Shown here: piece by piece, positions 1 to 45,784 of the stretch
Numbering within the stretch: position 1 is the stretch's first letter
Layout of the letters: every line of letters starts with the position of its first letter
Origin: Bradyrhizobiaceae bacterium
GTDB lineage: Bacteria > Pseudomonadota > Alphaproteobacteria > Rhizobiales > Xanthobacteraceae
DNA: 45,784 nucleotides
Assembly: GCA_947479905.1 (NCBI GenBank)
Contig: CANKBJ010000010.1
Coordinates: forward strand, 1-45,784
Direction of reading: 5' to 3'
Program-made: the position numbers and the translations under genes
The notes under the pieces: model-generated
Database searches by the model: none
Told to the model about the DNA's origin: nothing
The model's input: the letters and a program-made list of their open reading frames with translations, nothing else

Positions 1-941
1 CCACCGAGCCTCTCGGCCAGCTTCATGGCCTCGTCGATCCGCGCGCGCGCGCTGTCGTCGAGATGGCCGCCCGGGCGCTCAACCGTCACGGCGAGCCAGG
101 GGGCGTCCATCAGATCGGCGAGGCGCTTGGCCGTGCGCACCACGGCGGGCGAGTTGGCGTCCGGCCCGATGCAGGCAAGAATACGCTCGCCGGCCGCCCA
201 TGGCCCTTCGATCGCCTGCGCCTGCATGCGCGACACCAGATCGGCATCGATGCGCTCGGCGGCGCGCCGCAGCGCCAGCTCCCGCAACGCTGTCAGGTTC
301 TGCGGCTTGAAGAAGCTCTCGACCGCGCGCGCCGCGGTGTCCTGCACATAGACCTTGCCTTCGGCAAGGCGCTTGAGCAATTCGTCGGGCGGAAAGTCGA
401 CGAGGATGATTTCATCGGCTTTGTCGAACACCGTATCGGGCACAGTCTCGCGCACCCGCACCTTGGTGATCTTCAAGACCACATCGTTCAGGCTTTCCAG
501 ATGCTGGATGTTGAGCGTGGTCCAGACATCGATACCGGCGGCAAGCAGCTCGTCGATGTCCTGCCAGCGTTTCGGGTGGCGGCTGCCGGGCACATTGGTG
601 TGGGCGTATTCATCGACCAGCAGCAGCCCCGGCTTGCGCTTGAGCGCCGCGTCCAGATCGAACTCCTTCATGATCTGGTTGCGGTAGACGATCGGCAGGC
701 GCGGCAGTAAGTCGAAGCCCTCTAACTGACGTTCGGTCTCGCGGCGGCCATGTGTCTCGATCAGCCCGGCGACGACATCGCGCCCGCCCGCCTTTTCGGT
801 CTGGGCGGCGGCGAGCATGGCGTAGGTCTTGCCGACGCCGGGCGCCGCGCCGAGAAATATCTTGAGCCGCCCGCGCCCTTCCTTTCGGGCGAGCGCCAGC
901 AGGGCGTCAGGCGAAGCACGTTGCTCGGGATCGAAGGCCAT
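1..941 (-). CDS. kdpD: KdpD sensor histidine kinase, N-terminal part (cut by window edge)
   Basis: The minus strand reads open from an ATG at 941, preceded by AGGAG, to the window edge (about 313 codons). Residues 31-38 form a Walker A motif (GAAPGVGK), followed by the KdpD sensor-domain Walker B-like stretch LLVDEYAHTN and the conserved TLNIQHLESLND. A UspA-like domain starts near residue 250 (RILACIGPD). These are the hallmarks of the cytoplasmic input domain of KdpD, the turgor/K+-sensing kinase of the kdp system; the membrane and kinase domains lie outside the window. The gene follows kdpC by 22 bp, so it is probably cotranscribed with the transporter. kdpE is not in view and would be expected to the left. 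Confidence 0.96.
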   Translation of the reverse strand, partial: MAFDPEQRASPDALLALARKEGRGRLKIFLGAAPGVGKTYAMLAAAQTEKAGGRDVVAGLIETHGRRETERQLEGFDLLPRLPIVYRNQIMKEFDLDAALKRKPGLLLVDEYAHTNVPGSRHPKRWQDIDELLAAGIDVWTTLNIQHLESLNDVVLKITKVRVRETVPDTVFDKADEIILVDFPPDELLKRLAEGKVYVQDTAARAVESFFKPQNLTALRELALRRAAERIDADLVSRMQAQAIEGPWAAGERILACIGPDANSPAVVRTAKRLADLMDAPWLAVTVERPGGHLDDSARARIDEAMKLAERLG

Positions 942-963
942 GCGTCTCCTTTAGACGAACATA

Positions 964-1566
964 CTACGACCGCAGAGCATCCAGCGCGAGGTTGAGTTTG
1001 AGGACGTTCACACGCGGTTCCCCCAGCAGGCCGAGAGTGCGCCCTTCAGTTTGCGCCTCGACCAGCGCCCGCACATTTTGATCCGGTAGACCGCGCGCCT
1101 TGGCGACACGGGGCACCTGGAACAAAGCCGCCGCCGGCGAGACATCGGGGTCGAGGCCGCTGCCGGAGGCCGTCACCAGATCGACCGGCACCGCCGCGTT
1201 CGGATTCTCCGCCTTGAGTTTATCGACGTCTTCCTTGAGCCGGTCGGCCAGCGCCTTGCTGGTCGGGCCAAGATTGGAGCCCATGGAGTTCGACGCATTG
1301 TAAGGCGCGGAGACGGTCTTGGTCGCATCTTTCGGGTCAGGGCCGGTCGTCGCCGACGGGCGGCCGTGGAAATACTTGTCGCTCTCGAAGGCCTGGCCGA
1401 TCAACGCCGAGCCGATCACCTTGCCGTCCTTCTCGATCAGGCTGCCTTGCGCCTGTTTCGGAAAGAGCGCGCCGGCGATGCCGGTCATGCCCAGCGGATA
1501 GACCAGACCCGTGATGAGGGTCAGCAGGACCAGAACGACGATGGCGGGGCGGAGTTCCTTAAGCAT
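964..1566 (-). CDS. kdpC: KdpC, K+-transporting ATPase subunit C
   Basis: A 200-residue protein of usual KdpC length. It has one N-terminal membrane helix (about residues 8-30), then a periplasmic domain with the family pattern [18 protein letters not shown], and [15 protein letters not shown], and a C-terminal [11 protein letters not shown]. KdpC is the small subunit associated with KdpA/KdpB in the high-affinity ATP-driven K+ pump and raises ATP affinity. The start at 1566 has GGAG about 9 nt upstream. It lies 12 bp after kdpB in the same operon. Confidence 0.97.
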
Positions 1567-1578
1567 GGCAAATTCTCC

Positions 1579-3651
<2,073 letters not shown>

Positions 3652-3674
3652 GGCAATAACTCCAATCGATCCGT

Positions 3675-5378
3675 TCAGAACACGGTGCCGGCGATCATCG
3701 CCAGATGCTCGACGATAGGCCCGAGCGCGAGCACGGGGAAGAAGGTGAGGCCGCCGACGACCAGGATCACGCCGACGGTGAGACCGACAAACAGCCCGCC
3801 GGTGGTCGGGAACGTGCCCGCGGAGGCGGCGATGCTCTTCTTCTCGGCGAGCGAACCGGCAATCGCCATCGCCGGAACGATCATGAAAAAGCGGCCGACG
3901 AACATCGCCACCGCGCCGGTGATGTTGAAAAACAACGTGTTGGCGGTGATGCCGCCGAAGGCGGAGCCGTTATTGGCGGTGCTCGACGTGTAGAGATAGA
4001 GAATTTCCGAGAAGCCGTGCGGACCGGCATTGCCGAGTTGCGGCAGCGCCTCCGGGTTGATCGCCGCGATCGCGGTCCAGCCGAGCATCATCAAAGGCAT
4101 GGCGAGGATGGCGAGCATGGCCATCTTGACTTCCTTGGCCTCGATCTTCTTGCCGACATATTCCGGCGTACGGCCGACCATCAGCCCGGCGATGAAGATG
4201 GTGATGACGACGAACAGCAGCATGCCATACAGGCCGGCGCCGACGCCGCCGATGACGATCTCGCCGAGCTGCATGTTGATCAACGGGATCATGCCGCCGA
4301 GCGCGGTGAGGCTGTCGTGCATAGCGTTGACCGCGCCGCACGAGGCCGCCGTCGTAATGACGGCAAACAGCGCCGAGCCGACGATACCAAAACGGACTTC
4401 CTTGCCTTCCATATTGCCGCCGGTCAGACCCAGTGCATTCAGAGTGGCGGTGCCGTTGGCTTCGGCCCAATAGCAGAAGGCGACGCCGGCGACGAACAGG
4501 ATTCCCATCACGGCGAGAATCGCCCAGCCCTGTCGCTGGTTGCCGACCATGCGGCCGAACACGTTGGTCAGCGCGGCGCCGAGCAGGAAGATCGACAGCA
4601 TCTGGATGAAGTTCGACAGCGCGGTCGGGTTCTCGAACGGGTGCGCGGCATTGGCGTTGAAGAAGCCACCGCCATTGGTGCCGAGCATCTTGATCGCGAC
4701 CTGCGAGGCCACCGGACCCACCGCGATGGTCTGCTTGGCGCCTTCCAGCGTGGTGGCGTCAACGTAGGCGCCAAGCGTCTGCGGCATGCCCTGCCAGACC
4801 AGGAACACGGTGTAGACAATGCAGATCGGCAGAAGAATGTAGAGCGTGCAGCGGGTGATATCGACCCAGAAATTGCCGACGGTCTTGGCCGAGGCGCGGG
4901 CGAAGCCGCGGATCAATGCCACCGCCAGCACGATGCCGGTCGCCGCCGACAGGAAATTCTGGTGGGTCAGGCCGAGCATCTGCGTGAGGTAGGACATCGT
5001 CCCCTCGCCGCCATAGTTCTGCCAGTTGGTGTTGGTGATGAACGAGACCGCCGTGTTGAAGGCGAGATCGGGCGCGACGGCCGACATTTCCGCCGGATTG
5101 AACGGCAGCGCGCCTTGCAAGCGCAGCAAAGCATAGAGGATGAAAAAACCGCCGACATGGAACAGCAACATGGCGACCGTGTAGGTCAGCCAGTGCTGCT
5201 CGCGCGTCTCATTGACGCCGCCGGCCCAATAGATCGCCGCCTCGATCGGCCGCAGCACCGGCCTCAGGAAAGTGCGCTCGCCGGCAAAGACGCGCGTCAT
5301 ATAGCCGCCGGCGAGCGGCGTCAGCGCGACAATGATCGCGCAGAACAGAATTATTTGAATCCAGCCAATAACTGTCAT
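3675..5378 (-). CDS. kdpA: KdpA, K+-transporting ATPase channel-like subunit
   Basis: A 567-residue polytopic membrane protein of normal KdpA length. The four pseudo-repeated selectivity-filter loops can be seen: [11 protein letters not shown] (115-125), [15 protein letters not shown] (233-247), [12 protein letters not shown] (342-353) and [13 protein letters not shown] (464-476). KdpA forms the K+-selective pore of the KdpFABC complex in the inner membrane. It follows kdpF by 45 bp, in canonical order F-A-B-C. The ATG at 5378 is the only start that keeps the first helix ([14 protein letters not shown]). Confidence 0.98.
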
Positions 5379-5423
5379 GACACGTCTCTATGATTGCTTG
5401 CTTGGTTTGCTTGATCTGCTGCG

Positions 5424-5513
5424 TCAGAATTTCTCCGGCCGCACCAATGCGTAAGTGAGGTAGAACAGCAGTCCCGCCGAGACGATCGCGGCGAGTGTGT
5501 AATCGAGCGTCAT
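5424..5513 (-). CDS. kdpF: KdpF, small stabilising subunit of the K+ ATPase
   Basis: A 29-codon ORF directly upstream of kdpA. It encodes a single hydrophobic helix, with MTLDYTLAAIVSAGLLF at the start and YALVRPEKF at the end. The YALVRPEKF ending is typical of KdpF, a one-helix peptide that stabilises the KdpABC complex. The ATG at 5513 has GGGAG about 6 nt upstream. The position first in kdpFABC supports the call. Confidence 0.9.
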   Translation of the reverse strand: MTLDYTLAAIVSAGLLFYLTYALVRPEKF

Positions 5514-5543
5514 GTGACTCTCCCTTTTTCGGCGCACGGCCGT

Positions 5544-5573
5544 GGCCGAAGGCCGGTTCCCGCCTTTCGGCGG
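5544..5573 (-). promoter_or_regulatory. Paired hairpins in the spacer before kdpF
   Basis: On the coding (minus) strand, CCGCC-GAAA-GGCGG (5560-5573) has a 5-bp stem and a GNRA-type loop. It is followed by GGCC-TTC-GGCC (5544-5554). They lie between the stop of the 27-codon ORF and the kdpF ribosome binding site. They could affect translation or mRNA stability; no function is shown by the sequence alone. Confidence 0.35.
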
Positions 5574-5579
5574 CATGCG

Positions 5580-5663
5580 TCAGAGCCTGTCGCAGGCATA
5601 GGCGTAGCCGATCGACAGCGCGAACAGACCGGCAGCAAGTACGAGTAGAATGACATCGAGCAT
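5580..5663 (-). CDS. 27-residue membrane peptide, first ORF of the kdp operon
   Basis: The ATG at 5663 has a strong ribosome binding site (GAAGGGGG, about 6 nt upstream). It opens a 27-residue peptide, MLDVILLVLAAGLFALSIGY followed by AYACDRL, made of one hydrophobic helix and a short charged tail. It lies 66 bp before kdpF and reads in the same direction. I recall similar short ORFs ending in a Y-x-x-x-C-[DE]-R-L motif ahead of kdpF in several bacteria, usually annotated as hypothetical, but I cannot search for them here. It may be an accessory peptide of the pump or a leader peptide. The helix, RBS and position support a real gene; the function is unknown. Confidence 0.7.
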   Translation of the reverse strand: MLDVILLVLAAGLFALSIGYAYACDRL

Positions 5664-5749
5664 TGTCTGCCCCCTTCAAATGAATTCCGGAGCGAGCTTG
5701 CACGTAAGCTTTGAACTGTAAGGAAGCGATACGGAATGCGGTTGCGCCA

Positions 5750-5766
5750 TATCAAGAAGTTATAAA
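5750..5766 (-). promoter_or_regulatory. Candidate KdpE binding site upstream of the kdp operon
   Basis: On the minus strand the sequence reads TTTATA-ACTTC-TTGATA. This is a direct repeat of hexamers with a 5-bp spacer, 87 bp before the first ORF of the operon. E. coli KdpE binds TTTATA and TTTACA half-sites with the same 5-bp spacing upstream of kdpFABC. The site is an AT island in GC-rich DNA. The match is by eye and the promoter itself was not defined. Confidence 0.45.
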
Positions 5767-5861
5767 GATCGCGCGCGGCGTCGCGCGCTTTGCCGCGCCG
5801 GGTCTGGTGCGCCAGTCAAATACGCCATAGGATTGCCGGCGCAGAAGAAGGACACCGCCGT

Positions 5862-6815
5862 ATGGGCGCTCACCATCTCTTGTCGGCGGACGCCGGCACC
5901 GTGCATCGCGGCACTTTCGATGCCGCTTTTCCCGCCGTCCTGACGGTCAATTCCGGCGACACGGTCGAGATAACGTCCCTGTCCGGAGACTTAGCCGACC
6001 TCCCGCCGGCCGGTTCCGGCTTCACCGTTTCCGCCGCCCATCGCAACGTGCTCGATCGGGTCGCGGCGGGGCTCGGTCCGCATTTCATGACCGGGCCGAT
6101 TGCCGTCAAAGGCGCGATGCCGGGCGACGAATTGATCGTCGACATCCTCGCCGTCGAACTGGCTTTCGACTGGGGCTGGAACCTGATCCGCGCCGGCAAA
6201 GGCACTTTGCCCGATGAATTCCCCAACGAGCGCCGCATGCATATCGGCATCGACCGGGAGCGCCGGGTCGTGAAGATGCCGTGGGGACTGGAGTTGGCCG
6301 CCGCGCCATTTTTCGGCATCATCGGCGTCGCGCCGCCGCCGGGCGATGGGCCGCGGACCTCGGTGATCCCGCGCGCCTGGGGCGGCAATATCGACTGCAA
6401 GCATCTTGGCGCCGGCGCGCGGCTGCATCTGCCGGTGTTCAACGAAGGCGCGCTGCTGTCGGCCGGCGACGGGCACGCGGCGCAAGGAGACGGCGAGGTT
6501 TGCCTCACCGCGGTCGAGACAGGCCTGCGCGGCACTTTGCGGCTCACGGTCGCCAAGGGCACCGGCATTACCGGTCCGTGGGCAGAGACGCCGACCCATA
6601 TTATCGCGATGGCGTTCGACCCCGATCTCGATGTCGCTGCGCAATCGGCCGTCCGCAACATGGTGCGGCTGATCGAACGTCTTGGCGGATTGGCCGCCGC
6701 CGACGCCTATACATTATGCAGCGTCGCCGCCGACGTGCACGTCACGCAACTCGTCAACGTCCACAAAGGCGCGCATGTGATGCTGGCGAAATCGGCGCTG
6801 GGGAACATTATTTGA
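5862..6815 (+). CDS. Acetamidase/formamidase family protein
   Basis: A 317-residue protein from the ATG at 5862, which has AGAAGGA about 12 nt upstream. The frame extends 24 codons further upstream, but those residues (Arg-rich) do not look conserved. Family features include an early HRGTFDAAFPAVLTVNSGDTV strand region and GPIAVKGAMPGDEL. Further on come IDCKHLGAGARLHLPVF, GDGHAAQGDGEVC, and a C-terminal VTQLVNVHKGAHVMLAKS. FmdA/AmdA enzymes hydrolyse formamide or short amides to ammonia and the acid in the cytoplasm. It converges with the cyclic-amide catabolic operon, and its stop codon sits inside the palindrome at 6814. A role in using amides released by that operon is plausible but inferred. 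Confidence 0.88.
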   Translation: MGAHHLLSADAGTVHRGTFDAAFPAVLTVNSGDTVEITSLSGDLADLPPAGSGFTVSAAHRNVLDRVAAGLGPHFMTGPIAVKGAMPGDELIVDILAVELAFDWGWNLIRAGKGTLPDEFPNERRMHIGIDRERRVVKMPWGLELAAAPFFGIIGVAPPPGDGPRTSVIPRAWGGNIDCKHLGAGARLHLPVFNEGALLSAGDGHAAQGDGEVCLTAVETGLRGTLRLTVAKGTGITGPWAETPTHIIAMAFDPDLDVAAQSAVRNMVRLIERLGGLAAADAYTLCSVAADVHVTQLVNVHKGAHVMLAKSALGNII

Positions 6816-6862
6816 GCATGATCTTATCCGAAAATCGGTTCCCACTTTTCGGGATCATGCTC
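6814..6862. repeat. 49-bp palindromic repeat, copy 1 (likely bidirectional terminator)
   Basis: The arms are GAGCATGATC and GATCATGCTC, the exact reverse complement. The centre has further pairing (CCGAAAA on the left against TTTTCGG on the right) around CGGTTCCC. A second copy is at 41859-41907. It fills the space between two convergent stop codons (6815 and 6863) exactly. I recognise this element as a dispersed palindrome of rhizobial genomes. Confidence 0.85.
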
Positions 6863-7954
6863 TCAGCCACGGTTCACAATCAGCGCCACCGGGCCGCCGC
6901 CATCAGGTCCCTGATGCTCGGCGCCGCCGGACACATAAATTTCGGCATGACCGACAAGGCCCGCCAAAGCGCCACAGACAAAGGCGCGCGCATGCCGCGT
7001 TGAGGAGATGTCGCTGTCGTCTAGCATGGTGTGGCGGTTGCCGCGCAGGCGGCCGTCATGGCTGGCCTCGGCTTTGCCGAGCACAGCGACCAGCCGCTGC
7101 CGCTCAGTGGCGTTGAGTTGGCCAGGCGAGGCAAGCCCAAGTCGGGATAGAGCCGTGCGCACTGGCTCGATGTCGATGGCATCACGCATCACCGCGTGAT
7201 CGATGGCGAGCGGCCCGGACCAGTGCGCCGACATGCCGAGAACAACAATCTCATGATTGGTCAGTTCGATGCCCGCCGATGTACTGGCACGGCCGGACCA
7301 CAGATCCCAGTTCGCGCCGATATCGGCATCGCTGACGCGCGCCGCGTCAATTTCACCGAGCGCCACCGCGGCGCCGAGCGCGCTCGCCGCCCGCGACAGC
7401 CCCATCGACTTCAATGTGTCTCGCGTCGCCACCGTGCCGCCTCGCGCGTCGGCTTCGGCCAGCCTTTGCGCCGTCAACAATGGACACTTGATCTGGACAA
7501 AATGAACGCCGTTCGGCTCGGCAATGCCGGCGTCACGCATCGCAGCCCGCACGCCGGCCGCGACCTGCTCGACTTCGCCCATCCGGCCCAACTGCTCGAA
7601 CGGCAGCGCTTCCGTATGCGCGCGGCCGATGGCCAGCGCCGGCGAAGCGTCACCTTCACCCTCGCCGCGCTCGAACACGACCCAATGCGGCGCCATGCCG
7701 CCTTCGGTGCCGCCGGACATGACGAGACAGATGCGATCAGCAGCCTCAACAGGCAGATGCCGGCGAAACAAAGCGGTCAGGCTCGTCGTCGCAAGTCCCC
7801 GGCTGAAGTCGTTGACCAGTCCGTTGCCTTCGGTCTTGCCCAATATCGCCAGCACGCCTTTGGGATCGATGCGGCCGGCGGCAATCGCCGCCTCAATGCC
7901 GGACACATCGTCCGGCGCTTGCGCGGCAATCCGGTGAACCTTGGCAACAGGCAT
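6863..7954 (-). CDS. Ring-opening amidohydrolase (cyanuric acid hydrolase/barbiturase family)
   Basis: A 363-residue protein from the ATG at 7954. A GTG at 7966 would add four residues and overlap the upstream stop. The protein shows the threefold Ser-Lys architecture of the AtzD/TrzD/barbiturase family: K40 (LGKTEGNG), S80 (SGGTEGG), K156 (VQIKCPLL), S226 (ASTSAGIEL), K294 (LGKAEASHDG) and S342 (YVSGGAEHQGPDGGGP). The C-terminal loop resembles the family's metal-binding loop. These enzymes open six-membered cyclic amides such as cyanuric or barbituric acid in the cytoplasm. The two activities cannot be separated by eye; the pyrimidine context favours barbiturate or a related ureide. It is the last gene of the eight-gene operon, 4 bp after the preceding stop. 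Confidence 0.9.
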   Translation of the reverse strand: MPVAKVHRIAAQAPDDVSGIEAAIAAGRIDPKGVLAILGKTEGNGLVNDFSRGLATTSLTALFRRHLPVEAADRICLVMSGGTEGGMAPHWVVFERGEGEGDASPALAIGRAHTEALPFEQLGRMGEVEQVAAGVRAAMRDAGIAEPNGVHFVQIKCPLLTAQRLAEADARGGTVATRDTLKSMGLSRAASALGAAVALGEIDAARVSDADIGANWDLWSGRASTSAGIELTNHEIVVLGMSAHWSGPLAIDHAVMRDAIDIEPVRTALSRLGLASPGQLNATERQRLVAVLGKAEASHDGRLRGNRHTMLDDSDISSTRHARAFVCGALAGLVGHAEIYVSGGAEHQGPDGGGPVALIVNRG

Positions 7955-7958
7955 CGCA

Positions 7959-9404
7959 TCACCCACAATAAAACGCGCCGGTATAATGCTTCCGCAACGC
8001 GGCTTTCAGTTCGGGCATCGCCGCGCGCACGTCCGCCGTGTTTGGATAGGCCGCGCGCAACGCCGCCAGCAATTCCGCTTCGAGCGCCGGCAGATCGACG
8101 CCCGTCACTCTGCCATCGCGCACCACGTCGCGGCCGCCGACGATCAGGCCCTTGACGTGCTTCTGCTTTGCCTTCGCCAGCAACAGATCGAAAGGCGGCA
8201 CCTCCGGCTCGATCAGTTCGGCGGACATTTCTTTCCAGTCAAGAATAAGCAGGTCCGCCGTCGCGCCGACAGTCACAGCCGCGCCCACCTCGCCGGTGAT
8301 GGCAAAGCGGCCATTGGCTATGGCAAAGCGCATCAGGTCATCACGCGACATGCGGATGTCAAAGCCGGACGCCTTGTGCAGCGCATAGGCCAACCGCATC
8401 TCGCGCAAGGCATCCTCGTCCTCATCGAACGACAATCCGTCAAGCCCCATGGCAACGCGGCAGCCGCGCTTGATGAACTCGGCAACCGGCGCGACGCCCG
8501 AACTGACGATAAGGTTCGATGAGGTATTGACGACGATGGTGGCGCCGCGTTCGGCGATCAGCTCCATTTCGGAGGGCCGCAGATAGATGCCGTGCGCCAG
8601 CGACACGCGCTCGTTCAACAGGCCGATCTCGTCGAGATAGCGCACAATGCCTTGCGGGAAATTCCGGTCGGCCCAGTTGCGCTGATACTTGGTTTCCAGC
8701 AGATGCATGTGCACGCGGCGCTTCGTCCGTGCCGAGGCTTCGCCGATCAGCCGCAGCATCGCGTCGGAGCACCACTGCACCCCGGCCGGGCCATACTGCA
8801 CAGTCACGCCCTCGCCTTCGATCTCGGCCGCCACCGTCTCGACCATCGCCACCTGATCGGCAGGCGACAACGGCTTGCGCAAGAAGCGTCGCGTCACGCA
8901 TTCGCAGGCCGACGGCGAAAGCTCCCCCAACAGCGTCTCGTGCGGGTCGTAAACCAGCGGATTGAGATCGCGGCAATGCACGGCAAAAGCCAGCCGGATG
9001 CCGACATCGCGCGCGGCCCTGGCGACAGCCTTCGCCTCGGTGGGAAAATCGGTCAGTCCCTGCACGCGCGTGTAATGCGCCATCACCGAGCCGACGCCGC
9101 CACGCGCAGAGCGGCCGAACGACACCGCGCTGGCGAGATAGGGATCGACCGCCGGGATGAGCGTCAGATAGGGAAGCCACGCTTCCAGCGGCACATCGTA
9201 GCTGCCGACCTGGCTCACCCGCGCAACGCGGGCGTGGTCATGCGCATTGGCCAGCGCCGGCAGAACCAGCGTGCCATTGTCTTGGCTTTGGCCCTGCCCC
9301 ATCGACGCGATCTTGCCGCCGTCGATGACAATCGATTGATTGGCCAAGGCCGCGTCCTGGATGCCAGACAACACCCAGGACGCATTGATTGTTCGTTCGC
9401 TCAT
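7959..9404 (-). CDS. Amidohydrolase-superfamily deaminase/hydrolase (TrzA/AtzB/cytosine deaminase-like)
   Basis: A 481-residue protein from the ATG at 9404, 19 bp after the preceding stop. Upstream in-frame codons overlap that gene and are not conserved. Metal and catalytic residues of subtype III amidohydrolases are visible: H55-D-H57 (NAHDHAR), H234 with E237 (HMHLLE), H271 (LAHGIYL) and D322 (GLDGLSF). A C-terminal beta segment follows (GATADLLILDW, VVRDGRVTGVD). Such enzymes use one Zn or Fe to deaminate or dechlorinate pyrimidines, purines and s-triazines. The neighbouring barbiturase-family gene suggests it prepares the ring (for example by deamination) for opening; the substrate is unknown. 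Confidence 0.85.
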   Translation of the reverse strand: MSERTINASWVLSGIQDAALANQSIVIDGGKIASMGQGQSQDNGTLVLPALANAHDHARVARVSQVGSYDVPLEAWLPYLTLIPAVDPYLASAVSFGRSARGGVGSVMAHYTRVQGLTDFPTEAKAVARAARDVGIRLAFAVHCRDLNPLVYDPHETLLGELSPSACECVTRRFLRKPLSPADQVAMVETVAAEIEGEGVTVQYGPAGVQWCSDAMLRLIGEASARTKRRVHMHLLETKYQRNWADRNFPQGIVRYLDEIGLLNERVSLAHGIYLRPSEMELIAERGATIVVNTSSNLIVSSGVAPVAEFIKRGCRVAMGLDGLSFDEDEDALREMRLAYALHKASGFDIRMSRDDLMRFAIANGRFAITGEVGAAVTVGATADLLILDWKEMSAELIEPEVPPFDLLLAKAKQKHVKGLIVGGRDVVRDGRVTGVDLPALEAELLAALRAAYPNTADVRAAMPELKAALRKHYTGAFYCG

Positions 9405-9423
9405 GACGCTGATAGCTGTGCGC

Positions 9424-10458
9424 TTACATCGCGCCCAGCTTGAGCATGCGCTCGCCCTTAGGCGGCAGGAACGAGCGATCGAAAACATCCTTCGCCGCAG
9501 GCGTGTTTGGCAGCTTGTAGGTCTCGACCAGAAGCTTGATCGCCTTTTCCATGCGCGCGTCGGAGACATCGCCAAGGCCGTTGGCGTCAGTCTCCTTGGA
9601 GACGAAGTGCGTCTTGAGGGCATAGACGAGGCGCTGCGTCTCGATATCCTCGTTCATCAGCGGCTCGACCTTGAGCATTTCCTTGACGCCCGCCGCCGGA
9701 TTGGCCGCAACTTCGATCATTGCCTTGTTCAAGGCCTTGACCAAGCCGGCGACTGCCTTGGGCTTTTCGGCGCGAAGCTGCTTCGAGACCATGATGCCGT
9801 TGGAATAAAGGTCGATCCCGTAGTCGGAGAAATAGAACCAGCGAAAGTCCTTGAGCGGGTCGAGCTTCATGCCGATCAGGTTGGCGTAGCTCGTGACGGT
9901 GAAAATGGCGGAGAAATCGACCTCGCCCTTGACCAGCATCTGCTCCTGAAGGTTTGGCGCCATGTTCAGGACAGACACTTTCGCCGGGTCGATGCCGTTC
10001 TGGCTGGCGAGCGCGGCGAACAGAACGCCGGCGGCACCGCCCGCGGGCGTGCCCATCTTCTTGCCTTCGAGGTCTTTGAGCGTCTTGATCGGGCTGTCGT
10101 TCTTCACGATCAGCGCGAAAGGCGGCGTGTTGTAGATCATGTAGACCATCACCGGCTGCTCGCCCGGCTTGGTGCCGGCGAACTGGATGATGGCGTTCAT
10201 GTCGCCGAAACCGGCGTCATAGGTGCCCGACGCGATGCGCGACACCGTCGCCGCCGAGCCAGTGCCCTGATCGATGGTGACATCGAGACCCTCGGCGTCG
10301 AAATAGCCCTTGTCCTTGGCCATGAAGACATAGGCGTGCAGGCCCTGATACTTCCAGTCCAGCGTGAAGCGGATTTTGGTTTTCTCCTGCGCGCTGGCGC
10401 CCGATACTGCGCAGCACATGGCGATGAGCAACGCTGTACTTACTCTTATGAGTGACAT
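9424..10458 (-). CDS. NMT1/THI5-like ABC transporter substrate-binding protein (first)
   Basis: A 344-residue protein with a Sec signal peptide (cleavage near SGASA-QEK, residue 24). The mature start is typical of THI5-like binding proteins: FTLDWKYQGLHAYVFMAKDK, then GYFDAEGLDV. Family members bind pyrimidines (thiamine precursors), or alkanesulfonates and nitrate in related groups. CAGGAG precedes the ATG by 8 nt. It shares extensive similarity with the binding protein at 14428-15468 (for example YGDYGMDLYSN against FSDYGIDLYSN). It lies downstream of the permease in the same operon. The substrate is inferred to be a pyrimidine-like ring from context. Confidence 0.88.
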   Translation of the reverse strand: MSLIRVSTALLIAMCCAVSGASAQEKTKIRFTLDWKYQGLHAYVFMAKDKGYFDAEGLDVTIDQGTGSAATVSRIASGTYDAGFGDMNAIIQFAGTKPGEQPVMVYMIYNTPPFALIVKNDSPIKTLKDLEGKKMGTPAGGAAGVLFAALASQNGIDPAKVSVLNMAPNLQEQMLVKGEVDFSAIFTVTSYANLIGMKLDPLKDFRWFYFSDYGIDLYSNGIMVSKQLRAEKPKAVAGLVKALNKAMIEVAANPAAGVKEMLKVEPLMNEDIETQRLVYALKTHFVSKETDANGLGDVSDARMEKAIKLLVETYKLPNTPAAKDVFDRSFLPPKGERMLKLGAM

Positions 10459-10506
10459 TGAAAACTCCTGTTGCGGACTGGTGCCGGCACGGCGGGAACG
10501 GACGGC

Positions 10507-11280
10507 TCAACCCATCGCAAATTCGTCTTTGCGATGCGCCCATCCGGTTATTTTCGATTCGATTAGCGAGAAGATCGCGTAGAGAGCGACACCAAGGAAT
10601 GCAAGGATGATCAGTCCGGCAAAGACCAACGGCACATCGAAATTCGACGATGCGATCATCATGACGTTGCCGATGCCCCGGTTGGAAGCGACGGTTTCCG
10701 AGATCACGGTGCCGACGAAGGCGAGCGTCACCGATACTTTCAACGAGGCGAAGAAGAAAGGCATAGTGCGCGGCAGCCCGACGTTCCATAGAATGTCGGC
10801 CTTGGTCGCACGCAACGCACGCATGACATCCTCAAGTTCTGGCTCGGTGGTCGCCAAACCTGTTGCCACGTTGACGACGATCGGGAAGATGCACATGATC
10901 ATCGCGGTCAGCACCGCCGGCACGGTGCCGGCGCCGAACCACAGCACGAAGATCGGCACCACGGCCACTTTCGGGATCGACGCGAATCCGACCAGCAGCG
11001 GATAGGCAACGTCGTAAGCGAGCTTCGATGAACCGATCAGGACGCCGAGCGAAATGCCGATCAGAATGCCAAAGCCGAAGCCGACGAGCGTCGTGTAGAG
11101 CGTTTGCAACGTGTGCGGCCACAGTGCCGGGCCGCGCTGCCACAAGGTGACGATGATCTGGCTGGGCTTCGGCACGATGATATCGCTGACATTGAACAGC
11201 CAGCACAAGGCTTCCCAGAGTACGAAGAAGCCGACAATAAGAACGGCGGACCAGACTTTCCGGCGGGCTTGCGGGCTCAT
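10507..11280 (-). CDS. ABC transporter permease (SsuC/TauC/ThiX type)
   Basis: A 257-residue inner-membrane permease with about six helices. The cytoplasmic loop contacting the ATPase is present (ELEDVMRALRATKADILWNV, then GLPRTMPFF). The ATG at 11280 overlaps the stop of the ATPase gene by one base (TGATG). An alternative GTG lies one codon upstream. It pairs with the ATPase at 11280-12113 and is the only permease for the two THI5-like binding proteins in this operon. Confidence 0.92.
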   Translation of the reverse strand: MSPQARRKVWSAVLIVGFFVLWEALCWLFNVSDIIVPKPSQIIVTLWQRGPALWPHTLQTLYTTLVGFGFGILIGISLGVLIGSSKLAYDVAYPLLVGFASIPKVAVVPIFVLWFGAGTVPAVLTAMIMCIFPIVVNVATGLATTEPELEDVMRALRATKADILWNVGLPRTMPFFFASLKVSVTLAFVGTVISETVASNRGIGNVMMIASSNFDVPLVFAGLIILAFLGVALYAIFSLIESKITGWAHRKDEFAMG

Positions 11281-12113
11281 CACACGGTCTCCTTTACGGG
11301 CCGCTGCGACACGATCAGTTCGCGCAGCCGCTGCGTCATGGATACGAAAGTCGGCGTGTAGGACATGTCGATGGTGCGCGGCCGCGGGAACGGCACGGCG
11401 GCATCGTCGACGATCTGGCCCGGCCGCGTCCGCATGACGCAGATGCGGGTGGCGAGATATCCGGCCTCCTTGAGATCGTGGGTGACGAGCAGCACCGTGG
11501 GCTTAAGTTTCATCCACAGTTCCTGCATGACCGCCCACAATTCCTCGCGGGTGAACTGGTCGAGCGCGCCGAACGGTTCGTCGAGCAGCAGCAATTGCGG
11601 CTCATGGATGAGCGCGCGGCATAGCGAGGCTCGCTGCAACATGCCGCCAGAGAGTTGCCAGGGGTGTTTGTCGCCGAAATTGGCGAGGCCTACTTCTTTC
11701 AGCAGCGCGTCGGCGCGATCGCGAAACTCGGTTTTTTTCTTGGCTCCGTATTCCTGCCGGAACGGCGGCACGATCTTGAGCGGCATCATGACGTTGTCGC
11801 GCACCGTGAGCCACGGCAGCATGGTCGGATTCTGGAACGCCATGCCGACGCGGATCGGCGTGGCCCCGACCTCTCGTCCAGCCACATAGACATAGCCTTC
11901 GGACGCCTTGATCAGCCCGGTGACAAGCTTGAGAATCGTCGACTTGCCGCAGCCGGACGGTCCGACCAGAGCAACGAAGTCGCCCTGATTGACCCGCAGA
12001 TTGGTCAGACCGAGCGCGGTCACTTGCTTGTCGCCGCGCCCATAAGTCAGCGTGACATTTTCCAGTTCGATAAAGGTATCTTCCGTCCTCGGCAGTTCGG
12101 TCGCGGTCGTCAT
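11280..12113 (-). CDS. ABC transporter ATP-binding protein (SsuB/TauB/ThiZ type)
   Basis: A 277-residue ATPase with Walker A GPSGCGKST, signature LSGGMLQRASL, Walker B LLLLDEPFGALD and the switch histidine in LLVTHD. It energises import through the adjacent permease. The ATG at 12113 overlaps the TGA of the upstream hydrolase gene (ATGA), which indicates translational coupling. The closest families are the nitrate/sulfonate/taurine and pyrimidine-precursor importers. Confidence 0.94.
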   Translation of the reverse strand: MTTATELPRTEDTFIELENVTLTYGRGDKQVTALGLTNLRVNQGDFVALVGPSGCGKSTILKLVTGLIKASEGYVYVAGREVGATPIRVGMAFQNPTMLPWLTVRDNVMMPLKIVPPFRQEYGAKKKTEFRDRADALLKEVGLANFGDKHPWQLSGGMLQRASLCRALIHEPQLLLLDEPFGALDQFTREELWAVMQELWMKLKPTVLLVTHDLKEAGYLATRICVMRTRPGQIVDDAAVPFPRPRTIDMSYTPTFVSMTQRLRELIVSQRPVKETV

Positions 12114-13549
12114 GCAATCTGTTCCCTTCGCCCGGCAGAGCGTTGAGCAGTGATCGCTTGCATCGTATGTTCGGCATTGCGGATTTGCGGCGCCGGCATT
12201 TGCTGGATCGTGTGTACCGACCGACCCCAGCCTTTGGTGTCCATCAGCGTGCGGTCCTTCATCACGAAGCGGCCACGCACAATCGTGTGAACGGGCAGGC
12301 CCTTCACCTTGCGGCCGTCCCAGGGCGAAATCTTCGACCGCGACTGGATGTCGGCGTCGCGGATCGTGTGCTCGCGGCCGAGATCGACAATGGCGATGTC
12401 CGCGTCCGAGCCGGGCAAAAGCGCGCCCTTGCGCGGATAAAGCCCCCAGATGCGCGCCGGGTTATAGGCGCTCATGCGCACATAATCCGAAATGGACATG
12501 CGGCCGGCATTCACCTCGGTCAGCATCAAGGGCATCTGCGTTTCGACACCGGGAAAGCCACAGTCCACGGTCCAGATGTCGTTACGGGTTTTCTCCTCCG
12601 GCGCGTGCGGCGCATGGTCGGTGGCGATGACGTCGATAGAGCCATCGAGCAAAGCCTGCCAGATCGGCGCCTGATTGCGCTTCTCGCGCACCGGCGGATT
12701 GACGGCGATGATGCCGGGCACGCGCGTGTAGTCCTCGGTGGACAGCATCAAATAATGCGGACAGGTCTCGCCGGTGATATCGACACCGCGCGCCTTGGCT
12801 TCACGCAACGGGCGCAATTCATCGGCGCTCGAAATATGCAGGACATGGATGCGCGCGCCGGTCCACTCGGCCAAAATCGCGGCGCGGCTGACCGCCTCGA
12901 TCGCGACCACTGGCGGCCGCGCCGCCAGATGCGCGAATTGGTCGTGAATGCCGGCCGCCATCAGCCGCTTCTGCCGCCGCTCCATGATGTCGTTGTTCTC
13001 GGCATGCAGCGACACGCGCTTGCCGCTCGCCGCCGCCACCTCGAACAGTTCCAGCGTCGCGCCGGTATCGGGCGAGGCGATCTTGCCGAACGTGTTGCCC
13101 ATATACAGCTTGAAGCCGATGATGCCGCCGTCGAGCAGTTCCGGCACCGTCGCCAGGTTCTCATCGCCGAGCAGGCCGTAAAGGCCGAAGTCGACATGAG
13201 CTTTCGATGCGGCAATGGCGTGCTTGGCGGCGAGAATCTTGCCGTCAGCCGTCGGCGGAATCGTATTCGGCATGTCGAACACACAGGTGACGCCGCCGAA
13301 GGCCGCCGCCGCCGTGCCGCTTTCCCAGTCTTCCTTGTGCGGATAGCCCGGATCGCGGAAATGCACGTGATCGTCGATGGCGCCGGGCAGAATATGCAGG
13401 CCCGTAGCGTCGAACGTTTCCTTTGCCGGCGGCATGGCTTCGGAGGCGCCGACGGCGAGCACCTTGCCGTCCTTGATGGCGATGCTGGCCTCCAGCACGG
13501 CATCCGGCGTCACCACCCTGCCGTTATGAATGACGAGATCGGCGGACAT
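12110..13549 (-). CDS. Dihydroorotase/allantoinase/hydantoinase-family cyclic amidohydrolase
   Basis: A 479-residue protein from the ATG at 13549; a GTG at 13561 that overlaps the SDR stop is an alternative. Binuclear-metal ligands are all visible: H61 and H63 (DDHVHFRDPG), carboxylated K147 (GFKLYMGN), H182 (SLHAENND), H238 (VLHISSADE) and D311 (IATDHAPH). The HVHFRDPG motif and length place it with class I dihydroorotase, allantoinase and hydantoinase. These enzymes hydrolyse cyclic ureides such as dihydropyrimidines, hydantoins or allantoin. It sits between an SDR and a THI5-type importer, so a catabolic rather than biosynthetic role is likely. The exact substrate cannot be read from sequence. 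Confidence 0.88.
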   Translation of the reverse strand: MSADLVIHNGRVVTPDAVLEASIAIKDGKVLAVGASEAMPPAKETFDATGLHILPGAIDDHVHFRDPGYPHKEDWESGTAAAAFGGVTCVFDMPNTIPPTADGKILAAKHAIAASKAHVDFGLYGLLGDENLATVPELLDGGIIGFKLYMGNTFGKIASPDTGATLELFEVAAASGKRVSLHAENNDIMERRQKRLMAAGIHDQFAHLAARPPVVAIEAVSRAAILAEWTGARIHVLHISSADELRPLREAKARGVDITGETCPHYLMLSTEDYTRVPGIIAVNPPVREKRNQAPIWQALLDGSIDVIATDHAPHAPEEKTRNDIWTVDCGFPGVETQMPLMLTEVNAGRMSISDYVRMSAYNPARIWGLYPRKGALLPGSDADIAIVDLGREHTIRDADIQSRSKISPWDGRKVKGLPVHTIVRGRFVMKDRTLMDTKGWGRSVHTIQQMPAPQIRNAEHTMQAITAQRSAGRREQIA

Positions 13550-13557
13550 GGTGTCGC

Positions 13558-14352
13558 TCACAGCATCGCCCAGCCGCCATCGACCGGCAAATCGATGCCG
13601 GTGAGTTGCCGAGAAACATCGCTCGCCAGGAACAGGCAGGCATAGGCGACGTCGGCATCCTCCGTGACGCGCTTGAGTGCGTAGTCGGCGGCGTGGCGCT
13701 CCATTGCTTCTTCGAGGGTGATGCCGAAGCGCTTGGCCATGTCGGCGCACACCTTGTCGCGGAAGCGCGGGCCGTCGACCATGCCGGGCGCGACATTGTT
13801 GACGTTGATGTTGTACTGGCCGACTTCGAGCGCGAAGCTTTTGGTGATGCCGCGCAGGCCCCATTTCGATGCCGAATAGGCCATGCGGCCGGCGCGGCCG
13901 CGCATGCCGAATGTGCCGCCAACATTAACCACCTTGCCGTAACGCTGCGCGATCATGGTCGGCAGAACGCTGCGCATCGTATGAAAGCAGCCATTCATGT
14001 TGAGCGTGACGATCTCGTCGAATTCCTCCGGCGTCGTCTCGACGCCGGTCTTGCCGACCGGACCGGAGCCGCCGGCGACATTGACCAGAATGTCGATGCG
14101 GTCGCCGAAGGCTTCCCTGGTCTTGGCGGCGGCAACATCGCATTGCGCCGGATCGGTCAGGTCGCATGGCACGATAATGGCCTGCGCGCCCATCTTTTTG
14201 ACTTCAGCGGCGACCGGCTCGATCGCCGAAACATCGCGGCCGAGCAGCGCCAACTTCGCGCCTTCGGCGGCGAAAGCCGTGGTGATCGCCGCCCCCATCC
14301 CCTTGGCCGGGCCGGTGATCATCGCGACCTTGCCTTCGAGATTCAAATTCAT
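13558..14352 (-). CDS. SDR-family NAD(P)-dependent oxidoreductase
   Basis: A 264-residue classical short-chain dehydrogenase. It has the cofactor motif TGPAKGMGAA near residue 14, NVAGG, and the catalytic YSASK. The C-terminus DLPVDGGW is also family-typical. The ATG at 14352 has AAGGTG 6 nt upstream and is preferred over the ATG six codons further upstream. It belongs to the catabolic operon, with a 76-bp spacer to the preceding binding-protein gene that contains a strong hairpin. The substrate is unknown; it could act on a cyclic ureide or on an aldehyde/alcohol product of ring opening. Confidence 0.88.
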   Translation of the reverse strand: MNLNLEGKVAMITGPAKGMGAAITTAFAAEGAKLALLGRDVSAIEPVAAEVKKMGAQAIIVPCDLTDPAQCDVAAAKTREAFGDRIDILVNVAGGSGPVGKTGVETTPEEFDEIVTLNMNGCFHTMRSVLPTMIAQRYGKVVNVGGTFGMRGRAGRMAYSASKWGLRGITKSFALEVGQYNINVNNVAPGMVDGPRFRDKVCADMAKRFGITLEEAMERHAADYALKRVTEDADVAYACLFLASDVSRQLTGIDLPVDGGWAML

Positions 14353-14382
14353 CGCCGCACCTTGAAACACTTCAGGAAGGTG

Positions 14383-14410
14383 GCCGTTCCTCTTGTAAAA
14401 GAGGAACGGC
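14383..14410 (-). terminator. Intercistronic hairpin between binding protein and SDR
   Basis: GCCGTTCCTCTT pairs perfectly with AAGAGGAACGGC around a 4-base loop (12-bp stem). It lies 18 bp after the stop of the first operon gene and 31 bp before the SDR start. No T-run follows on the minus strand. It probably works as a 3'-end stabiliser or partial terminator that raises binding-protein mRNA over the enzyme genes. Confidence 0.7.
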
Positions 14411-14427
14411 TGCGTTTGCGAAAAGCC

Positions 14428-15468
14428 CTAGAAAAGCTTGTGCGGGAGTTCGGCTGCCGGCGGCAGGAACGAACCGTTCCACACTTCGCTGATCGCCGGT
14501 GAGCGGGGCAGCGAAAGCGCATCGACCATGATGTCGATCGACTTCTTGAGCCGCGCTTCGTCGAGATTGCCGAGGCCGATCTTCTTGATCTCGGGATGGT
14601 TCATCTCGTCGGCGAAGGTGGTGTCGAAACGCTCACGCTCAAGTTTGCCGTTGATCAGCGGCTCGCGCTTGGCGACCGCGGCGACCGAGGCTTCCGGATC
14701 CTTGATCGAGTCCTGCATGCCCTTGTTGAGCGCGCGCAGGAAGCCCTTCACCAGTTCCGGCTTTTCCTTGACCATCTTCTTCGGCACGATGATGGCGTTG
14801 GAATAAAGATCCATGCCGTAATCGCCGTACTTGATGTAGCGGATCTTGTCCTCATCGATCTTGGCGAGCTTGGCCGAGAAACGGATGGTGTTGACGTAGC
14901 CGAACACGCCATCGACCTGGCCCTGCATCAGCATGTTCTCGCGCAGGTTCGGCTGCATGTTGGAAAGCTTGACGCCGGTGCAGTCGATCTTGGCGAGCTT
15001 GCAGAAGGCCGGGAACAGCTTGAGCGCGCCGTCATTGGCCGGGCCGCCGATCGATTTGCCTTCGAGGTCCTTGGCGGTCTTGATCGGGCTGTCGGCCTTC
15101 ACCGCGATGGTGAAGGGCGGCTGGTTGTACATGACGTAGACGGCAATCGGCGCGTCTTCCGGTTTCTTCGCCGCCATTTCGATCAGCGCATTCATGTCGC
15201 CGAAGCCGACGTCATAAGTGCCGTTGCCGACCAAAGCCGGCACGCCGCCGGAACCGTTGCCCTGGTCGAGTTGCACCTCGATACCTTCTGCTTTGAAGTA
15301 ACCGCGGTCGTCGGCGAGGAAGAACATCCCCTGCGGACCTTGATATTTCCAGTTCAACACGACTTTCAGCTTGGTTTGGGCTGCCGCGGGCGTAGCCGAG
15401 GCGAGCGGACCGGCAATGCCGATCGCGGCCGCGGCGGCAATCAGCAAGGAACGGGTAGAAATGGTCAT
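14428..15468 (-). CDS. NMT1/THI5-like ABC transporter substrate-binding protein (second)
   Basis: A 346-residue protein from the ATG at 15468, with AGGAGT 7 nt upstream. The frame extends 42 codons further but those are not signal-like. The signal peptide is clear (cleavage near ATPAAA-QTK, residue 30). The mature protein begins VVLNWKYQGPQGMFFLADDR, then GYFKAEGIEV, as in THI5-like proteins. It is the promoter-proximal gene of the operon, divergent from the LysR regulator. A paralogue lies at 9424-10458 in the same operon; with a single permease and ATPase, both probably feed one channel with different substrates. Confidence 0.9.
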   Translation of the reverse strand: MTISTRSLLIAAAAAIGIAGPLASATPAAAQTKLKVVLNWKYQGPQGMFFLADDRGYFKAEGIEVQLDQGNGSGGVPALVGNGTYDVGFGDMNALIEMAAKKPEDAPIAVYVMYNQPPFTIAVKADSPIKTAKDLEGKSIGGPANDGALKLFPAFCKLAKIDCTGVKLSNMQPNLRENMLMQGQVDGVFGYVNTIRFSAKLAKIDEDKIRYIKYGDYGMDLYSNAIIVPKKMVKEKPELVKGFLRALNKGMQDSIKDPEASVAAVAKREPLINGKLERERFDTTFADEMNHPEIKKIGLGNLDEARLKKSIDIMVDALSLPRSPAISEVWNGSFLPPAAELPHKLF

Positions 15469-15572
15469 TGGCGCACTCCTGTTGAGCTTGTGAGGCTTTT
15501 GCGCGCTCGTCCGGCCCGGCCTGCCGTCCGCTCGCGGTATGTCGGCTTTGTCGAAGGATCTCGTCTCGGCGC

Positions 15573-15674
15573 GACCATGAATTGGTCCATGCAAGTGTGG
15601 TGCCGGAAAATCCTAGCCCGGGGCACCGTTGCCATCTGCCGCTGATTTTTTGCTAGAGTGGTGCCGAAAAGGCA
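15573..15674. promoter_or_regulatory. Candidate LysR operator region between the divergent operon and regulator
   Basis: This intergenic stretch holds GACCA-N5-TGGTC (15573-15587). Two direct copies of GTGGTGCCG with a following A-tract lie at 15597-15610 and 15658-15670, 61 bp apart start to start (close to six helical turns). There are also GGTGCC-N17-GGCACC (15599-15627) and TGCC-N5-GGCA (15662-15674). LysR proteins usually bind such interrupted dyads next to their own gene. The right-hand copy is 32 bp before the lysR start. Confidence 0.5.
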
Positions 15675-15701
15675 TCACTCATAAACTGGCGACGGGCCCC
15701 C

Positions 15702-16604
15702 ATGAAGCATCTCCGGATTTTGGATTACGTCGACGCGGTCGCCCGCGCCCGCTCGATCCGCAAGGCCGCCGAACAGCTCAATGTCACAGCCTCGGCGGTC
15801 AACCGGCGCATCGCCGACCTCGAGGAAGAGCTGGGCGCGCTGCTCTTCGAACGCCTGCCGCGCGGCGTCCGCCTGACCGCCGCCGGCGAGGTTTTCGTCA
15901 ATTATCTGCGCAAGCAAGGCGGCGAAGCCGAGCGGATGAAATCGCAGATCGAGGACCTCAAGGGCCTGCGCCGCGGCACCGTGCGGCTCGCCTGCAGCCA
16001 AGCTATGGCGCTGGATTTCTTGCCACGCGCCATCGCCGAATTCCGCAAGACGCATCCTAAGGTCGAATTCGACGTCAAGGTGGTGGATCATGAGTATGCC
16101 ATGGCGGCATTGTCGGCCTTTGAAGTCGATCTGGTGATGGTGTTTCGTCCGCCTTTCATGGCCAATTTTCAACCCTTGATGACGCTCGAGCAGCGGCTGG
16201 TCGCGGTCATGGCGAAGAACCATCCGCTCGCCAGACTGCGCAAATTGCGCCTGCGCGATTGCGCCGCGCATCCGGTCGCCTTGCCCGAACGTTCGATCGG
16301 CGGCCGCCAACTGCTCGACCAGGTCGCGGCCCGCACCGGCCTGACTTTCAACATCGCCGCCGAATCCAACTCCTTTGAAATGCTGCGCGGACTGGCTATC
16401 CATGCAGGACTGCTATCGTTTCAGATCAAGATCGGCACCTTGCAGGACGGCAACAGGTTGGGACTGGTGGCGCGCGAAATCGACGACCGCGACGTGCCAA
16501 GCGCCAAGCTCGTGTTCGGCCAGCTGCGCGAACGCAATCTGCCGGTGGCAACCGCGGTGTTTGCCGAACACATCACGCGCCGCCTGCGAGCGATGCTTCC
16601 TTGA
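15702..16604 (+). CDS. LysR-family transcriptional regulator
   Basis: A 300-residue protein of normal LysR length. The N-terminal helix-turn-helix is at about residues 16-45 (SIRKAAEQLNVTASAVNRRI, then ADLEEELGALLFER). The C-terminal effector domain starts near residue 90 (GTVRLACSQAMALDFLPRAI). It is divergent from the eight-gene hydrolase/transport operon and sits directly before the URC genes. It probably controls one or both sets in response to a pyrimidine or ring-opening product; the effector is inferred only. The ATG at 15702 has a weak ribosome binding site (GACGGG). Confidence 0.92.
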   Translation: MKHLRILDYVDAVARARSIRKAAEQLNVTASAVNRRIADLEEELGALLFERLPRGVRLTAAGEVFVNYLRKQGGEAERMKSQIEDLKGLRRGTVRLACSQAMALDFLPRAIAEFRKTHPKVEFDVKVVDHEYAMAALSAFEVDLVMVFRPPFMANFQPLMTLEQRLVAVMAKNHPLARLRKLRLRDCAAHPVALPERSIGGRQLLDQVAARTGLTFNIAAESNSFEMLRGLAIHAGLLSFQIKIGTLQDGNRLGLVAREIDDRDVPSAKLVFGQLRERNLPVATAVFAEHITRRLRAMLP

Positions 16605-16692
16605 GCATGCTTGGTCTTACTCACAGACTTGCGCTTGGAAAATTAAGGGCTATACTTTTCTTTTAAGGGACGGCTTCATCCAGCCCATCGCG

Positions 16693-16768
16693 GGCCGGTT
16701 TAACGAATGCCGGCCTTTAAAACCGAGTAAGCGCTGAAACGTACTGGCCCGTCCTTCCTGGCGGGCCA
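16693..16768 (+). promoter_or_regulatory. Two hairpins in the URC1 leader
   Basis: GGCCGG-N11-CCGGCC (16693-16715) is followed by TTTAAAA, and TGGCCCG-N10-CGGGCCA (16745-16768) by TATCCTTTTT. They lie between the LysR stop and the URC1 start. The first could terminate the lysR transcript. The second, close to the start and followed by a T-rich run, could be an attenuator. Confidence 0.5.
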
Positions 16769-16809
16769 TATCCTTTTTGCTTCGGCTTATGCTTATGGTT
16801 TTAAAAACA

Positions 16810-18066
<1,257 letters not shown>

Positions 18067-18091
18067 AAGAACCTGTGAGCGGACCTTCCTC

Positions 18092-19327
18092 ATGAATCCC
18101 GAGACGGCCGCGGCCTTTTCTCTTCTGAGCGCCGAGGCCGTCCGCACGCGCGCACAGCATATGCTCACGCTCGGCTTGGACGGCAAACTGCCGAACTTCC
18201 GCGTGGATCTTTCGCAGTTGGACGCCGCCGCCGAACGCGTGATTGCCGTCACACGGCAAAATTATCCGTCACTCGATATTCCATTTCATTCCCGCTGGCG
18301 GCATTTCATCGTTGGTGGCGTCGATCGTTTTGAAAGGATCGCCAGGGCCGCCGGGTTCAAGGACGCCGCCGCCCGCGCGCGCGCTGAATTCGATCTCGCC
18401 ATTATCAGCGTCTTCCTCGATGCTGGCGCCGGCCCGCAATGGCGCTATACCGATCAGGAAAGCGGACAGCGCATCGGCCGGTCGGAAGGCCTGGCGCTGG
18501 CAAGCCTCGACATGTTCATGCGCGGTGCGTTTTCAGCCGATGCCGCGCAGCCTTTGCGCGTCGATGCGTCCGTGCTCGCCCATCTCAGCGCCGACCAGTT
18601 GGCGCAAGGGTTTCGTGTAAACGCGGACAATCCGCTGGTCGGTCTCGAAGGCCGCGCCGCGCTGCTGCGCCGGCTCGGCGCATTGATTGCCGAGAGCCCA
18701 GGCGTCTTTGCCCAGAATGACAGCGCGCGGCCCGGCGGCCTGTTCGATCATCTCGCCGCTTCGGACGACGGCAAGAGCATCGCCGCGCCGGAAATTTTAT
18801 CCGAACTGTTGCATGAATTGGGACCGATCTGGCCGTCGCGCATCACGCTGGGCGGCATCCCGCTCGGCGATTGCTGGCGACACCCGGCGATGAAAACGTC
18901 CGACGCGACGAACGGACTCGTACCGTTGCACAAACTGTCGCAGTGGCTGGCCTATTCGCTCATCGAGCCACTGCAACGGGGAGGGCTGAAAGTCACCGAT
19001 ATCGACGGTCTGACGGGATTGGCTGAATACCGCAACGGCGGATTGTTCGTCGACAGCGGCGTGCTCGTCTTGCGCGATCCATCGCAAGCCGCGCGCGCGC
19101 AAGACGCCGGCTCCGAACTCGTCGTTGAATGGCGCACATTGACTGTCGCGCTGCTCGACCGCCTCGCCGCGACCGTTCGCGAACGGTTGAAGATGGACTC
19201 GCACACATTGCCGTTGGCAAAAATTCTCGAAGGCGGCACCTGGGCGGCCGGCCGCGCCATCGCCCTTGAAAAACGGCGAGATGGCACACCGCCGATTACC
19301 GTCACCAGCGACGGCACAGTCTTTTAG
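18092..19327 (+). CDS. urc4: DUF1688 protein, URC4 family (uracil catabolism)
   Basis: A 411-residue protein from the ATG at 18092, 25 bp after URC1. The frame stays open upstream, but that part overlaps URC1. It shows the DUF1688 signature near residues 279-325: [16 protein letters not shown], then [17 protein letters not shown]. An early HSRWRHF segment is also present. No signal peptide or membrane segment is seen, so it is cytoplasmic. URC4 proteins are genetically required for the URC route of uracil breakdown in yeast; the chemical step is not firmly established. In bacteria the gene is commonly found beside a URC1-like gene and a UPRTase, as here. Confidence 0.88.
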
Positions 19328-19344
19328 CGATCAGGAGAAATCTT

Positions 19345-19974
19345 ATGGAAGGCGTTACCGTCGTCGACCATCCTTTGGTTCAGCACAAGCTCACGTTGAT
19401 CCGCGACAAGAACCTGTCGACCAAGTCGTTTCGCGAACTCCTGAGCGAGATTGGCATGTTGCTTTGCTACGAAGTGACGCGCGATCTGCCGCTGGAAATG
19501 GTGGAGATCGAGACGCCGCTGGCACGCATGCAATCGCCGGTGCTCGCCGGCAAGAAGCTCGTCTTCGCGCCGATCCTGCGCGCCGGCCTGACTTTCGCCG
19601 AAGGCATGCTCGATCTCGTGCCGGCGGCGCGCATCGCGCATATCGGCCTTTACCGCGAACCGGAAACCTTCGCCGCGGTCGAATACTTTTTCAAAGCGCC
19701 GTCCGATATCGCCGAGCGTCTGGTCATCGTGATTGTGCCGGTTCTCGCCACCGCCAACACCGCCGTCGCGGCCGTCGATCGCTTGAAGGAGCATGGCGCG
19801 CGCGACATCCGCGTCGTCTGCCTGGTCGCCGCGCCGGAAGGTATCGAGCGGCTGCGCGGCATTCATCCGGATGTGCGCATCTGGACGGCTGCTATCGACG
19901 GCGGATTGAACGAGCAGGCATTTATTGTCCCCGGTCTTGGCGACGCCGGGGACCGCGCCTATGGGACGAAATAG
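19345..19974 (+). CDS. upp: Uracil phosphoribosyltransferase with altered PRPP loop
   Basis: A 209-residue protein of exact UPRTase length, with AGGAGA 8 nt before the ATG. Conserved parts include [16 protein letters not shown] (18-33), PILRAGL (76-82), and the uracil-binding C-terminus [20 protein letters not shown]. The enzyme makes UMP from uracil and PRPP, the entry step of the URC pathway. The PRPP signature, normally DPMLATGGS, here reads VPVLATANT (131-139). The acidic residue and one glycine are therefore replaced. The gene is the last of the URC1-URC4-UPRTase set (17-bp gap). It could be a specialised subfamily, a protein with changed activity, or a mutated copy. Confidence 0.85.
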
Positions 19975-20004
19975 ATTATAAATTTGGCCTCGCGCTGACG
20001 CCGT

Positions 20005-20187
20005 TTATTTCCGCAAACCGGCAGCGGTCAGCGCCGTGATCCATTTTTCGATGTCGGCATGGATGAAGTCAGCGAACTCTTTCGGCGTGCTGCCGAGAGA
20101 ATCGGTGCCCTGGTTTTTCAACGCCGTCTGAACCGGCTCGCCGCCAAAGAATTCACATGGAACCGCCAAGAGGCTGACCCGCCCAAG
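20005..20187 (-). pseudogene. C-terminal remnant of a Bug/TctC-family binding protein
   Basis: The minus strand encodes a fragment that matches the usual end of Bug-family receptors: ALKNQGTDSLGSTPKEFADF, then IHADIEKWITALTAAGLRK and a stop at 20005. The frame closes with an in-frame stop at 20188-20190, and no start or N-terminal domain exists upstream. An intact family member has about 320 residues; fewer than 60 remain here, of which about 50 are clearly Bug-like. Most of the gene was lost, probably by deletion between the URC cluster and the following operon. Confidence 0.75.
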
Positions 20188-20329
20188 TCATTGTTTTCAC
20201 ATCGTCAAATGGCGATCCGGCCGGTCGCCTCTCGTGGATTGGCAAGACCGCGGAGAACACGATTTCGTGGCGGCGCAGGGGTCCACCACCCATAGACAAG
20301 CCGGGTCAGTTCGGGAATTGTGATCGCTG

Positions 20330-20359
20330 GTCGACGAGCCGGGAAACCCGGACGTCGAC
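20330..20359 (+). promoter_or_regulatory. Long hairpin upstream of the ABC transporter operon
   Basis: GTCGACG and CGTCGAC form the outer arms, CCGGG-AAA-CCCGG the inner stem, with a small unpaired step between them. It ends 44 bp before the GTG start of the ATPase gene. It could be an operator, a terminator of upstream transcription, or a 5' leader structure. Confidence 0.5.
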
Positions 20360-20403
20360 AATAATGACCGCGAAACGCGGCAGCGCGCAGGGGGAGTGAC
20401 GGT

Positions 20404-21465
20404 GTGGCTTCGGTCAAGTTACGCAATCTGACAAAGCGATACGGTCCGCTCGCCGTGGTCGATGACGTCTCGCTCACCATCGAGCACGGCAAGCTTGTCT
20501 GTCTGCTCGGACCGAGCGGTTGCGGCAAGACCACAACGCTGCGGCTGCTGGCCGGTTTCGTCGATCCGAGTGCCGGCGAGATTCTCGTTGGCGATCGGCT
20601 GATTTCGTCGCCGGCCAACACGGTGCCGCCCGAGCGGCGCAACATGTCGATGATTTTCCAGAGTTACGCGCTTTGGCCGCATATGACCGTGGCCGAGAAC
20701 ATCATTTACGGCCTCAAGCTCCGCAAATTGCCGCGCGACGTCATCGGCGCGAAGCTCGACGCCATCCTCGCCACCACCAAGCTCGCAGCCTTGGCCGAAC
20801 GCTATCCCGGCGAATTGTCCGGTGGCCAGCAGCAGCGCGTAGCGCTCGCCCGCGCGCTGATCGTCGAGCCCGAGACCTTGCTGCTCGACGAGCCACTGTC
20901 CAACCTCGATGCCAATCTGCGCGAGGAGATGCGCTTCGAGGTGCGCCGCCTGCACGACACCTATCGCTACACGACTGTCTATGTCACGCACGACCAATCG
21001 GAAGCGATGACGACCGCCGACGTGATCTGCGTCATGAACGGCGGCAAAATCGAACAGGCCGGGTCGCCTGAGGAAATCTACGACCGGCCGCGCTCGGAAT
21101 TTGTCGCCCGCTTCATCGGCTCCAGCAATGTCGTCAAGGGCAAGGGCCTGGACGGCGGCCGCATCGAACTCGCCGGCATCGCCCTGCGGTGCAGCGGCGA
21201 ATCCGTCGTGCCCGGCGCGCCGACCGCGGTGTCGATCCGCCCGCACGGCATTACGCTGAGCGCCACGCCGCCGCAAAATGCCGATAATGTTTTGCCCGCC
21301 ACCGTGGTGCGCCAGGTCTTTCTCGGCGACAGCCGGGATTATATGGTTGAACTCAAGGACGGCACCCAATTGCGCACTGTCACCGCGCCGGCCGATAATA
21401 TCCCGCATGGCAGCGCCGTGTGGCTGCATCTGCCGGCCGAACGTTGCCGTGCGCTGACGGGTTAG
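20404..21465 (+). CDS. ABC transporter ATP-binding protein (PotA/FbpC type)
   Basis: A 353-residue ATPase that starts at GTG 20404, with GGGGGAG about 10 nt upstream. Motifs are Walker A GPSGCGKTT, Q-loop FQSYALWPHMTV, signature LSGGQQQRVALARAL, Walker B LLLDEPLSNLD and switch YVTHDQSEA. A C-terminal TOBE-like domain starts near residue 240 (VVKGKGLDGGRIELAG). It energises the transporter whose binding proteins and permease follow. The family includes spermidine, Fe3+, phosphonate and sugar importers, so the substrate is not indicated by this subunit. Confidence 0.94.
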   Translation: MASVKLRNLTKRYGPLAVVDDVSLTIEHGKLVCLLGPSGCGKTTTLRLLAGFVDPSAGEILVGDRLISSPANTVPPERRNMSMIFQSYALWPHMTVAENIIYGLKLRKLPRDVIGAKLDAILATTKLAALAERYPGELSGGQQQRVALARALIVEPETLLLDEPLSNLDANLREEMRFEVRRLHDTYRYTTVYVTHDQSEAMTTADVICVMNGGKIEQAGSPEEIYDRPRSEFVARFIGSSNVVKGKGLDGGRIELAGIALRCSGESVVPGAPTAVSIRPHGITLSATPPQNADNVLPATVVRQVFLGDSRDYMVELKDGTQLRTVTAPADNIPHGSAVWLHLPAERCRALTG

Positions 21466-21469
21466 ACGA

Positions 21470-21485
21470 TTTCGCGGGGGCGAAA
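21470..21485 (+). terminator. Short intercistronic hairpin
   Basis: TTTCGC-GGGG-GCGAAA forms a 6-bp stem right after the ATPase stop, followed by AACAA. It may protect or partly terminate the ATPase message ahead of the binding-protein genes. Confidence 0.35.
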
Positions 21486-21526
21486 AACAAAGGCAACACT
21501 AGGCCGCGACCTGGGAGGAGACCTCG

Positions 21527-22594
21527 ATGAGACTCTCGAAGCTGACACGCCGCGACGTCCTGATCGGCTCAAGCGCCCTCGCCTTGGGCGCCGCGTTTTC
21601 CACCAGAGTCCTGTCGGCCGCGCCGCCAGCGGCGGCCATCACGCCGGAGCTGATCGCGTCGGCCAAGAAAGAAGGCAAGGTCGTCTGGTACACGTCGGTC
21701 GATCTGCCGCTGGCCGAGAAAGTGGCCAAGGCATTTGAAGCCAAATACCCCGGCGTGGCGGTGCGCGTCGAGCGTTCCGGCGCCGAGCGCGTGTTCCAGC
21801 GCATCGGCCAGGAGTATGGCAGCAAGATTTATGCTTGCGATGTGGTCAATTCTTCCGACGCCGCGCATGCGATCGTATGGAAGAAGCAGAACATGCTCGA
21901 AGCCTTCGTCCCGGAGGACGTCGCCAAATTCTATCCGACCGAACACAAGGACGTGGACGGGCAATTCGCCAGCTTCCGCGTCTGGGTGTCGATCATCGCC
22001 TACAACACCGACCTGGTGAAAAAGGAAGACGCGCCGAAAAGCTTCGCCGACCTGCTCGATCCGAAATGGAAGGGCAAGATCGTCAAGGCGCATCCCAGCT
22101 ATAGCGGCACCATCATGACCGCGACTTTCCAGATGCAGCGCGATCTCGGCTGGGGCTATTTCGAGAAACTGGCGGCGCAGAATATCATGCAGGTGCAGTC
22201 GTCGGCCGATCCGCCGAAGCGCTTGGCGCTCGGCGAACGCGCGGTGATGGCCGACGGCAACGAGTACAACATCTTCCAGATCAGCGAAAAGGGCGGCCCG
22301 GTCGCGCCGGTCTACGCCACCGAGGGCTCGCCGCTGATCGTCGGGCCGACGGCGGTGTTCAAGGCCGCGCCCAATCCGAACGCCGCCAGGCTTTTCACCG
22401 CCTATTGTTTCACCCAGGAGTGCCAGCAACTGATTATCGACATCGGCGGCCTGCGCTCCGTTCACCCGCAGACCAAAGACCAGCCCGGCCGCATTCCGTT
22501 CAAGGACATCAAGGTGATGAAGGACGACCCGGCCGGCGTCGAGGCGATGAGCGACGAGATCAAGCAGAAGTACAGCAAGATCTTCAAGGTCTGA
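21527..22594 (+). CDS. Extracellular substrate-binding protein, Fbp-like (tandem copy 1)
   Basis: A 355-residue protein with a twin-arginine signal (LTRRDVLIGSSALALGAAF). The ATG at 21527 has GGAGGAG about 6 nt upstream. The mature part (VVWYTSVDLPLAEKVAKAFE) is typical of the Fbp/AfuA/AEP-type binding-protein fold. The paired tyrosines that bind iron in ferric FbpA are not seen, so an organic substrate is more likely. It is followed after 4 bp by a close paralogue (SBP copy 2), sharing long blocks such as RVERSGAERVF and AYNTDLVKKEDAPKSF. Both feed the fused permease at 23669. Confidence 0.9.
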   Translation: MRLSKLTRRDVLIGSSALALGAAFSTRVLSAAPPAAAITPELIASAKKEGKVVWYTSVDLPLAEKVAKAFEAKYPGVAVRVERSGAERVFQRIGQEYGSKIYACDVVNSSDAAHAIVWKKQNMLEAFVPEDVAKFYPTEHKDVDGQFASFRVWVSIIAYNTDLVKKEDAPKSFADLLDPKWKGKIVKAHPSYSGTIMTATFQMQRDLGWGYFEKLAAQNIMQVQSSADPPKRLALGERAVMADGNEYNIFQISEKGGPVAPVYATEGSPLIVGPTAVFKAAPNPNAARLFTAYCFTQECQQLIIDIGGLRSVHPQTKDQPGRIPFKDIKVMKDDPAGVEAMSDEIKQKYSKIFKV

Positions 22595-22598
22595 TCCC

Positions 22599-23672
22599 AT
22601 GACCTCTTCGCTCAGCAAGCGCGCTGTCCTCAAAGGCGCCGGGGCCCTCGGTATAAGTTCATTTGGCCTCGGCACCCTCGCCGCGCGCGCCGTCGCCGCA
22701 CCCGCTGCGGAAGCCGTGACGCCGGCTTTGATCGAAGCCGCGAAAAAGGAAGGCAAGCTTTCGTTTTACACGGCGATGGACCTGCAATTTGCCGAGCGCC
22801 TCGGCAAGACATTTGAAGCGAAATATCCAGGCATCGCGGTGCGCGTCGAGCGGTCCGGCGCCGAGCGGGTTTTTACCCGCATCGGCCAGGAATACGGCTC
22901 AAACATCCACACCGTCGACGTCGTCAACACCGCCGATCAGGCCCATTGCATCGTTTGGAAGCGCAACGGCTGGCTCGCACCCTACCTGCCTGAAGAGGTC
23001 GTGAAACATTACGACAAGCGCTTCTACGATCCAGATGGCCTGCACGTCACCACGCGCATCCTGGTTTCGCCGATCGCCTACAATACCGACCTTGTGAAAA
23101 AGGAGGACGCGCCGAAGAGCTTCAAGGACCTGCTCGACCCGAAATGGAAGGGCAAACTGGTCAAGGCGCATCCGGCCTATAGCGGCACGATTATGAATTC
23201 GACCTTCCAGATGCAACGCGATCTGGGCTGGGACTATTTCGTGAAGCTGGCCGCGCAGAACGTCATGCAGGTTCAGTCGGCGACCGACACGCCAAAACGC
23301 ATCGCGCTCGGCGAACGCGCCGTCATGGTCGATGGCGCCGGCTATCTTGTTGTCCGCGACAAGGAAGCCGGCCGGCCGGTCGATATCGTCTATCCGGAGG
23401 AAGGCACGCCGCTCGCCACCAGTCCCAGCGCGGTTTTCAAGGCCGCGCCCAATCCGAACGCGGCGCGGCTGTTCCAGAGCTGGATGCACTCGCGCGAAGG
23501 CCAGCAATTACTAGTCGACTTCGCGCGCCAGTATTCGCCGCACCCGGAAACGATAGAAAAGCCAGGTATCCGCAAGCTCGCCGACATCAAATTGATGAAG
23601 GAGGATCCGGAAGGCATCCTGACGCAGGGCGACGCCGTCAAGCAGCGCTACGCGGAGATTTTCAAGGTATGA
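22599..23672 (+). CDS. Extracellular substrate-binding protein, Fbp-like (tandem copy 2)
   Basis: A 357-residue paralogue of the preceding gene with a signal peptide that keeps a Tat-like KR pair (LSKRAVLKGAGALGISSF). It shares blocks such as KYPGIAVRVERSGAERVF, LLDPKWKGKLVKAHP and GTIMNSTFQMQRDLGW with copy 1. The two differ most in the C-terminal third (GAGYLVVRDKEAGRPVDIVY against GNEYNIFQISEKGGPVAPVY), where ligand-contacting residues may lie. The stop overlaps the permease start (ATGA). It probably arose by tandem duplication with divergence of specificity. Confidence 0.9.
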   Translation: MTSSLSKRAVLKGAGALGISSFGLGTLAARAVAAPAAEAVTPALIEAAKKEGKLSFYTAMDLQFAERLGKTFEAKYPGIAVRVERSGAERVFTRIGQEYGSNIHTVDVVNTADQAHCIVWKRNGWLAPYLPEEVVKHYDKRFYDPDGLHVTTRILVSPIAYNTDLVKKEDAPKSFKDLLDPKWKGKLVKAHPAYSGTIMNSTFQMQRDLGWDYFVKLAAQNVMQVQSATDTPKRIALGERAVMVDGAGYLVVRDKEAGRPVDIVYPEEGTPLATSPSAVFKAAPNPNAARLFQSWMHSREGQQLLVDFARQYSPHPETIEKPGIRKLADIKLMKEDPEGILTQGDAVKQRYAEIFKV

Positions 23673-25387
23673 CGACAGCCGCCCTTTCGGCCGCGCCGGC
23701 GCCGCGCAAATTCGGCGTCGATATATCGAAGCCCGTCCTCTATGTCTTCGCGGCGGTGCTATGCGTCCTGATCGTACTGCCCCTGTCCTGGCTGATCCTC
23801 TACAGCTTCACCGATGCCCAGGGTGCATTGACGCTTGCCAATTTCTATCGGTTGTTTACCGAATCGACCTTCCTCGAACCGCTGATCGCCACCTTCATCA
23901 TCGCGACTTCGTCGGCGACGATCTGCTGCGCGGTGGCGGCGCCGATGGGCTGGCTGGTGGCGCGCACCGATCTGCCTTTCAGCTCGGTCGTCCGTGCGCT
24001 GGTCACCGCTTCCTTCGTCACCCCGCCGTTTCTCGGCGCCATTGCCTGGGAGTTGCTGGCCGCGCCGAATAGCGGGCTTTTGAACAAGACCTATCGCGCC
24101 ATCACCGGCGCCGGACAGGACACGCATTTGTTCAATATCTATTCGATCGAAGGCATCGTCTTCGTCATCTCCTGCTACACCTTCCCTTACGTCTTCGTCC
24201 TGGTCGCCAATTCGCTCGACCGCACCCCGGGCGAACTTGAGGATGCATCCTCAATTCTGGGCGGCGGCCGCTGGTACACCGCGCGCCGCGTCACCATTCC
24301 GCTGGTGCTGCCGGCCTTGCTCGCCGGCGCTTTGGTCGCCTTCCTGCAGGCGATGACCTTGTTCGGCTCGCCGGCGATCCTGGCGCTGCCGGCCGGCTTC
24401 CACACCATGACCACCAAGATCTGGAGCCTGTTCCAGTTTCCGCCAAAGCCGGAATTGGCGGCCGCCGCGTCGCTGCCGCTGTTGATCCTCACGATCTTTC
24501 TGCTGCGTGCCGAACACATGATCCTCGGCCGCCGCGGTTTTTCGATCGTCGGCGGAAAATACGGCGCGCCGCGGCTGATCCCGCTGCACCGCTGGCGCTG
24601 GCCGGCTGCGATCCTGTGCCTTCTGGTGCTGATGTTGCCGGTGTTCCTCCCCTATGCGGCGCTTTTGAACGCGACCTTTTCGCCGGTGGCGACGACCTTC
24701 GTCACCTTCAAGAACGCCACCATGCACAATATCTACTTCGTGCTTTTCGAATTGTCGGCGGCTTCCCTGGCCCTGAAAAACACCGTCATCCTCGGCACCG
24801 CGACCGCGACCGTCGGCACCGCGATCGCGCTGGTGATTGCCTACGTCGCCGCCCGCCAGGCGGTCCCCGGCCACCGCCTGCTTGGCTTTCTCGCCACCGC
24901 GCCGATCGCCATCCCCGGCATCGTGCTCGGCGTCGGCCTGTTTCTCAGTTATACGCGCCCGCCTTTCGTGCTGTACGGCACGCTGTGGATTCTATTGATC
25001 GCCTTCGTCACCATTGCGCTGCCATCGGCCTATCAGCAACTGCGCGCGGCGATCCGCTCCATCCATCCTGAACTGGAAGACGCCAGCCGGATTCTCGGCG
25101 CGACGCGGCTGCGTTCGCTGCGCCAGATCACCGCGCCGCTGCTGCGCACCGGCGTCATCGCGACGTGGTGCTTTGTCTTTGTCGGCGTCATGCGCGAATT
25201 GTCGGCGGCGATCATTCTGTTTACCTCCGAGACCAAAGTGATCTCGGTGCTGATTTACGATCTGAATGAAAGCGGCGACCTCGGCGCCATTTCGGTGATC
25301 GGTATCGGCATGCTGATCATTACTTTCGCCGTGGTGATCGCGGTCAACCGCATCCCTGGCTTCGGCAATGTGCGGTTCCGCACTTAA
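23669..25387 (+). CDS. ABC transporter permease, fused double domain (FbpB type)
   Basis: A 572-residue inner-membrane protein with about 12 helices in two homologous halves. Each half carries the EAA-type loop: GELEDASSILGGGRWYTARR (about 190-209) and ELEDASRILGATRLRSLRQI (about 470-489). The fused arrangement is usual for FbpB-like importers. The ATG at 23669 overlaps the binding-protein stop by four bases, so translation is probably coupled. It works with the ATPase at 20404-21465. Confidence 0.94.
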   Translation: MTTAALSAAPAPRKFGVDISKPVLYVFAAVLCVLIVLPLSWLILYSFTDAQGALTLANFYRLFTESTFLEPLIATFIIATSSATICCAVAAPMGWLVARTDLPFSSVVRALVTASFVTPPFLGAIAWELLAAPNSGLLNKTYRAITGAGQDTHLFNIYSIEGIVFVISCYTFPYVFVLVANSLDRTPGELEDASSILGGGRWYTARRVTIPLVLPALLAGALVAFLQAMTLFGSPAILALPAGFHTMTTKIWSLFQFPPKPELAAAASLPLLILTIFLLRAEHMILGRRGFSIVGGKYGAPRLIPLHRWRWPAAILCLLVLMLPVFLPYAALLNATFSPVATTFVTFKNATMHNIYFVLFELSAASLALKNTVILGTATATVGTAIALVIAYVAARQAVPGHRLLGFLATAPIAIPGIVLGVGLFLSYTRPPFVLYGTLWILLIAFVTIALPSAYQQLRAAIRSIHPELEDASRILGATRLRSLRQITAPLLRTGVIATWCFVFVGVMRELSAAIILFTSETKVISVLIYDLNESGDLGAISVIGIGMLIITFAVVIAVNRIPGFGNVRFRT

Positions 25388-25400
25388 AGTAGCAGGGCTC

Positions 25401-26774
25401 ATGGCTGACACGCCTGCATCGCCTTCCGTCGCCGAGCAATTGGCCGCGCGTACCGTCGCGCTGCGCACCGACACACTACCACCGTTGGTCGTGCGAAAAT
25501 GTGAAGACCTGCTGATCGACGTGGTCGGCCTCTGTTTAACCGCACGCAACGAAGACTATATTGCAAGTGCCTTGGCCGGCTGCGACGACGACGGGCCCTG
25601 CACCGCGATCGGACACACGCGCACGCTGAGCAGCGCCAGCGCCGCCTTCATCAATGGCACCGCCGCGCATGGCGAGGATTTCGACGATACGTTTGAAGGC
25701 GGGCCGGTCCATGCCGGCGCGGTGATCGTGCCGGCGGTGCTGGCGGCGAGCGAGCGGCACGGCCGCGACGGCGCTTCGGCCCTGCTCGGCATCGCGGTCG
25801 GCACCGAGACCATGTGCCGTCTATCCACTGTGGTGCCGAAGGCGGTGCATAAGGCCGGCTTCCACCCGACCGCCATCTTCGGCGTCATGGGAGCGGCCGC
25901 CGGCGTCAGCGCCGCGCTCGGCCTCAACGCCAAGCAGACCGTCGATGCGCTCGGCATTGCCGGCAGTTTCGCCGGCGGCATAATCGAATACCTGACCGAC
26001 GGCGCCTGGACCAAAAGACTGCATCCCGGTTGGGCGGCGCAATCCGGCATCCGAGCCGCGCTGCTGGCGCGCGGCGGCTATTTCGGACCGCGAACGGTGT
26101 TTGAGGGCGTGCATGGTCTGTTTCATGGCTTTGCCCATACGACCAAGGGCGACTACGATGCGCTCACCGGCGATTTCGGCACGCGCTGGGTAACCGAGAC
26201 GCTTGCCTTCAAGCCCTATCCGTGCGGCACCATGGCGCATCCCTACATCGACTGCGCCAGAAGGCTGGCGGGGCGCGGTATCAAGGCCACTGAGATCAAG
26301 GAACTGGTTTGCGAGGTCGCCGAAGGCACCGTGCATCGCCTGTGGGAGCCGCTCGCCGCCAAGCAGCTTCCGCCAAACGGCTATGCGGCGAAATTCGCCA
26401 CGCCGTATATTCTCGCCACCGGCTTTGTGAAGGGCGGCGTGGGCTTAGGCGATTTCACGCCCGAGGCGGTGCGCGATCCGGACGTGCTGGCGCTGGCCGC
26501 CAAGGTCCGTTACGTGATCGACCCGGACAATCTTTATCCGAAGGCCTTTACCGGCCACATCCGCTGCGTCCTCAACGACGGCACCGTGATCGAAGACAGG
26601 CAGCCGCATTTCCGAGGCGGCGCCGATGAGCCGCTGACGCGCGCCGACATCCTGGAAAAATTTACCCTCAATGCCCGCCACGGCGGCTGGGATGCTGCGC
26701 GCAGCAACGCGGCGCTCAAACTTCTGTCGACACTGTATCAGGGCAAGATCGATCTTGCGCCCTTGCGAGGCTAA
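25401..26774 (+). CDS. MmgE/PrpD family protein
   Basis: A 457-residue protein from the ATG at 25401 (AGGG about 6 nt upstream), 13 bp after the permease. Family features are the N-terminal helical domain (DLLIDVVGLCLTARNED), FINGTAAHGEDFDDTF, PTAIFGVMGAAAGVSAALGL, and the later FKPYPCGTMAHPYID. The family contains 2-methylcitrate dehydratase and cis-aconitate decarboxylase, together with many proteins of unknown reaction. The operon link suggests that it dehydrates or decarboxylates a carboxylic acid imported by the transporter. This is inference. Confidence 0.9.
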   Translation: MADTPASPSVAEQLAARTVALRTDTLPPLVVRKCEDLLIDVVGLCLTARNEDYIASALAGCDDDGPCTAIGHTRTLSSASAAFINGTAAHGEDFDDTFEGGPVHAGAVIVPAVLAASERHGRDGASALLGIAVGTETMCRLSTVVPKAVHKAGFHPTAIFGVMGAAAGVSAALGLNAKQTVDALGIAGSFAGGIIEYLTDGAWTKRLHPGWAAQSGIRAALLARGGYFGPRTVFEGVHGLFHGFAHTTKGDYDALTGDFGTRWVTETLAFKPYPCGTMAHPYIDCARRLAGRGIKATEIKELVCEVAEGTVHRLWEPLAAKQLPPNGYAAKFATPYILATGFVKGGVGLGDFTPEAVRDPDVLALAAKVRYVIDPDNLYPKAFTGHIRCVLNDGTVIEDRQPHFRGGADEPLTRADILEKFTLNARHGGWDAARSNAALKLLSTLYQGKIDLAPLRG

Positions 26775-26783
26775 GCAATTCCT

Positions 26784-27542
26784 ATGTCTGATCCGAAAGA
26801 GCTCCTGGGCAAGGTCGCCATCGTCACCGGCGCCGGCCGCAATATCGGCCGCGCCATCGCGCTTAAACTCGCACAGGCTGGCGCATCGGTGGTCATCAAT
26901 GCCCGCTCGAACAAGACCGAAGCCGACGAGGCCGTCCACACGATCGAAGCCGAAGGTGGCAAGGCCATCGCCGCGCTCGGCGACGTTGCCAATCCGGCCG
27001 CGGTCGCCGCGATCGTGGACACGGCGCTGACGCACTTCGGGCGTATCGATATTCTCGTGAACAACGCCGCGCTGCGCCGCGAAAAACCCGTCGATCAGAT
27101 GACCTATGCCGACTGGCGCGAAGTGATGAGCACGACCCTCGATTCAGCCTTTCACTGTGTGGCCGCCTGCGTCCCGGCGATGAAAAAGGCCGGCGGCGGC
27201 ACCATCGTCAACATCGGCGGCATGAGCGCCCATATCGGCTCCGCCGGCCGCGCGCATGTCATGACCGCCAAGGCCGGCCTGGTCGGATTCACGCGCGGGC
27301 TCGCGCATGATCTTGCCCCGCACCACATCACCGCCAATTGCGTCGTGCCGGGCGCCATCGACACCGCCAGGCCGGGAACGTCCCTGAAACCGGCGCATCA
27401 TCTCACCCATGGCACCATCACCGGCGAGCGCGGCAAGCCCGACGACGTCGCCGCCATGGTCTGCTTTCTGTGCGGGCCCGGGGCGCGCTACGTGACCGGC
27501 CAGACCATCCATATCAATGGCGGCGCCTATCTCGGCGTATAG
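26784..27542 (+). CDS. SDR-family protein lacking the classical catalytic tyrosine
   Basis: A 252-residue short-chain dehydrogenase fold with cofactor motif TGAGRNIGRA (15-24), NNAA (93-96), GGMS with S148, and a C-terminal GQTIHINGGAYLGV. Where the active-site YxxxK is expected, the sequence reads AHVMTAKAG, giving V159 and K163. Lysine is kept but tyrosine is not. I recall a set of SDR proteins with a similar AHV-x-x-AK motif, so this may be a natural variant with different chemistry. It is the last gene of the operon, 9 bp after MmgE/PrpD. Confidence 0.85.
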   Translation: MSDPKELLGKVAIVTGAGRNIGRAIALKLAQAGASVVINARSNKTEADEAVHTIEAEGGKAIAALGDVANPAAVAAIVDTALTHFGRIDILVNNAALRREKPVDQMTYADWREVMSTTLDSAFHCVAACVPAMKKAGGGTIVNIGGMSAHIGSAGRAHVMTAKAGLVGFTRGLAHDLAPHHITANCVVPGAIDTARPGTSLKPAHHLTHGTITGERGKPDDVAAMVCFLCGPGARYVTGQTIHINGGAYLGV

Positions 27543-27566
27543 GGACCGTCAGCACGCTAGCGGGCT

Positions 27567-29783
27567 TTATTTGCTGTCCAGCGCGAAGACCCCGTTCCAG
27601 TCGCTCGGCGGCGCATCCTTTTGAAAGCTGCCGATGCGCACGGAATAGATATCGAACAGCCGATTGAGCGCGAAACCCTCGCCGGCGGCGCGGCAACGGA
27701 CGATGGCCTCGCCGGCACCGGCGAAATCCTGACGCCGGTATAGAGCAAGCATCTCGTTGAACAGCCCTTCCATGCGCTGAAAACTTTCGCTCTGTGCGAC
27801 GTCCTCGCGGCCAAGGATCGTATAGATCGTTTCCGGTTCGGTTTTTCCCTTCACCGTGATGTAATCGAGTTCCAGCAGCGCGAATTTTCCGCGCGCCGCC
27901 TGCGCCGTCTTCGAACCGATGATGATCGGGACGTCATAGGATTTGGTTTGTCCCTCCAGCCGCGACGCCAGATTGACGCAGTCGCCCAGCACCGAATAAT
28001 TGAAACGCAGGTTGGAGCCCATATTGCCGACGACGCAGCGCCCGCTATTGAGGCCGACCCCAATCTTGAAGGGAATAAAGCGCTGACCGGCCGACACGGC
28101 TTCTTTTTTCCGTTGCTCATTGAGCAGATCGACCCGCGCCAACATTTCCAGCGCGGCGGCGCAGGCATTGAGCTCATGGACGGGATCGTGCAGCGGCGCG
28201 CTCCAGAAAGCCATGATGGCGTCGCCGATATATTTGTCGATGGTGCCGTTTTTTTCGACGATGGCATTGGTCATCGGCGTGAGAAAATTATTCATCAAGG
28301 CCGTCAGGCCCTGCGGGTCGTCCTTGTAGAGTTCGGAAATCGACGTGAATCCGCGCACGTCGCTGAACATGATAGTCATGTTGCGGTCTTCGCCGCCGAG
28401 CACCAACGTCTCGTGACTATGCGCCAGTTTGTCGACCAGCGACGGCGACAGATATTGACCGAAGGCGGACCGGATGCGTTTGCGCTGCAATTGTTCGCGA
28501 AAATAGTTGATGAAAATCAGCGTCAGATAGATCAGAAAAGTCGCCATAAACGGAAATGTGGCGTCGAGCAAAACAAGATGCTGGGTGTAGAAATACCACG
28601 AGCCGGCCGCTAATCCTGCGGTCACCAGAGCGCCCAGGCCCAGCATCATCGACGCGCCGAGGATCGGCCCGACGGCGATGATTGTCAGCCCGAGCAACAC
28701 CGTGGCGGCAAGCTCCGCGCCGATCGCATAATTCGGATAGACCAGCATCGATTTGGTCAGGACGTTTTCGAGCACCTGCGCATGCACCTCGACGCCCGAC
28801 ATCGCCGGATCGATCGGCGTCGCCTTGATGTCGCGCAGTCCGACCGACGACGTGCCGATCAGCACCAGCTTGCGGCCGATGCGCCCCGGTGCAACGCGAT
28901 CTTCCAGAACATCCTTGGCCGACACGTAACGGTTCTGGTCGTAACGCGCGTAGTGAACCCAGAGCTGGGCGTTGCGGTCGGTCGGCAATTCAAGCCCTGG
29001 AATGGCGACACTGTTGACGCCGGCCGCGTTGGTCTTGATCCGGATCGCGCCGGCGCCGGTGGCCACCCGCAGCATTTCCAGGCTGATGGCCGGCACCAAC
29101 GCATCCTGCGCCATCATCACCATCGGCACCCGGCGGACGATGCCGTCCGGCTCGGACTGGATGGTCACCATGCCGCGTCCGGCGGCGGCCTGTTCGAGCG
29201 GCGCAACGTTGTTGATCACGCCGGGAAAGGTGATGAGAAAGCGGCGCGGATCGGGCCCCATCATGGCAAAGCCCACGCCCGGCGGCCGCGTCGCGGACGG
29301 CGGTGACGGCAGATGGAAACCGGACTCGCCGATCACCACCCGCGTGCGGCGCATGGCGTCGGCGAGAACGTCATCGTTGCTCGGCAGCTTCATGAGCTGG
29401 GCGCGCGTGTCGGCGTCCAGATTGCGGAAGCTGTCCGCCGCCACCGCGGGTGACATCCGGTCCGGTTCGGCGAAGATGATGTCGAATGCGATCGTCGCGC
29501 TTCCGAGCCTGGTCAGCTTGGTCACCAGATCAGCCAGCAGCGTGCGCGGCCATGGCCATTGGCCATAGGCCTTCAGGCTGGCCTCATCGATATCGACAAT
29601 GACGGCCGGCTGCACGGTCGCCTGGCGCGGCTTCATCGCCTGATAGAAATCGAAAGTGCGAACGCGCATCGATTCGAGCGGCGCCGGGTTGCCGATGCGC
29701 AAGCCCACCAGCGCGGCAAGCAAGAACAGGCAGACCAGCCGGCCAAGGCCGAAACTCTTCGCGAAGCGCTTAATTCTGTTCAT
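27567..29783 (-). CDS. CHASE2 domain adenylate/guanylate cyclase
   Basis: A 738-residue membrane protein. A signal-anchor helix (12-30) is followed by a periplasmic CHASE2 sensor domain (about 35-345, including WPWPR and FDIIFAEPDRM), three helices (about 355-427), and a class III nucleotide cyclase domain (about 462-640). The metal-binding aspartates D475 (FSDVRGF) and D521 (KYIGDAIMAFW) are present, so it should be active in making cAMP or cGMP. The gene starts 37 bp after the HlyD-type adaptor gene and reads in the same direction, which suggests cotranscription with the type I secretion genes. Such an arrangement could link envelope signals to a second messenger. Confidence 0.93.
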   Translation of the reverse strand: MNRIKRFAKSFGLGRLVCLFLLAALVGLRIGNPAPLESMRVRTFDFYQAMKPRQATVQPAVIVDIDEASLKAYGQWPWPRTLLADLVTKLTRLGSATIAFDIIFAEPDRMSPAVAADSFRNLDADTRAQLMKLPSNDDVLADAMRRTRVVIGESGFHLPSPPSATRPPGVGFAMMGPDPRRFLITFPGVINNVAPLEQAAAGRGMVTIQSEPDGIVRRVPMVMMAQDALVPAISLEMLRVATGAGAIRIKTNAAGVNSVAIPGLELPTDRNAQLWVHYARYDQNRYVSAKDVLEDRVAPGRIGRKLVLIGTSSVGLRDIKATPIDPAMSGVEVHAQVLENVLTKSMLVYPNYAIGAELAATVLLGLTIIAVGPILGASMMLGLGALVTAGLAAGSWYFYTQHLVLLDATFPFMATFLIYLTLIFINYFREQLQRKRIRSAFGQYLSPSLVDKLAHSHETLVLGGEDRNMTIMFSDVRGFTSISELYKDDPQGLTALMNNFLTPMTNAIVEKNGTIDKYIGDAIMAFWSAPLHDPVHELNACAAALEMLARVDLLNEQRKKEAVSAGQRFIPFKIGVGLNSGRCVVGNMGSNLRFNYSVLGDCVNLASRLEGQTKSYDVPIIIGSKTAQAARGKFALLELDYITVKGKTEPETIYTILGREDVAQSESFQRMEGLFNEMLALYRRQDFAGAGEAIVRCRAAGEGFALNRLFDIYSVRIGSFQKDAPPSDWNGVFALDSK

Positions 29784-29820
29784 GATGGCGCGCGGTCCGG
29801 AACGTGTTCATGACGGATGG

Positions 29821-31185
29821 TCACCTTTCACGAAACGCCCGCATGAACTGATCGCGTAGCGGCTTCATCAGATAGGAGATGACCGTGCGATCGCCGGTCT
29901 GCACGAAAGCTTCCACCGGCATTCCCGGCAACAATCGCACATCGCCGAGCAGAGCGACGTTCTCCGGCGGCAGGGCGATGCGGATCGTATAATACGACTG
30001 ACCGGTGCGCTGGTCGGTCGAGGTATCGGCCGATACGCGCGTCACCTTGCCGTCGATCTCCGGCGTCGTGCGGCTATTGAAGGCGGAAAAGCGCAGCACC
30101 GCGAGCTGGCCGATCTGCAACTGATCGATGTCCTGCGGATTGACCTTTGCCTCGACCTGCAATTTGTCGGCGTCGGGCACGATCAACATGATCGGGTCGC
30201 CGGCGGTGATGACGCCGCCGATGGTGTGTACCGTCGACTGGAAGATGGCGCCGGTCCGCGGCGCGCGAATGTCGGTACGGCGAAGCTGATCCTCGGCCGT
30301 CACCTTGCGCTCGACGAATTCGCCGATCTTGCCGTCAATGTCGCGCATTTCCTTGGCGACTTCGCTGCTGAGATTCTGGTCGATCTGGATGATCTGCAGA
30401 TTGATCTCGGCGATCCTGCCCTTGGCCTGCGCCGCCGACGCGACCAGTTGCGCCCGCTCGCCGCCCAGCCGCGCCGCTTCCCGCTCGAGCTGTGTCAGCC
30501 TCGTCAATTGCACCAGGTTCTTGGCATAGAGATCGCGCACGCCGGTCAGTTCACGGTCGATCAGGACGAGTTCCTGGCTCTTGGCGGCTTGCTGCGCCTC
30601 GATGCCGGCGATTTCCTCGTTCGACTGCGCCATGCGTTGCTGCAATTGCGCCTTCTGGCCGGAACGTTCGGTGCGCCGCAGCTCGAACAATTTTCGCTCG
30701 CTGCGCACCGCCGAAACGGCGTCCGGATCGCCGGTCCGCTCCAGAAGCGCGGGCGGAAACGCGATCTCGTCGGCGCCATCGCGCTCGGCTTCGAGACGCG
30801 CCTTGCGGGCGGTCAGTTCGTTGAGGCCCTTGGTGATGATGGCGAGATTGGCGCGCATGACGGTTTCGTCGAGCCGCACCAGAATGTCGCCCGCCTTGAC
30901 GTGATCGCCATCGCGCACGCGCAGTTCGCCGACGATGCCGCCGGTCGGATGCTGCACCTTTTGCACATTTTGATCAACGACGATCGAGCCTTGCGCGATC
31001 AAAGCGCCGGAAATCTGAACCGTCGCCGCCCAGCCGCCGACTCCGCCGCAAAGCAGCAGCAGAATGGCGACGCTGGCGAGAAGATGCCGGCGGATCGACG
31101 CGCGCGATCCGGTCGGCCGCGCGGCGATGCCACCTTTGGCGGATTGCCAGCTGTCAGCGGCAAATTTTTGCGCACGAGCGATCAT
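29821..31185 (-). CDS. Type I secretion periplasmic adaptor (HlyD/PrtE/LapC family)
   Basis: A 454-residue membrane-fusion protein. A cytoplasmic N-terminus and one helix (about 35-55) lead to a lipoyl half-motif (GGIVGELRVRDGDHVKAGDI), a long coiled coil (about 120-290), and a beta-barrel region (IRAPRTGAIFQSTVHTIGGV, then ITAGDPIMLIVP). The C-terminus MPVEAFVQTGDRTVISYLMK followed by PL is typical of type I secretion adaptors. It bridges the ABC exporter and a TolC-like outer channel, which is not in this window. The ATG overlaps the exporter stop (ATGA). Confidence 0.95.
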   Translation of the reverse strand: MIARAQKFAADSWQSAKGGIAARPTGSRASIRRHLLASVAILLLLCGGVGGWAATVQISGALIAQGSIVVDQNVQKVQHPTGGIVGELRVRDGDHVKAGDILVRLDETVMRANLAIITKGLNELTARKARLEAERDGADEIAFPPALLERTGDPDAVSAVRSERKLFELRRTERSGQKAQLQQRMAQSNEEIAGIEAQQAAKSQELVLIDRELTGVRDLYAKNLVQLTRLTQLEREAARLGGERAQLVASAAQAKGRIAEINLQIIQIDQNLSSEVAKEMRDIDGKIGEFVERKVTAEDQLRRTDIRAPRTGAIFQSTVHTIGGVITAGDPIMLIVPDADKLQVEAKVNPQDIDQLQIGQLAVLRFSAFNSRTTPEIDGKVTRVSADTSTDQRTGQSYYTIRIALPPENVALLGDVRLLPGMPVEAFVQTGDRTVISYLMKPLRDQFMRAFRER

Positions 31186-32936
31186 GTGCCACCGCTCCCG
31201 CTTTCCGGCACGATCTTCAACGGCTGCGGCACCGCCGGCCGTTGCAGCACCTTGTTCAGGACTTCCTCCTTCGGCCCGAAGGCCTGAGTCCGCCCGTCCT
31301 TCATCACCAGAATCTGGTCGACGCCGGCAATGGCGCTCGGACGATGCGCCACCACAATGACAATGCCCCGCCGTTCGCGCACGCCGAGGATGGCGCGCGT
31401 CAAGGCGGCGTCGCCATCGGCGTCGAGATGCGAATTCGGCTCATCAAGCACGACGAGGAACGGATCGCGATAGACCGCGCGCGCCAACGCGACCCGCTGC
31501 GCCTGCCCGGCCGACAAGGACGTGCCATATTCGCCGACCGGCGTATCGTAGCCGCGCGGCAGGCCGACGATCATGTCATGAACGTCGACGGCCCTGGCGG
31601 CGGCGATCACCGCATCGTGGTCGGGTTCGGATTCGAAGCGCGCGATATTCTGCGCCACCGTGCCGGTGAGCAGTTCGACATCCTGCGGTAGATAGCCGAT
31701 GTGGCGGCCGAGCACGTCCGGCGACCATTGATCGAGCGCCGCACCGTCGAGCCGGACCTTGCCGCGCAGCGGCTGCCAGACGCCGACGAGCAGGCGGACC
31801 AGCGACGACTTGCCGGAGCCGCTCGGGCCGATAATGCCGAGGCCCTGCCCCGCTTCCAGCTTGAAAGCGACATCGTGCAGCATGACCTTGTTGACGCCGG
31901 GCGGCGCCGCGCTGACGCTCTCGACCGTCAGCCGATGCGACGGCGGATGCAAGGCCATCGGCGGCGCCTGCGCCGGCATCGCCTCCAGCAATTTGCTCAG
32001 GCGCTGCCAGCTTTGCCGGGCGGCGACGAAGCCCTTCCAATGCGCAATCGCCAGATCGACCGGCGCCAGCGCGCGGGCGCTGAGGATCGACCCGGCGATG
32101 ATAATGCCGGCGGTGGCCTGTTGATTGATGACGAGATAGGCGCCGACCGCGAGCACGCCGGATTGCAGCATCATGCGCAGCACCTTGGAGATGGCGCTGA
32201 GCCCGCCGCCGACATCGCTGGTGCGCTGCTGGCTGCTCATATAGTCACGGTTGGCCTTGCCCCAGCGCTCCGCCATGCGGCCGAACATGCCCATGGCGAT
32301 GAGCGCCTCGGCGTTGCGCCGGCTGGCCTCGGCCAGGCTGTTGCGCGCAACGGCGGATTCCATGGCGGCCTTTGACGGCGCCTTGGTCAGTGACTCCGTC
32401 AGCAAGGTCAGCGCGATCAGGACGACCGCGCCGCCGAACGCCGTCAGGCCGATCAGCGGATGAAAGATGAAGCAGATCGCCAGATAAAGCGGAATCCACG
32501 GAAGATCGAACAGCGCGACGGGGCCTAAGCCCGAGAGATAGGAGCGGATGCTGTCGAGATCGCGCAATGGCTGGTTGCCGTCGCCCCGGTCTCCCGCCCG
32601 CAACGGCAGCCGGACCATGGTGTCATAGACCCGGCCGCTGAGCGCCTCGTCCAACGAGCCACCAATGCGGCCCAGGATGCGGCCGCGTATGGCGTCGATC
32701 AGGCCCAAGGCCGCGAACAGGCCGGCGACCAGAATGGTGAGGCCGACAAGCGTCGGCGTCGACCGGCTTGGCAGCACGCGGTCGTACACTTCCAGCATGA
32801 ACATGGCGCCGGAGAGCATCAGGATGTTGCTCATGCCGCTGAGCAGCGCGGTGCCGACAAAGGCGCCACGGCAGGCGGCAAGCGCGGCCGAGAGTTCGGA
32901 ACGAGGCTTAGATTGGTGGGTTTGATTGCGCGGCAT
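31182..32936 (-). CDS. Type I secretion system ABC permease/ATPase (PrtD family)
   Basis: A 584-residue exporter with an N-terminal membrane domain (about 20-300) and C-terminal ATPase. Motifs are Walker A GPSGSGKSS, signature SLSAGQAQRVALARA, Walker B FLVVLDEPNSHLD and the switch VVAHRPSA. There is no C39 peptidase domain, which fits the RTX/LapB-like substrate class with an uncleaved C-terminal signal. The start is 186 bp downstream of the end of the VWA/RTX substrate gene, which is its probable cargo. Confidence 0.95.
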   Translation of the reverse strand: MPRNQTHQSKPRSELSAALAACRGAFVGTALLSGMSNILMLSGAMFMLEVYDRVLPSRSTPTLVGLTILVAGLFAALGLIDAIRGRILGRIGGSLDEALSGRVYDTMVRLPLRAGDRGDGNQPLRDLDSIRSYLSGLGPVALFDLPWIPLYLAICFIFHPLIGLTAFGGAVVLIALTLLTESLTKAPSKAAMESAVARNSLAEASRRNAEALIAMGMFGRMAERWGKANRDYMSSQQRTSDVGGGLSAISKVLRMMLQSGVLAVGAYLVINQQATAGIIIAGSILSARALAPVDLAIAHWKGFVAARQSWQRLSKLLEAMPAQAPPMALHPPSHRLTVESVSAAPPGVNKVMLHDVAFKLEAGQGLGIIGPSGSGKSSLVRLLVGVWQPLRGKVRLDGAALDQWSPDVLGRHIGYLPQDVELLTGTVAQNIARFESEPDHDAVIAAARAVDVHDMIVGLPRGYDTPVGEYGTSLSAGQAQRVALARAVYRDPFLVVLDEPNSHLDADGDAALTRAILGVRERRGIVIVVAHRPSAIAGVDQILVMKDGRTQAFGPKEEVLNKVLQRPAVPQPLKIVPESGSGGT

Positions 32937-32997
32937 CTAATTGCATCCAGCAACGACCAAGCTTCAATCGCGGTGCGGCCGCTTGCATCGTCGTTGT

Positions 32998-33021
32998 AAA
33001 CTGTCTCGTGCGATACAGTTT
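32998..33021. promoter_or_regulatory. Inverted repeat upstream of the type I secretion genes
   Basis: AAACTGT-N10-ACAGTTT is a perfect 7-bp dyad in the 186-bp spacer before the exporter gene, 61 bp from its ATG. It may be an operator or a weak terminator of the substrate gene. There is no additional evidence. Confidence 0.4.
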
Positions 33022-33122
33022 TCTATCGGGCCGCGATTTGTCGCTAGTCGGAAGATTCGGTCAACTCCTCATGCTAATGCGAACGTAATATCCGCTGGTA
33101 CCGATTTGGCACCCGCGATTCC

Positions 33123-36100
33123 TTACGTTTCGAAAACCGGCGGCGGATTTACAGGGTGGAAGATGAAGTCGGCAGCCGACAGGGTTGAAACATTCACGTT
33201 TTGCAAGGTGATGGCGTTCTGATCCGCGTGGACGACGGTATCGTGCGCGCCGCTTTCGTGGGTTACATCTTCCAACAGGAGATCATCGAAGTTGGCAACA
33301 TTAAAGCCGCTCAACATCACTATATCGCCGTCGCCGCGTCCGGAAAAATCAGTGACGACATCGTCGTTCGCGGCGCCGGCATAAGGTCCGAATACAAATG
33401 TGTCGGCGCCTTCGTGGCCGGTGAGCGTGTCGTTCCCGGCGCTCGCCACGATGACGTCCTTGCCGGAACCGCCTTCCAGCAAGCCTTCGGTTTGCGTGAC
33501 CGCGAAAACGAAGGTGAGAGAATTGGTCCCGCCATGGCCGTCATCGACAGCCAAAGTGACCTTCTCGGTTGGTGATCCCAAATTCGGCGTATAGACGATT
33601 CCATCGGCGAGCGCGTCGTTGATATCCGCGAGCGTGCCGTGCCCCGACAGGGCGCCAGTGCCGGAACCAGTTACATTGATGACGTTGCCGCCCGCCAGCC
33701 CCACGAAGCCGTACTCGGCGGTTACCGAACCAGTCAGCATGTCGTTGCCGGCATCGGCATCGGACAGAGTGACGCCTGAGGCGGTGACGGAGAATGGCCC
33801 GAAACTCGCAGCAATTCCACTTGCATCGAACACCGGCGCTTGGTTCGCCGGCGCGCCTTCGCGCAAGGAGACGTCGTCGATACGCCAGTAATCAGTGGGA
33901 TTATAGCCAGCGAATTGCAGGACGGAATCATCGGCGGTCCCGACAACTTCAAACACGTAATGGGTAAACACGTTCGAGGAACGGGCGTCGGTCAGCGACA
34001 AAACCTCCAAACCATTCCAGGTGGCCGAGAAGGAATTATCGGGTTGACCAAAGTCGTTGGCAAAATCGACGTTCCTGAGCCAGAAACTCAACGTGTAATG
34101 CGTATCCTCGGTCGTTGAAATAATCTGGCTGAGTGTCACCGGCTCCGGATCGTTCGAATGGAGCGCCGCGTCATAGTCGCCGCTGTGTTGGGGGCCATCC
34201 GAGCCGCTCTCGTTGCCCGTCGCATTCGCCAACGTCCAGCCAGAAAACTTCTTGGCCCCGGTGCCGTCGAGAAGATTCATCTCGAAACCGCCATTGACGA
34301 CCAGTTCGCCGGGTGGGCGTTGGTCGGCGGGCGTTTCGAGGTGAACGATCGCGTTGGCGACGGTGCTATCGTTGGTTCCGTCACTCACCGTCACGCTGAT
34401 TTCGCGATCGGCGAGGTTGGTGGAGTGGCTGGAAAACCGAACGGCGTTTAAAAGTTCGGCATAAGTCGCGGCATTGGCCTCGCCGGTAATGTTTAGGAAT
34501 AGGCCCGAGGCGCCGCTGGTCACTTGCCATTGCAAACCGCCGAAGGTGTTGAGGGTGTGAGTGACGATATCCCCTGGCTGTGTGGTAAGGCCCGGCAGCG
34601 CACTTTCGTCTATTGAGAACCGTTCGGTCCAACTGGCGGATTCGATGTAATTACCGGGTACGCCGCCGAGATAGTCCAGGCGAATCGAAGCCGACTGCAA
34701 TAAGGCGCTGTCGAAATCCGAAACCACGACATGATCGCTGAAAACCGTGAGCGGCCTATCGTCGTTCGTCACGGTGGATACATACCCGGTGCCTTCTTGC
34801 GTCGAGTCGAGATCGACCGTGGGCAAATAATTGTTCGCGGTCACCGAAACCGTGATATCGGCGCCGGCTTTGTCGCCGTCATTGTCGGTGAGGATATAGT
34901 GGAAGACCTCGTCGGCCGGCGCGACGAGTGAGGCTGGCGGCGTATAGGTCCAGTCGCCGGCGTGGTAATCGGCGCCATCGCCGCCATCGGCAAATGCGAA
35001 TTTGAACGTGCCGCCGAGCGCGGTGGTGACGTTGATCGACGATCCTGGAATTTGCTCATCCGTATTGGGGCCGATCTTTGTGATCCAGCTATAGCCGTCC
35101 CAAATGTAATCGTATCCATCGACCGAGACCGAATAGATGCGACCGCCATCGCCGCCGAAACCGACGGTGGATTCGGTGTCAGTAAAGATATTGTGCGTCG
35201 GCGCGTCTGGAACCGTGCCCTGCAAAGTGGCGTCGAGACCATTGGCATCGGTAAGATTGATCGGCGAGAGTTCGGGGTCTGCCAAAGTCCAGGAAATCGG
35301 CCGCAAATTAGTATCGTCAATGTTTGGGCTGACCCCGATCGCGTAAGCGACGCTGACATGCTCGCCGGCGAGGAACGATTCCCAGGTCGCCGTCGTGACG
35401 GCGTTCGGATCGTCCAATGCCTGGCCGTCAGTCGGTTCGCCGTCGGAAATGAAATAGACCAGCGTTTTATCGGCCTGGGTTGGTCCAGTCTCCCCGCTGC
35501 CCCAGCTGTTCATAACGGTGCTGACGGCGTCGGTATAATTAGTCCCACCGTTAGGTTCTAAACCTCGGATGAAAACGCTTGCGCTCGTCGCGTCGGTCCA
35601 GTGGTTGCCCGTGCCCGGATAGACGTCGGCCCCGCTGGAAAACGTCACAACCATCACCTGATTGACAACCGCATTTTGTGTATGGAGCAGGTTGTCCAGT
35701 GCGCTCTTCGCAAGATCGAGGCGTGAAATCTCGCCCGAATCGGCGATGCCCATGCTGCCGGAAACATCGAGGACAATAACAATGTTGACCGAAGCCAGCG
35801 TCACGGCCCCGGCAACCGCGTTCACATTGACATCCGCAGCGCGCGGGCTGTCGTCCTCAATCTTGACGGTCAGAGTCGTGCAGGTTTCCAGTTCGCCGTC
35901 GGAAACGTTGACCGGGATGCGCAGATTCTTGACGTCCTCGGCCCAGCGGTTGGGATGATCGATCGGCCCTGTGAGCTCGACTGTATATTCGCCGGTATCT
36001 TCGTTGATCGACACGGTGATGATCGGTCGCCCGTCGGCGACGCCATACAGGGTCCCGCAGTCCAGTTCCCAGCAGATGGGATCGCCGTCGGAGCGGAGCG

Positions 36101-36326
36101 CCGGCGTCGGCTCGACCGCGCTCGGAACCGTTGGCGCCGCCGCCGTGACCCAGTCGGCAATAAACACCGGCGCATCGACGACCAACACGTCGGCGCTGTT
36201 CACGACCGGCGCTCTGTCGGGCCTTGGCGCCTCCGCATCGGTCGGCTCGACCGGTTCGTCGGCGAGCCTTTCCGTCGCCGCGCTCAATAGCACGACTGTT
36301 GGCGCGACGACGATCGGCAACGTCAA
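33123..36326 (-). CDS. Large VWA/RTX type I secretion substrate, N-terminally truncated
   Basis: The open frame gives up to 1067 residues. From about residue 74 onward it looks like a surface adhesin: a repeat unit ending DDSP (80-160), a VWA domain with MIDAS DVSGSMG (187-193), VCBS/cadherin-like segments, and a DUF642-like galactose-binding domain (GELVVNGGFEMN). The C-terminus has RTX-type nonapeptides (GGSGKDVIV, SAGNDTLTG) followed by a secretion tail. Residues 1 to about 73 are the antisense of a plus-strand repeat protein and are not homologous to such adhesins. The authentic start and probably a large N-terminal part are missing. It is upstream of the exporter, which supports its being the cargo. 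Expression without its own promoter is doubtful. Confidence 0.85.
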   Translation of the reverse strand: MTLPIVVAPTVVLLSAATERLADEPVEPTDAEAPRPDRAPVVNSADVLVVDAPVFIADWVTAAAPTVPSAVEPTPALRSDGDPICWELDCGTLYGVADGRPIITVSINEDTGEYTVELTGPIDHPNRWAEDVKNLRIPVNVSDGELETCTTLTVKIEDDSPRAADVNVNAVAGAVTLASVNIVIVLDVSGSMGIADSGEISRLDLAKSALDNLLHTQNAVVNQVMVVTFSSGADVYPGTGNHWTDATSASVFIRGLEPNGGTNYTDAVSTVMNSWGSGETGPTQADKTLVYFISDGEPTDGQALDDPNAVTTATWESFLAGEHVSVAYAIGVSPNIDDTNLRPISWTLADPELSPINLTDANGLDATLQGTVPDAPTHNIFTDTESTVGFGGDGGRIYSVSVDGYDYIWDGYSWITKIGPNTDEQIPGSSINVTTALGGTFKFAFADGGDGADYHAGDWTYTPPASLVAPADEVFHYILTDNDGDKAGADITVSVTANNYLPTVDLDSTQEGTGYVSTVTNDDRPLTVFSDHVVVSDFDSALLQSASIRLDYLGGVPGNYIESASWTERFSIDESALPGLTTQPGDIVTHTLNTFGGLQWQVTSGASGLFLNITGEANAATYAELLNAVRFSSHSTNLADREISVTVSDGTNDSTVANAIVHLETPADQRPPGELVVNGGFEMNLLDGTGAKKFSGWTLANATGNESGSDGPQHSGDYDAALHSNDPEPVTLSQIISTTEDTHYTLSFWLRNVDFANDFGQPDNSFSATWNGLEVLSLTDARSSNVFTHYVFEVVGTADDSVLQFAGYNPTDYWRIDDVSLREGAPANQAPVFDASGIAASFGPFSVTASGVTLSDADAGNDMLTGSVTAEYGFVGLAGGNVINVTGSGTGALSGHGTLADINDALADGIVYTPNLGSPTEKVTLAVDDGHGGTNSLTFVFAVTQTEGLLEGGSGKDVIVASAGNDTLTGHEGADTFVFGPYAGAANDDVVTDFSGRGDGDIVMLSGFNVANFDDLLLEDVTHESGAHDTVVHADQNAITLQNVNVSTLSAADFIFHPVNPPPVFET

Positions 36327-37008
36327 TCAGACGTCATCGAATACCGGATCGACTTCCAATACATCAAGCGGCGCCGCCGGACTTGCCGTTGGCGCGCTCT
36401 TGGGCAATGGCGCATCGGCTTCGGTGGGCGCGACCGGTTCGGTCGCCTCCGTCAACGTTGCCTCGCTCGGCAGCACGCTCGGCGCCGGCACCAGCATGGG
36501 CACCATTACGCAAACGTCGACCAACAATAACGCGACGGGTGTCCTCAATACTGGCGGCACCATCACGACCGGCGACATTTCCGGCAAGGGCGCCGGCGTC
36601 TCCATCAGCGCGACCGGCGCCATGGGCTCGGTGTCGCTGTCAAGCAACTCCAGCAACGCGGCGGTCAATACCGTCGGCGCCACTGGCCAGACAACGAGCA
36701 ACACCGGGGCGGTCGGCAATTCGGGCGTCATCACCGCCGGCGCGCTTACCGGCGTCGGCGCCTCGGCCAATATCGGCGCCACCGGTGCGGCCTCGTCCTA
36801 CTCGGTCAGCAGCATCAGCGATACGACCGTCGGCGGCATTCCCGTGGTCGGCAACATCACGCAGACCACAACGAACGTGGTTGGCAGCAACGTGACCAAC
36901 TCCGGCACGATCACACTCGCAACGACCAGCGGCATCGGTGCAGGCGGCAGCGCCGCGATCTCGGCAATGGGCGCAGGCTCGTTTGCCTCGTTCCGCGCTG
37001 TGAAGTGA
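36110..37008 (+). pseudogene. 5'-truncated copy of the repeat-rich exported protein
   Basis: From about 36110 the plus strand encodes around 300 residues of Gly/Ala/Ser/Thr-rich repeats that match the intact neighbour at 37058-38395 up to the shared C-terminus (SGIGAGGSAAISAMGAGSFA, then SFRAVK). The frame is open back to 35971, but that part is the antisense of the VWA gene and holds no signal peptide. The N-terminus and promoter are therefore lost at a head-to-head junction. It retains about 4.5 repeat units against about 6.5 in the intact copy. Confidence 0.75.
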
Positions 37009-37057
37009 TCCGATCCTGGTGAAATTTGAAAAATTATACGACAACAGGGGAATGACG

Positions 37058-38395
37058 ATGACAAGGAAATCTCTCTCTCTCATGGCGGGCGTCGCCGCGG
37101 CCGCCATCATAACCGGCGCGCCGGGTGCGTTCGCGCAGACAGCGATCAATCAGACCGCGACCAATGCTTCGACCGTCACCGGCTCGGCCAGCACGGTCAA
37201 CACCGGCATCGGCAACCTCGCCATCGGATCCTCGGCGGCGATCGGCGCCAGCGGCGCTGTCTCGTCGACTTCGGTGACCGGCATCAATCAGGCCTTCAAC
37301 TCACCGACCCTCGGCTTCGGCACTGTGCAACAGGCCGCGAGCAATACTGGCGTCGGCGCCGCGGGCCTGGTGACCAACTCCGGCACGCTGACAATCGGTG
37401 CCGGTACCGCCGGGGCCGGCGCATCAGCGTCCATCGGTGCGACCGGCGCGGCCGCGTCGCTCTCGGTCGCCGGCATTGGCGGCGCAACGAATACCGCCTT
37501 TACCGGGCAGACTTTCGGCGCCGTGACGCAAGGAACCGTTGGTGTCGGTGCAATCAGTAACGCCGGAAACATCCTCAATACCGGTACGATCGGCGCAGGC
37601 ACCCAGGTCCTGGCGGGCACCGGCGCGTCGGCGTCGATCAGCGCGACCGGCGCCACGGCGTCTGTCTCGCGGACGGCTATCGACGCAACCTCTTTCGGCG
37701 CGAGCACGGTCGGCAATATCGGCCAGGCGACATCGAACACCGGCAGCGTCGGCAATACCTCGACCGGCCTGACCGTCGGCGCCCTCTCCGGGGCCGGCTC
37801 GTCGGCTTCGGTCGGCGCCACCGGTTCGAACGCGACCGTCTCGGTTGCCGCCCTCAACAGCGCCGGCATCGGCACGACGACGCTCGGCACCGTGACGCAA
37901 TCGTCGATCAACAACAACGCAACTGGCGTGAGCAACATCGGCGGCACCGTGACTACTGGCAATATCTCCGGCAACGGCGCCGGTGTCTCCATCAGCGCGA
38001 CCGGCGCCATGGGGTCGGTCTCGGTGGCGAGCATCGCCAGCAATGCGGCGGTCAATACGGTCGGTGTCACCAACCAGACCACGACCAGCACCGGCGCGGT
38101 CGGCAACTCCGGCAGCATCGTCGCTGGCGCCCTCACCGGCGTCGGCGCCTCCGCCAATATCGGTGCGACCGGCGCGGCTTCGTCGTTCTCGGTCAGCAGC
38201 ATCAGCGATACGGCCGCCGGCGGCATTCCGGTGGTCGGCAACATTACGCAGACCACGACGAACTCCGCGTCCAGCGCCGTGACCAACGCCGGCACGATCT
38301 CGCTCGCCTCCACCAGCGGTATTGGCGCAGGCGGCAGCGCGGCGGTTTCGGCTATGGGCGCCGGCTCCTTCGCCTCGTTCCGCAGCGTGAAGTAA
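37058..38395 (+). CDS. Exported repeat-rich protein (about 60-residue repeats)
   Basis: A 445-residue protein from the ATG at 37058, which has AGGGG 7 nt upstream; the ATG two codons earlier is too close to that site. The signal peptide is clear (MTRKSLSLMAGVAAAAIITG, cleavage after GAFA). The rest is about 6.5 repeats of 56-64 residues. Each begins near G-x-L-x-G-x-G-A-S-A-S-[IV]-x-A-T-G, has a V-x-Q-x-x-x-N step, and ends N-x-G-x-[IL]. There are no cysteines or charged clusters, as in beta-solenoid or amyloid-like surface proteins. I know no named family for it. A strong stem-loop follows the gene. The function is unknown; a surface or matrix role is inferred. Confidence 0.85.
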   Translation: MTRKSLSLMAGVAAAAIITGAPGAFAQTAINQTATNASTVTGSASTVNTGIGNLAIGSSAAIGASGAVSSTSVTGINQAFNSPTLGFGTVQQAASNTGVGAAGLVTNSGTLTIGAGTAGAGASASIGATGAAASLSVAGIGGATNTAFTGQTFGAVTQGTVGVGAISNAGNILNTGTIGAGTQVLAGTGASASISATGATASVSRTAIDATSFGASTVGNIGQATSNTGSVGNTSTGLTVGALSGAGSSASVGATGSNATVSVAALNSAGIGTTTLGTVTQSSINNNATGVSNIGGTVTTGNISGNGAGVSISATGAMGSVSVASIASNAAVNTVGVTNQTTTSTGAVGNSGSIVAGALTGVGASANIGATGAASSFSVSSISDTAAGGIPVVGNITQTTTNSASSAVTNAGTISLASTSGIGAGGSAAVSAMGAGSFASFRSVK

Positions 38396-38420
38396 GATCG
38401 ACGCGCAATTCACAAACTCC

Positions 38421-38451
38421 CGGGAGCCGGCCCATCATGGTCCGGCTCCCG
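38421..38451 (+). terminator. Strong stem-loop after the repeat-protein gene
   Basis: CGGGAGCCGG pairs perfectly with CCGGCTCCCG (10-bp stem, 11-base loop), 25 bp after the stop. No T-run follows, so termination may be partial or the hairpin may protect the 3' end. Confidence 0.75.
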
Positions 38452-38486
38452 GCTCTGCCGCTCCGACACGGTGTGCGAGGCGCGTC

Positions 38487-39587
38487 ATGAAGCGTATTAT
38501 TTTCGGGGTCTGTTCGGCAGCGGCCATCGTCATCGTGGCCGGTTCTGTTTCCGCGCAAGCGCAATGGGCGCGCAAAAACGCCGAACTCTCGCCGCCGCCG
38601 ACAGATCTGTCGATCGCGCTTCCCGCGGTGCCCGCCGTCAACGTCCCCAAAATCGAGACACCGAAGCCGGTCGTGCGCAACATCATCGTGCGGCGGCCGC
38701 ACGGCATTCAGTCCGGTCCGGTCAACATGCCGGCGCCTGAAGTGCAGGTGATGATGGTGCGGGCCGCCCTGACCGCGCTCAATCAAGCCAACTTCACCGA
38801 GAATTATTCCGTGCTGCGCGGCATGACCACGCCGGCGCTGCAAACCCGCCTGAGTGCCGAGCAGCTCGGCAAGGCCTTCGCCGACCTGCGCAAGCAAAAT
38901 CTCGATTTGTCGCCGGCCCTGGTGCTGGCGCCGGAATTCACAGAGGCGCCGAAGCTGACATCCGCCGGCGCACTGATGCTCAAGGGCATCTTCCCGTCGC
39001 GGCCGTTGCGCATCAACTTCACCGTCGACTACCTTCCCATCGACGGCTACTGGATGATCGACCAACTCTCGGTCTCGGCCTCACGCGCTGATGAGCCAGC
39101 GGTTGCCGCTGCGCCCGCGCCTGCCGCCGAACCTGCGCCGGCGGCCGCGCCCGTGCCGGTCGCCCGCAACGCCAATCCGGCTGCGTCCGCCAACGCCGAT
39201 GCCGCGTCGCTGCCGACCGGGCGGTTCGTTCCGGTGAATTACAACGCCGATTATAAGCCGGCTTTCGTCCCGACTGCTCGCCAGGCCAATGCGCCATCGC
39301 CTGCCACCGTTGCCAGGCCAGCCGCGCCAGCGCGCAAGGGACAGGCGGTCTATCTGCAACTGACATCGCAACGCAGCGAAGCTGAGGCCAAGGCCGCGTT
39401 TAATTCGCTGCGCGGCAGATTTCCGGCGATCCTGGGCGACCGGCAACCAGTCATCCGGCGCGCCGATCTCGGCGACAAAGGTATTTACTACCGCGCGCAG
39501 ATCGGCCCGGTCGATGCCACTGAGGCGGACCGGCAATGCAACGAGCTTAAAGCCGTTGGCGGGCAGTGTTTCATTCAATACAATTGA
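38487..39587 (+). CDS. Exported SPOR-domain protein
   Basis: A 366-residue protein with a signal peptide (cleavage near SVSAQA-QWA). A globular middle domain (about 80-200; APEVQVMMVRAALTALNQAN and a C-terminal WMIDQLSVS) resembles NTF2/DUF4864-like folds. It is followed by an Ala/Pro linker (about 205-285) and a C-terminal SPOR domain (about 288-366; AVYLQLTSQRSEAEAKAAF, then GGQCFIQYN). SPOR domains bind denuded peptidoglycan at division or septal sites, so the protein probably sits in the periplasm on the wall. Its neighbours on both sides are exported repeat proteins. The middle-domain assignment is tentative. Confidence 0.82.
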   Translation: MKRIIFGVCSAAAIVIVAGSVSAQAQWARKNAELSPPPTDLSIALPAVPAVNVPKIETPKPVVRNIIVRRPHGIQSGPVNMPAPEVQVMMVRAALTALNQANFTENYSVLRGMTTPALQTRLSAEQLGKAFADLRKQNLDLSPALVLAPEFTEAPKLTSAGALMLKGIFPSRPLRINFTVDYLPIDGYWMIDQLSVSASRADEPAVAAAPAPAAEPAPAAAPVPVARNANPAASANADAASLPTGRFVPVNYNADYKPAFVPTARQANAPSPATVARPAAPARKGQAVYLQLTSQRSEAEAKAAFNSLRGRFPAILGDRQPVIRRADLGDKGIYYRAQIGPVDATEADRQCNELKAVGGQCFIQYN

Positions 39588-39629
39588 GCCCGAATCGCCG
39601 TTCGTGATCGATCGCACCCCTCGGGGCTC

Positions 39630-40175
39630 ATGAATCAATTGAATGCGCGGCCAGCCGCGATGAAATCGTCTCGCGACCCCTGCGCGCGCGCGGTAACCAA
39701 AGCGCGCCGCGCCGTCGCGCTCGGCTTTGCCGCGGCGATGGCGCTGAGCCTTTGCGCCGCGCAGGCCGCCGCGCAAAATCGCTGGGGCAATTCACAAAAC
39801 GCCTGGGGCAATGCGAAGAACCCTTGGGCTAATTCGAAAAACCCTTGGGCGAATTCAAAAAATGCCTGGGGCAATGCGAAAAATCCTTGGGCCGACTCGC
39901 AGAATTCCTGGGGCCGCGCGCCTTCGCCGGTCACCGGAAATGGCGGGGCGGATGCCAGTGTCAACGATGGCAAGCCCAGTAATTACGGCGGATTTCTCAC
40001 CGTTCCCTCAGGCCCCATCGTCCAGAACCCGAACATGACGCCGCGCTACGTCAACAGTGGCGACATCCCGGACGGGCTGCGCTCGCCGCAGCGACCGGTC
40101 AAACGCAAAGTGCGCAAGGCGGAGGCGCCGCCGCTGCCAAAGCCCAAGCCCGATCTGCCGACGGGAAATCCGTGA
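39630..40175 (+). CDS. Small exported protein with tryptophan heptad repeats
   Basis: A 181-residue protein. A long basic N-region and hydrophobic segment (VALGFAAAMALSLCAAQAAA) form a signal peptide with cleavage near residue 49. Residues 50-96 are 6.7 repeats of N-[APR]-W-[GA]-[ND]-[SA]-[KQ], a 7-residue unit. The C-terminal half is Pro/Lys-rich (PKPKPDLP) and shows no recognisable domain. The ATG at 39630 follows CGGGGCTC; an ATG at 39660 is possible. I do not recognise the family. The regular Trp spacing suggests stacking or binding to glycans or other surface polymers. Confidence 0.75.
   Translation: MNQLNARPAAMKSSRDPCARAVTKARRAVALGFAAAMALSLCAAQAAAQNRWGNSQNAWGNAKNPWANSKNPWANSKNAWGNAKNPWADSQNSWGRAPSPVTGNGGADASVNDGKPSNYGGFLTVPSGPIVQNPNMTPRYVNSGDIPDGLRSPQRPVKRKVRKAEAPPLPKPKPDLPTGNP
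39777..39917 (+). repeat. Tandem 21-bp coding repeat (W heptads)
   Basis: Six full 21-bp units and one partial encode the NxWxNxx heptads of the small exported protein. Units vary at third positions and in a few codons. This indicates selection on the peptide rather than a very recent slippage event. Confidence 0.85.
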
Positions 40176-40218
40176 CGCGCCGAAAAGACGAAGCACTGCG
40201 ACGGCCGAGCGTAACGTC

Positions 40219-41847
40219 ATGAAAGCCGACAGCCAGACTTTCGACTACGTCGTCGTCGGCGCGGGCTCCGCCGGTTGCGTCCTGGCCAATCGCCTGAGCG
40301 CCTCGGGCCGCCACAGCGTGCTGCTGCTGGAAGCAGGACCGAAGGACAGCAATATCTGGATTCACATTCCGCTCGGCTACGCCAGGCTGTTCACCAATCC
40401 GAAGGTGAACTGGCTGTACAAGACCGAGCCGGAGCCGGAACTCAACAACAGGCAGATCATCCAGCCGCGCGGCAAGGTGCTCGGCGGTTCGAGTTCGATC
40501 AACGGCCTGCTCTATATTCGCGGCCAGTCGCAGGACTTCGACCATTGGCGCCAGCTCGGCAATACCGGCTGGGGCTTCGACGACGTGCTGCCCTATTTCC
40601 GCAAGGCCGAGGATCAGGAGCGCGGCGCGGACGATCTGCACGGCGTCGGCGGACCGCTCGCGGTCTCCGACGTCAGCGAACCGCACCCTTTGTGCGAAGC
40701 CTTCATCGATGCCGCCGGGCAAGCCGGCTTTCCGCGCACCGAGGATTTCAACGGAGCGACCCAGGAAGGCGCCGGTTATTTCCAGCTCACCACCCGCAAC
40801 GGCCGCCGCAAATCGACCGCCGCCGGCTATCTGCGGCCCGTGCGCAAGCGCGCCAATTTGACGGTCGAAACCGGCGCACTGGCCAGCCGTATTCAGTTCG
40901 ACGGCACGCGCGCCACCGGCGTGGAATACCGTCGGGGCGGCAATGTCCACACCGCGCATGCGAACGCCGAGGTGATCCTCGCCAGCGGTGCGTTCAATTC
41001 ACCGCAATTGCTACAACTCTCCGGCATTGGGCCGGCCGAGCATCTGCGCGCGCTCGGCATTCCGGTGATCGCCGACCGGCCCGGCGTCGGCGCCGATCTT
41101 CAGGACCACTATCAGGTGCGCATGCAATATCGCTGCACCGAGCCGATCACCATGAACGATGTCGTCAACAGCTGGCATCGCCGCATCGGCGCCGGGCTGC
41201 GCTACGTTTTGCAGCGCAAGGGCATGCTGACCATCGGCGCAGGCTATGCCGGCGCCTTCCTTCGCACGCGCCCGGAACTGGAAACGCCGGACGTGCAGGT
41301 CCATTTCATCATCTTCAGTGCGGAAACCACCGGCGCCAGCCTGCATCCCTTCCCCGGCTTCATTGCCTCGATCTGCCAGTTGCGGCCGGAAAGCCGCGGC
41401 TTCGTGCGCATCAAATCCAGCGACCCGGCAGCGGCGCCGGCGATCCAGCCGCGCTATCTGTCGAGCCGCTTCGACCGCGACACGACACTCGAGGGCATGA
41501 AGTTGTTGCGCACCATCATGGGGCAGAAGGCGATGCGGCACTACATCGCCGAGGAACGCGCGCCGGGTCCGGATTGCACAAGCGACGCTGAACTTCTCGA
41601 TTATGCGCGCGCCACCGGCACGACGGTATTTCACCCGACCAGCACCTGCCGCATGGGCGCCGATCCGGCGGCGGTCGCCGATGAGCGCTTGCGGGTGCGC
41701 GGCTTCACGGGGCTGCGCGTCGTCGATGCATCGGTGATGCCGACTTTGGTGTCCGGCAATACCAATGCGGCCGTGGTCATGATCGCAGAAAAAGGCGCCG
41801 ACATGATCCTTGAGGACGCCGGCGCGCGTTTGGCGGGCTCGGCCTAG
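40219..41847 (+). CDS. GMC-family FAD-dependent oxidoreductase (choline dehydrogenase-like)
   Basis: A 542-residue flavoprotein from the ATG at 40219. The FAD-binding DYVVVGAGSAGCVLANRL (9-26) opens the protein. GGSSSINGLLYIRGQ (GMC signature 1) and ASGAFNSPQLLQLSGIGP (signature 2) follow, and the active-site pair H472 (HPTSTCRMG) and N514 (SGNTN) closes it. GMC enzymes oxidise alcohols such as choline, polyethylene glycols or sugar derivatives. There is no operon partner: it lies 43 bp after the small exported protein and converges with a UxaA-family gene. The substrate is unknown. Confidence 0.93.
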   Translation: MKADSQTFDYVVVGAGSAGCVLANRLSASGRHSVLLLEAGPKDSNIWIHIPLGYARLFTNPKVNWLYKTEPEPELNNRQIIQPRGKVLGGSSSINGLLYIRGQSQDFDHWRQLGNTGWGFDDVLPYFRKAEDQERGADDLHGVGGPLAVSDVSEPHPLCEAFIDAAGQAGFPRTEDFNGATQEGAGYFQLTTRNGRRKSTAAGYLRPVRKRANLTVETGALASRIQFDGTRATGVEYRRGGNVHTAHANAEVILASGAFNSPQLLQLSGIGPAEHLRALGIPVIADRPGVGADLQDHYQVRMQYRCTEPITMNDVVNSWHRRIGAGLRYVLQRKGMLTIGAGYAGAFLRTRPELETPDVQVHFIIFSAETTGASLHPFPGFIASICQLRPESRGFVRIKSSDPAAAPAIQPRYLSSRFDRDTTLEGMKLLRTIMGQKAMRHYIAEERAPGPDCTSDAELLDYARATGTTVFHPTSTCRMGADPAAVADERLRVRGFTGLRVVDASVMPTLVSGNTNAAVVMIAEKGADMILEDAGARLAGSA

Positions 41848-41858
41848 TCCTCTTTTTC

Positions 41859-41907
41859 GCGCATGATCTAATCCGAAAACCGGTTCCCACTTTTCGGGAT
41901 CATGCGC
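41859..41907. repeat. 49-bp palindromic repeat, copy 2 (likely bidirectional terminator)
   Basis: The arms GCGCATGATC and GATCATGCGC are exact reverse complements. The core (TAATCCGAAAA through TTTTCGG) matches copy 1 at 6814-6862 in all but a few bases. As in copy 1, it lies between convergent stops (41847 and 41909). The changed arm base (C for A) is matched by a compensating change in the other arm. Confidence 0.85.
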
Positions 41908-41908
41908 A

Positions 41909-43426
41909 TCACATCGTCGCGCCGATCTGCCAGGGCACGAATTCGAGATCGCCGTAACCGAGATCTTCCGATTTGGTGTGTTCGCCGGAGGCGACCGCCA
42001 GCACTTTCCTGAAGATTTCCTCGCCCTTCGTTTCGAGCGTGACGCCGTCGAGAATATCGCCGCAATTGATATCCATGTCGTCGGTCATGGTCTCATAGAC
42101 ATAATTATTGGTGGCGAGCTTGATCGACGGCGTCGGCTTGCAGCCGAAGGCCGAGCCGCGCCCGGTGGTAAAACACATGACGTTGCAGCCGCCGGCCACC
42201 TGCCCGGTCGCGCCGACCGGATCGAAGCCCGGCGTATCCATGAACACGAAGCCCTTCTCGCGCACCGGCTCGGCATATTCATAGACCGCGCGCATCGTCG
42301 TCGAGCCGCCCTTGGCCGCCGCGCCGAGCGACTTCTCAAGGATGGTGGTGAGGCCGCCGGCCTTGTTGCCGGGCGACGGGTTGTTGTTCATCTCGCCGCG
42401 ATTGCGCTCGGTGTAGTCCTCCCACCAGCGAATGCGCTCGACCAGTTTCTCGCCGACGGCGGCGTTCACCGCGCGGCGCGTCAGCAAATGTTCGGCGCCG
42501 TAGATTTCCGGCGTCTCTGCCAGCACGCCCGTGCCGCCATGCTTGACCAGCAAATCGACCGCCGAACCCAAGGCCGGGTTGGCGGTAATCCCGGAATAGC
42601 CGTCGGAGCCGCCACATTGCAGCGCCAGCACCACTTCGGACGCCGGCCGCGTCTCGCGTCTGGCTTTCGCCGCGATCGGCAGCATTGCCTTGATGCGCTC
42701 GACGCCTTCCTCAATTGTCTTCCTGCTGCCGCCGATGGCCTGAATGGTCATGCTCTGAAAGTGGTCGCCTTCGACCAGATCATACTCGTCCTTCATGCGG
42801 TCGATTTGGAAAGTCTCGCAGCCGAGACCGACCATCAGCGCGCCGCCGAGATTGGGATGCGTCGCATAGCCCCATTGGGTTCGCCGCAAAACGTCCCAGC
42901 CTTCACCCTTCGAGGCCATGCCGCAGCCGGTGCCATGCACGAACGGAACGACACCGTCGATCTCCGGAAAGTCCTTGAGCATGTCGGAGCGATTGACGGC
43001 TTCGGCGATGAACTTCGCCACCGTTGCCGAGCAGTTCACCGATGTCAGCACGCCGATATAATTGCGTGTGCCGGTGTGCCCGTTCGGCCGGACATAGCCC
43101 TGAAATGTTTCGCGGAGTTCCGGCGGCAGAATTTCGTCGTTCCTGGCGTCTTCGGCAAAGCGGTAGTCGCGCGCGAAATCCTGAATCGCGACATTATGCT
43201 CATGCACCCAGTCGCCGGGTGCGATTGACTGCGAGGCAAAGCCGATGATCTGCCCGTACTTGCGCACCGGCTCGTTCAGAGCGATCGGCGCTGTCGCCAT
43301 CTTGTGGCCGCGCGGGATGCGTTGGCGCGCCGTCGTCCCGCCCGCGGCATTGCCGGCTGCGATCTGGTCCACGGCGACGATGACGTTGTCGCCTTGAGCC
43401 AGACGTATAAAGCGCGGAGTATCCAC
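41909..43426 (-). CDS. UxaA-family sugar-acid dehydratase (altronate/galactarate type)
   Basis: A 505-residue protein starting at GTG 43426 with GGGAGG about 8 nt upstream. An N-terminal SAF domain (about 10-85; LAQGDNVIVAVDQIAAG and IPRGHKMAT) is followed by the UxaA core (about 105-500). Core motifs include GYVRPNGHTGTRNYIGVLTS, then VNCS, HGTGCGMAS, LQCGGSDGYSGITANPALG and TTGRGSAFGCKP. Family members dehydrate altronate, galactarate or related acids with an Fe/Mn centre. The single-chain form is common in bacteria. The substrate is not decided. It is convergent with the GMC gene and divergent from the CDF transporter. Confidence 0.92.
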   Translation of the reverse strand: MDTPRFIRLAQGDNVIVAVDQIAAGNAAGGTTARQRIPRGHKMATAPIALNEPVRKYGQIIGFASQSIAPGDWVHEHNVAIQDFARDYRFAEDARNDEILPPELRETFQGYVRPNGHTGTRNYIGVLTSVNCSATVAKFIAEAVNRSDMLKDFPEIDGVVPFVHGTGCGMASKGEGWDVLRRTQWGYATHPNLGGALMVGLGCETFQIDRMKDEYDLVEGDHFQSMTIQAIGGSRKTIEEGVERIKAMLPIAAKARRETRPASEVVLALQCGGSDGYSGITANPALGSAVDLLVKHGGTGVLAETPEIYGAEHLLTRRAVNAAVGEKLVERIRWWEDYTERNRGEMNNNPSPGNKAGGLTTILEKSLGAAAKGGSTTMRAVYEYAEPVREKGFVFMDTPGFDPVGATGQVAGGCNVMCFTTGRGSAFGCKPTPSIKLATNNYVYETMTDDMDINCGDILDGVTLETKGEEIFRKVLAVASGEHTKSEDLGYGDLEFVPWQIGATM

Positions 43427-43561
43427 CGGGCAGCCTCCCTTAAAACGATTTCACGGCATTCTGCGCTATTGCGACTGAGACGCAAGAGCCAACATCCAGG
43501 CGGCAACACCGCTGTCGAAATTGCGCCGTTATTGCGCTACACCCCTTTCCCGAGGGGTTTT

Positions 43562-44932
43562 ATGCAGCACGAAAAAGAACAAGTCGCACTGACGTCGATC
43601 GCCGCCTCGGCGGCGCTGACGATCGCCAAGGCAATCGTCGGATTTTCGACCGGCTCGCTGGCGATTTTGTCTGAAGCCGGCCATTCGCTGATCGACCTCG
43701 GCGCCACCGTCATGACGTATCTGGCGGTTCGCATATCCGGCAAGCCCGCCGATGACGAACATCACTACGGTCACGGCAAGGTGGAGAGCGTCTCGGCGCT
43801 CGGCGAGACCGCGCTTCTGTTTCTTTTGTCCGGGGTGGTGATCTGGGAGGCGGTCAAGCGGCTGGTCGAGCATGAACCTCACATCGTCGTCGCCACCAAT
43901 TGGGCCTTCGTCGTCATGGCGGCCTCTGTCGTCATCGATTTCTTCCGCGCCCGCGCCTTGACGCGCGTTGCCAAGGCGACACAGAGCCAGGCGCTCGAGG
44001 CCGACGCCCTGCACTTCTCGTCCGATCTATGGTCCTCGCTGGCCGTTATCGGCGGATTGATAGGCGTCAGCGTCGGCATATGGTGGGCGGACTCCGCGGC
44101 GGCTCTAATGGTTGCCCTTCTGGTCTGCGTCGCAGGCTGGCGGCTCGGGCGTCGGACTATCGAGACACTAACCGATACCGCGCCGGTCGGCGCCGTCGCC
44201 AATATCACCGACATTGTCGAGAAGGTCGCCGGCGTCGTCGCTGTCGAGCAGGTGCGCGCGCGCGGCGTCGGCGACAAGACCTTCATCGATCTGACCGTCG
44301 CGGTTAGCCGCACTTTGCCGCTCGACCGGGTCAGCGCGATCAAGAGCGCGGTCGAGAATGCGCTCAGCAGTCGGATGCCGGGCGCGGAGCCGAATATCAC
44401 CACCGCCCCGGTGGCGCTGGACAGCGAATCCGTCCTGGACCGGGTCATGGTGATAGCGCGCAACCGAGCGCTCGCCGTGCATCACGTCACCGTGCACAAT
44501 CTTCAGGACCGGCTGGCGATTGCCCTTGACCTGGAGGTCGATGGCAAGCTGTCGCTTGCCGCCGCGCATGAAATGGCTGACGGGCTCGAAGACGCGATCG
44601 CCGGCGAACTGGGCACCGGGGTCGAGGTCGAGACTCATATCGAACCGCTTGAGCCGGTCGATGCGCTCGGGCGTGAGGCGCCGCCGGAGCGTCTCCATGC
44701 CGTGCAAACGGCGCTTGTGGAACTCGCGGTTCAGGACCGCGCCTTGCGCAATATCCACGACGTGCGGGTGCGCGAGACGGACGAAGGTGAGATCGTCAAT
44801 TTCCATTGCCATGTCGACCCTGACATGACCGTGCAAACCGTCCATGAAAAGGTCGATGCGCTGGAACGCGCCCTGAAGCTGCATTCCTCGCTGATCAAGC
44901 GCGTGATCGGCCACGCCGAGCCGATGCGGTGA
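43562..44932 (+). CDS. CDF-family cation efflux transporter with extended C-terminal domain
   Basis: A 456-residue protein from the ATG at 43562, after GAGGGG. The frame extends 86 codons upstream, but that part overlaps the divergent gene. The membrane domain (about 1-205) contains the metal site H41-x3-D45 (GHSLID) and H151-x3-D155 (LHFSSD), with HYGHGKVES (68-76) in between, as in Zn/Mn-type CDF proteins. Typical members have about 300 residues with one cytosolic ZT-dimer domain. Here about 250 residues follow the membrane part, readable as three related units starting near 208, 290 and 373. It exports divalent metal by H+ antiport. The metal is not certain. Confidence 0.9.
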   Translation: MQHEKEQVALTSIAASAALTIAKAIVGFSTGSLAILSEAGHSLIDLGATVMTYLAVRISGKPADDEHHYGHGKVESVSALGETALLFLLSGVVIWEAVKRLVEHEPHIVVATNWAFVVMAASVVIDFFRARALTRVAKATQSQALEADALHFSSDLWSSLAVIGGLIGVSVGIWWADSAAALMVALLVCVAGWRLGRRTIETLTDTAPVGAVANITDIVEKVAGVVAVEQVRARGVGDKTFIDLTVAVSRTLPLDRVSAIKSAVENALSSRMPGAEPNITTAPVALDSESVLDRVMVIARNRALAVHHVTVHNLQDRLAIALDLEVDGKLSLAAAHEMADGLEDAIAGELGTGVEVETHIEPLEPVDALGREAPPERLHAVQTALVELAVQDRALRNIHDVRVRETDEGEIVNFHCHVDPDMTVQTVHEKVDALERALKLHSSLIKRVIGHAEPMR

Positions 44933-44957
44933 CGGCGCCGCGAGGCGCCGTCATTTA
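44931..44957. terminator. Bidirectional terminator between CDF and Bug genes
   Basis: GACGGCGCC and GGCGCCGTC form a 9-bp stem with a GCGA loop, starting inside the CDF stop codon. ATTTA follows on the plus strand. It separates convergent genes. Confidence 0.8.
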
Positions 44958-44991
44958 TTGCCGCTGACCGAGCAACACCGTGAACGCGCCG

Positions 44992-45784
44992 CTACTTGAC
45001 GCCGTCCTTGAACATGTCGGCAAGTTTGGCCGTGTCGGCGGCGATGATCTTGTCGAAGGCATCCGGCGTCATCGCCATTGCTTCGACGCCTTGCGCCGCG
45101 AACTTCGCCTTGATGTCATCGGTCTTGACGATTTCGGCGACGTCGCGGTTCACCTTGGCGATGATCTCGCGCGGCGTGCCGGCCGGCGCCAGCAGGCCGA
45201 ACCATGAGTCGTATTTAAACCCCGGCAGCGCGGCTTCGCCAATGGTCGGGGTATCCTTCATGGTCGGATTGCGCGTCGCGGTCGCAACCGCCAGCGCACG
45301 AACCTTGCCCGCCTGCACCAATTCGGCACCAACATTGATCGGGGTGAAATACATCTGCGTGTCGCCGCGCATGACGCTGGTGACAGCCTCAGGCGCGCCC
45401 TTATACGGCACATGAACGAGGTCGATCTTGGCGGCCTCCTTGAACATGGCGGCGGCGATGAAGGTCGCGCTCGCGGGCCCCGGCGACGCGAAATTAAACT
45501 TGCCCGGATTGGCCTTGGCGAGGTCGATGAATTCCTTGACCGACTTTGCCGGCGAGTCCGGCGGCACTATCAGAACGACCGGTACCGACGCGACGGGCGT
45601 TACGCCGGAGAAATCTTTCACCGGATCAAAAGTCAGACTTTTGTTGATGACCCCCGCGATGGTGTGACCGTTGGAGGTCATCATCAGCGTGTAGCCATCC
45701 GGCGCGCTCTTGGCGACCGAGGTCGTGCCGGGAATCCCCGGACGGTTTTCGACCAGCACTGTCTGGCCCCAGGCGGTCGTCAGC
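44992..45784 (-). CDS. Bug/TctC-family tripartite tricarboxylate receptor (5' end outside window)
   Basis: The minus strand is open from the stop at 44992 to the window edge (about 264 residues). Family motifs are VLVENRPGIPGTTSVAKSAP, DGYTLMMTSNGH, FNFASPGPASATFIAAAMFK, VHVPYKGAPEAVTSVMRGDT and the C-terminal LADMFKDGVK. Bug proteins are periplasmic binding proteins for carboxylates and other small organics, often working with TctA/TctB permeases or as orphans. The signal peptide is beyond the edge, and the GTG at 45759 is internal. It is unrelated in position to the Bug remnant at 20005. Confidence 0.92.
   Translation of the reverse strand, partial: LTTAWGQTVLVENRPGIPGTTSVAKSAPDGYTLMMTSNGHTIAGVINKSLTFDPVKDFSGVTPVASVPVVLIVPPDSPAKSVKEFIDLAKANPGKFNFASPGPASATFIAAAMFKEAAKIDLVHVPYKGAPEAVTSVMRGDTQMYFTPINVGAELVQAGKVRALAVATATRNPTMKDTPTIGEAALPGFKYDSWFGLLAPAGTPREIIAKVNRDVAEIVKTDDIKAKFAAQGVEAMAMTPDAFDKIIAADTAKLADMFKDGVK

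What the first reader, a model, noticed from the sequence alone, without database searches (positions are those of the whole stretch)
6863..19974. Composite pyrimidine/cyclic-ureide catabolic island: URC module plus ring-opening hydrolase operon around one LysR regulator
Seen directly: eight minus-strand genes (two THI5-like binding proteins, ATPase, permease, SDR, dihydroorotase-like hydrolase, TrzA/AtzB-like amidohydrolase, cyanurate hydrolase/barbiturase-family enzyme) are divergent from lysR, and URC1, URC4 and UPRTase follow on the plus strand. Known: THI5-like proteins bind pyrimidines, barbiturase opens barbiturate, and URC1/URC4/UPRTase degrade uracil by way of UMP in yeast. Inference: this locus imports pyrimidines or related ureides and opens the ring by both a hydrolytic and a nucleotide-based route. 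I know of no described system that combines the two.
Basis: partly seen in the sequence, partly recalled or inferred. Interest (0 to 1): 0.85.

Follow-up and report, generated by a model that had tools for sequence, protein, structure and literature searches.

The report
Two linked nitrogen-ring breakdown modules
A soil bacterium carries, side by side, a known gene set for breaking down uracil and an apparently undescribed import-and-hydrolysis operon for some other nitrogen-containing ring; a remote-homology match suggests what the unexplained uracil-pathway protein URC4 does.

Summary
The genes are as described. They look like two separable modules, not one system.

Module A, divergent from lysR: SBP1-SDR-dihydroorotase-like hydrolase-ATPase-permease-SBP2-amidohydrolase-AtzD, with FmdA beside it. 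It recurs as a unit; outside Pseudolabrys, URC is seen beside it in 3 of 19 stretches. Its AtzD is of the cyanuric acid hydrolase type, not barbiturase: three Ser-Lys dyads and Arg188 in 38 of 38 operon rows. SBP1's nearest folds are thiamin/pyrimidine-type proteins. Substrate unknown.

Module B (URC1-URC4-UPRTase) has its own conserved upstream region, shared by loci without lysR. Genome co-occurrence is enriched (21 of 25 SDR-marker genomes carry DUF1688, 86 of 372 others; uncorrected for phylogeny) but not obligatory (11 of 20).

Most interesting: URC4 (DUF1688) appears remotely homologous to the queuosine-phosphate N-glycosylase Qng1/DUF2419. All 11 fold hits at E<=0.001 and all 4 profile hits in the PDB are that family; DUF2419 Lys199/Asp231 align with URC4 Lys281/Glu312. 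Prediction: URC4 cleaves phosphoribosyl-urea to urea.

The parts
5790..6815 (+). FmdA: acetamidase/formamidase-family amidase (likely start about 5862); recurs beside or inside the operon
   Evidence: PF03069 E 2.7e-32; recurrence
6863..7966 (-). AtzD: cyanuric-acid-hydrolase-type ring-opening amidohydrolase
   Evidence: PF09663 2.9e-148; NCBIfam CyanAcHdlAtzD 562 bits, cut-off 360; closest PDB 4nq3; three Ser-Lys dyads and Arg52/188/314
7959..9404 (-). AmhA: metal-dependent amidohydrolase (AtzB/TrzA/deaminase superfamily), substrate unknown
   Evidence: PF01979 1.1e-31; no NCBIfam cut-off met among the 23 families listed; closest PDB 4f0r E 7.8e-23
9424..10458 (-). SBP2: NMT1/THI5-like periplasmic binding protein
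   Evidence: PF09084 3.7e-39; closest PDB by sequence 4nmy E 1.2e-18, then Thi5
10507..11283 (-). ABC permease
   Evidence: PF00528 1.1e-25
11280..12113 (-). ABC ATPase
   Evidence: PF00005 7.9e-32
12110..13549 (-). Hyd: dihydroorotase/allantoinase-like cyclic ureide hydrolase with dihydroorotase-type HxHxR, MPNT and DHAPH motifs
   Evidence: motif alignment with the genome's own paralogues and 62 rows of over 48% identity
13558..14370 (-). SDR: short-chain dehydrogenase with Gly at the usual catalytic Ser position (motif VGGTFG...YSASK)
   Evidence: PF00106 1.5e-50; closest PDB 3-hydroxybutyrate dehydrogenase 6zzq; motif in the 41 rows counted, duplicates of genomes included
14428..15594 (-). 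SBP1: NMT1/THI5-like periplasmic binding protein
   Evidence: PF09084 8.5e-41; AF2 model pLDDT 82.6; best fold hits 4nmy, 3ix1, Thi5
15702..16604 (+). LysR regulator, recurs divergent from the SBP1-SDR-Hyd operon
   Evidence: PF00126/PF03466
16629..16657 (+). promoter-like TTGCGC-17-TATACT of the URC operon, similar upstream of URC1 in loci without lysR (read by eye)
   Evidence: alignment, sequence; the automatic consensus scan did not call it
16745..16768 (+). leader hairpin followed by a T-rich stretch, upstream of URC1
   Evidence: 1 found; shuffles mean 1.7, so not above chance by itself; similar hairpins in relatives
16813..18066 (+). URC1: GTP cyclohydrolase II homologue of the uracil catabolism pathway
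   Evidence: PF12471 6.6e-79; NCBIfam PRK07198 744 bits; CX10CXC in 35 of 35 rows
18092..19327 (+). URC4 (DUF1688): predicted nucleotide N-glycosidase, remote homologue of DUF2419/Qng1
19345..19974 (+). uracil phosphoribosyltransferase (URC6-type)
   Evidence: PF14681 2.4e-71; NCBIfam upp over cut-off

Best explanation
Two adjacent nitrogen-scavenging modules, probably transcribed separately (inferred). Module A (shown: gene set, conservation, catalytic motifs; inferred: regulation, substrate, order of steps): the divergent LysR switches on an ABC importer with two THI5-fold binding proteins. It brings in a pyrimidine-like or cyclic-ureide ring. Hydrolases of the amidohydrolase, dihydroorotase-like and CAH-type AtzD families open rings, the SDR makes one redox change, and FmdA (or, in other genomes, a RutB-like isochorismatase) removes a terminal amide or carbamoyl group. 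Module B: UPRTase converts uracil to UMP, URC1 opens the ring of UMP, and URC4 cleaves the N-glycosidic bond of the resulting phosphoribosyl-urea (inferred from homology to Qng1 plus the published ribosylurea intermediate), releasing urea for the genome's urease. The modules serve different substrates and share a nitrogen pool. They are adjacent in Pseudolabrys and a few relatives.
For: Gene families. Module A as a unit: 29 of the 80 AtzD loci L101-L180 hold SDR, Hyd and AtzD together; of the 19 of these outside Pseudolabrys, 3 show URC in the stretch. AtzD active site of CAH type, 38 of 38 operon rows. Hyd metal ligands and dihydroorotase-type motifs in the commonest variants. SBP1 fold. URC upstream region also in loci lacking lysR. 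URC4-Qng1: 11 of 191 fold hits at E<=10 reach E<=0.001 and all are DUF2419 chains; the only 4 profile hits at E<=10 among 177,635 PDB sequences are DUF2419 variants; 3 of 19 members hit Pfam Q_salvage at E<=1, best 0.0014, below its gathering score; divergent DUF1688 beside upp in 9 of 9 loci L210-L218 with no URC1 hit in the 12-kb stretch, in apparent nucleoside-salvage operons in the three of these listed (names recalled from sequence). Urease alpha. Ribosylurea as substrate of URC4: PMC7530994, passages. Fission yeast urg1-urg2-urg3 (GTP cyclohydrolase II-like, UPRTase-like, DUF1688) are clustered and uracil-induced: PMC2174524, passage. Co-occurrence.
Against: No substrate, expression or enzyme data. 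The nearest characterised AtzD is a cyanurate enzyme, and cyanurate is not a known natural pyrimidine product. Among the 20 SDR-marker loci fetched from the order, 4 have AtzD, 17 Hyd, 12 SBP1 and 10 LysR, so the core of module A is uncertain. The SDR lacks the usual catalytic Ser. The URC4-Qng1 match is weak in sequence (22 bits whole, best stretch i-Evalue 0.028), the 7-row profile missed it, the fold hits are chains of two proteins, and the Lys is kept in 30 of 41 rows only. Co-occurrence counts are not corrected for phylogeny, and at least 3 of the 7 DUF1688-positive genomes in the comparison set also carry the SDR marker.
Confidence: 0.6

Rival explanations
1. One reading: one integrated pyrimidine island. 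The importer brings in uracil or a related pyrimidine, and the hydrolytic operon and URC open the same ring by two routes under one LysR.
For: Adjacency in 12 of 36 genomes of the genus and in L107, L109, L115. In L109 the URC block is inverted but still next to lysR. Genome co-occurrence 21 of 25 against 86 of 372. Within the genus the 15 genomes where module A was found all have DUF1688, against 8 of the other 21 (p 9e-5, but linked genes are gained and lost together). SBP1 nearest to thiamin/pyrimidine-type proteins.
Against: 9 of 20 genomes with the operon outside Pseudolabrys gave no DUF1688 hit (several are MAGs); URC loci exist without the operon; URC1 has its own upstream region; AtzD is CAH type.
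Confidence: 0.17
2. Module A is a cyanurate/s-triazine utilisation operon: AmhA deaminates an aminotriazine, AtzD opens cyanurate, and biuret is finished by an unlinked BiuH-like enzyme.
For: AtzD of CAH type, interleaved in the tree with AtzD from biuret loci; one isochorismatase-family gene elsewhere in the genome, 53-56% identical to the Rhizobium BiuH-like pair.
Against: None of the 29 operon loci has a BiuH hit over 33% identity, while 42 of the 80 loci L101-L180 do, all outside the operon set. AtzD is often missing while SDR, Hyd and transporter stay. Hyd and SDR have no place in the triazine route as I recall it.
Confidence: 0.2
3. Adjacency is a neutral by-product of recombination, and the modules have no functional link.
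For: Modules separate freely. Apparent losses: L098 keeps FmdA, a lysR remnant and URC; L118 keeps URC, lysR pieces and AtzD.
Against: Adjacency survives an inversion (L109) and is shared by many genomes; genome-level co-occurrence is above background (uncorrected).
Confidence: 0.3

Closest known systems
URC pathway (Lachancea kluyveri; bacterial linkage of URC1, URC4 and UPRTase is recalled; fission yeast urg1-3 cluster, PMC2174524 passage)
   Same: URC1, URC4 and UPRTase together; urease present in the genome
   Different: URC3,5 urea amidolyase not sought; bacterial setting; own leader hairpin; no experiment here
DUF2419/Qng1 queuosine-5'-monophosphate N-glycosylase
   Same: Fold of URC4, weak sequence match, Lys199/Asp231 aligned
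   Different: Longer protein, Glu (or Asp) for Asp231, different expected leaving group (urea)
Cyanuric acid hydrolase operons with BiuH (Rhizobium leguminosarum type)
   Same: AtzD interleaved in the tree, same active-site residues
   Different: No BiuH or its transporter found in the operon loci; instead SDR, dihydroorotase-like enzyme, THI5-like SBPs, LysR
Barbiturase / oxidative pyrimidine pathway
   Same: Same protein family as AtzD
   Different: Arg188 instead of Gln; no uracil dehydrogenase-like family among the genes scanned, not sought in the genome
ThiXYZ-type pyrimidine precursor importers
   Same: SBP1 fold nearest to thiamin-bound SBP, ThiY and Thi5
   Different: 18-25% identity; ligand unknown; joined to catabolic genes

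Membership tests
Cyanuric acid hydrolase (AtzD) | Three Ser-Lys dyads (S79/K40, S226/K156, S333/K285) | tested here: met
   38 of 38 operon rows (the S226 column was misplaced and redone)
Cyanuric acid hydrolase (AtzD) | Hydrolyses cyanurate | not testable with these tools
   Nearest solved relative 4nq3
Barbiturase | Gln at the Arg188 position (PMC4051656, passages) | tested here: not met
   Arg in 38 of 38 operon rows
URC uracil catabolism | URC1, URC4 and UPRTase linked | tested here: met
URC uracil catabolism | Growth on uracil through UMP and urea | not testable with these tools
   Only urease gene presence checked
DUF2419/Qng1 superfamily (URC4) | Fold match to DUF2419 | tested here: met
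   E 3.9e-7, TM 0.71 by target length; all 11 hits at E<=0.001 are DUF2419 chains
DUF2419/Qng1 superfamily (URC4) | Sequence match at family cut-off PF10343 | tested here: not met
   18.7 bits against 25; PDB profile hit E 4.7e-4
DUF2419/Qng1 superfamily (URC4) | Lys199/Asp231 equivalents | tested here: inconclusive
   Aligned to K281 and E312 (numbering from 18092); K 30 of 41, E 30 and D 11 of 41
Allantoinase (AllB) | TIGR03178 cut-off | tested here: met
   365.8 against 357.85 bits
Allantoinase (AllB) | Allantoinase-like motifs in place of dihydroorotase HxHxR, MPNT, DHAPH | tested here: not met
   Hyd has the dihydroorotase-type motifs; meaning of the motifs recalled
Biosynthetic dihydroorotase (PyrC) | Only dihydroorotase of the genome, with pyr genes | tested here: not met
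   Two other hits over the pyrC_multi cut-off elsewhere, one beside a gene that reads like ATCase (by eye)
Classical SDR | Ser-Tyr-Lys triad | tested here: not met
   Tyr and Lys kept, Ser position Gly in 41 of 41 rows
THI5-like pyrimidine SBP | Fold of ThiY/Thi5 | tested here: met
   First 21 hits are chains of thiamin-bound SBP, ThiY and two Thi5 proteins, TauA at rank 22; 1323 hits at E<=0.001 in all
THI5-like pyrimidine SBP | Binds a pyrimidine | not testable with these tools
   -

The most novel reading that the evidence does not exclude
URC4/DUF1688 is a Qng1-family nucleotide N-glycosidase that releases urea from phosphoribosyl-urea, and beside it sits an undescribed, widely conserved alphaproteobacterial pathway for a pyrimidine-like or ureide ring, with a Ser-less SDR, a dihydroorotase-like opener and exchangeable terminal amidases, that feeds the same urea/ammonia pool.
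Probability: 0.45. Interest if true: 0.75.

Novelty: new variant of a known kind. Interest (0 to 1): 0.6.

Why it matters
URC4 still carries the name 'unknown function' in Pfam. A link to Qng1 gives a concrete substrate, residues and assay, and a testable role for the divergent DUF1688 genes beside upp in another family. The module A operon gives cyanuric-acid-hydrolase-type enzymes a genomic setting other than triazine waste: the natural substrate of a family often treated as a xenobiotic enzyme could be sought by growth tests on a cultured Pseudolabrys, Skermanella or Azospirillum.

Tried and rejected
Barbiturase reading of AtzD: rejected on Arg188. Hyd as the biosynthetic dihydroorotase: unlikely, other candidates exist. 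Rfam family upstream of URC1: none in the window at gathering score; the best weak match was ROSE_2 at 20.8 bits against 65. The leader shares blocks among relatives, but covariation was not tested. Sequence search of the PDB with the 7-row URC4 profile found no DUF2419; the 19-row profile did. Q_salvage in 249 genomes of the phylum: no match, and no control rang either, so no conclusion. Five loci of family f16 (called Kaistia-type because one, G328, has the same DUF1688 coordinates as the named Kaistia dalseonensis genome) carry a gene beside the SDR that in L188 is a 2-oxoglutarate oxygenase; thymine dioxygenase is among its relatives but ethylene-forming-type enzymes score better, so no thymine route is claimed. 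Literature: ten searches brought up no paper on the operon or on a DUF1688-DUF2419 link. The four papers holding 'DUF1688' do not hold 'DUF2419' or 'queuosine' (find only); of those holding DUF2419 I searched only PMC11592518 for DUF1688 (0 occurrences). The library is open-licence only; Seffernick 2012 and the Qng1 structure paper are not held, so a prior report elsewhere is possible.
Full report
Observation. A gene was missed: an acetamidase/formamidase-family amidase (FmdA) at 5790-6815. The window belongs to a 3.79 Mb, 266-contig genome, 86.85% complete. Its genus is taken as Pseudolabrys from the names of near relatives.

Conservation of the arrangement. I took 36 genomes of the genus (own plus 35) and 24 others of the order. 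In 12 of the 36, module A and URC lie in one fetched stretch, with parts of module A missing in some: L068 and L073 lack AmhA and SBP2, L069 lacks AmhA, L090 lacks AtzD, AmhA and SBP2, L091 is cut. In G010 both are present but apart; in G012 and G035 contig ends prevent judging. So module A was found in 15 of 36 (a lower bound, since I looked only beside AtzD and URC); all 15 have DUF1688, against 8 of the other 21 (p 9e-5, but linked genes move together). Outside the genus the adjacency recurs in L107, L109 and L115; in L109 the URC block is inverted relative to lysR. L118 keeps URC, pieces of lysR and AtzD only; L098 keeps FmdA, a lysR remnant and URC. These look like deletions.

Module A is a unit of its own. 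Of 444 AtzD-related stretches in named genomes the best 80 were kept. Of these 80, 29 hold SDR, Hyd and AtzD together, 42 hold a BiuH homologue (Rhizobium leguminosarum type) and none holds both sets; nine hold neither, two of them (L108, L144) being cut stretches of the operon. Ten of the 29 I take as Pseudolabrys, some from matching contig lengths only; of the other 19, 3 show URC in the stretch. Hosts include Xanthobacteraceae, Rhodoplanes, Methylobacterium, Azorhizobium, Aquabacter and Skermanella. Using the SDR as a marker (E<=1e-85), 25 of 397 genomes of the order have it. Twenty of these were fetched: 17 have Hyd, 12 SBP1, 10 LysR, 4 AtzD and none URC in the stretch. On a Skermanella rosea plasmid the full set including FmdA and a DUF3830 gene is annotated. 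On an Azospirillum plasmid AtzD is absent and Hyd lies opposite. In other loci an isochorismatase-family gene, in L107 closest to RutB, sits between lysR and SBP1. In 49 loci entered, 11 have it, 18 have FmdA and none has both (chance 0.003 if loci were independent, which they are not). The two amidases may replace each other.

Enzymes of module A. AtzD is of the cyanuric acid hydrolase type: NCBIfam 562 bits against a cut-off of 360, closest to the Azorhizobium enzyme 4nq3. In 104 rows, the Ser-Lys dyads and Arg52, Arg188, Arg314 are kept in all 38 operon rows; the 52 other rows of that type keep them too, so they do not separate operon from biuret-type enzymes. The passages I read of PMC4051656 give Gln at position 188 for barbiturase and say barbiturate inhibits, and is not cleaved by, cyanuric acid hydrolases. 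In the tree the operon and other AtzDs are interleaved: 7 label changes for the operon rows, shuffled mean 31. Hyd passes the allantoinase AllB cut-off narrowly (365.8 against 357.85) but has dihydroorotase-type motifs HxHxR, MPNT and DHAPH, as does the genome's own dihydroorotase-like L205 (with DHSPH). The commonest variants printed for 62 rows keep them. That these motifs bind a carboxylate is recalled. The SDR has Gly where the catalytic Ser is expected. An AlphaFold model of SBP1 (pLDDT 82.6) matches thiamin-bound SBP, ThiY and two Thi5 proteins in its first 21 fold hits, with TauA at rank 22; the fold is common, with 1323 hits at E<=0.001. A pyrimidine-like ligand is therefore reasonable but not shown.

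Module B. URC1 shows CX10CXC in 35 of 35 rows. It is preceded by a region with a promoter-like TTGCGC-17-TATACT, read by eye, and a hairpin with a T-rich tail at 16745-16768. The automatic promoter scan did not call the former, and terminator-like hits were no more frequent than in shuffles. Yet related upstream regions occur in L089 and L097, which have URC without lysR or the operon in the stretch. So URC need not depend on this LysR. In fission yeast the matching genes urg1, urg2 and urg3 are clustered and uracil-induced (PMC2174524, one passage).

URC4. The AlphaFold model (7 sequences, pLDDT 79, pTM 0.81) gave 191 PDB fold hits at E<=10, 11 of them at E<=0.001. All 11 are DUF2419/Qng1 chains (of two proteins, one human), best 3.9e-7, TM 0.71 by target length, 20% identity; the next hit had E 0.29. 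A 19-row profile searched against 177,635 PDB sequences gave 4 hits at E<=10, all variants of DUF2419 (best 4.7e-4; its best single stretch i-Evalue 0.028), with DUF2419 Lys199 aligned to URC4 Lys281 and Asp231 to Glu312. The 7-row profile had found none. Pfam Q_salvage is hit by 3 of 19 members at E<=1, best 0.0014, below the curated score. Lys281 is kept in 30 of 41 rows; position 312 is Glu in 30 and Asp in 11. That K199C and D231N are studied mutants is in the PDB titles. In nine loci of another family a divergent DUF1688 gene stands beside upp with no URC1 hit; in the three listed the neighbours look like deoA, deoB and adenosine deaminase (names recalled from sequence). PMC7530994 (passages) states that URC4 turns ribosylurea into urea, with uncharacterised steps before it. 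Together these suggest that URC4 is an N-glycosidase for phosphoribosyl-urea. The genome has a urease.

Link between modules. In the order sample DUF1688 is in 107 of 397 genomes: 21 of the 25 with the SDR marker and 86 of the 372 others (Fisher p about 1e-9, not corrected for phylogeny; the marker is not always in a full module A). In a second set, DUF1688 is in 11 of 20 genomes with the operon outside Pseudolabrys (L108, a cut stretch, counted in) and in 7 of 29 with other AtzD loci, L118 (positive) set aside (p 0.04). At least three of those seven have the same DUF1688 coordinates as SDR-marker genomes, which weakens them as controls. Nine of 20 operon genomes gave no hit, some of them MAGs, so the link is a tendency.

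Verdict. The integrated-island reading is only partly supported. I favour two neighbouring modules for different ring compounds with a common nitrogen pool. The substrate of module A remains open; the URC4-Qng1 link is the most testable new point.

Noticed in passing
window 16590-16812: Conserved leader upstream of URC1 with a GGCCCGTC...GGCGGGCC hairpin and T-rich tail, seen in many relatives of the family; possible attenuator, no Rfam family at gathering score.
   Followed up: partly
L210-L218: Divergent DUF1688 (27-37% identity) beside upp with no URC1 hit in the stretch; in the three loci listed the neighbours look like nucleoside salvage genes.
   Followed up: partly
L075-L088: Second AtzD type in genomes of the genus (41-44% identity, L088 lower) with Asn at Arg188 and Lys at Arg314 in 13 of 14 rows each: neither typical cyanuric acid hydrolase nor barbiturase.
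   Followed up: no
window 13558-14370: SDR subfamily with Gly at the catalytic Ser position, in 41 of 41 rows counted.
   Followed up: partly
L188, L189, L191, L192, L193: The SDR and Hyd homologues lie near a gene that in L188 is a 2-oxoglutarate/Fe(II) oxygenase; no close relative of the THI5-like transporter (27% SBP1-like hit in L192).
   Followed up: partly
L202: Novosphingobium plasmid: SDR and Hyd homologues near a 2OG-oxygenase-like gene and two genes that look like HyuA/HyuB hydantoinase subunits (read by eye).
   Followed up: no
window 16088-16163: ARAGORN reports a tRNA-Gln inside the lysR coding sequence; probably a false positive.
   Followed up: no
window 20404-27542: A separate plus-strand operon follows: ABC transporter with two binding proteins, MmgE/PrpD and an SDR; not found beside the island in the relatives mapped.
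   Followed up: no
L209: The one isochorismatase-family gene found in the own genome is 53-56% identical to the Rhizobium BiuH-like pair.
   Followed up: partly
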